From Mercurialis annua (lineage: Eukaryota > Streptophyta > Magnoliopsida > Malpighiales > Euphorbiaceae), in contig NC_065572.1 of the NCBI RefSeq assembly GCF_937616625.2, positions 53,927,653-53,991,652 on the forward strand: a stretch of DNA of 64,000 nucleotides, in the 5' to 3' direction. The notes beneath the pieces were generated by a model. That model did not search any database. It had not been told where the DNA came from and worked only from the letters and a program-made list of their open reading frames with translations. Positions 1 to 64,000 of the stretch are shown in pieces (within the stretch, counting starts at the first letter, position 1; each line of letters opens with the position of its first letter). Made by a program: the position numbers and the translations under genes.

Positions 1-840
1 AGTGTTAAGTGAGAAGTGATAAGTGATAACTGATTAGGATTAGGATTAGCTTTTAATTATTTACTTTAGAATTTTACTTTTAATTTTCGGATCTGGACTT
101 ACTAGCTAAGTAAAAAGATGCTAAAAGACCACTTTGGTGCCTAAAAGTGTGAAAAAGTCATCTTGGACCCTACGAGTTTGGATATGATCAATTTTAATTC
201 GTAAAACTTACAAATTAGCCCATAAACTTTTAAGATATTGCAATTAGTCTAATTCTCGACTTAGACTACAATCTTTGGATTTTTATAGGCTATTTGCGGC
301 TAATCATGCTTTAATCGTCCAAGTTCGCAGCTATACACTGATTACGCCTGTTTAGATTCCGGCAAGTAAATCGATAGCACGTCATCTAGACATATTTCTC
401 TGAAAATCATCATTGGACGCTTCAATCCCTTGTCATTTTTTACCTATCTGGAAAGTAGGTGTCTACGTTTTCTTTGCTCGTTTCATACCTTTGATACATG
501 TCATTCTCTAATGATGTGTTTTCCATTCGATATTCCTTTTTCTGACTCAATACACGGGGACCTACATAGGCAAATTTTTTAACACCATCAATTTTTGATG
601 TGGTTTATTGCTTGATATTCACAACTACTTTAGTACTTTATTAATATTAATGAGACAAACTACCAAAGCACATGCCACTTCAACAAAATTTACCGGTATT
701 AGAACAAATTAATAATAGGGATAGCTGGGACATAAATTTGAAATATGGGGACAATTGAAATATATTTTAAACATTAGAAACGATTGAGGGAAAGAAATTA
801 AAATTTGGATACCGTTAATAAAAGTTGCCCCTAAAATTGA
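1..840. other. AT-rich upstream DNA, no gene seen
   Basis: I see no coding region, RNA gene or clear transposon here. The first 60 bases contain a short run of GATTAG-like units. The stretch is too far from ARPC2 to assign promoter elements. Confidence 0.5.
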
Positions 841-1254
841 TAAACATGAGCGGTGAGCCTAGACTAGGCGAAGCTTGATTTCGAGCTCCAATAGGCTCGA
901 GTTCGAGCTCGACGGGCTTAAATTCTTAATTTCGATCTCGAAAATTATTCGAGCTACTTTAGCTTGAGCTCGATCTCGACCTCGACTTGAGTTTAATAGA
1001 AATAAAAATAATTATTAAAGAGTAAGCATATTTGATGTATTATAATTTTATTTACTATTCAATGTATAATTGAATCAATATAAATGATGTACATTTAAAT
1101 TTAAAGATATAAAAAATTAATATATTAAAAAGAATTAATTTATAAGAGACCCGTTTAAACTCGCAAGGTTTAGTAATTGATACTCGAATTCGGCTTGAGA
1201 CGAAGTTTGAGTAGCTCGACCTCAAATCTCCTAACGAACACGACGCATTAGTAG
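841..1254. repeat. Degenerate GAGCTCGA-rich repeat
   Basis: Two patches (about 850-1000 and 1150-1245) are rich in GAGCTCGA/TCGAGCTC words, separated by AT-rich DNA. Clustered TCGAG/CTCGA words of this kind are frequent in plant intergenic repeats. The minus-strand open frame across the second patch has no recognisable domain, and I take it as fortuitous. It ends about 170 bp before the ARPC2 start codon, so it may border that promoter. Confidence 0.4.
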
Positions 1255-1425
1255 CCAACTCACTCCTCTTCGCGTTCTTCTACTCTTCAAAAGAAAAGAA
1301 AAGAAAAGAATAATAATAAAAAAATCCCCAAAACTTCAATCAAAGTGAACAATACTTAAAGATACAAAATTTCAATTTGTCTGTCTTCCTGTCCTCCATT
1401 TCCAGTTTCTAATCATTCAATTCCA

Positions 1426-4400
1426 ATGATTTTATTGCAACCTCATTCCAGATTTCTCCTTCAAACCTTGACCAATCGGGTTAAAAAGTCCGTTCTTTTT
1501 TCATATCTCTGTGAAAATTTGTGTATGCTGTTAATTTTTGATTTGTTTAAATTGGTTTATCTAAATTTGTGTATGCTGCTAATTTTTCAGTCTTGACAAA
1601 GCTGTTGAACTTGATCACCAATGGGTCGAATTCGATGACGTCCGCTATCACATTCAGGTATTTCTGAGAACCCATTATCTTAAAATTTATTGTTATGGCT
1701 TAATTTGGTTAAAAACACACACAAAAACCCATGTTATAGGTGTCAATGAAGAACACAAATGCCGTGTTGTTATCAGTTTCTTTGCCTATTCCGCCTCCAG
1801 AGACTGTCTTTATAGGCGGACTTCCTTTCGGAGCTATCGACGCTATAAAGGCCGCTTACGGAACAGCTGTTCAGATTCTTGATCCGCCCAGAGATGGCTT
1901 TAATCTCACTTTGAAACTCAATTTGTCTAAACTTCCTACTGATGAAGGTTTACAAGTTCTTTTTCTAAGGTCATTTGTCAGCTTTGTTGTGTCCGAAACA
2001 TTTCATTTTTCTAATTATTTGTTGAAGAATGTTTGTGCATTTATTATCTGTGCAGTAGCTTTGTTTTGCTTGTTGATCTTAATGCGAGTTCATGTTAGTA
2101 GCTTTGGATTGCTCATTTCGAGTTTAACTTGTATTAGTATTGTCAAGCTGACCCTTGAGGCTTGGGATTCTCTATCTGGTTGTGCGTGTTTTATTTGTTT
2201 ATGTAGCGATGGAAATCAGTTTTTGGTGATTTTTATATGATGTGGACTGTGTTTCTGTTTGTGTTTTTTTCTTCCATATTTCTATTGTTGAATGATGTTA
2301 TGCTAATTTCGTGCAGACAACAGGCAAGCTGTTTTGGTTAAGATTGCATCAGTTAGAGAAGTTGTACTCGGTGCACCTCTAAAAGTAGTTCTCAAACATC
2401 TTGCTTCGAGGACTGTTGCTCCTGATATGGACCGGCTTCTTGCCCTTGTGCATCGGCCGAATGAGTCTTTTTTTCTTGCTCCTCAGGTAAATTATACATG
2501 CACAATAGTCTATGTAGTATGGATTTTCTTATAAGTTGGAACTTTTATTTTGACTTTCTTGTAATTGCTAAAATAGGCATAATTACTCAATTACTCTTTG
2601 TTAGTTTCACTTATGGAAATTGTCCCTTGATTTTATTGATCTACTGGAAATTATCTATTCTAGCTTATAGTTCGTCTTTGAAGGATTGTTTTTTATTTGA
2701 AATTAATATGTTTCTCATGAGCATGCTTTCGACCTTTATTAACTTGTGCTACTTTTGAAGGGAAAAAGCCATGCATTGCAGTTAAGTTAAGAAAATGTAA
2801 CCGTTTTATGGCAGGCAGACAAGGTTACTGTGGTGTTCCCTATGAGATTCAGCGATTCCATAGATAGTGCTCTGGCAACTTCCTTCTTGCAGGTACGGAA
2901 TATACATCTTATTAGAATTACTGATGTCCTGGAAACCACAAGATCTGAACAAGAACTTAAAGTTTTGATGATAAAGCTGATAACAGTTTTTATAACAGTA
3001 CAGATCAAGTTTTCGTTGTTACTTACTTTTATAAACTCTTAAAGTCACTTATTTAAACACTGTTGTCAAGTTTTATTGTATATGTTTTTGTACCTTTCTT
3101 TAAAAAATTTCTTTGTTACTTATTCGCTTTTAACCTTCTACAATTGTTACTCTTATTCAGGAATTTGTAGAAGCAAGGCGGGCAGCTGGACTTAATAATG
3201 CCCCTCCATGTTTGTGGCATCCTACTCCCCCTTTAGAGTTGAAGGATGTTCCTACAGAAGCATTATCAGCAAATGCAGGATTTGTATCATTTGGTAATGT
3301 CATTAGAACAAATACAGTTTGTTTCTCCATTTTTATCCTCCCAATGACTGATTCTAATGCAGAATTGTGCAGTCATTTCTCCTCGCCATGTGGAAGGGAA
3401 AAAGTTGGACCATACAGTGTGGAATTTATCCACGTTTCATGCATATGTTAGCTATCATGTTAAGGTAATGTCTTGTGATTGCTTCAATTCGTTTATTTTT
3501 CTGTGATTCTTTTGGTATGTCATTGGAAATGTGGAATGTGAATATGCCGAGTCATTGTTAAAAATATTATCCATAGGAAACTGTTACATGTCTTCTTTTC
3601 TACTTTGAAAATGAGAAAGGAAGGTTCTAGTTTTCTTGCTGCACCAGAAGTTTACAAGCCAAATTTCTGGCCACAAAATGGCCATGCAAAATTTGTCTTT
3701 AACTTAATTTGTTTCTATAATTTAAGTAGCCTTTGTTAAAATAATACTTATTGGTCAAAAAGGTGAAGCAGTTGGGTGTAATCAAGTCAAACTATACAGC
3801 ATTGGCAGTTATGGATTCTTTATGATCTTGAGCAAGTTTATTTCCAGCATAAATCATTAAACTTAAGAATCTTATAACTGTGGCTGGCAATGTCTGGATT
3901 GTTTTTTTTCCTTTATATTTCGTGGTCGTAATTAACTGTGGAGGTACATGAAGTGAAATTTTTTATGTTTAATTTTGAATCTGGCAAGCTTTTCATAAAT
4001 TCCTTTTTTATAACATTGGATGAGCAAAGAAATGTTTTCTGGGTCATTTACAGTCTTTATGTCTTGCCTTGTGCATGGTTCTTGCTGTATTAACATTCAA
4101 GTCTTGTTTGATAATGCTTTCTGTTTTAATGCTTAAGTCTCTTCATATGATACTGATCTCAATTACTGCCTTGTGTTCCTCATTAGTGCTCAGAAGGTTT
4201 CATGCATACTCGCATGCGGCGACGTGTGGAGTCTCTGATTCAGGTAAAGTGTTCTCTTTCTGCAGTGTGGTTAACTGTGTTCTCTCTGCTCTCTTAGTGC
4301 GGTTTGTTTAGCCTGCCTTATATAGAATTTTGTTGTTTAGCCTGCCTTATATGGAATTTTGTTGTTTAGCCTGCCCTTTATAGAATTTTGTTGTTTTAAA

Positions 4401-5880
4401 GCAATTAAAACCTGAGGAAATCTATTTTTTTTTTTAAAAGCTGTTTTTTCATGTGAAATGAAATTTAGTGCACATTCAATCCATAGTTTCCATGCTGCTA
4501 TCACCTAGCAGGCCATGCAAGATTAAAATATCACACTAAGGCTGATTTCTATCTGCTGCTTTTAATTGATGTATACAAGCTCAAAGGGGCCTCTGGTGGG
4601 TCTAAGAATTGGAGTGCAAGGACCTTGTTGCTGCTTTAAACAAAATAAATCAATAACACTGAATAATTTTTTACAGTATTGACTTTGCAAAGGCTGTATC
4701 CTGTTGCCCTTGTCAGTCTCTCAGCCGCTCTCTGTGCTCTGTACAGTCTAATGCATATACTGGTGATTTCATCGGTTAAAATCTAATACTTAAATGTTAA
4801 AGTACATAGTTACAGCAAAAACAAAATTATAGGAATAGCGGCGCTGAAATTTAAAGACGAATTTCATTCTCGAATCATTGACAATTGGGTTAGAAGAATC
4901 TCTATCTTTACTGCACAAGCATCAAGTGTTGTCAAGTGATGCTTTCTAGATTTGGTGTATAAGCCTTCTTGTGTTGCAGTTAAATTTGGCATTGAAATTG
5001 CTCTTGAAGCATTCGCATTTGGCTATTCCAAAGACCCTTCACAATTTAGGCTAATTTCTACAAGCTCCTGGAATATGTCTGCCAGCTAAATTATATATTG
5101 TAGCTGCTGAATACTAAGTGTGGCTATTAAGGTGAATATTTTTAGTTCTCCAGACAATGTCTTTTGGTTGGTGCTTTATGGCAGCTCACTTGCCTAGGAT
5201 CCTTTGCAGCTCAGCTACTACACGCTTGTAGCAATTGCTACCAGATCAGCTGCAAGACGAAAATTGGGTATCCAAGCCTGCGACAGGTCGAGCCAATATT
5301 ATTTGCATGGACTGCTACTCTTAGGGGTTACTCGTTTGCCAAGACAGATTTTGGGAGCTGTGGATATATTTTAGCATACTTCCACTTTAAACATTGCATG
5401 TTAATCAAGATCAATTCCAGTTTTTAGGTTATATAGTTAAAAGATGTGCATATTACGTAACTTTGCTTGCCCTGCATTTGGTACAAGATGACAATGGCAA
5501 GCAGGTTTCTTATACCTTATGCAGAACAAATTCCTTTGCAGGATACCGGTTGCTGAAGATAAATTTACATTTTTATATATATCGACTGGAGGAATGTGGT
5601 TCTCTGGTCTTTCTGTAGATTTATAGTATTTCTACGTGTTTTCCTATGGCTCAGTTTCTTGTATGACTTGCATTTCTTGTTTTATAGGCCTTGGATCGTG
5701 CAAAACCGAACTCGGAAGAAAAAACGAAATCACCAAATAGCAGATCTTTCAAACGGCTGGTATATCACATTAATATTCATCTCACTTAAACATAAATTGT
5801 TGATTTCAGGTTGCATATTTTCTCATGCTTACACTGTATTACAGAGTCTGAAAGAATCTCGGAGTAATTCGAAATCCTGA
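1426..5880 (+). CDS. ARPC2: ARPC2, p34 subunit of the ARP2/3 complex (10 exons)
   Basis: ARPC2 is the p34 scaffold subunit of the ARP2/3 complex, which nucleates branched actin filaments. In plants the gene (DIS2/ARPC2A in Arabidopsis) shapes trichomes and epidermal cells. I placed ten exons by GT/AG sites and family similarity: 1426-1487, 1591-1657, 1740-1947, 2317-2486, 2815-2892, 3161-3293, 3373-3464, 4187-4243, 5688-5759 and 5845-5880. They sum to 975 nt, giving 324 codons plus TGA with no internal stop; the Arabidopsis protein is about 318 residues as I remember it. Recognisable blocks include the start MILLQPHSRFLLQT, ILDPPRDGF in exon 3, LASRTVAPDMDRL in exon 4, SANAGFVSF in exon 6, the HTVWNLSTFHAYVSYHVK stretch in exon 7 and RMRRRVESLIQ in exon 8. 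Intron 8 is long (1444 bp) and holds a small tandem repeat. The gene looks intact. UTR ends are not resolved. Confidence 0.95.
4306..4392. repeat. Three-copy 29-bp tandem repeat in ARPC2 intron 8
   Basis: The unit begins GTTTAGCCTGCC and ends GAATTTTGTT, at 4306-4334, 4335-4363 and 4364-4392, with one to three differences between copies. It starts about 60 bp after the exon 8 donor site. Copy number could vary between individuals. Confidence 0.85.
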
Positions 5881-6218
5881 AGGTGAAAATTGCAGCCTAC
5901 CGCACTTGAAGAAATTGCTCATGTGGTGCAGGCAAAGCTGCTGCATGTGCTTGTACGGTACCATTCTTTCCAGTGAAAGAAAAACGGAAAATTGAAAATA
6001 TTTAGTTCTAAATTGTACAAATTTGTTTGTTAATTAATTGGCTCAACTGGAAATTGTGGATTGTTTTTAGGCCAAATTTTGTTAACTAATATTTTCTTAA
6101 CCAATTTGTTATACCTGTTTCGTGCATCGTCTCATTGCGCATTATGATCTTCTTCAACACGTCCACAGAGTTAATAATATGGAAGTCAGTTGTAATCTTG
6201 ATGAGTGATTACAACTTC
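5881..6218. other. ARPC2 3' flank
   Basis: Probable 3' UTR and downstream DNA of ARPC2. No gene is seen, and I could not identify a convincing polyadenylation signal. Confidence 0.4.
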
Positions 6219-6480
6219 GGCCATGTTTGGTTCATGGAATAGAATACTTTAAAAATAGAATGACTATTCTTATGGAATAGAATACATTGAAATAGAATGC
6301 TATTTCAATTCCTTGATTTGGTTCATAATATAGAATAACTATTTTTATTCCTATTCCATGAGTTGGTTCATCAAAAATAACATGTGGAATAAGTATGTTT
6401 ATTTGTAAATGACGATAATATCCAAAACTAATATAATCATTAATAATACCATATTTAGTTAGAGATATTTTCCATTTTTT
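6219..6480. mobile_element. Possible MITE fragment with GGCCATGTTTGGTT end
   Basis: The stretch starts with GGCCATGTTTGGTTC and continues with repeated GGAATAGAATA and TATTCCTATTCCA words in both orientations. This composition is typical of Tourist/PIF-type or hAT-type MITEs. I did not find a clean matching terminal repeat on the other side (AACCAAACAA near 7240 is a weak candidate), so the right boundary is unknown. Confidence 0.35.
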
Positions 6481-6550
6481 TTTCAAAAACAAATTAAAAT
6501 AAAATTAGCCAGTGTCAGTTATTTTTTTTTCTAAAATTATTTGATTAAAT

Positions 6551-6604
6551 AATATAATGAACTTTTTGACATCAACAAATATAATGAACTTTTTGACATC
6601 AATT
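6551..6604. repeat. 27-bp direct tandem duplication
   Basis: Two adjacent, near-identical 27-bp units share TATAATGAACTTTTTGACAT, starting at 6553 and 6580. Confidence 0.8.
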
Positions 6605-7298
6605 CGCAAATAATATCCTTCAATTATATAAACATTATTTAATTTCAACATGATACTTGTATTTTTTACCTTTTTATTTTTAGATTATAAAACAAAAGAT
6701 TAGAAAATGGAGATAAAATTAAAAATTTAAAATGTAAATTATTTTTAATAACTAAACATCCCCTGAATTTTTATAAACTGATTAAAATCAAAACTATTTG
6801 TGAGATAATTACACAATTTAAAAATCAAATTCAAGATTATTTCAAAAAAAAATTCAAGGTACGTTCTAATGTCTTATTACCACAATTAGGTAGTTTTGAA
6901 ACAAAATCATACAACTTGCAATTAACATTTCTCGTTTTGCAACACTAACCATACGATAAAAATATTGAAAATGAAGCAATCTCACGATGAAAACATTAAA
7001 AATATCGGAAATGCTTCACCGATAACTTCATCAATTTTTGCCAGAACAATCACAAAACTGACTCACAAACAAAGAAAAACTTTCTCTATATAATGTTCCC
7101 TCAAAGTATAGGTTCACTGTAACTAAAATCATCGCAAGCATTGTAAACCTTCCATTGTTACGCTTGCACATATCCCCTATCAAAAACATAATCAGATCAT
7201 ATAGCGATAGAACATTTAAAAAAATTGCAATAACCAAACAATTATTTCGGGAGACTTACATATTTCCAACAAAAAGGGTTGATCAGCAAGAAATTCAA
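6605..7298. other. AT-rich intergenic DNA
   Basis: No feature could be supported here. The open frames are short and of low complexity. Confidence 0.4.
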
Positions 7299-7544
7299 TT
7301 AAAATGAAGCATTTGTAAGAAATTCTTTCACCCATAGAAGTTTGTGCTCAACTGGAATACTGAAAAACACCAACATTTGGGTAGGATCCCTCAAAATTTT
7401 TCTTAAAGCAGCAAATTTCTCACTTAGCGTTAATCCTTCAATATCATTCAATACCCCAAACAACAAGTTTAGGGGGCGCGTGACCCTTTGTTCGATAAAA
7501 TTTAGTTGTTGAGACCAAAAAGAGAACAAATAAATTTCTAACAC
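7299..7544 (-). pseudogene. Possible C-terminal remnant of a transposon-associated Myb-like protein
   Basis: An 81-residue minus-strand frame reads as one compositionally normal, mostly helical segment (around LLFGVLNDIEGLTLSEKFAA, then VEHKLLWVKEF near the end). It loosely resembles the C-terminal helical tail of Myb/SANT-like proteins that accompany PIF/Harbinger or hAT transposons. There is no start context and no upstream DNA-binding domain. A search of the translated segment against plant Myb/SANT-like proteins would decide. Confidence 0.25.
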
Positions 7545-8247
7545 GTGCCGAAAAGAACAATTCTAAAAGGAACAAATGAAATTTTATATTTTGGGTTATT
7601 GGACAATTTGGAAGAAGAATTCAACTAAGTTAAAATCTCAGTGCTGCAAGGGCTGGCCTTAGAAACCAATTTTGTTTTAAGCTTGAGCTTCTGACTTGAT
7701 TAATCTTCTTCCATCCACGCTCTATCCAAGTCAAAGAGGTACAAAAGGTGATAACTTCACATTCTTGATATAATTCCATATTGCTAAATATGATTTTGAA
7801 ATCGGACCGGAATAACCTGTTGGATTAGGTTAATTAGAAATCGGTTAATTGTCTAGTCCGATTAAATATTAAAATTTAAAAAATAAATAATCAAGCAAAA
7901 AACCAGTTTATCAGTAATATTAGATAAATATGGTTTTAATAAAACCATTTATTTTTTAAAATTACCTTTTGATAGAAAAATCTGATTTTGTTTTATCCAT
8001 GGATGATATTCTCAACTTATTGCTTCAGAAATTCCCTTTTAAAATCTGACTAATAATAATTTTTTTGAGTCTTTATCATCAATAATTCAACAGAAGTTGA
8101 TTGATGATGACTCGGGATAAATAGATGACAAAATTTAGAAAATGAAAATCCGAATGTCTATGAAAAGTCTTGCATTGACGTTTACTTATTACTGAAATTT
8201 GGACTTTATACACAGATTTCTATTATCTCACAAGAAAAAACATAGCA
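7545..8247. other. 5' flank of the RLP gene
   Basis: AT-rich DNA without a recognisable gene. It contains the presumed promoter of the receptor-like protein gene starting at 8248. CTTTATACAC near 8205 is a weak TATA-like candidate, 40 bp before the start codon and so probably too close. Confidence 0.35.
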
Positions 8248-9932
8248 ATGAAATCATCTCTGTTTCTTCCTCTGTTTCTTCCTCTGCTCTTTCTCTGCTA
8301 TTTTGCAGATTTAACTTGCTGTTTCAGCAATTCTTCTTTGCAGCCGCGATGCGTTGAATATGAGAGATCTGCTTTGATCGAATTCAAGGAAAGCTTCGCG
8401 ATGGAGGAAGATTGCGATGATCCGGAATCATGGAAAGTGATTGAGGGAGAAAGATCAGATGATTGCTGCTCGTGGAACGGTGTGGAGTGCGATGAAGAAA
8501 CCAATCATGTGATCGGCTTAGATCTCAGCAGCAGATGTTTCTATGGCGCTTTTAAATCAAATACCACTCTCTTTCGCCTTGCTCATCTCCGGAAGCTTAA
8601 CCTCGCCTTCAATGACTTCAACTTGTCTCGGATTCCATCAGAACTTGGCTTGCTTTCCAAGCTAACGCATCTCAACCTCTCTTCCTCCAAGTTTTTTGGA
8701 CAAATTCCGTCTTCAATTTCTAATCTATCCGACTTGGTCTCTCTGGATTTATCCAACAACCAACAATTGAAACTCCACAAGCCTAGTTTGGAAGGTCTAA
8801 TTCAGTCCTTGTCTAATTTGAAACAAGTTGATTTCTCATATTTGAACATTTATTCCACAGTACCTCACATTCTTGCAAACATGTCATCACTGGAGTTTCT
8901 TGGTTTATATTCGTGTGGATTGATTGGTGAATTTCCATCGGCTATTTTTCACCTTCCGAATCTCAGGATTCTTGAATTGGGATCCAATCCTGAGCTCACA
9001 GGTTACTTGTCTAACTTCCATCCAAACAGTCATCTTGAAAAATTGCTGCTCGCCCAAACAAATTTTGGAGGGGAATTATCTTCATCCATCGGACAGCTTA
9101 CACATTTGAAAAATCTGCAACTTTCTTACTGCAATTTCACAGGGAAGATTCCGCCGTCACTCGGTAATCTGACTCAGCTTGTTTCTTTGGACCTCTCAGA
9201 CAATCCCTTCAACCCTGATGGCCTGACTACTTCGTCTTTGTCTTGGATGGGTAAGCTGAGTAAGCTCACAGGTTTGTTTCTTCACAACATACAGTTGCAG
9301 GGTGAGATTCCACAATGGCTCATGAACCTCACTCAGGTTTCTTTGCTCATTATGAATGCTAATCAACTTACTGGTCCAATCCCACCAACCCTCACTAACA
9401 TGACCCGTCTCAGTACTGTCCTTTTGTCTTTCAACAGATTATCCGGTCATGTCCCATTCCAAATCAACGCGTTCGCCTCACTTTTTCAATTCGATCTTTC
9501 AAGAAATGAACTGGAAGGTCCCATTCCTGCTGCCAATCTATCTAATCTCCCTAATCTTAACTATCTACAGCTTGACTACAACAATTTTGCGGGTCCAGTG
9601 GACCTAAGCAAGTTCTTGAATCTCAAGAAGTTGTTCTCCTTAACTATGTCGTTTAATAAGCTATCTGTAAGCAGCGGAACTATTAGTTCAAATGCTAAAT
9701 TCCCCAACATGAATCTCTTAGGATTGGCATCCTGCAAGCTCTCCGAGTTTCCGCAATTCTTGCGCAATCAGGACCAGTTAGTATTTCTTGATCTTTCAAA
9801 TAACAATCTAAGTGGCCAGATTCCTTCATGGATTACCAACTTGGGTTTGCAATCTTTTGATTATTTGAACCTATCTCATAACCATTTAACTGGTTTCGAA
9901 CAAAATCCGGTCATTCTTCAATGGGTTCAAAT

Positions 9933-9948
9933 ACGTACCATAGACCTT
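9933..9948. repeat. Left 16-bp target-site duplication of the LINE
   Basis: ACGTACCATAGACCTT here is repeated exactly at 15210-15225. It lies inside the RLP coding sequence. The length fits target-primed insertion by an L1-type LINE. Confidence 0.95.
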
Positions 9949-10066
9949 TTTTTTTGATGAATGAAATTTGTATTAACGGCCACGAGAAGTGGCAAAAACA
10001 CCCAACTCAAAAGCTTACGCACAATAAAGGCTACGACTTAAGAGAAGGGGAATAAACAAAGCAAAG

Positions 10067-13000
10067 TCAACCAATCAAGATACAATCCGAGTTTCTAAGA
10101 AACTCCAAACTAGAATAAGAAAAAGATGGGTTTGCAAACTTGTAAATAGTAGAGGCCATAGTAAAGCTATCGAATACTATATCTTCTGTAAAAGTTTCTT
10201 TAAGCTGAAAAACTCTCAAGTTCCTGCTTTTCCATATATTCCAAATCGTTAAATCCCATATACTGAACCACAATTTGAAGTATTGGCTGTTTGGTAACAA
10301 GTGCTTCCAAAGCTTGACAAAATCGTCGAGGCATCGGGGCATTACCCAAAGTAAACCGCATTTCGAAATAGTTAAGTTCCAAACAGACCTTGCAAAAGGG
10401 CAATGCATCAAGACATGATCATTTGTTTCAGGAACACCACAATAAATGCAGCCAATATCAGAAATCTGGATAATATTCCTTTGAACAAGAAAAGCACAAC
10501 TTGGTATCCTCCCATGTAAAGCAGTCCAGATGAAGAATTTCACACGCGGAGGTGAGTTCGATTTCCACAGATCAGCGAAGGAGGGGCTGCTAGTATTCGG
10601 CATTCTAGATAGAACAGCAAAAGAGTTGGCTGTGTAATGCTTTTCTTTCCCGTCCCAAATGATGGAGTCAACATTATTGGAGGAGAGGCTTAAGTTATCA
10701 ATGACTGTTTGGAGGTGCATCAGGTCCGTTGCTTCATTGGAACGCAGTCTGCGATTCCAGCTCCAATTTGCAAGCTTCACTTGTCTAACTGAGTCAAGCT
10801 TTTGCCTAGATAATGTATAAAGCCTAGGAAAAGAAGCAGCAGGCGAGGTTCCGTTCAACCAATTATCGTGCCAAAATGAGATCATATTACCGTTGTTTAC
10901 TCGAAAAGAAACATGGCTGATAAACATATTCCATGCCGCTGAGTCAAGGAAACATGCGTGGCGAATTCCTTTCCAAATATGCGACATAAAATTATTTGCC
11001 CCAAGATCAAAACAGCTCCAATTATTGATTCTTGAGGAAGATGAATTAACTTTAATCCATAAGGACGAAGGGTCTGCAGAGCGAATTTTCCAAATCCATT
11101 TAAAGAGTAAACAATGATTCCGAACATTAAGACGACATAACCCCAAACCTCCATCAACATAATCTCTACAAATCGAATCCCAAGACACTTTGCACAACAC
11201 CCTGCTTGTAGTTACACCTTTCCAAAGAAACCGTTTCATATAGCTTTCCAGAATATTCTGAACATTGACCGGCATTCTAAAAATAGACATGAAGTAAACT
11301 GGAACACTCTGGAGAACAGACTTAATAAGAATTAAACGGCCAGCAGGAGATAATAAAGAACCTTTCCATAGAGATAATTTTGACTTAAATCTCTGAATGA
11401 CATGGTCCCAAATACCTGAAGAAATTCTCCTGTGGGACAAAGGCAGCCCCAGATAACGAATTGGAAATTTGTCCGTTTTGCACCCTATGATGTCTGAAGC
11501 CATACAAAGCTCGTGGTCTTCAATGTTGATGCCCATAAGAGAACTCTTGTGATAGTTAATCTTCAAACCAGAGATTAGCTCGAAACACCGAAGTAGTCTA
11601 ATCAAGTTCTGCAGTTTAATAATATCATAGGGGATGAAAAGTAAGGTATCATCTGCAAACTGTAACTGCGAAATAGAGTTATGACTATCATTAAAAGAGT
11701 ATCCCGAAATGAGGTCCATGGACTTTGCTCTTTGCAACATAGCATTGAGCCCTTCAAGGGCAATGACAAATAGGTAAGGCGAGATTGGATCGCCTTGCCT
11801 CACACCCCTCTCTAGTGGAATCGGATCGGTCGGGCTTCCGTTAACCAGAATAGAAGTAGTCGCTGTTGATAAACACTTAGACATCCAGTTAGTCCAAGTT
11901 ACTGGGAAATTCATCATACTCATAACAGTGAGAAGATAATGCCAGTCGATACTGTCAAAAGCCTTGTGGAAGTCTAATTTAAGAATCAATAACCTGTCTT
12001 TCCTTCTCGAAGCCAAATGCAGGAGTTCATTAGCCAACATGGAACAATCTAGGATACTTCTGCCTTTGATGAATGCATGTTGATTATCAGAGATAACCGA
12101 ATGAAGCAAAGGTGCCAGTCTAATTGAAAGGACTTTAGACAAAAGCTTATAAATGCCATTCACTAGACTAATGGGACGGTAGTCTGTAAGATTATCTGAA
12201 CCAGCCACCTTTGGGATAAGGACTGTAAAGGATGTATTAATACCCTTCGGAAGAAAAGCAGCCCTGTGAAAAGAGTTAAAGAAACTCATAATATCATTCT
12301 TCATAAATTCCCAAGAACGCTTGTAAAAATAGAAGTTAAACCCATCCGGTCCCGGCGCTTTTAGCTGATTAAACGAGTTAACACAAGACTGAACTTCTGA
12401 TTCGCTGAAAGCTCTAATCAAAAATTCAGCTTTGTCATGAGGAATAGAGTTGAACCGCAAATTAGACAATGAGAAATCGGCCCTGTGTTCCCTAGCAAAA
12501 AGAGAGCTGTAGAACAATTTAATGTTGGATTTCACATCTGTAGGGTCAGAGTAAGAAACATTACCGACTTGAATTCTTGAAATAGCATTGTTTCGATAGT
12601 GAACCGAAGCAATACTATGGAAGAAATGAGTGTTCTTGTCCCCTTGAGAATGCCAATTAAGCCTGGACTTTTGCTTCCATATAGATTCTAGAGCGTTTCC
12701 TGCAGCCCAAAAGTCAGAACGAAGAGAAGCAAGAGTTGTTTTTTCTGAATCAGACAGCAGCCGTGAATCAGCTAACAAATCAAAGTTATCGATCTTCTGA
12801 GATAGCTCGTTTAATCTATTTTTCTGGTCCCCAAAAATCTGTTTATTCCACTCTTTCAAACGATTCCGAAGCTCTCTAAGTTTAGGCACAAGAGCAGAGT
12901 TAGAATTCCCCGCTTCCAACCAAGATTTTGCAGCAAAATCATAGAAATTGTCATGCTTCCACCAAGCATTAAGAGAACGGAAAGGCTTTGGACCCCAGTT

Positions 13001-13705
13001 AACATCATTACCGGACTTGAAAAGGATCGGAGAGTGGTCCGATAAACCTTTTGATAAAGTTGTAAGTGACATAAAAGGCCACTCTGAAGCTTGTGCAGCT
13101 GAAATGAGACATCGGTCTATACGAGATCGAGAAAAGGAGTTATGCCATGTAAAAGAACGACCTTGTAAATTCATATCGATAAGCTCAGCTTCATTGATAA
13201 ATTCCTTTAGAGCAATCATGGAGGGAGTGAAACCTGAGCTATTAGTTCTTTCCACCGGATTGAGAATTTCATTGAAATCACCACTAAGAATGACTTTATC
13301 AGAATGGGAGATCAGGTGACTCAATTCATTCCAAAAAGCTATACGGTCAGCAGCTGTAGTACTAGCGTAAAGCAGAATATGACAGTAGCCAATGCTTTCC
13401 CAAACAAAGTTTGAGCAAATCCAACGATTCCCTAATTGAATAGAATTAATCTTGATAGTAACTGAGTTCCAGATCCAAAGTAAACCTCCGGAAGCACCAA
13501 TAGAGGGAACGAAAGCGAAATCGAAGTCCAAGTTTGGCCACAACTTGCGAACCAAAAATAAATCAATAATTTCTTTTTTAGTTTCAATCAGGCCCAAGAA
13601 ATTAATATCATGATCAGACACAAGTTTGCGAATAAAAGATTGCTTACGAGGATTATGAATTCCACCTCGACAATTCCAGGAAATAAATTTTAGGTGTGTA
13701 GACAT
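10067..13705 (-). CDS. LINE ORF2: endonuclease, reverse transcriptase, zf-RVT
   Basis: This 1,212-residue ORF2 nicks target DNA and reverse-transcribes the element's RNA in place. The N-terminal APE-like endonuclease shows WNCRGG near residue 10, an ETK motif near 42, SGDFNEI near 141 and SDHSP near 221. The reverse transcriptase (about 480-760) shows DYRPISLVN, LKLDFHKAFDSIDW, GVRQGDPISPYLF and the catalytic FADDT near 685. The C-terminal zinc-binding zf-RVT region (about 1,060-1,130) contains CIYCG...HVLMHC. The ATG at 13705 lies 33 nt downstream of the ORF1 stop. The ORF is full length for the family and has no internal stop. The overlapping small ORFs on both strands are shadows. Confidence 0.95.
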   Translation of the reverse strand: MSTHLKFISWNCRGGIHNPRKQSFIRKLVSDHDINFLGLIETKKEIIDLFLVRKLWPNLDFDFAFVPSIGASGGLLWIWNSVTIKINSIQLGNRWICSNFVWESIGYCHILLYASTTAADRIAFWNELSHLISHSDKVILSGDFNEILNPVERTNSSGFTPSMIALKEFINEAELIDMNLQGRSFTWHNSFSRSRIDRCLISAAQASEWPFMSLTTLSKGLSDHSPILFKSGNDVNWGPKPFRSLNAWWKHDNFYDFAAKSWLEAGNSNSALVPKLRELRNRLKEWNKQIFGDQKNRLNELSQKIDNFDLLADSRLLSDSEKTTLASLRSDFWAAGNALESIWKQKSRLNWHSQGDKNTHFFHSIASVHYRNNAISRIQVGNVSYSDPTDVKSNIKLFYSSLFAREHRADFSLSNLRFNSIPHDKAEFLIRAFSESEVQSCVNSFNQLKAPGPDGFNFYFYKRSWEFMKNDIMSFFNSFHRAAFLPKGINTSFTVLIPKVAGSDNLTDYRPISLVNGIYKLLSKVLSIRLAPLLHSVISDNQHAFIKGRSILDCSMLANELLHLASRRKDRLLILKLDFHKAFDSIDWHYLLTVMSMMNFPVTWTNWMSKCLSTATTSILVNGSPTDPIPLERGVRQGDPISPYLFVIALEGLNAMLQRAKSMDLISGYSFNDSHNSISQLQFADDTLLFIPYDIIKLQNLIRLLRCFELISGLKINYHKSSLMGINIEDHELCMASDIIGCKTDKFPIRYLGLPLSHRRISSGIWDHVIQRFKSKLSLWKGSLLSPAGRLILIKSVLQSVPVYFMSIFRMPVNVQNILESYMKRFLWKGVTTSRVLCKVSWDSICRDYVDGGLGLCRLNVRNHCLLFKWIWKIRSADPSSLWIKVNSSSSRINNWSCFDLGANNFMSHIWKGIRHACFLDSAAWNMFISHVSFRVNNGNMISFWHDNWLNGTSPAASFPRLYTLSRQKLDSVRQVKLANWSWNRRLRSNEATDLMHLQTVIDNLSLSSNNVDSIIWDGKEKHYTANSFAVLSRMPNTSSPSFADLWKSNSPPRVKFFIWTALHGRIPSCAFLVQRNIIQISDIGCIYCGVPETNDHVLMHCPFARSVWNLTISKCGLLWVMPRCLDDFVKLWKHLLPNSQYFKLWFSIWDLTIWNIWKSRNLRVFQLKETFTEDIVFDSFTMASTIYKFANPSFSYSSLEFLRNSDCILIG

Positions 13706-13738
13706 ATTAAAAAAATGTTTACCTCGAGTAGAACAAGA

Positions 13739-15187
13739 TCAGGCGATCTGGTTCTGTCTATCCTTGGTGATGTTCAGAGCAAGTTGAATAATATCAGCAT
13801 CCTTTCCACTGTCATTGAGAATGCCCATAAAATTCCCTAATTCCCATGATTTGTTTGCTTCCAAGAGTGTTTCTTCCTGTTCAGTTATCAAATGTTGGGA
13901 CTTGGGCAAACCTTCTGTGTTAACATCAGATCTGAAGCTGTTCGAAATCGATTTTTTACGCCTCTGGGTTATATTCTTTAAATTCGCTTTAACAAATGCT
14001 GCACTTGCTTGTGGTTCGGGTGAAGTAACCAACAATGGAGGTGATTTGAAAAATGTATCTGGTACATTCTGTGTAGATGGAGTAAGAGAGGACTCAGAAT
14101 CTGAATTTGATGATGAATCAGAATCAGCCATACCAGAAGTAAGGACTGGAAAATTCGTTTCCTGAGCGTGAATACTGAACTCTTTCCCATTAATAACGAC
14201 AGGTATAACAAGCTCAATATGAGTTGAAGTTGTCGATATTAACACCGCACCATTATCCATACGGTCCCTTGTCGTCACTGATGGGTGGACTGCGATAGCA
14301 TTGCCAAGACTATCCCCAATTAATAAGAACAATTCCTCATTCCATACTGATATTGGAATCCCAAAAAGGGAAATCCAAACGTAACGCTCAGTTGGAATAA
14401 AATTGGGATCCCATGGAGTAATAGATTTGAAAAAAGCGACCATACTAGGGAAATCTGAAGTAAATCTATTCTTGTAAACCTCGTCGTGGAAGTTTATCAT
14501 GATGTTGCAACCCCCTAAAAACGAGATTGATTCATAAACAACTTCAATATCTCTAAGAAAGTTGTGTAAGTGCAGAAGTTTCTTGATATCAACCACTGTA
14601 ACCATGACAGAATTGCAGTAGGGGTCAAGAAGTAACTTTGGGGAGTTGAAGATCAAAGGTTCCCTGTTAACCACTTGAACGTAAGACCTCGAATCACGGA
14701 TTGAATCCTTAAAAACACGAGTAACAGGAGGGGTTGTAGTACGAACACCTGTAGCATGGGACTGTTCACGTACAATAGTAGGGTTTTGCATAGGTTTCGA
14801 GTAATTAGGTTTAGGGTATCTTGAGGGAAAAGCCCTAATACGACAAGGACCAATAAAAATCTGATTCAATTTTCGTAAAATAGCCTCCATATTTGCATTA
14901 GAATCGATGCTCAAGAAACCAAATTTCAGATTAAGTCTATTAAGTCTTCTAGCCAGAGTGACTTTCCCCTTGATATCGAACTTGGCGAAGTGTTTCTCGA
15001 TGTCGTCGTAAAACCAATTCGGAGGGTAGTTTTCGAAGTAAATAGTGTTTGGATGACCTGCGGGAGAAGGAGCTGGCTGAGAGTTGTGACTGTTACCTGC
15101 AGGACGGTTGTTGATGGCCTTAGCTGGAGGAGGAAGGTGAAGCGCCGTAAGTAGGGTATTCCCCATCGCCATGTGAGAGCTGTTCAT
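13739..15187 (-). CDS. LINE ORF1: RRM-type RNA-binding protein
   Basis: ORF1 proteins coat LINE RNA. I chose the ATG at 15187; the frame stays open a few codons upstream into the target duplication, but without an ATG. The protein has about 482 residues. Residues about 45-125 look like an RNA-recognition motif (begins NTIYFENYPPNW, then KFGFLSID in the RNP-1-like position). About 190-310 resembles the DUF4283-type region of plant retroelement proteins (ERYVWISLFGIPISVWN). The C-terminal third is Ser/Asn-rich and has no CCHC knuckle, unlike the ORF1 of the second LINE in this window. The frame is intact. Confidence 0.85.
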   Translation of the reverse strand: MNSSHMAMGNTLLTALHLPPPAKAINNRPAGNSHNSQPAPSPAGHPNTIYFENYPPNWFYDDIEKHFAKFDIKGKVTLARRLNRLNLKFGFLSIDSNANMEAILRKLNQIFIGPCRIRAFPSRYPKPNYSKPMQNPTIVREQSHATGVRTTTPPVTRVFKDSIRDSRSYVQVVNREPLIFNSPKLLLDPYCNSVMVTVVDIKKLLHLHNFLRDIEVVYESISFLGGCNIMINFHDEVYKNRFTSDFPSMVAFFKSITPWDPNFIPTERYVWISLFGIPISVWNEELFLLIGDSLGNAIAVHPSVTTRDRMDNGAVLISTTSTHIELVIPVVINGKEFSIHAQETNFPVLTSGMADSDSSSNSDSESSLTPSTQNVPDTFFKSPPLLVTSPEPQASAAFVKANLKNITQRRKKSISNSFRSDVNTEGLPKSQHLITEQEETLLEANKSWELGNFMGILNDSGKDADIIQLALNITKDRQNQIA

Positions 15188-15209
15188 TCTGATCTCTATT
15201 TGATTTGTC

Positions 15210-15225
15210 ACGTACCATAGACCTT
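15210..15225. repeat. Right 16-bp target-site duplication of the LINE
   Basis: An exact copy of 9933-9948. The RLP reading frame resumes in phase at 15226. Confidence 0.95.
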
Positions 15226-16649
15226 AGGTTTAATCTGTTACAAGGATCACTCCCAATTCCACCATTATCCACCATTTACTACCTAGTTTCACACAACAAA
15301 TTTTCAGGAGAAGTTTCATCTTTGATTTGCAGTTTAACCTCTCTCACAACTCTTGATTTGTCCTTCAACAATTTGAGTGGCAAGCTTCCACAATGCTTGG
15401 GAAATTTCAGCGATTCCCTTTCGCTTTTGGATGTTAAAGGAAACAACTTCCACAGAAGTATTCCGTCAACATGGACAAACGGATGCAACTTGGGAATGAT
15501 CAGTTTGAGTCATAATAATTTCCAAGGGGAAATACCAAGATCATTAGCAAACTGTACATTTCTAGAGTTCGTTGATTTTGGTGACAATCAAATAGTCGAT
15601 ACATTCCCTTTTTGGTTAGGAGCTATTCCAGAGTTGAGCATCTTGATTCTAAGATCTAACCGTTTCTACGGAGTTATTGACGAATTTGGAGACGTTGGAT
15701 TCTCAAATCTTCGTGTCATCGACTTGTCTCATAATAATTTCAGTGGGAACCTGCCGTCGAAATATTTTGCGTTATGGAACGCTATGAAAGTGGAAAATGC
15801 AAGCAGTGACTTAGCCTACCTGAAGAAAAGCTTGCAGCCGAGCTGGTTTTGGGGTTCGGCATACTATGGCTCCTTTGATTACTCTATGACATTATACAAC
15901 AAGGGACTGGAAATGAATTATCTGAAGATCCCGGATATATTCAACGCCATTGATTTCTCCCACAATAATTTCCAAGGAAAAATTCCTGACATAATTGGAA
16001 ATCTCACTGGCCTTCAATTACTAAATCTTTCCGGAAACATTCTGACAGCCCAAATTCCATCTTCTCTGGCAAATTTGAGAGCATTAGAGAGTTTGGATCT
16101 TTCTCAAAATGAGCTGTCAGGAGGAATTCCTATGCAGCTCGTTGAACTCACTTATCTTTCGTCATTCGACGCGTCGTTTAACCATCTTTCGGGGCCTATT
16201 CCGCAGGGAAACCAATTCTGTACGTTTCAAATAAAATCTTTTGAAGGGAATCCAGAATTGTGGGTGCAAACTTGGATAAAGCAATGCGGAAATTTCGAAT
16301 CTAACCCATCTTTTTCTTCGCCAATGCCTCTGCCTGACGGAGACGAGAAATCTGGATTTGAAATGAACTAGTGGATAGCTGCAATTGGGTACGGAAGTGG
16401 GGTTGTTGTGGGAATAGTTGCTGGGAACGAGTTTACCAGAAGAAAACAAGATTGGTTTGGGAGCAGATTTGCAAGAAAACAGACAAGGCGTCAAATCAGA
16501 AGGATAAGAAATAGGAACTGATTGTTATGTATATTTCAATGTTTTGTATTTTTGCAGTTTTTTAGTTGCTAGTATTATGTTTTATTTGTCAAAAATGATA
16601 ATCGACTGCTAAACTTGCAAGTGTTAATAGTTAGATATCAATTTTTCTA

Positions 16650-16730
16650 AAATGTGGGTGTGAAGATTTGAACCAAAAACTTCCACCCCGTGGAAAGGAG
16701 CCCCTATCATTAGACCACACCACCTGATTC
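16650..16730 (-). mobile_element. tRNA-derived SINE-like fragment
   Basis: On the minus strand, a GGTGTGGTCTAATGATAGG block resembles a pol III A box (about 16704-16717). About 30 bp further, GGTTCAAATCTTC contains a good B box, GTTCAAATC (16665-16673). Spacing and order fit the tRNA-like head of a plant SINE. Cloverleaf pairing is not evident, so it is not a functional tRNA. The SINE tail and duplication were not identified. Confidence 0.45.
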
Positions 16731-18734
16731 TGTTTCGTTTTTAATTAATTTTTTTTCGTTTTTTGTTTATTCTTTTTTTTGTGGCTAAAAAGGAGGAAAG
16801 TTGGGATTTTTTTGTTTATTTTTTTTGTGTTTTTTATTTCCATAAAAGTGATGATTTGCGTGAAAATTTTAATTTAGCATTTGTTTTTGAACTAGACCTG
16901 CAACAATAATGCAATTGTATGATTTTTCTTAAGATTGTTAGTCACCGCTTTGATGGACAGGTTCTAATGGCCATGAAGTTGATAGTGGTGGTGGTGGGTT
17001 GGTCGTAGAGAATAGTGGCTGAGATTTTTATTTGCACGATATTTTGGGTATTTTAGATGCTTAGTGTATTTTAATGATGTGACAAACGAGGTGGAATGTA
17101 TTTATTTTTTATTTTTTAAGTGTCATGTTAGCGATTATTAGCGATGTAGACAAAAATTGGACAAAAAAAATTTACTGGCCGTCAAATCAAAACTCAGGGG
17201 GCTTACAAGCCGAAATTGAAACTTAGGAATGTCGACAATAAAAGGGTCAAATGTCAGGTATGATGAGTGAAAATAAGCCTAGAATGTAACACCAAATTTA
17301 GGGTCAGTTAGTTGCAGTAAGTATAAAATAGCTAAATAAACCTTTTATATTGTAAAGCAAAAGTACTTTTCCAAGTTCAGCTGTTAGTTTTTTTTTTTTT
17401 TTTTTACCAAAGATAGAATTCATTGATGAAGAGTAAATTACATTGGAAAGTCATATAACAAAGTTAATATATGATCTTTAAATTTTGATCTAAAATACTA
17501 ACAAACAACCCAAGATACAAGCAAAATATAAATCGAAATTAAGCAAATCTAAACATCGATTCCGCATAAAAGGACCGAACAAGAACTTAAGAGTGAAGTT
17601 CCGTTGGAGCGGGTCTTCGATTTGTCCTTCCGATTTGACCGGCAAACCGCTTGATCCGTTGAAGCTAAGTATTTCCGATCCTCATCTTCAATGAAGTTCT
17701 AAAAAGTTAGAACAATACCCATCCAAAAATTTTAGATCTACAAAAAATTGACTATGAAGCTTGAACAATCACTTGAGATTCTTGATAGATCTAAAAACAC
17801 ACACCATAAAAACATAAACTTTCAAGCAAAAAAACACTAAAATCCATACCGAAAAAGCTATTAAACGGATAAATTTATTGAAATAAGGCTTAAGTTTATA
17901 AAAGATTAAACTTTTATGGGCGGAGAGGAGGCGATTTCCGATTGAGATCGGAAAATCACCTCCTCCCACCCTTTAAGAGATGAAGTAGAGAGGAAGTTGT
18001 TTAGAAGCTGTTAGTTGATAGTTGGTAAACTTGTTTGGTGAAATTCGATTAACAAGTTGAGTTGATATATTAATGACCTTCGAAGATATAATTATTTATT
18101 ATTTCTTATATTATAAATAAAATATATTATTTTAATAATTGTAATTATTATTTTATAATGAAAAAATAAATTTAAAAATTATTTTATATGAAAAATTTGA
18201 TAAAATATGATAATTAATTTTAAAAATTAATTAACTACAACTATTATAATATAAATAAATTAACTCGGGATAATCCCATTAATAATTAATTCAAAAATTT
18301 TAATTCAATAGTAAAGGGTTTATTTTTTTACAAAATTTCCTATTTCTAGCTAAATGTTTGCAAAAATATGCTCTAATTTTTCTTTTTTACCAAAATATGT
18401 TTTTTGATAGATTATTGGTAGCTTATTGGAAAATGAGATATTTTTGAAAAACAAAAGCCAAAAAGACTAATTTTATAGCAGAAGCCTGTAAAAATTTCAA
18501 AAACAAAAACGTAGAGTGTAATTTTCCCAATAATAAACTCATATATAAACATATACTATATATGAAAGCACGGAATATTTAAAAAATTATTAAAATTAGA
18601 CTACTAACTAAAATAAATTAGTCTAGTGTACTAATTAAAATAGACTACTTTAAATATTTAAAATCGTCATTTTATTTATAATTTAATTATCTAAAATTCT
18701 AAATAAGATAACAAATTAATATTTAATTATTATT
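16731..18734. other. AT-rich intergenic DNA with a long T run
   Basis: No gene is recognised. A T run at about 17389-17406, followed by ACCAAAGATAGAATTCATTGATGAAG, looks like the 3' end of a minus-strand retroposon: the LINE at 9949 has a similar T run then GATGAATGAAATT. The body beyond was not recognised. The rest, especially 18060-18700, is very AT-rich. Confidence 0.4.
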
Positions 18735-18997
18735 GGGAGAAGGCTCAATAATGACCCTAATGTTACCACGCGAGCTCTTGTAGCCCCTTCATATTTTTTA
18801 AGGCTCAATTGTAACCCTCATGTTACTAAAATTTAAAATTTGCACCCTTCTCTAAAACGTTGTTACTTAAAATGTTAACATTAGAGGGGTGCAAATTTCA
18901 GGTGTTCGTAACATGAGGGTATAATTGAGCCTAAAAAAACATGAAGGGACTACAAGAGTCTGGGTGGAAACATTAAGGTCATTTTGAGCCATTTTCC
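18735..18997. mobile_element. Foldback MITE (MULE-like, 9-bp target duplication)
   Basis: Two arms of roughly 110 bp are imperfect inverted copies: GGCTCAATAATGACCCTAA on the left matches GGTCATTTTGAGCC on the right, and AGGCTCAATTGTAACCCTCA matches ATGAGGGTATAATTGAGCCT. The 263-bp element is flanked by ATTATTATT at 18726-18734 and 18998-19006. A 9-bp duplication fits Mutator-like elements, but the site is low complexity. Confidence 0.75.
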
Positions 18998-19006
18998 ATT
19001 ATTATT

Positions 19007-20109
19007 TGGTATTTTCTATTTATTTTTATAAATAAAATAAATTATTCCTAATTTACAACTATTTCAATAATAATTTGATATTTTATACTTAAATACAATG
19101 TATAATTATAAAAATAATTATTAATTAAACATAAATATAATTTCCCTAATCCATGATAAATATAATTAATATTATTTGACGAGTCACATTACGATACACG
19201 TGTGAAACACGTAAAACAACACTAGTCATAATAAATGTAGCTCAACACAAGTTACTAGGCACACTGGCCTCTCAGGGATTTGAAGCATTACCATGCCTGT
19301 GTAAAAGTCTACTATGCTCGGTTCTAGAAATCATCACCAAACTCTCCCATAAACCCAATATTGTCCGAATGTCACTCATGGTTGACCACAACTCCTATCA
19401 TCAACTCGGATATGACTTTCTTTCATATCTACGACTTCCACATCTTTCTCCCTAAAAGGTGGGAAATGTCTATCAGGTACACTATCTTGGTGTAATGAAA
19501 TCTATATCTGTTTTCCCTAATCCACGATTAGCACAAAGTGTTGCCTAGTATTTTGTAGTAATCTTTCAAACTCGCGCCCGACCAATTTACATATCTATCA
19601 TCAGTTCGGAAACAAAATCGGTCAGCTTGATGAACTCATTAGTATAAGCTTGTACTGAAAGACCCCTCCAATTAAACGAGACCAAGCTATCCCGAAGCTT
19701 AACTAGATTATGACAATAATTGACAAGCTCCACTTTGATGAACTGCTGACAACGCAGAAAGAACTTCCAAATACCTGGAAAAAATACAGATGCACTAAAG
19801 AAATCTAAAAAAGACACATAACAACGATGAGGCACGTATTTAGAACGGAAACATAGCTTAACAGTTGAGGTAATCAAATTATAATGGAGCAGTAGGTTGA
19901 TAATGACATGATATGCTAATTATTGTAAAACTTGAAAAAAAAAAAACAGGGTAAAATCCTCCTTTGATTAAGCCAAAGAATTATTCATAAGCACTTGAAA
20001 ACATCATTCTTCTTCAGCTATAAAGAGGTGAAAAACAGAAAAGATTTCACTTAATTAGAGAAAAACAATCATCAAGAACAAACAAGCCAAAATCTCTAAT
20101 TCAGTGTGG
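19007..20109. other. Intergenic DNA with possible retroelement scraps
   Basis: Mostly non-coding. A minus-strand frame at 19587-19877 contains ELVNYCHNLVKLRDSLVSF and VQAYTNEFIKLTDFV, faintly like an LTR-element gag segment. No neighbouring domain supports it, so I do not annotate it as a gene. Confidence 0.3.
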
Positions 20110-20611
20110 TTAAAGCAAATGAATCATCATTGAGCAAATAATTAAAATGTAGAACTTTCGAGAAAAAAAGCAAGTATTCATTGAAATATACAAGTATTGA
20201 AATCTGCTTGTCCATAAAGTACGGATTTCTTGATGTTGCATCGCTGTCTTATTCTTTGAGATATGAATGAAACATACTTTTGCTGTGACCACATTTCGTT
20301 CTGAATCCCACCCAAAGCCGCTAGTATTTGAACCATAAATCATATCGTACACGGTCATCCAATCATTTTTCAATGTCTTGATCCTAGATTGAATATGAGG
20401 TTTAGCTTTTAAGCCAGCACTTGGTAGCTTGAGTGTTAAAGATTTCTCAAGCTCATTCAAGAAGCCAGGTTCAAAACCAGATTTTCCATTTGTTGTGTGT
20501 TCCTTGATGATACAATTCAACCATACAATCTACTAATGCTCGATCTTCAGTCATTTTCCACTTTCTCTTTTTCATCCCTTTCGTGAACATTGAAGTTGCT
20601 GTTCTTTCCAT
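20110..20611 (-). pseudogene. PIF/Harbinger-associated Myb/SANT-like protein, frameshifted
   Basis: The first part, from the ATG at 20611, reads MKKRKWKMTEDRALVDCMVEL, the start of a plant Myb/SANT-like DNA-binding domain. A frameshift near 20520 moves to a second frame with GFEPGFLNELEKSLTLKLP and RIKTLKNDWMTVYDMI, then SGFGWD, the usual middle and end of that domain. In PIF/Harbinger elements this protein partners the DDE transposase, which lies just upstream on the same strand (21177-22445). The gene is broken. Confidence 0.65.
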
Positions 20612-21176
20612 AGTGCCTGTATATACTAATCAATCAACCACAATAACAATGAGATGGAAAAGCAAAAGGGAAATGCATGTATTTAGGTGTTTAGATGACA
20701 AGAACTTGTTACAACTCTGATTTCAGACTAGTTGGTTTTAGCTACACAGGTTGTACTAATGCCAACAGTTAGGGAAACTTCAAGAGAAAAATCAAACAAG
20801 TAAAGAAATTTCAACTCTTGATTCCAATAGAACTATGGACAAGTTCTATACATCAGTAACTAGTATAGACAAATCTTACCTATCTTTCATTTCTTGAATA
20901 TTGAAGAGTAACCTGCAAATAGAGGTGCAAAAACCAAACCAAATTGATTTCAATTCAATTGGTTTGATCACATAATATCATACAAACTGAAAAGCTTCAT
21001 CTATGCAAAACAGAAATATCCAAGAAAATGCATATAAGAATTAATTAACTAACTAAAGAAATCAAAATGTAAGACCGAAAAAAGTAATATTAATATCATT
21101 ATCAAATAAAAGAAAAGCAACAAATGCAGCGTTTTTCCTAGAATTGAGTAAATAATAGATAGAATACTAAACAAGC
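20612..21176. other. Spacer between the two PIF/Harbinger genes
   Basis: AT-rich DNA between the Myb-like and transposase pseudogenes of the same element. No separate feature is seen. Confidence 0.4.
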
Positions 21177-22445
21177 CTAATTCCTTGAAGCCTTCCATGT
21201 ATTAAACATTTCATTAGCCAACTCCATTCTCATTGTTGTCCAAGCCTCGGATGGTTCAATTGTAAGAATTGGATCATCTTCTATGACATTATTATTATTT
21301 CTTTCATTAATTTCAGCTTCAAATGGATCAAATTCATGCTCCATCCTAATGAAATTATGAAGCAAGCAACAAGCAATGATAATCCGATTGTGAGTTCTTG
21401 CTGGATAGTGAGATGCGCATCTGAGAATACCCCAGCGCAGTTTAAGTACTCCAAAACAACGCTCAATAACATTACGAGCAGCCGAATGTTTCATATTATA
21501 GAATTCTTCTGCACTTCTTGCATAACGACCTTCTCACCACTCACTTAAATGATATCTTTGTCCCCTAAATGGTGCAAGAAATCCCTCGCTATTTGCATAT
21601 CCGGCATCAACTAAGTAGTGGCAACCTATAATCAAATATTTTAAATTAATCCAAAAATACTTTTATGTTATGTAACATATATAATTATTATGTCCAATTT
21701 TATAGAAATCTTACCATGTGGTGCTTTAAGTCCATTTCTCCTACTTATAGCATCTCGAAGTACTTTGCCATCAGCCACTGATCCTTCCCAACCAGGAAGG
21801 ACATAAGTAAATTGCATGTCTGATGTACATGCTCCTAATACATTTGTGGCAATATCTCCTTTACGCGATCGATATCTATTTCTATCCACCACTAGCACTT
21901 TAAGTTTTATATATGTCCCATCCAAAGCTCAAAGACAATTCTTAATATATAAAAAATTATCGATATTAAAATTTGTCTAAATCTCCAAACACATAGGAAT
22001 ATATTAAATGAATAGTAGTATCTATCTTAAACCACTTCCATCGCTCATCGTCACAATTTTCAAGAACATGCTTGGGTTTCTTAAATAAATGACCTTACAA
22101 ACGCATAGTGGCATCCAACACCTTGTGAAAACATCGACTTACAGTCTCTCCCGACCTTTGAAAGTTAGTAAGGATGGTTCTATTTTTTTGATGATGTGAA
22201 AGGATGTGCAAAAACAGCCCTACTTGCTCATCCACAAGCATAAATCTTGTTGGTTTTAAGCCTCCAATATTTTCTAACATCTCACATAATTTATAAAATG
22301 CTCTTCTATTCATTCTTAATTCACTAGAGCAAGTAGTGTCCTTATTATGAACAAGTCCTCTAATATATTCTCCTTTTAGATACGAATTTACTTCGTAAGT
22401 AACTTTAGGTTTGATCTTAAGAATATACAAAACTACACATGCCAT
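21177..22445 (-). pseudogene. PIF/Harbinger transposase (HARBI1-like DDE), degraded
   Basis: The N-terminal helical segment (22445-22095, around LRMNRRAFYKLCEML and RSGETVSRCFHKVL) is followed by the catalytic region. The first Asp is in LDGTYIKL near 21920, the second in HYLVDAGYANSEGF near 21615, and the Glu in NVIERCFGVLKLRWG near 21455. The C-terminus contains ACCLLHNFIRME. Likely introns lie around 21712-21630 and near 22000-21945. Premature TGA codons occur just before LDGTYIKL and after YHLSEW (near 21535), so it is inactive. Terminal repeats were not found. The element probably spans at least 20.1-22.5 kb. Confidence 0.85.
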
Positions 22446-24589
22446 GGTTAAAAATCAATTTGCAATTACATTCATTTGCAACCACACATTCATAACAGCA
22501 GCAGTTTTCTTTCTTTTTTCTTTATTACGAAGCTAGCACAATCGAGACATTACTACAAAAAAGAGCAGTAAATTAGAAATTTTTTAACAGCTCATAACAT
22601 AAAATTAGTTATGACTGAAATTCATAAAGTGCCAACTTGAAATATAGGATAAATATCATGGTCATTTCTGAGCATTTTTCTATGATTCATTTAAAAAAAA
22701 TTAAACCTCATACAAAAATATAGATATTGTTGAAAATGTTCATCAACGTTACTTATAGACATGTTGTCATTCTGTCTTGTTTAGCAGCCATACCTTCTCT
22801 CTTACTATAATATAATGGCTATCATTAAATTTTATTTAAAGAAAGAAAACCAAAAAATTCCATCACAAACAAGAGTTCAATAATTCCAAAATTTAAAAAC
22901 AAAAGCATTTATTTATTATCCAAAAGGCAATACATCATCATCCAATGCTCACCACTACTACCAGATAATTTTTGCATTAATACTAATATGATAATTAGTA
23001 GTCTTAATTGAAAGAGAATTGAATTAGCAATTTATTAGATAGTTTAAAAACCAATTGTAATACCAACAAATCCCATCAACGATCAATAAGCATACACATG
23101 TAATTTTCTACAAATAGTTTCATAAAACCGAGCATTGGTGACCATTACCTTGAACATAAGAAAGCAACAACAAAATCAATGACAAAACAATTGAAAACTA
23201 AAAAATAAATCATTAAACTAAACTATTGATTTCATATCATAACAGAGAAACACCAAAATCATATCATATTACTGAGAATTTTATTAAAATTAGGTCGATA
23301 CCCGCGAGTTGCGCGAATAAAATTAAATAATTTTATAATTTTTTTAATTTACTTTTTTTGATATAAGATGTATATTCATATTAATTTTATAAATTTCATC
23401 AAATTTTAATTTACATTAGATTAAATTAATTAAGTTTTTAATATAAATTACATTTTTGTAAAATATAGTTAAATTTAGTGATTAAACTAAAACAATTAAA
23501 TTTAATAACTTATAAATATTATTTACATTTAACTCTTCAAATTTTATAGCCATAAAATTATATTAATTAAAATTTAATTACACGGAATTTTAAAATATTT
23601 AAAATATTTTTTGTTTCAAAACTCTTAAAATTTTATAGCTTATAAATATAAATAAAAACTCTTCAAATTTCATAACGATCAAATTTATAAAATTCAATAA
23701 GTTCAAATTTTATTTGATTAAGTTAAATTTTTAGATAACTTCATATTTTAAAGGCTTAATAACTTAAAAAACCCTCATCTTTAACTTTTTTTTCGTTTAT
23801 ACCCTGACCTAGGAAAATTGTCACATATACTATTGACGTTGTGTTTTTGTTTCACCTCTACCCCAAAATTCAAAAAAAAGTTGATTTATTCAAAACAACT
23901 AAATATAAGAATTATTTCATACTTTTTTCAATTAATAAAAATACAAACAAACCCTTCATCTTTAAAAATGTTTAAATAAATCCTAAAATTTAATTAATTT
24001 TTTTTATTTAAAAAAAAAATCGAACAGCCATCCGACTTCTTCCGCCACCCGGATTTTGAAACCCGCCGCCGGAATTTTTTAAAACCGCCGCCGCCGTTGA
24101 GTTGAATTGACCTATTTTCTTTTAAAAAAAAATTTAAACTAATCCTTCATTTTTAACCTATATTCTAATAAAACGTTAATGTTAATCATTTATGTATCTT
24201 ATTTTTAATATTTTCATCTTTAAATTAATTAAATTATCAAAAAAATTACTCTTGGGGTACAAACGAAACATAAAAATCGAAAATAAGGTACAATTGAAAA
24301 TTTTCCTAGGTCGTGGTATAAATGAAAAAAAGTTATAAGGTGAGTGGTTTTTAAGTAATTAGGCCAAATTAAAACGGCTATTAAAACAATTGCGGTGGTA
24401 AATGAAAGGGTGATAAAGTTGAAAAACCACAAAATTCATGTCATTTTTCAATTGACAAAAGTCAATGCTAAGGAGTCCACATGGATGTTTATAAGAGATC
24501 CACTTGTCACAATAGTAGTGAATCTTAATTTGGAGCTCAGCTTTATAGTATAGTATAGATTTACTTCTCTTAGACATATTATCAAACGG
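22446..24589. other. AT-rich intergenic DNA, possibly one non-coding element
   Basis: No gene is seen. ATTAGGTCGATACCCGCGAG followed by TTGCGCG near 23290 and TATAGTATAGTATAGATTTA near 24548 look like the two ends of a common plant non-autonomous element with a CCGCG-rich head. CCGCCGCCGG runs near 24060-24100 are the only GC-rich stretch. The element class is uncertain. Confidence 0.3.
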
Positions 24590-24595
24590 GAAGTT

Positions 24596-24768
24596 CTTAC
24601 GTAGACCCGGTTCATGAAAAATTCATGGACCTATCCAATAAGGTGATAGAGAAATGAAAAGAAAGAAAAAATAATGAGAAGAGAGAGAAAATTGTGGTAG
24701 AATTTCTAACACTTCATTGGGTAGGTGCATGGAAAATTCATGGACCGGGACTAGATAAAATTACGTTC
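24596..24768. mobile_element. Small foldback element (MITE-like)
   Basis: The left arm (TTACGTAGACCCGGTTCATG, then GACCTATCCAATAAG) is an imperfect inverted copy of the right arm (TTCATTGGGTAGGTGCATGG, then GGACCGGGACTAGATAA). The spacer is purine-rich (GAAAAGAAAGAAAAAATAAT). TTACGT occurs at both borders, but I cannot tell whether it is a target duplication or part of the repeat. Confidence 0.55.
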
Positions 24769-25399
24769 AGTACACATTGAATTGCAAAAGATTAATTAAA
24801 TAAATCGATTTGATTCATTTTATTATATTTTAAATCAGTATGAACTTTGGTTGGTTAATTAAAAAAAATAGTTTAGTTGGATTTGAACTCCATGCATACT
24901 GTAGACATGGCATGGCTCAAGCTTGTGGCATCATATAGAAATGTTTTGGCTCATTGCTAAAATGGTAATGGCGATAAATAGGAGAAAAATACAGAAATAT
25001 AAAAAAAAACGGAAGAAAATAATAAAAATCTGAAAGTACCGTCATATTACATTCACGGAGAGAGAAAATCACGTGAGATTCCTTTATCTAGCCAATTGAT
25101 GCGTGCCACATATACAAAATGCTAACCAACAAACATATTTAATTCTCCCAAATCAAAAGCATCCAGAAAACGGAATTCTTTTTTCTAATTGATTAAAACT
25201 ACCAAAGTTGAATATGTACATAAGATATACATATAACAATTCATCATCTTCTTCAAAATTAAACCAACATTATTGAGGAACAAAGAAATCGTAGAGCGCA
25301 AAAAAGGTAAGTTTTTAATTTTTTTTAATTATACATAAATTTATAGATCATAACACTCACAAATAATAACAAAGAATTCTTAGATTTTCTCTCATCCTC
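24769..25399. other. AT-rich DNA before the second LINE
   Basis: No gene is seen. The 5' end of the following LINE probably lies at the right edge, but no target duplication matching its 3' flank was found. Confidence 0.35.
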
Positions 25400-25490
25400 T
25401 CAGCGCTAGTTAGCCTGCTAACGTACGAGGAAGAAACCGTCAAATCTGCTGCTCCGGTGACTGTGAAATCTTCTGAATCTCTTGACAAAG

Positions 25491-26514
25491 ATGAATCCGG
25501 GGTTATTGAAGCCCCCTAGTGTTACGATAGAAGAAGCTCAGTTAACTTTTGAATCTCCAGTCCTAACGGAGATTGAAACGATGGAAGATGCCCCTAGTTC
25601 TGAAGCTGTGGGTCCTAATCCTGTGGAAGCCATGGCTAAGAAATGGAGTGAGCTATTCTCGAATAATAGGGAGAGATCTGAAGCTAGTGAGTTGAAGTAT
25701 GTCCCACCAGCTGTGAAGAATGGAACACGAGTTGTGAGTTTCAACTCAAAGGATCTTGCTAAGGAGGAAGAGAAGTGGAAATTCGCCATTATAGGATGTG
25801 TCTATGGTATGTACCCTAAATTTGAAAGAATTAATTCGTTTGTTAGGAACAGATGGTTGAAGTTTGGCCTGAGAAATGTGGTTAGGATCAATGGATCGAT
25901 GTTTATGTTTGAGTTTGGAGATGGTCCTCATACCTTCGACCAGAAACCTCTGATGTTGAAGAAATGGCAGGCAAGAATGTCAATAGATCCTAACACTATT
26001 AGCTCTGTTCCAGTTTGGATCCAACTACCTGGTCTTCCTTGGGAGTTCTGGACGGCTGATATGCTCAGTAAGATTGGATCTATCTGTGGAAACCCTCTCT
26101 ATAGGGATCAATGCACTATAAGCAAAGCAAAGCTAAACTTTGCAAGAGTCCTCGTTGAAATGGAAGTAGCAAGTTTATTCCCTGAATTTGTGGAATTACA
26201 TGATGAATGAGGAAAAGTTTTTAATCAAAAAAATTGTATATGAGTGGAGGCCACTATTCTGTGATAAGTGTTGTAAAATGGGGCATGCTAAGAAGAATTG
26301 CAAAGTTAATCAAGACACCAAGAAAGCTCTGGGGAAAACAAAAATATCTGAAGAGGTAATTGAAACTTTAGATTCAATTGTTACAGAAATCATAACAGCT
26401 CCTGGTACAGTAGTGCAGGATACTGAAGTGGTTAGGCAGATTCAGACGGAGAGTAAAGGTGATATGACAGCTACCCTTGTCTTAAAAAAGGGGTTCGAGG
26501 TGAAATTAAGATAG
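25491..26514 (+). pseudogene. LINE ORF1 with DUF4283 region and CCHC knuckle, frameshifted
   Basis: The first frame carries a DUF4283-type segment (KWKFAIIGCVYGMYPKF, then MSIDPNTISSVPVWIQLPGL) that binds element RNA in relatives. It stops at TGA 26208-26210. After an A-run frameshift the sequence continues as KIVYEWRPLFCDKCCKMGHA, a CCHC zinc knuckle completed by KKNC (C-x2-C-x4-H-x4-C). The ORF1 of the other LINE here is RRM-type without a knuckle, so the two are different lineages. Confidence 0.8.
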
Positions 26515-26770
26515 CAAATACCTTCAAGGCATTGGTTGAAAATCCTGGCACTGATGAGATTCCAGTAGTGGAGAAGATCAATAGTAGACTGAAATTTGGC
26601 TTTGTGGGAGATGGGAGGAAGGCTAGGTTGAACTCCAGAATGTTGGATATTGACAGATGATTGGTGTGTGGAATATTGGAAGAGTTAGTAGCTCCCTAAA
26701 TCAGATTGAGCTGTGTGAGCTCATTAATAAAAGTAAGTTGTTTATTTTTGGTATCATTGAGACTAGGGTT

Positions 26771-26826
26771 AATGTTAGTCAATTCAATAAAGTTTGTCAA
26801 TGTTAGTCAATTCAATAAAGTTTGGA
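26771..26826. repeat. 28-bp tandem duplication in LINE ORF2
   Basis: AATGTTAGTCAATTCAATAA repeats with a 28-bp offset (26771 and 26799). Since 28 is not a multiple of 3, it shifts the endonuclease reading frame. Confidence 0.9.
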
Positions 26827-28469
26827 GTAGTATTAAGTATAAGTTGCATGATTGGGAGATTATTCATTACTATTCCTGCTCTTGTATGGGAAGAATTTGG
26901 ATAATTTACAAGAAGGATTCTGTCAGTCTTGTTCCTCTTATCATCCATAAGCAGTTCATCCACTGCAGTGTTATTATGGATTTGAAGACTGTTTATTTTT
27001 CTGCTGTCTATGGTTCTTATGTGTCCTAAGAGAGAGTAGAGCTCTGGGATAGATTACTGGCTGTCAGTCAGAGCATTAGTAACTGCTGGATTATCCTTGG
27101 AGACTTCAATACGGTGATGAGCAATTAAGATAGAGTTGGGGGTAATGAGATAGATGATGTTGTTGGGCAAGAGTTTAAGAATTGGAGTTTTGATGCTAAT
27201 CTGGTTGAGCTCAAGTATATAGGTTTAACCTATACCTGGACCAACAATAAGTTAGGAGACAACAGAATATGGAGGAAACTGGACTGGTGTTTCACCAATG
27301 ACCAGTGGATGGAGGACTGGGTGACTTTTACTGTGTGTTTGGAGGGTATGGAGTTTCTGATCACTCTCCAATCATTGTCGATATGAAGACTAATGACTCT
27401 ATCAGGAAAGCTCCCTTCAGGTTCTTTAATGCCTGGTGTGAGCATGAAAATTTTAGTAATATTTTTAAAGATAGTTGGATTAGGCAAGTGGAAGGTTGCC
27501 ATATGTACAAAATATATCAAAAGCTTAAGTTTTTGAAATTTGAGCTCAGGAAGTTGAACAAAGCTTCCTTTAGTAACATGTCTCAGAAGAATGATGTTAT
27601 CAGAAGAACTTGGAGAACCTGTAGAAGGATTTAGTTAAAGATCCTTTTGATGTTATCTTACAAGATGAGGAAAAAGCTTATAATGGGGAATTATTGTCAC
27701 GACCCAAATTCATGGATCGCGACCGGCGCTAGGGAATGGGAGTGGTTGCTCCGAAACCCGTAGCAAGCCTAAGAACCTTTATAAATTTTTCGCGTTTTAA
27801 TACATAAAAAGGTTAGCAACCTCGTTGCGGAAACACTTTAACACCTTTATTAAAAACGCGATCGCAATTCAAGATCATGTATCACATATGATCTGTTTTC
27901 AGAAAATATTGTTAAAACCTTTCTCTCGTTTAACGTAAACACATTTCTGAAAACCGGGTCTTAAGACCCTAGTTGTATTTAAAGAACTAGAGCGCAAACA
28001 TCAATCTCAGTTGACGCACCTGCTCTGTTTCCAATACAATTCTAAAATGCTAAAGACATAAAACCATTGTATCTCTCAAACAACTGGTCATAGCATTTTA
28101 GAAAACACGCAGCTTTTCAAACATATATTATATACAGTAGTTCAATCAGAGTTTATCAAAGTAGTTTGAACTACTGTAAACAGAAAGACAGACTTCTCGT
28201 ACCCAACTACTTGCAGCTCTAGAGGTATGGCTGACATTGACTTCCGGAATTATTGTGGAAGTCAGACCTCGTACTTGATTACCTGAAAGGTAAACATTGG
28301 GGAGGGTCAGAAATATAAATATTTCTGAGTGAGTCTACAATTTTACAATTGAATATTCAAATCGCAAATACATAAACATTTGTATATGTAAAATATTACC
28401 AATTAGTCGATCCAGATGAAACCCTACAAGACAGACTATTGTATGGGTCTCGACCTACACAATATAGGC

Positions 28470-29023
28470 CTTAGACCGTGAACTAAATCACTGCCGTCTA
28501 AGCCGGGTGTCTGGACCGTAACCGTGAAACTTCCATCACAGTACTGCCTGTGACCGTAACCGTTACTGCCGTCTCAGACTGTTAAGTCAGGGTCGTTAGC
28601 ACTTCCAACGCCCAATGACATTAACAGACCTCTATGTCAGACACATGCTCGTATCGAGAAACACTACTGGTGATCACACAGTCCTATTGACAACCAATAG
28701 GAAGCTTGTTCCAATGGATCTTTCATGGTTAAGTTATACTAGTGCGATTTGTGATTTAAAAACATTTTAAATATAAATATTCAAAAGTAAAAATCACAAA
28801 GTAAAACTCACAGAACCGATGTCCCCATTTTAAAAACGTAAGCTCCCATCAAGATCGTCAGTCAAACACGTTGGTGTTTGGCTCGCTAGATCGACCACTC
28901 GTCGGATCTAATTAAAATTCAAATGTCAAAACACATCAGACATTGAATTTCTAACTCTAGTCCTATCGTATAAACGATAGACTCAAATACCATTTCTGTT
29001 TATAGACGACTCTATAAACAGAA
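28470..29023. repeat. Hairpin series in the LTR of element A
   Basis: Successive unrelated stems: CTTAGAC 28470-28476 with GTCTAAG 28496-28502; CCTATTG/CAATAGG 28683-28701; CTATCGT/ACGATAG 28963-28980; 12-nt arms TTCTGTTTATAG 28994-29005 with its complement 29012-29023. Just outside lie GGGTCTTAAGACCC 27956-27969, 13-nt arms 28040-28052/28091-28103, 11-nt arms 28135-28145/28166-28176, and TGACTTCC 28238-28245/GGAAGTCA 28257-28264. The paired stretches are also present in the other LTR. Confidence 0.85.
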
Positions 29024-29328
29024 CATATAAATTAATCTCGAAGTTGAACTTCTCGTTCAAATCGTAATAGCACTCTTGGTATAAACTTATAGTCACTTTT
29101 AACATTAATACACTTGATTAATGTATGGCTTTATTAAAACATCACATCGTTTTAATAAACCAACTATCCTCAAACATTTAGGTTCTTTTAAACCTTTTAA
29201 ACTTTTTAGTTCACATTTTGAACTTCAATCGAATCACGATTGATTTCACGACTTGAAACTGTTTGAATTCGAGTTCAGTGTCGCGTGTGTGGACCCCCGA
29301 AAAAGCCCTACTGTTCAGGTCGGAAGCA

Positions 29329-29473
29329 CTGCACGTTCGTGCAGCGATAGGCTTCACGTTCGTGCAGCCTGCAAGATACACGTTCGTGTATCTTGCTTGC
29401 ACGTTCGTGCAGCAAGATACACGTTCGTGTATCTCGCTGCACGTTCGTGCAGCATCCTGGCTGCACGACGTGC
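29329..29473. repeat. Cluster of CACGTTCGTG-cored palindromes (LTR A, copy 1)
   Basis: Seven units share the centre CACG-TT-CGTG but differ in their outer arms: CTGCACG...CGTGCAG at 29329-29344; core only at 29355-29364; 12-nt arms GCAAGATACACG...complement at 29371-29396; TGCACG...CGTGCA at 29398-29411; GATACACG...CGTGTATC at 29416-29433; GCTGCACG...CGTGCAGC at 29436-29453; and GCACG-A-CGTGC at 29463-29473. The arms change in pairs, so pairing is kept. In element sense the cluster lies a few hundred nt downstream of the presumed TATA box, in the leader. Confidence 0.9.
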
Positions 29474-30803
29474 TGCTCAGGAACGATCCCCGGGCTGTAT
29501 TCCAACGTGCTAACTCGCTTTTCTCGTCCCTAACACTTAAACACAGTCCAAAACATCCAATTCTATAATTAAAACGTTGAATCGATACGCACACGATCGA
29601 TTCAATACGTTTAACGTTTAATATCGAATATATAATAATATATATCGAAATAAACATCGTATACGAGATTAATACCTCTATTACTACTGGATTTGTTGAA
29701 GAATCGGAATCAGAATCGCGAAATCGATCGCGCCGCGCCGGCCTCGGCTTGCTATAGCTAGCAAGCACGTTAAATGGATTTGACGAAATCAAATGAGCTG
29801 CCCCCTCACTTCTATACGTAGGCATTTGGATTGGCTAAAGTACCATTTGGTACTAGCTCAATCATGCACTTTAACTCTGATTTTAATTAGTCGTCCGTAG
29901 TCCAAACGGAGACTAATTCAAAATTTTACGAAACTTTACCCAAAAATCCAATAAAATATAAAACAAATAAAAATATAATTTTTATTTTCATCCGACTTAT
30001 ATTTTATTTTTAATAAATTTCCAAAGATTTATTAGGTCCAAATCAGTCTTGCTTAATTAAAATTACAATGTCCAAATTTCATAAAAATTTGGCGGTAGCT
30101 TCGTCAAATTATTCCGCGAATATTAACACCAAAATTATTCCCTCGGGACTTATAAATTATTTTATTTTAATTTGGACTAACGAATAATATTTAATTAGTT
30201 TATAATTGAAAACTAATTAAAGTAAAAGTTCAGGGACTAAAGTGGACAATTTTCCTTAATTGCCGCCGAGCAACACCGCCTCTTTTTTTTTTTTAATATA
30301 TATATATTTATGTATATATATCTTAATTTATGTTCGTCCATAACTCGTCAAGCTTTCCGAATTTCGACATTTTAATTTCGGGGTTTTGTCCGAAATTTTA
30401 AACTCTCCATTTAGAGTGGTACATTGATATTTTAATTATCAATATATCAATTTATATGATGCTAAAGAGTATTCTCAAATTTATTACTCCCGTTCACACT
30501 CGTTTATTAAAATTTAAATTTCCGATTTAAATTTTAAACTCATATTATTACGATATTCTTTTACGGATTCATATAAATTAAATTTACGTTTAAATTTAAT
30601 TTACGTCCGAATCTATTAAATCACTTCCCGTGATTTAATAATCTTAAATAGTCCAACCTACTATTATCTTTTGACTATTAAATTTAGTCTTTCCGAATAT
30701 TTTTCTTAATATTCGAACCCGCAAAATATTATTTTTGATATTTTAATTACTCCAATTTGACATCGTGACATATTCTAATTACTTAAAATTACGGGGTATT
30801 ATA

Positions 30804-30816
30804 TTCTCCCCTCCTT
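30804..30816 (-). other. Polypurine tract of element A
   Basis: On the minus strand AAGGAGGGGAGAA directly abuts the LTR. This is the plus-strand primer site and fixes the orientation. Confidence 0.85.
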
Positions 30817-33800
30817 ATAAAAATTCGTCTTCGAATTTAAAATCCAAAATCACGTACTCAAATGATTTCATTCAAAGCTTTTATACGTCAATTCTTATGC
30901 TTTACGTAGCATAAGTTTAACTCCAACTATAGGTAGGTTCTAAACCCTATCCTCACTGTAGCCGTGTACAAAGCATGAAATACTTATCACGACACTAGCT
31001 CATCGGTTGCATATTTATGCAATTTCCTTATATGTCACGATTTATCGTGACTTGGAGTTAACGCTCCACATTTCGTTATAACCTAGGTTATATTCTTTAT
31101 CGTATTCCTCTTAACCTCTTAATTACTCTTACTCTTTGGATCAGTGTCTTTCACTGAATGTTTTTCGTCTGTCAACAAAGCGTAAATCCTTACACTGTTC
31201 AATCGTATATACTTAGACGATCTCTATCTCTTTCCACTTTCTTTTGCCTCACTTTTCTTAACACAAAGATTGCCTAATGCTTCTTATAGCATTAGTTAGT
31301 ATTTAAACGATTCTCTTAATCGTATATACTATTTCAATTCCACAATTAGCATACACTTAGGGTTGTGTATAATCTTACTACTGGGTTTACCCCTTTAAGT
31401 CGTTTGTTACTTATGGGCAACAAACGATACTATCTTCTAATCATTGACCTAAAACTTCTTATTAAAACAAAACACTTTATAGTGACACTCAGACTATACA
31501 TGTCTGGTTCACACAATCTATTGTCCTATTTCAGTATTTTATCAATAATACTGAAATCGCAAACTTTTCTTTGCCGCTCTACATCTAGCACATACTCCAA
31601 TTGAGTATTTCTAACTTATACTCTCGCTGAGTTAATCACTTCATATTGGTCTCATACTTAGTTGAGCCAATAGAATTAAGGTTTAAGACCTTATATCTAA
31701 CACTAGATCATACTTTGAATGATCGCTGGCACAATAATGTAGTGTGCATGCACTTCCTGCAAACTTCCACACTTTCACTGTGTTACTCTGATACATAATT
31801 TACTAACTGTTCTCTATACAGTTAGGTTGTAGGATCCTTATCTGATCTTCTTATATCATAATTCTAACTTTTATGACTTTTGATTTGTAGGCAACTTACT
31901 CCTTGTATAATACAAGCAGTGCCTCTTGACTCCTACCATAATATCTCCTATTGTCTTAAATAGTTCGCACGTCGTATTACATCACTAATGTCTTTTGACT
32001 TTCGGTGCAACTATAACTATTGTCAATTCCAAATCATGTATTGACGATTTACCTCGTGCTTTCTCAGCCATCGAGGAACATAATCTATATCTTGATCATG
32101 TTATATCATGACATATCTCTTTTTAACTCTTATAAACATCCTATGAGTAGTGCTAACACTTGCACTACTGTTAATCATCCCCTTTTAAATCTCCACATCC
32201 AATCTTATGTTGATTTGACTAATCAACTTTCCCACTTTCTTGGTTAATTCTTGTTACTAGCGCAAATTTTTTTTTTTTTTAAAATCTTGCAATAACATTC
32301 ACAATATTCTGCGACATCCAAGAAATCACAATTTTTATAGTCGTACTGGTTATTTTCACCTAACAACCACTTGAATCTTTCTCAAATTTACTAGATGTCA
32401 TCTCAGACTTCTAGTGTCTCCTAAAATGTCACTCACATTTAGAGAACCTAATTTAATTCTGACGTTCTCTCAGAATTTACAGCATTGGTCGCACACATTG
32501 TGCGTCTCCTTTCTTTATTAGTCACACAGACTCATTGTCCATTAACACTCTTCCAGAAATAATATAGGAGTAGCTTAACTCCTTGTTCTTATATATCTCA
32601 TAAGAACAGCTGAAGTGTTTGCTCACTCCATGTCCACATCAGAACTAATGGTACTCTTACCACGTTCTGCAAATCCACTTATCATATTTGACTTATGCTA
32701 CCGTCACAGTAGGCTTTAGTTTAACTTCTTTCTTATTCACGTTTTGCAAACGTGTGAGATGTATTTCTATTATACTTCTCTATTCCCTTCGTGCAATACT
32801 CATTTACACACTTATAATTATATCTACTACTGACACCTTCACTGTCAGTGTACAATATCTCAAACTCAATTGAGTTTACATTAGTGACTTTACTTATATC
32901 ATAGATAGGTAAAGTCAAATTTACTGTTGCATGTATCGATAAAACATTTCCATGTTAATCTTAATATCGATACACACCAATGCAACCTATGTTTTCTCTT
33001 CTTATTCTGCCTCTATAGCTCATATAATTCTTTAATATAAGCTCTTAGACTTTATATTTATTTTCTACGTACATCCTCTTTTAAAGTAATAAGCGATTTA
33101 TCTTACATTCGTACGCTTATTCCATCGTAACTCGTTTCAATATGACGTTATTTTCTATATCACTTCCTTATCTTCTCATATAGATTTACTATCGGTTGTG
33201 TCCCTTCACGGGTCAACATTCTTTTTCCTTTTATTATCGCGAAACTCTTATCTTAATATCCGGATATTTCTACTCTTAAAATGTTATTTACCTCAAACTA
33301 TGGCTTACTCAGAATCTTTCATTTATTCTGATGCATAAAATTCTCAAATCTTACATCACTGATCTGACAATCGCTATTTTCCACCTCTTAACTTTATACA
33401 TATATAGTTGTCTTACTCGCAGCAAAGAGTCATCCTCAATGCTCTATAGCCACTACTACCTTTAATTAACTGACTATCAATTTCTCGCTCCGTTTTCAAA
33501 ACATTTCATATTAAAAATAAAACATATGTTTCACACTTTCCACTTTTGGTCGGCCATACTTTACATATTTCTGGCCCGACTTTCAAATACATGTCCTCTA
33601 CATGTATATTCCGCACCAGCCAGCCAAGACTTCACAGTCACTAGGCCCAGTTATCGGAATTTTCACAATTTGAAACTATTGTTTCTCAACAGTTTTCAAA
33701 TTCATTTACATATATATGGAGCTTACATTGATAATCCTAAGTTAATTAAACTCTATAATTTATACTTTTTATCACTTGCACTTTTGGCTCACTGCCAAAA

Positions 33801-34971
33801 TTCACGCAAGTTTCTCATCAATACTTTCAAAAATATTCATCGTCTAGCTTTCCGTTTGATGATCGCAACGGTTAACCTCTAGGCAACCATCTTAGGAATA
33901 TCATATTCCAGAATTAAACTGATCCAACGGTTTAATTAAAAGTTATCAGGGTTTTACTATACCCAATCAGTTTTCAGACATCATCTGAAACTCACTTCAT
34001 CTATACACTATCTCTATCAACTATACTTTGAATCTTGCGTCTTCCACTTACCTTGAGTCTTTCTAAACTCAAATTATACTATTTCTAGTGAGAAATCGCG
34101 TATTTTTAACGCCTTAATCAACTACTTGATCAGTAGGTTCTATCTCTCCTTTCTTACTCCTAGTGTCTCAGGGTACAATGCCCTAGACATCTTATTTAAG
34201 GATATTCTTATCCTTAACTTGTTGTAACTCGGATATGTATTGCAATCCAGATACAAGTTGTAGTTCGTTTAACTACAACTAGCTGTGTACTTCCTAGTCA
34301 CAATTGTATACTCCAGCTTCCACTCTTGTATGCTTTTGTTGCCCCCTCGAGAATCACTTACTGCTTGATCTCGAGTATTTACTTTTGTTAGAGAATTCTG
34401 GTCTAGGTATACTTATAATAAAAACAAATTGGTTTAAAATGGTTCAATCATATTGGGTACCCTTTTTCAAAACAATTTGCTTAAAATTCACTTTTAAAAC
34501 ATCTGCATAGTTGTGCATAGGGTGATGACGTCTCATGTCTAGGCACAATTATGCTTTTAAAATTAAAATAAATAACCATAACAGGTTATATCATTTTTTT
34601 TAAGTTTTCTCCTGACCCTAAACTTTGTAACCAGTAAAATTTCTCCACAACTACTCCACTTCTCTAAATTCGTACTTCTTCTATCAATCGTCTCCTTGTA
34701 CTACTATCGAATGATTTCGAAAGTGTCTTCACTTTATTTCCATGCTTGATATTCAAGCATGGATATCGAGTTGTCTAGACGACTCGCACGCGTATATCGC
34801 AGTCTTATATCCCAAAAGGGAAGGCTGAGAACCTATGAAACATAAGAATATATGTAGGAGACATGACTCGAATCCTATGTGCTGCAGTAGTTCCTATGAG
34901 TACCTATGACATCTACCCCATACTTTATTTCCATGTATCAGCAATGTTTTTAAATTCTCGAGTCCGAGAAC
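30817..34971 (-). repeat. Hairpin-packed non-coding interior of element A
   Basis: There is no recognisable protein. Short inverted repeats with unrelated arm sequences recur every few tens of bases. Checked examples: GTCACGA/TCGTGAC 31034-31051; TATAACCTAGGTTATA 31077-31092; TCAGTG/CACTGA 31141-31157; CTAATGC/GCATTAG 31274-31295; CGTTTGTT/AACAAACG 31401-31426; TTTCAGTATT/AATACTGAAA 31539-31566; CTAACTG/CAGTTAG 31803-31825; CTTGTAT/ATACAAG 31902-31916; AGTAGTGC/GCACTACT 32146-32169; AATTCTGA/TCAGAATT 32455-32477; CGCACA/TGTGCG 32490-32504; GTTCTTA/TAAGAAC 32585-32607; CACGTTT/AAACGTG 32738-32754; ACTGACA/TGTCAGT 32829-32849; AAACTCAATTGAGTTT 32862-32877; TGACTTTAC/GTAAAGTCA 32885-32917. The pattern continues to about 34800 (for example CATGCTTGA-TAT-TCAAGCATG near 34750). 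Confidence 0.85.
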
Positions 34972-34975
34972 TATT

Positions 34976-34987
34976 GCTCTGATACCA
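34976..34987 (-). other. Primer-binding site of element A (tRNA-iMet type)
   Basis: The minus strand reads TGGTATCAGAGC four nt after the LTR end. This is the classic plant sequence complementary to the 3' end of initiator tRNA-Met. Confidence 0.92.
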
Positions 34988-36626
34988 ACTTTGTCACGAC
35001 CCAAATTCATGGATCGCGACCGGCGCTAGGGAATGGGAGTGGTTGCTCCGAAACCCGTAGCAAGCCTAAAAACCTTTATAAATTTTTCGCGTTTTAAAAC
35101 ATAAAAAGGTTAGCAACCTCGTTGCGGAAACACTTTAACACCTTTATTAAAAACGCGATCGCAATTCAAGATCATGTATCACATATGATCTGTTTTCAGA
35201 AAATATTGTTAAAACCTTTCTCTCGTTTAACGTAAACACATTTCTGAAAACTGGGTCTTAAGACCCTGGTTGTATTTAAAGAAACTAGAGCGCAAACATC
35301 AATCTCAGTTGACGCACCTGCTCTGTTTCCAATAGAATTCTAAAATGCTAAAGACATAAAACCAGTGTATCTCTCAAACAACTGGTCATAGCATTTTAGA
35401 AAACACGCAGCTTTTCAAACATATATTATATACAGTAGTTCAATCAGAGTTTATCAAAGTAGTTTGAACTACTGTAAACAGAAAAACAGACTTCTCGTAC
35501 CCAACTACTTGCAGCTCTAGAGGTATGGCTGACATTGACTTCCAGAATTATTGTGGAAGTCAGACCTCGTACTTGATTACCTGAAAGGTAAACATTGGGG
35601 AGGGTCAGAAATATAAATATTTCTGAGTGAGTCTACAATTTTACAATTGAATATTCAAATCGCAAATACATAAACATTTGTATATGTAAAATATTACCAA
35701 TTAGTCGATCCAGATGAAACCCTACAAGACAGACTATTGTATGGGTCTCGACCTACACAATATAGGCCTTAGACCGTGAACTGAATCACTGCCGTCTAAG
35801 CCGGGTGTCTGGACCGTAACCGTGAAACTTCCATCACAGTACTGCCTGTGACCGTAACCGTTACTGCCGTCTCAGACTGTTAAGTCAGGGTCGTTAGCAC
35901 TTCCAACGCCCAATGACATTAACAGACCTCTATGTCAGACACATGCTCGTATCGAGAAACACTACTGGTGATCACACAGCCCTATTGACAACCAATAGGA
36001 AGCTTGTTCCAATGGATCTTTCATGGTTAAGTTATACTAGTGCGATTTGTGATTTAAAAACATTTTAAATGTAAATATTCAAAAGTAAAAATCACAAAGT
36101 AAAACTCACAGAACCGATGCCCCCATTTTAAAAACGTAAGCTCCCATCAAGCTTGTCAGTCAAACACGTTGGTGTTTGGCTCGCTCGATCGACCACTCGT
36201 CGGATCTAATTAAAATTCAAATGTCAAAACACATCAGACATTGAATTTCTAACTCTAGTCCTATCGTATAAACGATAGACTCAAATACCATTTCTGTTTA
36301 TAGACGACTCTATAAACAGAACATATAAATTAATCTCGAAGTTGAACTTCACGTTCAAATCGTAATACCACTCTTGGTATAAACTTATAGTCACTTTTAA
36401 CATTAATACACTTGTTTAATGTATGGCTTTATTAAAACATCACATCGTTTTAATAAACCAACTATCCTCAAACATTTAGGTTCTTTTAAACCTTTTAAAC
36501 TTTTTAGTTCACAATTTGAACTTCAATCGAATCACGATTGATTTCACGACTTGAAACTGTCTGAATTCGAGTTCAGTGTCGCGTGTGTGGACCCCCGAAA
36601 AAGCCCTATTGTTCAGGTCGGAAGCA

Positions 36627-36729
36627 CTGCACGTTCGTGCAGCGATAGGCTTCCGTTTCGTGCAGCCTGCAAGATACACGTCGTGTATCTTGCTGCACGT
36701 TCGTGCAGCATCCTGGCTGCACGACGTGC
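36627..36729. repeat. Palindrome cluster (LTR A, copy 2)
   Basis: Units at 36627-36642 (CTGCACG-TT-CGTGCAG), 36669-36693 (12-nt arms, single T centre), 36692-36709 (GCTGCACG-TT-CGTGCAGC) and 36719-36729 (GCACG-A-CGTGC). Compared with 29329-29473, about three units are missing or eroded and one centre is T instead of TT. The cluster therefore changes in copy number. Confidence 0.9.
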
Positions 36730-37067
36730 TGCTCGGGAACGATCCCCGGGCTGTATTCCGACGTGCTAACTCGCTTTTCTCGTCCCTAACACTTAAACAC
36801 AGTCCAAAACATCCAATTCTATAATTAAAACGTTGAATCGATACGCACACGATCGATTCAATACGTTTAACGTTTAATATCGAATATATAATAATATATA
36901 TCGAAATAAACATCGTATACGAGAATAATTCCTCGATTACTACTGGATTCGTTGAAGAATCAGAATCGGAATCGCGAAATCGATCGCGCCGTGCCGGCCT
37001 CGGCTTGCTATAGCTAGCAAGCACGTCAAATTGATTTGACGCAATCAAATGAGCTGCCCCCTCACTT

Positions 37068-37077
37068 CTATATATAG
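37068..37077 (-). promoter_or_regulatory. Candidate TATA box of element A
   Basis: CTATATATAG about 1 kb into the LTR in element sense. The other LTR has CTATACGTAG here. The palindrome cluster lies 340-440 nt downstream, so it would be transcribed. Confidence 0.5.
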
Positions 37078-39693
37078 GCATTTGGATTGGCTAAAGTACC
37101 GTTTGGTACTAGCTCAATCATGCACTTTAACTCTGATTTTAATTAGTCGGCCGTAGTCCAAACGGAGACTAATTTCAAATTTTACGAAACTTTACCCAAA
37201 AATCCAATAAAATATAAAACGAATAAAAATATCATTTTTATTCGCATCCGACTTATATTTTATTTTTAATAAATCTCCAAAGATTTATTAGGTGCAAATC
37301 AGTCCTATTTAATTAAAATTACTATGTCCAAATTTCATAAAAATTTGGCGGTAGTTTCGTCAAATTATTCCGCGAATATTAACATCAAAATTATTCGCTC
37401 GGAACTTATAAATTATTTTATTTTAATTTGGACTAACGAATAATATTTAATTAGTTTATAATTGAAAACTAATTAAAGTAAAAGTTCAGGGACTAAAGTG
37501 GACAATTTTCCTTAATTGCCGCCAAACGACACCGCCTCTCCTTTTTTTTATTTTTTTATTTTTAATATATATATATATATATATTTATATATATCTTAAT
37601 TTATATTCGTCCATAACTCGTCAAGCTTTCCGAGTTTCGACATTTTAATTTCGGGGTTTTATCCGAAATTTTAAACTCTCCATTTAGAGTGGTACATTGA
37701 TATTTTAATTATCAATATATCAATTTATACGACGCTAAAGAGTATTTTCAAATTTATTACTCCCGTTCACACTCGTTTATTAAAATTTAAATTCCCAATT
37801 TAAATTTTAAACTCATATTATTACGATACTCTTTTACGGATTCATATAAATTAAATTTACGTTTAAATTTAATTTACGTATTCCGAATCTATTAAATCAC
37901 TTCCCATGATTTAATAATCTTATATAGTCAAACCTACTATTATCTTTTGACTATTAAATTTAGTCTTTCCGAACTTTTTTTTAATATTCGAACCCGCAAA
38001 ATATTATTTTTAATATTTTAATTACTCCAATTTGACCTCGTGACATATTCTAATTACTTAAAATTACGGGGTATTACAATTATGGAAGCTTTTTAAATGG
38101 GAAGAGAGTATTAAAAGGCTGAAATTAAGAATGCCCTGGATTAAGATAGGTGATCTTAACACCAAATTTTTCCATAGAAGAATTAGGCAAAGATAGTCTA
38201 GGAAAAGGATTGTTTCCCTTTCTACCCCCAATGGCAATATTACTGATCCCGAGGAGATTAAAAATGAGTTTTTAACTCATTATATGAATTTCATTGGCAC
38301 CTCTAGCCCAAATAGGAAGAGTGTGGACTATTCCAGCTTTAGCAAAGGTTATATCCTCAATGAGGAAGATAGGAGGCTCCTGGATGTTCCCATTACAGAT
38401 GATGATATAAAAGCTGCTCTTTTCTATATCAGGGATGACAAAGCCCCTGAGCCAGATGGCTACTCCAGTGCTTTTTTCAAGAGAAGTTGGAACACTGTTG
38501 GAAAAGATGTCTGTATGGCTGTGAAGGAATTTTTCCAGAATGGGAAGCTTTTTAGTCAGGTAAATTCTACCTCTATTGTCTTGGTCCCTAAAGTGCAGTC
38601 CCCTAACAGCATTAATGACTATAGACCTATAGCCTGTTGTAATGTCTTGTACAAGACTATCTCAAAAATCTTAACTAGTAGACTTAGATCTGTGTTGGAT
38701 TTGCTTATTAGTGATTGCCAGTCAGCCTTTGTTGCAGGGAGAAACATAGCTGATAATGTTCTTATGGCTCATGAGATAATAAGAAACTATCATAGGGGTA
38801 AAGGGAATTCTTGTTCTATGAAAGTTGATATCCAGAAGGCTTATGACTCTTTAGCCTGGGATTGTATTGAAGAGGTCCTCATTGGTTTTAGGTTCCCTAA
38901 CCAGTTTATTGCCTTTATTATGAAATGTATTAGGAGTGCTAAGTTCACTATTATTGTTAATGGGGAAGAGTCTGGTTATTAGGCTGGGGGTAGAGGCCTG
39001 AGACAGGGAGACCCCATTTCTCCCGTGCTGTTTGCCTTGTGCATGGAGTTTTTGTCTAGATCCATTAAGGCTAATACTGGTCATAATTCTGGTTTCATTT
39101 TCTATAAAGGCTGTAAGTCCTTGAATATTAGTCATCTAGCTTTTGCTGATGATCTATTTTTGTTCTCTAATGGAGATCTTAAATCCATTAGCATTCTTAA
39201 ATATACCCTTTCTGATTTCTCTAATATGTCTGGTCTCTATCCTAACCTCAACAAGAGCTTTGTCTACTTTGATGGTGTTAATAATGTGATTAGGAATGAT
39301 ATCCTGTCCATCTGTTAAATATCTTGTTCTGTCCCTCCTTACCACCAGACTTTCTGCTAATAACTGTAATGAGATGATTAGCAAAATCTCATCTAGAGTC
39401 TCCTCCTAGGCTTCCAAAAGTCTCTCTTATGCAGGTAGACTTTAGCTCATTAATGTTGTCATCATGAGCATGCATGTCTATTGGAGTTCCATTTTCATCC
39501 TCCCTAGCTCTGTCATTTCTGTTGTTGAGAGAATTTGCAGAAGGTTCTTATGGAATGGCTCTGATCCTAGTAAGAATAAGAGTCTAGTGAGTTGCAAAGA
39601 TGTCTGCTGTGATAAAAAGTGTGGAGGTTTAGGGATAAAAAGCATTAAGTTGTGGAATATTGCTGCTGTTTCCAAGCAAATTTGGAATGTGGC

Positions 39694-40107
39694 TACCTTA
39701 AAGCCTACCTTATGGGCTAAGTGGGTTATAAAGAACAAGTTGAAAAGAATGAATTTCTGGGGAATTTGCAAACCAGTTGATTGCTCCTGGTCCTGGAGGA
39801 ACCTCCTAAAGATTAGGAATACTATGAAGCCTTATCTTGAGTATAATATGGGGAAAGGGGACAAGTTCTCCTTCTGGCATGACCCCTGGATGAATGTTGT
39901 TACCTTAAAGCCTACCTTATGGGCTAAGTGGGTTATAGAGAACAAGTTGAAAAGAATGAGTTTCTGGGGAATTTGCAAACCAGCTTATTGCTCCCAGTCC
40001 TGGAGGAACCTCTTGAAGATTAGGAATACTGTGAAGCCTTATCTTGAGTATAATCTGGGGAAAGGGGATAGATTCTCCTTCTGGCATGACTCCTAGATGG
40101 ATGGTGT
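39694..40107 (+). repeat. 207-bp (69-codon) tandem duplication in the old LINE ORF2
   Basis: Two diverged, in-frame copies start at TACCTTAAAGCC (39694 and 39901) and include KPTLWAKWVI, LKRM.FWGICKP, and YLEYN.GKGD.FSFWHD. The copies differ at many positions, so the duplication is not recent. It is unusual within an ORF2. Confidence 0.9.
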
Positions 40108-40793
40108 TTCTATAGTGGATAGATTCCCCTTAATTAATATCAAGGATGATGATGTCCCTAAAGATGCTAAAGTTTGTAATTTATGGAAAAAATGGTGAGT
40201 GGTCTCTTCCAGATCCTATGGATGATGTTACTCAAAACGCATGGGAACAGGTCTCCAAGTTCAAGATTGTGCCTGATAGAGAGGATAGGGTCAACTGGAA
40301 AATTGAGAAGAATAAAGCCTTCTCCATTAGAAGCTTATACTATGGTATGGCTCCTAACCCTATAAAAGTTGTGTGGTACAAGCTGGTGTGGTACAAAGGT
40401 TACATTCCCAGGTATTCCTTTATTGTCTGGTTATGCATGAAGAAAAGGCTTTTGACTAAAGACAAGTTAGTGAAATGGAAGGTTATTGACTCAGACCTTT
40501 GTAGCCTTTGTGGTAGAGGGAAAGAGACCCACTTCTCTTGTAATTTCTCCCAGGGCATTTGGAGAAAAGCTCTGAGGGACTTGGGTTTTGACAAACCTAC
40601 TTATCCTTTGAACAGAGAAGTCGATTTTTTCCTCAGAAGAACTTCTGGTAGATCAAGTGATTCTAAAGCCAGGAAAGTTATGCTTGCTGCAACCATCAAC
40701 TTTATTTTGAGATCCAAGAATGAAGTCATTTTTAACCAGAATAGTCTGTCAGAGGAGCAAGTATGGGGGTAGATAAAAAATGCTGTTAATCTA

Positions 40794-40982
40794 AGTTGTA
40801 ATTGATTCAGTTCTCTTAGTCTGTTGCTGCTTTGTTTTAGCAGGGTTTAGTTTCTTTCTGTTTCTTGTTGCTGTTTGGGCCTTGTTTTGAGCCTTAGGCT
40901 TTGTTTTCGGATTGGTGTTGTGGTGTATCTCCTCTTTTAGAAATAATAGTTTACTGCTTTTGGTTGCTTGACAAAAAAAAAA
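40794..40982 (+). other. 3' UTR and A tail of the old LINE
   Basis: A T/G-rich stretch ending in a run of A at about 40972-40982. Its TTGTTTTGAGCCTTAGGCTT composition is typical of plant LINE tails. Confidence 0.6.
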
Positions 40983-42852
40983 ACTCAGAAATATGTATCT
41001 CATATGTAAATAGATGAAATCTATACTTAGCTTCAGAACAGTGGACAATGGATTGAAAATAAATATGTAGATTTTGAAATTGTTGAAATCATGATACCAC
41101 AAGACATAATATATCTGAAACTACTGGAATAAATATCTAATGAGCTGAAATTGATTCTACAAGAATAGAAAATTGATATCAAGTATCAAGTTAAGATTCA
41201 ATAGCTACCATTAAAAATTGCACATGATTCAAATTTTAAGTCTTATATGTAAATCAAGAAAAAGGAAATATACTTTACCATATACCCTCTTTGCATAGTT
41301 GTGTATAGTGATACATTACTGATACAAGCACACCAATAGAGTTCAAAAAGTATTTCTACAGATATTTCATATTCAAATTACGCTAACAATCATCCAATTA
41401 TAGAAATGGACACAAATACATCTCCAATACAGGTATCGTACATCTGTGATACCTATTCAACAATAAGAAAGTATGTTACTCTTCTTGCAAAGGACAGTGT
41501 TGAAACTAGAAACATGAAGGAAAAAGAAATGGTAACAGAAGAGAAAATTACACAAACAATGACTGAGCCACTACATTAAATTGAATTAAGAGTTGGTCAA
41601 TCTTTCAAAAACAAAACAGTTCTACAAACATGCATGAGATTTCATGCAATCAGGCATCACTATCAGTAAAGGACTATACAATCAAGTCAAAAGCATCTTC
41701 TACTAAAGTGTATTAATGACTCATGTAATTGGTCTTTGAAAGCTTCATGTAGCGGAAATACGAAACTATTCATCATTTGAAACCTGAACATGAAACACAC
41801 ATGTTCTGTAGATACAAGATTTAACAGTCAAAGAAAAGCTTCATCATCACACATTGCATAATCCATCTAGCAAAAATACCTCAATATCAAATCAACATAC
41901 GCACCTACAAATATAAAAAATGATTTAGAGATGATTAATGGGGTCAAGATCAGCTATATAATGGCTTATAGATCAAGAGAAAAGACATGCAAGCCATCAA
42001 AATCTTACAAATTCCTACAAAATTTTCTATATATGCAAGCAACGACAAATCCAAGAACAACAATATACATTGAGGTGAGAGACGACCATTCCATCTTGTA
42101 TGTTTTTACTGCTTTAAATGTTACAATTAAAGGGTGGCAGCACTGCAGCCCTGTTTTTATTATTGATGGAACATTCTGAAAAGCAGCATATGGTGGCACC
42201 CTTCTTGTTTGTCACGAACCGAAATCTCGAGTTGAGACCGGCGCTGGGGAATGAGAATGGTAGTTCCGAAACCTGTAGCAAGCCTAAAATTCACTAAAAC
42301 GTTTTCGCAATTAGTTCAATTAACAATCACATACTGACCCTATATGCGGAAGCATTTAACAAACATACATACACTAGTAGACACAATACAATTTACTTCG
42401 GGTTTTCATTTCCGTATCTTATACGTACTAATCCGACATACAAACTACTAGTGTTTAGGGTCATACTACAGGAATTTACTTCCGTAGACAGAACACAAAC
42501 ATCCTAGCCCATGTACATATACAATAACAGTAACTAGATACAATATCAAAAACGTTGCCTCGCTAGGCTTTGACACTAGTCGGACATATACTACTACAGC
42601 GAACGGGGAAGTCGGGACTATTCATAGCAAAAGCGACTTCTAGTCAAGTCCAGATTGAGGTACCTGAAAAACACACTATTGGGGGTTCAGCTGTTAAGCT
42701 GAGTGAATAATACGTTACATACCCTATTATCAAAATAGCATCGCTTTTTTAAAACATTTTTCACGTATACAATCACAACGATTTCAATCGTATTGAATTC
42801 AAACAATTCAATTAGGCAAACAATTGATCCGATCTTAATCTTAGCCTTATTC

Positions 42853-43114
42853 ATGGACATTTCTTAACCAAAGCTCATTCCTAGGCTTAACGAGAGTACT
42901 GCTTTCTCATGTCCATTTATAGGTAAAGTCCTGAGATGACTCCACTGAGTTTAACTTGTTCCTAGTGATACAGTCCCGAGATAGCTCAACCGAGTTTAAA
43001 TGGTATCACATTTTTATCCATTGCATATAAGGTGAGCCCCAAGAGCCTCGCTCTACCGAGTTCCACTCCCTAGACATAGGTCCAGAGATGCCTCTACCGA
43101 GTTTAACCTATGTC
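42853..43114. repeat. Array of hairpins with a common loop and different stems (LTR B)
   Basis: Related units (about ...CCGAGAT.GCTCAACCGAGTTTAA) are enclosed by different complementary arms: GTGATAC 42965-42971 with GTATCAC 43003-43009; GACATAGG 43073-43080 with CCTATGTC 43107-43114; ATGGACAT 42853-42860 with ATGTCCAT 42909-42916. Two other units in the array have weak stems. LTR C has homologous loop units at 60410-60530. Confidence 0.75.
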
Positions 43115-43679
43115 TTTCACGTCGTAAGTTAGTCTATTTTCGATCTATTTATATCATCTAGACCGACTCGACTCTGTGATGACATAACTATTTCGGATCG
43201 CACACAATTCACGTTTTACAATTAATCATCAAATATGCAAAGCAAAGCAATCCAACCAATTCAATACAATCGAGAACTGATAGGAGTAAAATACTCCTAT
43301 ATTTAGAGTGCTTTTCCGCATGCTTTCATATGTTTTCACCTCGCTTTTCTATGATAATTTATACCTTATAGCGTGTGTGTGTGTTTCAGGGAATCAAGAG
43401 CATTGTGGAGTGTTTTAAGGCCAAAAGAGTGAAGAATCGTCAAATTCGGAAAAGCGCGAAGTCTTGAAGCAAAGAGACGCTGAAATCACATTTTAGAATC
43501 TGACCCCACTGCACTCGTTGATGAATTTGGACTAGTTCGAGGCTTAAAACGAGTTTGTGTTATTCACAAGAAATAAAGTATACATCCTAAGCTTTCCAGA
43601 GGTTCAAGAACCAACTCATATGGACGTTTCTACATCGAGTTATGAAGTTTTGAAGTTCATGGTTGTGCAGTGGAAAGTG

Positions 43680-43813
43680 TGTCTCGTTTCGAGACAACCA
43701 ACTTAAGATGGTGTCTCGAATCGAGACACAAAGAAATTAGAAGCAGAATTGTGCTTCACTTGTGTCTCGATTCGAGACATACTCCTTTAGTTGATTGTCT
43801 TGAATCGAGACAA
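43680..43813. promoter_or_regulatory. Four TGTCTC inverted-pair palindromes upstream of TATA
   Basis: Units at 43680-43696 (TGTCTCG-TTT-CGAGACA), 43711-43729 (GTGTCTCGAATCGAGACAC), 43763-43779 (TGTCTCGATTCGAGACA) and 43795-43813 (one mismatch here, perfect in the 3' LTR). TGTCTC is the canonical auxin-response element, and each unit is TGTCTC-N5-GAGACA. The cluster ends 115 bp before the TATA box. A regulatory role is inferred. Confidence 0.75.
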
Positions 43814-43927
43814 GAGCAAATAAGGAATCTCAGCACAAAACAAAGGCACATGGCTTGAAGTCCACTTCCCCAATTTGGCCAAGCACCCTTTTTCATAGTT
43901 GTCTCCTATTTCCTCATTTGTAAACAC

Positions 43928-43935
43928 TATATAAA
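43928..43935 (+). promoter_or_regulatory. TATA box of the Athila-type LTR
   Basis: TATATAAA within ACACTATATAAACAC. The identical site in the 3' LTR is at 50928-50935. Confidence 0.75.
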
Positions 43936-45002
43936 CACTTTTATCTCTTTTTAGGTCAAGGGGGGATTTGATAGTAAGTAGTAGTCACCTTCAATTATTG
44001 TAGAACACTTTACTCTCTAGCTTTTAGTTGTAGCAATAGCTTTTAGTTGTAGTTCTTATTGTTCTTACTATTTGTAGTAATATATCATCATAGTTCTTAG
44101 TGTTCTTCAAGTTTATTTCCAGATTTTGCAACTTTGGGAAAGTTATTCAATACAAGTATTAATTTATTTATTGAAGCTTCATTATCTTGTTCATGCTTTT
44201 AATGTTCATTTATTATTCCAAGGTACTTATTCTCTACTCTATGCTTAATCTTTGTTATTGTTTAATTAGTTGTGTTGTGATGATAATTAGTGGCTAGACC
44301 CTTTGTTTAGGGGTTGTTATGATTGCCTTATTTGATTAGCTAGGTGATTAGGGTTAGGGTTTTGGATTAAGATGGTTGTTGTGCTCTTTGGACCTAGTGC
44401 TTAGATTAAAGTGATCTCTTAATCTATGATTTGTGATTTGATTAGGAGGGCGAGAGTTAACTAATTAAATTATACCTAGGGGAGTACAAGCTTGAGACTT
44501 AGGTGCAATAGCGTGACCTAGGGCTAATTTGGTTGTGTAGTTTGCTTATTAATTGGCTTGATTGATTCTATCGAAATCTATGAGCACGAGAGTGGATTAG
44601 ATTTCGGTGTTTTAATCAAGTTCGATTCTCCGCTTTCGGCTCGAGAGAGCGGAAGTGATTCCGTAGAATAGCTTGACTCGGCCTAAGATCCAATCACCTT
44701 GACCCGAACTCCCTAGTTATTACTTTGGCATGACTAGCAACCTCTAAGCGTTTTACCCTAATTGTTTAAATCTCGTGTTAATTAGTTGATTGTTTAGTTA
44801 ATTGTTTTAGTTAAGTAGCGTGTTTAATTAATAGTTTGTTTGTGTGTTCCTTTTAATTGAAACCAAAACCAATCTTTCTATTGCTTTCCGAATTGAATTT
44901 CACAATCAATTTCGTTCACTTTAAACCTCTAGTCCTTGTGGGTTCGACAACCCGGACTTAAAGTCCACTTTATTACGAGTTGGCTTTTTGCTAACAAGTT
45001 TT

Positions 45003-45021
45003 TGGCGTCGTTGCCGGGGAC
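45003..45021 (+). other. Primer-binding site, tRNA-Asp type
   Basis: TGGCGTCGTTGCCGGGGAC, six nt after the LTR. It differs by one base from the TGGCGCCGTTGCCGGGGAC used by many Athila/Calypso-type elements. Confidence 0.85.
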
Positions 45022-45170
45022 TAGGTTGCGTTTAATTGATTGAAAGTATTTTGAAATTTGGTCGAGTTAGCGTCATTTTCTGTTTTTTCTTTTTATTGTT
45101 CATTCTTGTGTTTTCGTGATTTACGCTCGGTTCTCTTGTTTTTGCTTGTGTAGGAAATTGCCCTTTGTGT

Positions 45171-46632
45171 ATGCATAATACACGACGTGCTAATTTTCCA
45201 CTAGAACCTTTCCAAGAGAATCTCGAAAGTTACGAAAGAGGCGTGAGAAGAAGAGCCCGGATTCCCGTAGTTATGAACAACGAGGGGAATGATTATGAGG
45301 ATGAGGAGGGGTTCAACCCTATACAAGAAGGGGGAGGACAACAATACCATCCACCTCCTCCTCCTCTTAAGAATGTAAACCAACAAAGGCATCAAGAACG
45401 CCCAAGGAATGATCGACCCCAAGTGCACCAACAAGTGAAAAATCAACCAAGACAAACTTTGGGCGAGTTCTTCTTGCCGAATGTGGATAATGCCACTTTT
45501 GGATGTTTTGCAATACCGGTTCAAGCGGCAACCTTCGAGATCAAGCCAAGTACAATACAACTCTTGGAGAACCGTTGTGCTTTTTATGGGTTGAAGCACG
45601 AGGATCCGAATGCGCACATAGCCAAGTTCTTGGGTGTACTTAATACGTTCAAGCTTCAGGGGATAACCGCGGATCAAACCAAGTTGAGGATGTTCCCCTT
45701 CTCTTTAAGGGACAAGGCTAGTGTATGGCTTCACTCGCTACCTAATGAGTCAATACACACTTGGAGGGAGTTGGCGCAAGCATTTCTCAACAAATATTTC
45801 CCTCATGGCAAGACCATAAAGTTGACCAAGGATATACTTGAGTTTCTTCAATTCAAAGGGGAGTCACTTCATGAGGCATGGGAGCGGTTCAAGGATCTAC
45901 AAAGGAGCGTCCCACATCATCGGCTCAATAGAGAGCATGTTATTCAAATCTTCTATGATGGGACAACTGTTACTACTAGAGGCACTATTGATGCGGCGTC
46001 GGGGGGGATCGCTAATGCAAAAGACTTATGAAGAAGCTCTTGACTTGGTGGAGAAATTGGCCATAGTTAGTAGTACATGGGGGCCCATAGATAGAAGAGC
46101 GCCATCTACTCAAAAGTCGGTGATGACTCTTGATCAAGTGAAAGAGATGGAGGCCATAAAAGCAACAAATACTTCACTTCAAGCTCAAGTAGATGCTCTT
46201 AAGAGGCAACTGAACCCAAGAAATGCTCTGGTAGCTTATGTTCAAGTGGGATGCGAGTTTTGTGGAGATTTCAACCACTCGGGGGGAGAATGCCTAGTTA
46301 CGGGGCAAGCTTTGAGTGAGCAAGTGAACTACATTAGGGGTCAAAGGCAAGCTAATGATCCTTACTCAAACACCTACAACCCCGGATGGAGGAATCATCC
46401 AAATTTTGGGTGGAGAAGTCAAGAAGGGCAAGGCAATGCTCAAGGGTCTAATCAAGCGGTTTCAAGCTTTCAAGGCAACAATAGGCCTCCACAACAACAA
46501 GGTCACTATGAAGGAAATCAAGGCCAAGGGTACAATTATGGTGGTAGACCTCAACATCCACCCGGTTTTCAACCACAACAGAATGTGGATGATGGAAATG
46601 TGCTTTCCAAGGTGCTAGAGAAATTGGATTAA
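45171..46632 (+). pseudogene. Athila-type gag, frameshifted at a G run
   Basis: Gag forms the particle. From the ATG at 45171 the protein has a basic, Pro-rich N-terminus and then the gag core (FEIKPSTIQLLENRCAFYGL near 45530; KASVWLHSLPNESIHTWREL; FLNKYFPHGKTIKLTKDI). The frame shifts at the seven-G run near 46001-46007, then continues as MQKTYEEALDLVEKLAIVSS. It includes a zinc-knuckle-like C-x2-C...H...C (CEFCGDFNHSGGEC near 46255) and a Gln/Gly/Asn-rich tail, ending at TAA 46630-46632. Both the single-base shift and the stop look recent. Confidence 0.85.
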
Positions 46633-47694
46633 ATGGAGCAAAGAGAGCTTGATGCTAGGCAAAGGGAGAAGAACCAAGCTTCCACGATCCATCATCTAGA
46701 GACTCAAATCTCCCAACTTGCCATTAATCTTCAAGGTAGACCTCTAGGAGGATTGCCGTCCACTACGGAAACTAATCCTAGAGAGCATGTGAAAGCCATC
46801 AAAGTTGTGGAGCTTCGAAGCGGTAGAGTCCTTGATGTTGATCATGACAAGGATTTTGAAAAAGCTAATGGAAAGAGGCCAATGATTGTGGAAGTTGAGC
46901 CTCAAGTGGTAATAGATATTGCAAGCTCTAGTCAAAAGCTACCAAAGTCTTGTGAGGAGGTGGCCATTGATATTGATGTTGAGGAACCATATTTGAGGCC
47001 ACCACCACCACCACCTTTTGTGCCTAAAGTACCATTCCCAAGCCGGTTGAGAAAGGCCCCGGACAATGAAAAGTTTCATAAGTTTCTTGAAATATTCAAG
47101 AAACTTCAAATAAGCATGAGCTTAGGGGATGCCTTGCGAGAGATGCCCCAATATGCTAAGTTCTTGAAAGACATAATTATGAACAAGCGAAGTTGGGAAC
47201 AAGGCGGAACAATTCCTCTAACTGAAAGTTGTAGTTCTATTATCCAAAGCAATCTACCGACCAAGCTACAAGATACAGGGAGTTTCACGATTCCTTGTTT
47301 AATTGGCACTTCTACTTCTCTTAATTGTCTTTGTGATTTAGGTGCAAGTATAAATCTAATGTCGTTGTGTCTTTTCAGGAAAATATGTGGAAACCAACTG
47401 ATAAAACAAACTTCCATGATGCTCCAATTTGCCGACCATTCGCTCAAGAGACCACACGGGGTTGCGGAAGATGTGCTAGTAAAAGTGGGCAAGTTCATCT
47501 TTCCGGTGGACTTTGTTGTACTTGACTATGCAGTCGACAAAGATTGCCCCATGATTCTTGGGCGTCCTTTTTTAAATACGGGGCGAGCATTGGTTGATGT
47601 TAATGCGGGGAAGATAACATTGAGAATGAATGATGAGAGCATGAGTTCGATATCAAGCATGGCAAAAGCAAGTGTGAGGAGGAGAAATGCATGA
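46633..47694 (+). pseudogene. Athila-type gag C-terminus and aspartic protease
   Basis: Continues the gag frame after the TAA. It begins with a coiled-coil-like stretch (HHLETQISQLAINLQGRP, LRSGRVLDVD) and ends in a retropepsin-like domain with the active-site motif CDLGASINLM (47331-47360) and DCPMILGRPFLNTGRALVDV near 47540. The protease core appears complete. It normally leads into RT, but here the frame stops at 47694. Confidence 0.85.
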
Positions 47695-48128
47695 AGATTG
47701 ATACTATTGAGCCCACATTGCATATGCCTATAAAAGAGGTTCCTAAGAAAGAACCCGAAATTGTGTGTGCAAAAATCAAGACAACACCTCATGATAAGCC
47801 ACACAAGGGAAAACCAAGATGTTGGGCATCATGGAAGTTGAAGCTCAACGGGATAGCAACCGCAAGCAAGAGCCAAATGTGCAAGGAAGTTGCCACTCTT
47901 GGCGACTACGTCCAAGTTCGAACCTCTCAAGCGCATTCACATGCGGGGAAGTTGATTTCTAAGTGGAGCGGACTGTTTAAAACACGGCGCAAATTGGATG
48001 ATGATATGATTGAGTTGGAGGGGGCCAATGGAGATGTTTTTAAGGTTCTTGGAGAATGGTGCAAACCATATCCTAGAGTGTTGATCGATGAAAGTCGCGA
48101 GCAAGTCACTCTCTTTGATCCTCCATGA
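47691..48128 (+). pseudogene. Integrase C-terminal tail remnant joined near the protease
   Basis: The first part (KIDTIEPTLHMPIKEVPKKE) is linker. From about 47935 the frame reads HAGKLISKWSGLFKTRRKL, MIELEGANGDVFKVLGEWCK and ends EQVTLFDPP. That order (GKL-S-WSGPF..., then FKVNGQRLKP, then LxDPP) is the conserved end of Athila-type integrases. RT, RNase H and the integrase catalytic core should lie between protease and this tail, and all are absent. The element was therefore made by an internal deletion of pol. Confidence 0.7.
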
Positions 48129-48362
48129 TTTTGAGTATTGCTAGTCGAGCTTACGACTCTAAACAAGCGCGCTTGGGAGGCATTCCCAAGAGGTTCGATT
48201 TTATTGGTTTCTTTATTTTTCTCTTGATTAACATTATTTGCTTTTCAATTTATTTTCTTTTTTGTGTGTTCGGTTTTTGGTTGTGTAGGAGTTTGGCGAA
48301 GAAAATGGAAGGAAAAATCAAGTTTCCCCAAGAAAGGAGAAACAGAGACTTCTGTTTCCCCT

Positions 48363-48492
48363 TGTCTCGAATCGAGACAGGCTACTTAGGAAGCTGTCTC
48401 GATTCGAGACATATAAGGCAGAAATCTCTGCTTCTCTCAATTAGGTGTCTCGAATCGAGACACCTCATTTAAAAGAGTATCTCGATTCGAGA
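48363..48492. repeat. Second palindrome cluster, in the interior 3' region of the Athila-type element
   Basis: Four more copies of the LTR palindrome: 48363-48379, 48395-48411, 48443-48465 and 48480-48492 (core only). The third extends to 11-nt arms (AGGTGTCTCGA and complement). With four per LTR the element holds twelve. They follow the end of coding sequence by about 240 bp. Confidence 0.88.
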
Positions 48493-50277
48493 CAAGCTCT
48501 TTAAAAAGGGGGATTCAAAATTTTCTCATTGATCTTTAAATTATCACTTGGATTGATGACGTGGCGTGATCTAGGACTTTTACAAGACGCATATTAGCCC
48601 TTCAACTCCTTCACCCGAGCCACCCGAGTTCGATTGAACTCTAAGATTTGCTTTCTTCAACTCTAACTCATGCAATTTTCCGTTTATATTTCATTGCAAT
48701 GCGGACATAGCATTGAAATAGTGTGAGGAGGGGGTGAAAAGTGAATGTGTTAGAGTTTCATTTGTGTTATCTTTATTGCTTTCTTATGTTAGGATTGTTT
48801 AGTTTATTTTCTTGCAAGCGTTGCTATTGTGATAATGTGTAGATTGTAGTGTTGCCTAGCACTAATCTCTTGTCTTGAAATCATGTTTATGGAAATGAGA
48901 ATTTATGAAATTTTCGAAAATTTGTCAACAATTAGTATCTCCCGGTTTATGAATGTCTAAATGCTTTTGTCTAGTCTAAGAAATTTATGGTTGATGCTTG
49001 CTTAATGAAATGCAATAGAATTAGACATGTGTAGTTGGCATTTAAGCGGATCTTATAATGGTGTGACTTTTGGGCATGATCGAGGTACTTGATTCGGATT
49101 CATGATATGTGCTTTAAATTGAAATTTTTGTGTCACTTTGAATATGAGCATATTTTGGCATGAATTCATGGGACTTAAGCATGTGAGCATGACACCACTT
49201 TTATTTGAGCATTTTGAGCCTAATTGATTATTGTGAGTGTCATTTTGTTCCGGAATTCCTAGAATTTGCTCGGTGTCCATTCGAGATTACATTGCTGAGT
49301 GATTGATGATTAGATGAGCATGGCATTAGGTGTAACCATTTCTAGAGACCACTTTAAAGCTTACCCTTTCACCTCTAGAAAACACAAGTTGGGCCTAGAC
49401 CTTTGTTGATATTACCATATTCACTCATTAATCCCGTTCTTCCATTTCCACTCTAAATACCCGAACTTGACTTGAGAACTAGTGTGAGGAGGTTAAGGTA
49501 GTAGCTTGAAGAAAATGAAAGAGTTTGAACTTGAACTTAGAAGAGAATTTTATACCTAGAAAGAAAGAAAAGAAAAAAGAAGAAAATTACAAAAATAGAA
49601 AGCAAGAAAGAAAAAAAAAGAAATAAAGGCATTAGAATGTAATAAGAGTTCAAAAAGAGTTCAATTGTGCTAAAATTCCAAACTAACCCAACATGTTGAT
49701 GTTAATGTATTATCTAGTTCCAAGTCAAGTTTTAGCCTAAATATCAACTTCGACCCACCCCGACCCTTGGCCAAGTTACAACCCGTAAAAGTTCATATGA
49801 TAATTGTCGATCACCGAGCTAAGTAGTGGAGTTTAGGACTATGAGCAAACCTATGGGAATTCCGTATTTTGTGTGCTTCATTTCTTTACCTTAAACACTT
49901 AAGTGTGAAAGCGAAATCTTGTGAGAAATATTTGCTAGTGTTTAATGCTTTTGAGTGATTGCCATTGTGTTCATGTTTTGAGATTGACCAAATGCTCGCA
50001 TGTCCCTTAAATGATAGTACTCTCGTGATTGCCGTTGAAAAGATTTGTTTAAATTGTTGACTTGTCTTGAGTGCCATCTTCATATGTCTTATTTATTGCA
50101 TTCCTCATTTGTTTGCATGAATCATGAGTTGTTGACACTAGACAATTGCATTTGCACCTTCATCGATTGGGAGTACTTTTGTTGACAAGTAGTCGGTTTT
50201 GCTAAGTTCTTGATTCCTAGTTATAAGTGAGTTTTGTTCTTGCTTGAGGACAAGAAAGAGATTAGTGTGAGGAGGTT
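48493..50277 (+). other. Non-coding 3' interior of the Athila-type element
   Basis: No env-like ORF is seen. It holds GTGTGAGGAGGGGG near 48722 (a second polypurine tract, as often seen in Athila-type elements), an A/G-rich stretch at 49558-49625 and the final polypurine tract GTGTGAGGAGGTT at 50265-50277 abutting the 3' LTR. Confidence 0.7.
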
Positions 50278-51996
50278 TGATAGGAGTAAAATACTCCTAT
50301 ATTTAGAGTGCTTTTCCGCATGCTTTCATATGTTTTCACCTCGCTTTTCTATGATAATGTATACCTTATAGCGTGTGTGTGTGTTTCAGGGAATCAAGAG
50401 CATTGTGGAGTGTTTTAAGGCCAAAAGAGTGAAGAATCGTCAAATTCGGAAAAGGGCGAAGTCTTGAAGCAAAGAGACGCTGAAATCACATTTTAGAATC
50501 TGACCCCACTGCACTCGTTGATGAATTTGGACTAGTTCAAGGCTTAAAACGAGTTTGTGTTATTCACAAGAAATAAAGTATACATCCTAAGCTTTCCAGA
50601 GGTTCAAGAACCAACTCATATGGACGTTTCTACATCGAGTTATGAAGTTTTGAAGTTCATAGTTGTGCAGTGGAAAGTGTGTCTCGTTTCGAGACAACCA
50701 ACTTAAGATGGTGTCTCGAATCGAGACACAAAGAAATTAGAAGCAGAATTGTGCTTCACTTGTGTCTCGATTCGAGACATACTCCTTTAGTTGATTGTCT
50801 CGAATCGAGACAAGAGCAAATAAGGAATCTCAGCACAAAACAAAGGCACATGGCTTGAAGTCCACTTCCCCAATTTGGCCAAGCACCCTTTTTCATAGTT
50901 GTCTCCTATTTCCTCATTTGTAAACACTATATAAACACTTTTATCTATTTTTAGGTCAAGGGGGGATTTGATAGTAAGTAGTAGTCACCTTCAATTATTG
51001 TAGAACACTTTACTCTCTAGCTTTTAGTTGTAGCAATAGCTTTTAGTTGTAGTTCTTATTGTTCTTACTATTTGTAGTAATATATCATCATAGTTCTTAG
51101 TGTTCTTCAAGTTTATTTCCAGATTTTGCAACTTTGGGAAAGTTATTCAATACAAGTATTAATTTATTTATTGAAGCTTCATTATCTTGTTCATGCTTTT
51201 AATGTTCATTTATTATTCCAAGGTACTTATTCTCTACTCTATGCTTAATCTTTGTTATTGTTTAATTAGTTGTGTTGTGATGATAATTAGTGGCTAGACC
51301 CTTTGTTTAGGGGTTGTTATGATTGCCTTGTTTGATTAGCTAGGTGATTAGGGTTAGGGTTTTGGATTAAGATGGTTGTTGTGCTCTTTGGACCTAGTGC
51401 TTAGATTAAAGTGATCTCTTAATCTATGATTTGTGATTTAATTAGGAGGGCGAGAGTTAACTAATTAAATTATACCTAGGGGAGTACAAGCTTGAGACTT
51501 AGGTGCAATAGCGTGACCTAGGGCTAATTTGGTTGTGTAGTTTGCTTATTAATTGGCTTGATTGATTCTATCGAAATCTATGAGCACGAGAGTGGATTAG
51601 ATTTCGGTGTTTTAATCAAGTTCGATTCTCCGCTTTCGGCTCGAGAGAGCGGAAGTGATTCCGTAGAATAGCTTGACTCGGCCTAAGATCCAATCACCTT
51701 GACCCGAACTCCCTAGTTATTACTTTGGCATGACTAGCAACCTCTAAGCGTTTTACCCTAATTGTTTAAATCTCGTGTTTATTAGTTGATTGTTTAGTTA
51801 ATTGTTTTAGTTAAGTAGCGTGTTTAATTAATAGTTTGTTTGTGTGTTCCTTTTAATTGAAACCAAAACCAATCTTTCTATTGCTTTCCGAATTGAATTT
51901 CACAATCAATTTCGTTCACTTTAAACCTCTAGTCCTTGTGGGTTCGACAACCCGGACTTAAAGTCCACTTTATTACGAGTTGGCTTTTTGCTAACA
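50278..51996 (+). repeat. 3' LTR of the Athila-type element
   Basis: Same length as the 5' LTR and exactly 7,000 bp downstream. All four palindromes are retained at 50680-50813; the fourth is perfect here. Confidence 0.95.
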
Positions 51997-52876
51997 AGAA
52001 CAACCAATTTGCATATAGCAATTCAATCATATATAAACAATCCAATCCAATCAATTCACATTTACAATACACTTCATGCGATGCATTCAAATACTAATCA
52101 TATAGTATATCAAATATTATGTTTGTACGATAATACGAGTGAGTAAAATATACCCACTACTTGCTTTTTCCAATCTTTTCACGAATCCTTCGTCTTGGCC
52201 GAACCCCTTAGTCACAATCTTCAAATCCGTAGTGCGTCGATGCCTACTACACAATCACAACCACGTACGTTTAAATCTAATCAATGTATAGCTAATAACT
52301 ATAGACCTAATTCATAGCTTTAGGTTGATACCCTTTTAATTTCAATTCATCCTTTAAGTTTGATATTTCTTTGAATATCAACTTTAACTTTAAGCTTCGA
52401 CGGTTTTATTTAAAACCGATAACGTATTTAATCGTTTTAAATACATACAATCCAAATTTCACTTTTAAAACCTTTATTAAACATATTCTGAATGGCTATA
52501 TTATTCATAACCAACTTATATGTTTAACATTACTTATAACTCTTTTTACGTCAATTTCGCACTTTGCGTCAATTTATCGTTTGCGCTTTAAACTTAAAAC
52601 GCTTAACTTAAAACTCATTTCTTTAATGTTTTAAACATCTTAAAACATCTTAAAACATTCCTATACATCTCTTATTCATCCATTTTTAATTTATAAGACC
52701 TTAATTCATTTATCCGTTTTCGAACGTATTTTACGTTCAAACTATACTAGTTGCGTAACTCGACGTTTCGTCAAAACTTCGCGTCGTTTGATCCTCGGAA
52801 AAGGGTAGGTTCATCCCTTTCCCTTTCACCATCGCCCTACCCTGTTGCACCAAAGATGCTGCTCGCGGCAGCTCAA

Positions 52877-52931
52877 CACCACCGTGTATTCAGCACGGTG
52901 GTGCGCCTGCTGGACTGCCATGTCCAGCAGG
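52877..52931. repeat. Two strong hairpins in LTR B
   Basis: CACCACCGTG 52877-52886 pairs with CACGGTGGTG 52894-52903 (7-nt loop). CCTGCTGGAC 52906-52915 pairs with GTCCAGCAGG 52922-52931 (6-nt loop). Ten-base perfect GC-rich stems back to back, about 1 kb from the LTR start in element sense. LTR A has its unrelated CACGTTCGTG cluster in a similar part of the LTR. Confidence 0.9.
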
Positions 52932-55900
52932 TCCGGCCATTACAACCACCTCCGGCCAGCCACCTCAAACCTTCATACACATATGACAAAACAAAACTCT
53001 CATCTCACCTCATACCAATCAATTAAACTCAGTTTTATCAAACAATTATATGCCAAAACCATCAATTCTATGCTCAAATTCACTATCACCATCATTATCA
53101 TTAAATCCAAATATTTACAGCTCCTAACCGTAACTCCAAGTTTCGATTTTTACCTTGATTAACATGTATAGGTGTGTAGAGCTCCTCCTCCTCGTTCCGT
53201 GGACGAAATGATCGTCCAATTCCGTCAAGAAACGAGTGAGTTATGACGATTTGAAGTTTTTTCATGTAAAACCCCAAATGAAGATGGTGATAATCTGAAT
53301 TGAAGATGAAGTTCTGAATTTAAGATCTTATCAAATGCCTTAGATATTTATGGAAAAGTTCCATTTTGATCCTTAGACTTGTCACCTCCTCACTACACAA
53401 TTCGTAACTTTTCTTTCTTCCAATTTAGTCCGTCGAACGCTAAATCTTTAGGTCCGATCAATTCCGTATTATTTATTTTCACATAAATAATATTATTCCC
53501 ATATCTCTAAATTCCATTATCCGTCAATTTATTTTGAAAATCTTGGCCAAAAACGCTCAATTTCCAACTTGAGCTAAATTGCACTTTTTCCAACTTTTTC
53601 ATCCAAATTTCATTTAAATAATTACCGATAACCATTTTATCGATATTATTTTTATAAATAATAATTTCCATCAATTATTGATTTAATTTCCCTTTTTTTG
53701 GCAATTAAACGCTTTTTTTTCTAATTTTGAACTAAAGTGGACTTAGCAACTTTCTCAAATTTCTCTTTAAGTCAATTCCATTTCTCCTATGGAATATTAT
53801 TATTGAAATTTTCTTTATAAAATTTCAATATCGACCTACTCGGGTCTTCCTTTACTTAATTACTCCGATCATTTCTTATTTTTCTCATTTTAACCATTTA
53901 AAATGAGCCTAACCGCTAAATTTTAAAATACACAAATTCGAGGGTGTTACATTGTTGCAATAGCATAAGATGCAACGTGAAAATTGTTTCTTTTAACTTT
54001 TTATATTGTAGATTTAGAAACTGATAAGTCATGGGAATATTTTTCACGCATATAAGAAATGCATTTGGGTTAAGAGAAGGTATACACATTGTACCAGATA
54101 GACATATGAGCATTGATAATGCCGTTAAGAAGATTTTTTTCAAAAGCTGCACACGGATTGTGCATGTCAAGATAAACTTCAAGAGAAATGCCAAAATATT
54201 TAAAGAGCCATTCTTCGCAGCCGCAAAACCATACACGGAAAAGGAGTTTGATTATCACATGAATGATCTAGACAACCTAAATGAGGCTGCATCTTCTAGG
54301 TATCAGTTATAAGAGATGGTCGAGGTTCCACTTTGAGAGCAACAAATATAAGAAAATAACTTCAAACCCAACCGAGTCATTAAATGCCGCATTAAAAATG
54401 CCGGTTGCAGCGCTCCTTATGCACTTACATAGCCTCCAGCAAGAGTACTCCTATAAAAATAGGAACATTTCCCTCATCACTATTATAAGGGTGACGAAAA
54501 TGTATGAAGATATATTCGCACAAAATTATGTAAATTCACTCAGGTTACAGGTATGAATATCTAACTCTTTTCAAATATTATGCATGTAGTATCAAATATT
54601 GTCGCAACCCCTAACCTAAGAATACTAGACACCATATAGAACTAGTAAAACCAACAAGCCAAAGCATAATTCAAGAAGCATAAAACAAATATACTTAAAC
54701 CATAAACAACCGAGGTCAACAAAACAATTAAGTCCTATTGAGTTCCATTTAAAACAAATCCGGAAAACCATTTCGAATACTTAATTAAATCCATAAAACT
54801 AATTTTAAAATCCCAAACTTGTAAGTTAGCCAAGTTATCAACTTTCAAGCTCAACATCATACGTCGGGTGATCCAAGTCTAACCCGATCCAACATAACCA
54901 GAGTTATGAGGCCGGATTTGATAAACCATAATATTCATTTGAACAAAGAAACTCAAAGAACTCAACCAATCGACATATAACATCATGCACCCAAAGTGAT
55001 TGAATAAAGGCTAACACAAGCCATACCAACATCATCGCATAAAACAACCACTAAACATATACGACAATGATAAACAAGTCCTTTAACATGCTTAAGCAAC
55101 CAAGAATCATATAAAGGCATTAACACAACAATATCAACATTTGTCCAAAACGGTTAAACAAGCCAACAACATGATAACTATGATATAACTTTAACATACT
55201 ATCCAACTCAGTTTATAATTCATCATTTCAAGGTACAATTTCAGATTCAAAACCAACAACCAAATACCCAAGCTTATAACTCAAACAAGAAATGGAAATT
55301 CTAACACATCACTAGCATTATTCATAATCAACCTAACATGCTTCAACATCAAGATAACCATTTCAAAATAAACAAAACAATTCAATTATGATTAGCCCTA
55401 AAGCATATCAAAAAAGTTGATATCTAGACAAAACACATAATCGAGCTCAAGGAAACCAATCCCCAATTCGATTCATCAATCGAGCATAACATTCCATATC
55501 ATTCTCAATTATATATATCAGTAAATAACATGTATAAACAACAACAATGATCACCAAAAACAGTAGCTAAACATCACAACAACCAAGTAATGCCAACCAT
55601 CAACTAAACATCAATTTAATACTTAAAAGTAGAGCATGACATAACACAACATTTCTTAGCTTAGTTTAGGCATAACCCAACATGAAATGAATACCACAAT
55701 CCAAGTATAACATTATCATATAAACATTATATAAAACAGCCCTAAACATTTAGATTAAGCCAAAACAGTTTATAGGCGTAGGGTAAACTAATTCGAATAA
55801 ACAACCAACCGTAGGCATATGACTCAATTACTACAACAACGTTTCAAATAAACATAATTCCATAAAGTTGGACCATAAATTCTAGCCAAATATACAATCA

Positions 55901-56462
55901 AATAAGGGCAGCCCCTATAATACCAAAACAATGAGCAACTAACAATTAGTCTATACAAATCGGATTTAAAACAACAATATAGCGTTAGCCTAAAAGAATA
56001 TCAATCCATGCTTGATTCCAATGACAAGAGCATATTTTACAATCAATATAAATCCTATAAAAATAAGATTATGTAATTTCAGCAACATCACATGACATTT
56101 TTCATGTTATAGTCTCAAGAAGAATCAACAACTTCTGCAATTCAATTAGATCTAATAAAGCATTAAATCGTGGAATACACATATATAATCACCAAACTCA
56201 TAATCCACTAATAATCATAAATATTCAGATGTACCTTTTATGACCAACACCTCACAATAAGATCTAGATTCAAAAATAAAAGTTGAATCCAACGCCGCAA
56301 CGATTCACCAAAAGAAGAAAAAAAAATGCAAAAATCGAAACCAAAGCCAACCAATCTTTCTTCAATAATGGAATAGAGGGAAAAGGATTGAGTGTTATGT
56401 AATGAGAAGTGAAAGGAATAGGGTTTGAGAGTGAAAAATAGGGTTTAGGTTTGAGTTAAAGG

Positions 56463-56472
56463 GGTATTTAAA
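56463..56472 (-). promoter_or_regulatory. Candidate TATA box of LTR D
   Basis: The minus strand reads TTTAAATACC, about 375 nt from the LTR start and 50 nt after the last palindrome of the cluster at 56521-56655. Confidence 0.45.
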
Positions 56473-56520
56473 GCAAAAACCCGAGCTGCTGATTGAGTGC
56501 TCCAGTCGAACCATGGTTTT

Positions 56521-56655
56521 GTCCGGTCGGACCCCTTTAATAACAAGAGTGGTCCGGCCGGACCAACAATTGGTCAGGCCAGACCTAACACCAGGGATGA
56601 TCAACCCTCAAAATAAAAGAAGGTCCGGTCGGACCGCACTTGGTCCAACCAGACC
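56521..56655. repeat. GGTCCGG-type palindrome cluster in LTR D
   Basis: GTCCGGTCGGAC 56521-56532; TGGTCCGGCCGGACCA 56550-56565 (perfect); GGTCAGGCCAGACC 56572-56585 (one mismatched pair); GGTCCGGTCGGACC 56622-56635; GGTCCAACCAGACC 56642-56655 (imperfect). All lie upstream of the presumed TATA box. Confidence 0.85.
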
Positions 56656-56857
56656 TTACTCCAAAACAAGAAAAGGTTCGACTTCCTTCGCCCGAAACAC
56701 CAAAACGTCGAGGTACAAACCCAACCAACCACTCAAGCAGATAACATACATACCATAGCTTACTAAACAAGATAAAAGCTACGCGAAACAAACATAAAAA
56801 TTCTGAAATTTCATCGAAATTAACCGGAAAAACCACGGGGTACTATGAAATCCCAAA

Positions 56858-57703
56858 TGCTACCTTAGAGGGGGGGTGAATAAGGTATTTTAAAATTTAA
56901 GAAGGTTTAAAGAGAAGAAGAACACAAAGAATTTAGAGTGGTTCAGATCACAACTCGATCCTACTCCATTACTCAATCAAAGATTGAGATTTTGATAATT
57001 CACTAAGTATGTGTTTTAAATCTAAACACTAACTAATACAAAGAGATTTTCTAGAGCTAATCTCAAACTCACAAAGTGATTTTTAAGGCTAATCATAAAC
57101 CTACAAACACTTAATAATTAATCAAAAGATTGATAATCAATAAAAGAAAGAAAAGCTATCAATTTAAATTGATGCACAATAAATGTTATAGAAATAGGAA
57201 ATTGAATGCTTTGTAATCTTGTTTGTTGATAAAGTGTCTAACCAAATAAATGTGGTATACAAGGGGTATTTATAACCCCACCAACAAGCCCAAGAGTCTT
57301 CTAGAATAAAACTCAAGTTTGTGCTGAAAAGCACCCTGTCGCGCCCGAGATGCACTACGTCACGCCCGCAATATTCAAAGGACATGAATTGTCCAATGGG
57401 AGAAGCCCGGGTGTCATCTGCTGGTTCGGGTGCTCAGAAAGTGCAGTTGGACCTCCAACGGTCATATGGATCGCGCCCGAGATCCTTGTGTCACGCTCGT
57501 GATGAAGGAATGTCACGCCCGAGATAAGGAATATAGCGCCCGAGAATAGTCTGTCAACTTGTCGAAATTTCGATTCTCGCTAGAAGGCTCCGATTCGACC
57601 CGGGATGGTTTCTATATGTTCCTACACACTAATAAACATGATTAGGATCTTTAAATTGATTGTCAAACTCAAAATTAGGGTTCAAATGGGACTTGATCCA
57701 ACA
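56858..57703 (-). repeat. SIRE/Maximus-type 3' LTR
   Basis: On the minus strand the LTR begins TGTTGGATC right after a polypurine tract AAAAAGGGGGAGAT (plus 57704-57717), the hallmark of SIRE/Maximus Ty1/copia elements. The other end carries TTCACCCCCCCTCTAAGG, also typical. TATAAA-like TTATAAATA lies at 57275-57267 on minus. No partner LTR is in the window. Confidence 0.75.
57339..57545. repeat. CGCGCCCGAGA-type repeat cluster upstream of the SIRE-type TATA
   Basis: Copies of the CACGCCCGA/CGCGCCCGA word occur near 57339, 57360, 57471, 57512 and 57535. A related palindrome TCACGCTCGTGA is at 57491-57502, and GGATC...GATCC flanks one copy (57468-57485). In element sense the cluster ends about 65 nt before the TATA box. 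Confidence 0.75.
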
Positions 57704-57717
57704 ATCTCCCCCTTTTT
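57704..57717 (-). other. Polypurine tract of the SIRE-type element
   Basis: Minus-strand AAAAAGGGGGAGAT, directly before the LTR. Confidence 0.8.
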
Positions 57718-58226
57718 GATTTTGACAATCAATTTAAGGAAATGGCTAAGTTTGTGGGAGTTCAAATGAACTTTGGCTCCGCCTCACTTTATGCACTAAA
57801 AAATTAGGTAAATTTTGACAAGCATAAAGTAAATACGATTTTGAAAACTTAGGCAGTTTAGTAAAATTTGCATTTTTGAGAGATATATAAAGAAAAACGT
57901 TTCTAGAAATGCAAATATCTCTCTCCCTTTGGCATGATCAAAAAGAGTTAAAGGCATTATTAAAGCAAAAGTAAAGACGGAAACTAATAGGAACAATAAG
58001 CAATTTAAATCATAAAAAGGCCACAAATTGACACAAAGGACCACATTTACATAATTAACTAAAGGTCATTACAAGACTTTGTAAAAAAAATAAACACATA
58101 AAACATTTAATTCACAACTAGGTAGGAGTTACAAGGCATTTTTGACAAAGATTAAAAATGCAAAAAAAAAACATAACTTAAAGCTTAAAAGCATGAAAAT
58201 GCATGATGTGAATGAAATGCAAAGGA

Positions 58227-58984
58227 TCAATCCTCTTCATCATCACCAAGCTCTTGAAAAGGCGGGTATTGAGCATAAAATCGATTCCTTAAGTCATCAA
58301 GGTCATTTTTAATCCGCCCAAAACGGTCATCTATAAGAGACATCCTTCCAAGCATTTTCTCATTTTGAGCATAAAGTAAACCAAGCATTTGAGCGGTGCT
58401 TTGACCGGGAGGAGGAGCCCATTGGGGATTGATTTCTGGACCATGATGGACTTGCTCTTGTTCTTGTTGAAGAGCTTCCATGGCCTCATCCAATTCCGTT
58501 TCCAAATCATCCGGTTGAACCGGACCTCCAACATGCGCTTGTCTTCGCCTTTTCCGTGCAAGGCGATGAACTTCGTGGGGGATGGTTATTTCTCCATAAA
58601 ATACCCATAATGCTCTCCCACCATATTAAAAGCATTAACTCGATTGACAAAGTAGTCAACATCGAGAAAGGACTTGTTCCATGCTACAACTGTGCCATGT
58701 CCATGGCGAAGAGCGGGAGAGTAAGCTTTGGCCTTCTTGACCATGGCGGTAATGAAAGAACCAACCCGGATATTACTCCTTTTCTTGCTAAGATGGACAA
58801 GGTGCTCCATGAAATAGAAAGCACAAGAAAATTTGGTGCCACAAACTGCACACCACAAGAAGAAGAGATCCTTTATAGGAACCTTTTCATTACCTTCATG
58901 CCTTCCATTGATCGAGTAAGTCACTATGCGATGAAGGACAAACAATGGAAGAGTGGAGATGGATTTGGCAATAGCGGTTTTTAA
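58227..58984 (-). pseudogene. Degraded retroelement ORF upstream of the SIRE-type 3' LTR
   Basis: Two minus-strand frames separated by a frameshift near 58580. The first reads LPLFVLHRIVTYSINGRHEG, DLFFLWCAVCGTKFSCAFYF and AWNKSFLDVDYFVNRVNAFN, a pattern I associate with the 'putative plant transposon protein' domain (PF20167-like). The second is a Gln/Glu-rich acidic tail (EALQQEQEQVHHGPEI ... PPFQELGDDEED). Its position, 0.5 kb before the 3' LTR, is where SIRE elements carry their extra ORF. The family assignment is from memory and tentative. Confidence 0.5.
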
Positions 58985-59444
58985 ATCATGCCTTCCTTCC
59001 GTGCTTATCTTCGCTCAAAACTCATGGGCTTGAAAACCTTAAACCTGTAGATAGCTTGTCTCATGCCCCTCTTTAAAACCGAAGCAATCATATACATACT
59101 CCTAAAATAAAATCATATTCTAAATAAAATGAATACCTAATTGAAGTTGGAATATATAAGATTTATATTTTAATATTTAAATAGAATGTAAATTAAAGTA
59201 TAATTATTTGATTATATTTAAAATTTTATCTATAAATTTTATTTTTTTTGTATCTGACTTTTTAATGGTTATATGGTTAAAAACCGCAAAACCAAAAAAT
59301 GAAATCGTTTTAAATGGTTAACCGATTTAATAGTTAACCGTTTAAAATTTTAGGTTTTGGTTTTTAATTTTAAAAACCGTACTACTATGAACTGATTTAT
59401 AAATTACCCTCGTGAACCAATTAACCGGTCCATGCCCACACTAT
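58985..59444. other. AT-rich intergenic DNA with AACCGGTT words
   Basis: Contains many GGTTAACCG/AAAACCGCAAAACC words in both orientations, as in hAT-type non-autonomous repeats. No boundaries could be set. Confidence 0.3.
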
Positions 59445-60409
59445 ATCCCGCCAATTTCTTTTTTCAAATTAGCTACGTAGTTTTAAATCCGTAGCTAATT
59501 AGCGAACGGATTTAACGATCCGTATCTAACAAATATTTATTAAGAAAAATATCTATTTATTAAAATGAAGTTACGCGTGGGGGAATTTCGGAGTTAAAGA
59601 GTTTTGGATGGTAGCAATGGAAGGATGGGAGACTAATTGGGAAGTTGAAAAGTTTGTGAAAATTATGGGCGAGTGATAGTGTGGGGTCTATCGCGGATGG
59701 ATGGGTGACGATGGGTGACCGATTAAATAATATTTCATTTTATGATTTTAATTAAAAGAAATATTTTAAAAAATTAGCTACAGATTAAAATACGTTGCTA
59801 AATTTAAAAAAAGCTGTCGCTAAAATTTTTGTTCTGTCGCAATGTCACGATCCATTTTCATGAATCGCGACCGCCGCTAGGGTATGGGTAATGTAGTATA
59901 AAACCCGTAGCTAGCCTTTCAATTAACATACAAACACATAAACCTGCAGAAAACCAATGCTCGGGGGCAACCGAGACTTCAGCCTAAATCTAGCAGTTAT
60001 AATGTATTAATTCAGTTCAACATAAATAATTCTGAATAATAATATAACATGCCAAAGCAATAATAATCCAGTCGGACCAATCCGACAACAACTAAATTAA
60101 AATAAAGACATCTAGTCAACTACTGCGGTCTAAGAATAAAATAGTTAATAGTTCTACTAAAATAAATGGAACCTCCGAAGAAAAGTAAATGCGGAGATCA
60201 CCAAACTCTCTCAGATCATAACCCTGGAAAAAATTGGGAAAACAACGGGGTCAGATATACTGAGATGATTTTATACCACTACCTACATTTATTATGTGGA
60301 AAACCTTTAAAACCGTTTAAAACATTTAATAACGATATTACGAATAATAGTTGGAACCCTAATCCACAATTCTAAATAAATAACATAATCCAATAGGCCT
60401 GGTCCCGAG

Positions 60410-60530
60410 AGCTGAGCTACACCGAGTTACCACTGACCACACTTATACCAGAGTCTCGAGAGCTGAGCTACACCGAGTTACTCTACCTGGTCCCGAGAGC
60501 TATGCTCACACCGAGTTACCACATTTCCAT
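60410..60530. repeat. Three tandem loop units in LTR C
   Basis: CCGAGAGCTGAGCTACACCG-type units repeat at about 60-bp intervals. The first is closed by TGGTC 60410-60414 and GACCA 60435-60439. The second has a bulged ACCAGAGT-type stem and the third a short GGT/ACC stem. The loop is homologous to the CCGAGATAGCTCAACCGAG loop in LTR B. Confidence 0.75.
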
Positions 60531-62310
60531 ATATAACTTACCCAGATCAATACCGGTGCGCACACAGTCCTAATGATGCCCATTAGGTAGCATGTTCCAA
60601 CTAAGAGCCATAATATAAAAACAGTTCGCAATATACGTACAATATATATTTAATATTAAAATAACAATTTACTTAATAAAGCGGTAAATAGTAAGTACAA
60701 ACTCACTGCTTGTTAATCCACGTGAAAACCGGCAAGCAACTAATTCTGGTTTGCATCTGGAGAACGAACAATAGACGGGTCTAGACAAATAAAATAATTA
60801 TTAAAACAGACCCTAACTCTAGAGAGTACTAGACACCACATAGGACTAGCACAAATAACACGTCGGAATTTAATAATCCAAACAAGACAAAAATACCCAA
60901 AAGATAATAAAGCCCAATTAATACAAGTCTATTGAGTTCTCGCTTTAAAATCCAATTTATAAATATCATTTAATAATCTTTAAATAATAAATAAATTTCC
61001 AAATAGTGGGTTACCGAGTTACCAATAACTATCAAGCTAACCTCACTTGTCGGGTGACCCAAATCTAACCCGACTCAAAACGTTTATCAAATATAAACCC
61101 GAGTTTATATTTATAAAATAATTCGATAAAATAATAATCCATTTTAAAAAAACGGAGCTCAATAACTTCAATTTCAAGTAACCCAAGTTACAACCCAAAA
61201 ATCTAATCATTTTAAGTTTATAAAAATTTAGGGGCTAAACTGTACTTTAGCCAATTAGGGACTAAACTGTACTTTAGCCATTTTGATATCCGAAATCAAA
61301 TTAATTATTTTTGTTTATAATTTAAAACAAACTATAAAGTAACCAACCAAAAATCTACTTAATTAAATTATAAAATAAGTTCAGGGGCTAAATTGTAATT
61401 TAGCCTATCTCATGTCAAATTGATATTCTTAATTAAAATATAATTACCCGAGTAATTATTTAACTAAATTTATAAGTAACTATCGTTTTCAATATTTAAT
61501 TTATAAGTCAAAACAAAATCCAAGTTATTAAGTAAAGTTTAACTTTAAGGATTTATTTGATTTATTCAAAGTAAATGAATGACCAAAGAAAACATTTCAC
61601 CATCTTCTATATTTCAAAAGCCACAAACCCGCCTAAGCCATTAACAATTCATTAACCTCCATTCTTTTAGCTACTGAACTTGATTTTTAATCTCCAAACC
61701 CTTAAGACTTCATATTATAAACACATCATCCATCAAAATCATTAACCCAACATCTTAAAAAGCACAAGCCGTAGTGATTAATTCGAAAAACTCACAAGCA
61801 AGGAGAATTCCGAATTACTCAATCAAAACTCAACCGAGACATCCATTGTCGATGGAACAAACACAAACCGAAAGCTAAAACGATTTACAACTAACCTACT
61901 AAGAGTTTCATAAACATGAATCAATAAAATCATGGCCAAGGCTCATGAAAGAATTCGGTAGAAACCAAATTCTACAAGAAACAAATTTATCAAACTTAAA
62001 ACAGAAACCGTACGGCGAATGGAACGAGATCGATAGCGTACAGTTCAACGAAAACGAGGTGGGAAATCGAAGGTACACGAGTCTAGAACGTCTGGAAACA
62101 AACGGTTTTCAATTTCGATCTACAAACGAGAGAGAACGATCAAAAATACGGAATTGCCGTTTAAGCCAAAAACTGAAATTCTTAGAACAACTTACCGATG
62201 TGTTTTCCGAAACTTTGAGAACGATTATGATCGACGATTCCTCAGCGAAAATGATAGGGAATGACGGCTACGGTTTCTTTGTAGGATGGAGAATAGATTA
62301 GGGTAAAAAT

Positions 62311-62322
62311 TTATGTATTTAA
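62311..62322 (-). promoter_or_regulatory. Candidate TATA box of LTR C
   Basis: TTAAATACATAA on the minus strand, about 335 nt from the LTR start and about 57 nt after the palindrome cluster at 62379-62496. Confidence 0.45.
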
Positions 62323-62378
62323 GTAGGTCGAAATAGGTTAGAACAAGTGACTAAAGTGCCCCCTCGCTCAGCTATTCA

Positions 62379-62496
62379 GTTCTCGAACGAGAACAGCCAA
62401 GCTGGGCTTGGTTCTCGTTCGAGAACTCCTGGTCTCGTACGAGACCAGTCCCAAACATGATTCTCGTTCGAGAATCTTAATTCTCGAACGAGAATT
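62379..62496. repeat. TCTCG..CGAGA palindrome cluster in LTR C
   Basis: Five palindromes share TCTCG-N2-CGAGA but have different matched outer arms: GTTCTCGAACGAGAAC 62379-62394; GTTCTCGTTCGAGAAC 62411-62426; CTGGTCTCGTACGAGACCAG 62429-62448; GATTCTCGTTCGAGAATC 62459-62476; AATTCTCGAACGAGAATT 62479-62496. A further stem, CCAAGC-TGG-GCTTGG, lies at 62397-62411. All five are perfect outside the 2-nt centre. Confidence 0.95.
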
Positions 62497-62768
62497 GATC
62501 CATTTTTTTTCTTTTTGATTTTAAAATATTAAATGGTTGAACCATAAATTAACCCACTCACGAACCAACACGAACCAGACCATTAACTTCGATTTTTTAC
62601 TTCAAAACAATCGGAAAATTTGTCGGAAAAACGCTGAAAATTTACGGGGTATTACACGCAAAATAATTTTGCGACCAAAAACCCAACAACGGACGCATTC
62701 CGTTGGTACTCCGTCGCTAAAGAAATTTAGCGATGGATTTCCTGCTTTTGGCGACAGAAAAATCCGTT

Positions 62769-62815
62769 TAGCGCATTCCCTAGCGCCGGTCATGGCCTAC
62801 GATTTTGGATCGTGA
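62769..62815 (+). repeat. LTR-end relic in reverse orientation
   Basis: CATTCCCTAGCGCCGGTCAT followed by GGATCGTGACG is the reverse complement of the conserved 5' block of LTRs A-C. It is a 47-bp stub of another related LTR, here in plus sense, with no recognisable remainder. Confidence 0.7.
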
Positions 62816-64000
62816 CGTCATCAAACACTATTGTTGCACGACCGCACATTGAATTCAACAGCTCTTCGATATGTTTCAGGGGATTTTATGACTCGAAACA
62901 CTCGACTTCTTGCTCGTATCAAAATCGATCTCCATCCACATCAGATTGTGCTCAAATGGCTCAACTTTCATACTACAATTCGTCCATTTCATCATTTATA
63001 TTTATTGTTACGCAACTCGAAAGTTACTATAATTGGATTCTAAGCAAGGTTATTTGAATACCTTTTATGTGCACTTTTAAGTTCGGGTTTGCTACTTCAA
63101 TCGTATCAAATTTGTATTCAGGTATCTATTACCGTTTTCATATCAATAATATGCTTATCGCCTTATTTTATTTCGTAATTAGCAAATATTAATTCCGAGT
63201 ACTAATCAAACTCATATCTTGTTTATACTAAATTTTGTTTTAATACTTCCCATATGTAAAATTCTTTAAATTGGAAAATATCCAATAGAGCTTGTGGCAG
63301 TGTGTTCTCATATTTGGATAGATTTGGTAGAGTTAGATGAACAAAACATCAAAGATCTAGTTACCAAGAGAAAGTTACAACTAAAACACTATTGGATATT
63401 GAAAATCTATAGGGTGTAATGACTAAGATTGGAATCATAAAATTCAAGACTACTAATTAGCTAGAACCGTCAGACAAGTTTGTCGACTTATTTTCAAAAT
63501 CGATTGACTTGGCACTGAGTTGAGAGGTGATATTCAGTCACGTTTATTATTTTTTGAGTATTGATTATCCTATTTTAAATGTAATCATATATTTTCTTAT
63601 CGTTTTTCTGATTTTAGTATTATCAATCATTGGGAGAAAAGTGATGCATGCGCTACGATAATATGGACATACCCATGCTCGTGTTTTCAGATTTATTAGC
63701 GCCAAATTTAATTGTAAGAAATTTTAAGGAAGAATTATGGAATTTTCTTTTCATGTTTTAATGTTAGTTAGTTTCAACCTTTTACGAGTTTTATTATTGC
63801 TGTAAATTTATCTATTTTTTTAGCATGAGTCATAATTTTTAAGTTGAATTGTGATACAATGAAATTAAAATTCTCATTAAAATACAAAATTAAGGTAGAA
63901 ATATTATAATATACACTAATATTAAATTATCATTAAATTACATTACACATTTTTTTAAATATATATAAGTACCAAACATGTGTGCTATAAGAGATTGAAA
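62816..64000. other. Unassigned DNA at the right edge
   Basis: No gene, element or RNA could be recognised. 62820-63060 has two short overlapping plus-strand frames without known motifs. The rest is AT-rich. Confidence 0.4.

What the first reader, a model, noticed from the sequence alone, without database searches (positions are those of the whole stretch)
30817..34971. A 4.2-kb element interior built almost entirely of consecutive short hairpins with unrelated stems
Between 31,030 and 32,920 I verified 16 inverted repeats by hand (arms of 6-10 nt, loops mostly 0-15 nt); others continue to about 34,800. Arms differ from hairpin to hairpin, so this is not one repeated sequence; what recurs is self-complementarity. 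Observed: the hairpins. Known: LARDs have non-coding interiors, and those of barley were reported to have conserved predicted RNA structure. Inferred: either the RNA fold is under selection (packaging, dimerisation, protection), or a DNA process such as template switching at quasi-palindromes keeps perfecting inverted repeats.
Basis: partly seen in the sequence, partly recalled or inferred. Interest (0 to 1): 0.87.

Follow-up and report, generated by a model that had tools for sequence, protein, structure and literature searches.

The report
Non-coding jumping element full of hairpins
In the plant Mercurialis annua, a jumping genetic element that codes for no protein carries dozens of small hairpins whose two arms change less than the rest and change together in evolution, which suggests that the folding of its RNA is being kept while it spreads.

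Summary
The hairpins are real. The element is a minus-strand LTR retroelement (27695-38078; ATTAT duplications; LTRs about 3.1 kb; interior 30804-34991) in Mercurialis annua. The interior has 60 inverted repeats (arm>=6, loop<=20) against 23.9+-4.9 in shuffles, and 19 against 1.1 with arms>=8; both LTRs are denser. In 20 non-redundant interiors from the same genome, arm positions vary 0.66 times as much as the rest (95% 0.57-0.75); decoy repeats give 1.02-1.05. Pair-restoring double changes number 653 against 131+-17 and stay in excess without CpG/CHG columns. Among near-identical copies, where changes are recent, the arm ratio is 1.05 against 0.59 between lineages (P 0.01 against 0.59), but this rests on one of four clusters, and the LTRs show no such contrast. 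Best reading: selection on a folded single strand, most likely the sense RNA, during the retrotransposition cycle. Loops are purine-rich in the sense strand, but wobble preference is weak (1.24, 0.99-1.65). The use of the fold (packaging, protection) is inferred, and a mobilising partner was not found. It is a LARD-type element with direct evolutionary evidence for a selected hairpin array.

The parts
27690..27694 (.). target-site duplication ATTAT (left)
   Evidence: read; matches 38079-38083
27695..30803 (-). left LTR (3' LTR of the minus-strand element), itself hairpin-dense
   Evidence: 98.5% and 94.7% identical to the right LTR in two blocks
30804..30814 (-). polypurine tract beside the 3' LTR (sense GGAGGGGAGAA)
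   Evidence: read directly
30804..34991 (-). non-coding interior with consecutive short hairpins (62 non-overlapping stems of arm>=6, loop<=30; 47 of 62 kept, with at most one mispair and sense G-U allowed, in at least 80% of the other copies)
31007..31022 (-). hairpin kept in 18 of 19 other copies, with a compensated pair in 8
   Evidence: rows shown
31034..31051 (-). hairpin kept in 19 of 19 other copies, C-G/T-A pair switched in 10 (its variable pair lies in CpG context)
31400..31427 (-). hairpin arm 9, kept in 18 of 18 copies that have it
31528..31557 (-). hairpin arm 11 in this copy, but kept in only 7 of 18 others (a counter-example)
32885..32917 (-). hairpin arm 9 with variable 15-nt loop, kept in 19 of 19
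34196..34217 (-). hairpin arm 9, kept in 18 of 18
34739..34763 (-). hairpin arm 11 in this copy, whole stem kept in only 3 of 17 others (the outer pairs are mispaired in most; a counter-example)
34976..34987 (-). primer binding site (sense TGGTATCAGAGC; complementarity to initiator tRNA-Met is recalled, not tested)
   Evidence: read directly
34992..38078 (-). right LTR (5' LTR of the minus-strand element), hairpin-dense
38079..38083 (.). target-site duplication ATTAT (right)

Best explanation
A large, non-coding LTR retroelement (LARD type) of Mercurialis annua whose transcript, read from the minus strand, folds into an element-wide array of short local hairpins of unrelated sequence with purine-rich loops. 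Shown by comparison of copies: most hairpins are shared across the family, their arms change less than the rest, and pair-restoring double changes are in excess. Suggested, on thinner data: the constraint acts across rounds of transposition and not on inserted copies. Inferred: the folded sense RNA is what is selected, because a transcript that folds this way is better stabilised, or better taken into virus-like particles and copied by proteins of another element; purine-rich loops and spacers held open between stems are plausible binding places for the Gag of that helper.
For: Inverted-repeat excess in the interior and both LTRs and in each of 17 of 17 interiors tested (26-46 stems vs 5.4-8.5 in shuffles). 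In interiors the enrichment is local: 7-22 fold at loops of 3-8 nt, gone above about 50 nt. Arm/rest diversity 0.66 (0.57-0.75) in 20 interiors vs decoys 1.02-1.05; 13 LTRs 0.88 vs decoys 1.09-1.30. Compensated doubles 653 vs 131+-17 in interiors and 172 vs 39+-10 in LTRs after dropping badly aligned stems; without CpG/CHG columns 112 vs 41+-12 (transitions) and 103 vs 9+-4.5 (with transversions) in interiors. Within four near-identical clusters: arms 24/2416, rest 133/14017, ratio 1.05, between lineages 0.59; P 0.0098 for so many arm changes if the ratio were 0.59. Interior loops in the sense strand are 69% purine and 7% C, spacers 61% purine. Local sense fold -903.5 vs -688.8+-15.9 kcal/mol in 10 shuffles. 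No stop-free sense run of 110 aa in 20 of 20 interiors.
Against: The before/after-insertion contrast is thin: 19 of the 24 arm changes come from one cluster; the other three give 5/1855 against 40/10761, ratio 0.73, compatible with either reading. In LTRs there is no contrast at all: 0.88 between the two LTRs of a copy (79/8700 vs 509/49276) and 0.88 between lineages. The strand is not proven. Tree-based G-U tolerance is no better than A-C (ratios 0.80-1.09, all intervals include 1); reference-based 1.24 (0.99-1.65) lies below 1.4-1.8 simulated for sense-RNA selection. G-U singles are no better tolerated than transversions (0.98). Interrupted stems in the interior show 19 G-T and 19 A-C. Folding z is more negative on the plus strand, alifold z on the antisense strand (-8.5 vs -5.8) although sense consensus energies are lower in 23 of 28 blocks, and the antisense interior gains more over its shuffles (-758.3 vs -502.7+-12.6). 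Non-pairing doubles also exceed their null about twofold (289 vs 145; 172 vs 71 without CpG/CHG columns), so part of the double-change excess is alignment or clustered mutation. The steric test was inconclusive, 1.39 (0.85-2.29). Strict counting leaves at most 21 distinct compensated column pairs in the interior. Two of the longest stems are kept in few copies (7 of 18 and 3 of 17). No transcript, probing or Gag data; one species only.
Confidence: 0.68

Rival explanations
1. A mutational ratchet: template switching at quasi-palindromes, in reverse transcription or in DNA replication, keeps copying one arm onto the other, so hairpins appear and stay perfect without any use.
For: Perfect Watson-Crick stems, compensated doubles, and little or no wobble preference are what arm-to-arm copying would leave. 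If it happened only during reverse transcription it would also spare inserted copies.
Against: Copying between arms should not slow total change in arms (inference), yet diversity there is 0.66 of the rest. Doubles are few beside the missing singles: 23 pair-restoring doubles on internal branches and four young tips while singles fall to 0.43-0.47 of expectation. Lineage-specific stems are rare, 0-4 per copy. Recent changes in interiors show no arm effect, with the one-cluster caveat.
Confidence: 0.12
2. The hairpins are kept for their DNA: as single-stranded cDNA in the particle or as cruciforms in the genome.
For: Weak wobble preference and a lower fold z on the plus strand; no before/after contrast in LTRs.
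Against: Cruciform use in the genome would protect arms after insertion, which is not seen in interiors (one-cluster caveat). An antisense cDNA should prefer the opposite wobble, but reference-based ratios lean to sense (1.16-1.29). Loops are purine-rich in the sense strand only.
Confidence: 0.12
3. Same selected RNA fold, other use: the stems protect the transcript from nucleases, slicing or siRNA-guided silencing rather than serving packaging.
For: The array covers interior and LTRs, more than a packaging signal should need (inference); loops and spacers avoid C and are purine-rich, which should lower chance pairing with other RNAs.
Against: No small-RNA or decay data; short hairpins are weak barriers singly (median -7.0 kcal/mol in this copy).
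Confidence: 0.25
4. Palindromic binding sites for dimeric DNA proteins.
For: Some stems have no loop.
Against: Arms show no common sequence by eye, loop lengths vary with the interior optimum at 3-8 nt, and recent changes show no protection of arms.
Confidence: 0.02

Closest known systems
LARDs (large retrotransposon derivatives; Sukkula of barley and relatives)
   Same: Paired LTRs, PBS, PPT, target duplication, a large non-coding interior, many copies; [quoted passage not shown]
   Different: Here the structure is an array of short local hairpins with no long-range excess in the interior, running through the LTRs and supported by arm constraint and covariation. The primary LARD paper was not held, so its structure claim was not compared in detail.
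Cassandra TRIM elements
   Same: Non-coding LTR elements with a conserved predicted fold (PMC7215508, passages).
   Different: Their fold pairs the two LTRs into one super-hairpin; here the excess of pairing found is local.
Ty1 and Ty3 genomic RNAs of yeast
   Same: LTR-element RNA with stable folded regions interspersed with dynamic ones, A-rich (PMC11381356, abstract and section on common features read).
   Different: Those RNAs are coding, and stable highly structured regions make up to 30% there; here the interior codes for nothing and hairpins run through interior and LTRs.
Packaging signals with looped purines (MMTV)
   Same: Stem-loops that present single-stranded purines to Gag (PMC8096270, abstract and section list).
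   Different: Two critical sites there (a purine loop and the PBS), against dozens of hairpins with purine-rich loops here; no Gag binding tested.
Genome-scale ordered RNA structure (GORS) of some RNA viruses (recalled term; only a search listing seen)
   Same: Folding energy below shuffles over the whole molecule.
   Different: Known to me from coding viral genomes; here a non-coding retroelement.

Membership tests
LARD | two LTRs with target-site duplication | tested here: met
   LTRs 27695-30803 and 34992-38078; ATTAT on both sides
LARD | primer binding site and polypurine tract at the interior's ends | tested here: met
   sense TGGTATCAGAGC four bases inside the 5' LTR; GGAGGGGAGAA beside the 3' LTR; tRNA match recalled
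LARD | large interior without coding capacity | tested here: met
   about 3.8-5.0 kb in copies whose match reaches both ends; no stop-free sense run of 110 aa in 20 of 20 interiors; 5 of 5 interior ORFs scanned have no Pfam match above its cut-off
LARD | conserved multi-copy family | tested here: met
   40 long matches at 77-100% identity, 40 of 245 first-look candidates having been scored
LARD | mobilised in trans by an autonomous element | not tested
   the genome search meant to look for a partner did not complete (first, last)
LARD | conserved RNA structure | tested here: met
   evolutionary evidence only, strand not proven
TRIM | short element with almost no interior | tested here: not met
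   10.4 kb element with 4.2 kb interior
retrozyme | hammerhead ribozymes in the LTRs | tested here: not met
   no hammerhead among the four Rfam matches up to E 1 in 27000-39000
genome-scale ordered RNA structure | folding energy below shuffles throughout the molecule | tested here: met
   mean z of interior and both LTRs, (43-79% of windows below -2 on the minus strand); 20 of 28 interior alignment blocks at z below -3, sense
genome-scale ordered RNA structure | structure present in the RNA itself | not testable with these tools
   needs chemical probing

The most novel reading that the evidence does not exclude
A retroelement that gave up all coding and turned its whole RNA into a selected scaffold of about a hundred hairpins presenting purine loops: an RNA-only parasite that competes for another element's Gag and reverse transcriptase by structure spread over its full length rather than by one packaging signal.
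Probability: 0.28. Interest if true: 0.85.

Novelty: new variant of a known kind. Interest (0 to 1): 0.6.

Why it matters
Whether non-coding LTR elements are passive wrecks or functional RNAs is open, and the claim of conserved structure has rested, as far as I saw, on predicted folds. Here copies in one genome give direct evidence that paired arms are constrained and covary, and they offer a contrast (arms across lineages against arms in fresh insertions) that can be made decisive with more copies and run on any LARD family. That makes the question what a non-coding retroelement must keep in order to spread directly testable.

Tried and rejected
Plain folding z-scores cannot name the strand (plus slightly lower; antisense alifold z lower; antisense gain larger), so I did not use them for that. 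A first wobble comparison looked sense-biased; it is confounded by mutation bias. The corrected tests gave 0.80-1.09 on the tree and 1.16-1.29 with reference-defined stems (per-reference medians 1.07-1.60), so I report it as weak. The LTR count of 226 G-T against 21 A-C in interrupted stems was not used because few independent sites may be behind it. The steric test was inconclusive. CpG/CHG hot spots could have made false compensation; removing them left a smaller excess. Rfam gave no family above its cut-off in 27-39 kb. Pfam hits to ORFs are below their cut-offs.
Full report
What it is. The window lies in a 451-Mb assembly from Mercurialis annua: the ORF at 8248-9954 matches an NCBI M. annua receptor-like protein at 100%. 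The stretch in question belongs to an LTR retroelement on the minus strand. LTRs are at 27695-30803 and 34992-38078 (98.5% identical over 1723 columns, 94.7% over 1410), the duplication ATTAT flanks it, the primer binding site lies at 34976-34987 and the polypurine tract at 30804-30814. There is no stop-free sense run of 110 aa in any of 20 interiors examined, and five of five interior ORFs scanned have no Pfam match above its cut-off.

The observation. Inverted repeats with arm>=6 and loop<=20 number 60 against 23.9+-4.9 in 20 shuffles, 34 against 5.8 at arm>=7 and 19 against 1.1 at arm>=8. The right and left LTRs hold 91 and 85 against 22.2 and 20.4. Folding z: interior -2.0 to -2.3, LTRs -2.8 to -3.7, 178 windows elsewhere about -0.5. 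In interiors the enrichment by loop length is 7 to 22 fold at 3-8 nt (18 fold at loop 0), 3 to 4 fold at 11-20 nt and about 1 above 50 nt, so the excess is local. Arms of >=7 nt cover 13% of this interior and a local fold pairs 58%, so 'almost entirely' overstates it.

Family. A search with 597 bases of the interior returned 40 long matches at 77-100%, 40 of 245 first-look candidates having been scored. I fetched stretches around 33 copies. Of 26 interiors plus the window's, 23 were longer than 2.5 kb and were aligned (L010, L026, L027 and L034 were dropped as too short); dropping six near-identical rows left 17. Seven more copies gave 30 rows, 20 of them non-redundant below 97% identity. Each of the 17 interiors tested has 26-46 stems against 5.4-8.5 in shuffles, and on average 80-89% of other copies keep a given copy's stems with at most one mispair, G-U allowed. 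Of the window's 62 stems (arm>=6, loop<=30), 47 are kept in at least 80% of other copies; two of the longest, at 31528 and 34739, are not (7 of 18 and 3 of 17).

Constraint and covariation. Stems were defined in one copy and scored in the others. Arm positions have 0.63 times the diversity of the rest with 17 copies and 0.66 (0.57-0.75) with 20; decoy repeats built with non-complementary rules give 1.02-1.06. In 13 LTRs the ratio is 0.88 against 1.09-1.30 (rows without a found LTR start, L024, L025, L028, and five near-identical rows were left out). Doubles that restore a Watson-Crick pair: 1194 against 403+-38 with all cells. After dropping stem-copy comparisons that differ at more than a quarter of columns (11644 of 14630 kept): 653 against 131+-17, in 55 distinct column pairs of about 40 stems; LTRs 172 against 39+-10 (3246 of 4428 kept). 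Doubles that do not pair are also raised (289 against 145+-19 in interiors, 114 against 46+-11 in LTRs), so part of the excess is not about pairing. Because stems hold CpG sites that can mutate on both strands, I removed CpG and CHG columns: transition doubles 112 against 41+-12, pairing doubles with transversions 103 against 9+-4.5, non-pairing ones 172 against 71+-14, at most 21 distinct pairs. These counts are not independent events, since copies share ancestry; the null redraws partners among real columns and so keeps that ancestry.

When the constraint acts. In four clusters of near-identical copies, differences are recent. There arm columns are polymorphic at 24 of 2416 and others at 133 of 14017, ratio 1.05 (Fisher p 0.82), while between lineages the same kind of arm definition gives 0.59. 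If the ratio after insertion were also 0.59, 24 or more arm changes would have probability 0.0098; but 19 of the 24 come from one cluster (L028, L035-L038), and the other three alone (5/1855 against 40/10761, ratio 0.73) fit either value. LTR-LTR differences in 15 copies, each counted in both directions, give 79 of 8700 in arms and 509 of 49276 elsewhere, ratio 0.88, with 3 pair-restoring doubles; this equals the between-lineage ratio of LTRs and says nothing either way. So decay of arms after insertion is suggested for interiors, not established.

Which strand and which molecule. Sense loops in interiors are 69% purine with 7% C, spacers 61%, arms 50%; in LTRs 61% and 53%. If the sense RNA were selected, single changes to G-U should be better tolerated than to A-C. 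With correction for mutation bias the ratio is 0.80-1.09 on the tree, all intervals including 1, 1.26 (1.01-1.55) for interior and LTRs together and 1.24 (0.99-1.65) for 20 interiors. A simulation of selection on sense folding energy gave 1.4-1.8. The data lean to sense and do not exclude a symmetric cause. The reverse preference, expected by symmetry for antisense only (not simulated), lies outside the reference-based intervals (lower bounds 0.86-1.01) but not outside all tree-based ones (0.50-0.81). Pairs that could not form across a loop of under 3 nt looked less constrained, but not significantly (1.39, 0.85-2.29; LTRs 1.26, 0.85-1.93). Consensus folding energy is lower in sense in 23 of 28 blocks, while z is lower in antisense; the interior gains 215 kcal/mol over shuffles in sense and 256 in antisense.

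Mechanism. Shown: shared, constrained, covarying hairpins. Suggested: constraint across transposition cycles rather than on inserted DNA. Inferred: the RNA is the selected molecule, and the use is packaging or protection of a transcript that must borrow another element's proteins. Looped purines are bound by Gag in MMTV (PMC8096270, abstract), and Ty1, Ty3 and HIV-1 RNAs have stable folded regions interspersed with dynamic ones (PMC11381356, section read). A partner element was not found because the search meant for it did not complete (first, last).

Compared with the known. The element meets the LARD features I could test. Conserved structure for LARDs and TRIMs is stated in PMC7215508 (passages), so the kind is known. 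What I did not find in ten searches is a hairpin array through LTRs and interior with arm constraint and covariation; most papers there were seen as listings only, and the primary LARD paper was not held.

Noticed in passing
52001-53950: Another hairpin-rich stretch (7 repeats vs 1.6 in the first kilobase), by eye an LTR in minus orientation ending near 53950; hairpin density may be common to long LTRs in this genome.
   Followed up: partly
39001-40000, 48001-49000, 56001-57000, 61001-63000: Further kilobases with inverted-repeat z of 3.4 to 4.5, identity not determined.
   Followed up: no
L028, L035-L038 (all on contig C3): Five copies 98-99% alike that share deletions in the interior, so a shortened derivative has multiplied.
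   Followed up: partly
L015/L016 and L021/L022: Neighbouring copies 7.6-7.7 kb apart that look like LTR-interior-LTR-interior-LTR arrays.
   Followed up: no
29331-29473: LTR segment that is an imperfect inverted repeat of itself (78.7%), with sub-threshold microRNA-like Rfam matches.
   Followed up: partly
29211-29825 (-): 204-aa open frame in the left LTR (190 aa in the right one); no Pfam match above cut-off, and no stop-free run as long in the other 12 LTRs examined.
   Followed up: yes
43278-51998: LTR element with 99.5% identical LTRs and long ORFs at 45165-47694, probably a young coding insertion.
   Followed up: no
8248-16371: Receptor-like gene apparently split by 5 kb holding two long minus-strand ORFs that look like a LINE (1212 and 490 aa; by eye); the matching M. 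annua protein is 948 aa and may read across it.
   Followed up: partly
family alignment, sense strand: Unpaired sense positions are purine-rich and C-poor, a strong strand skew without coding.
   Followed up: partly
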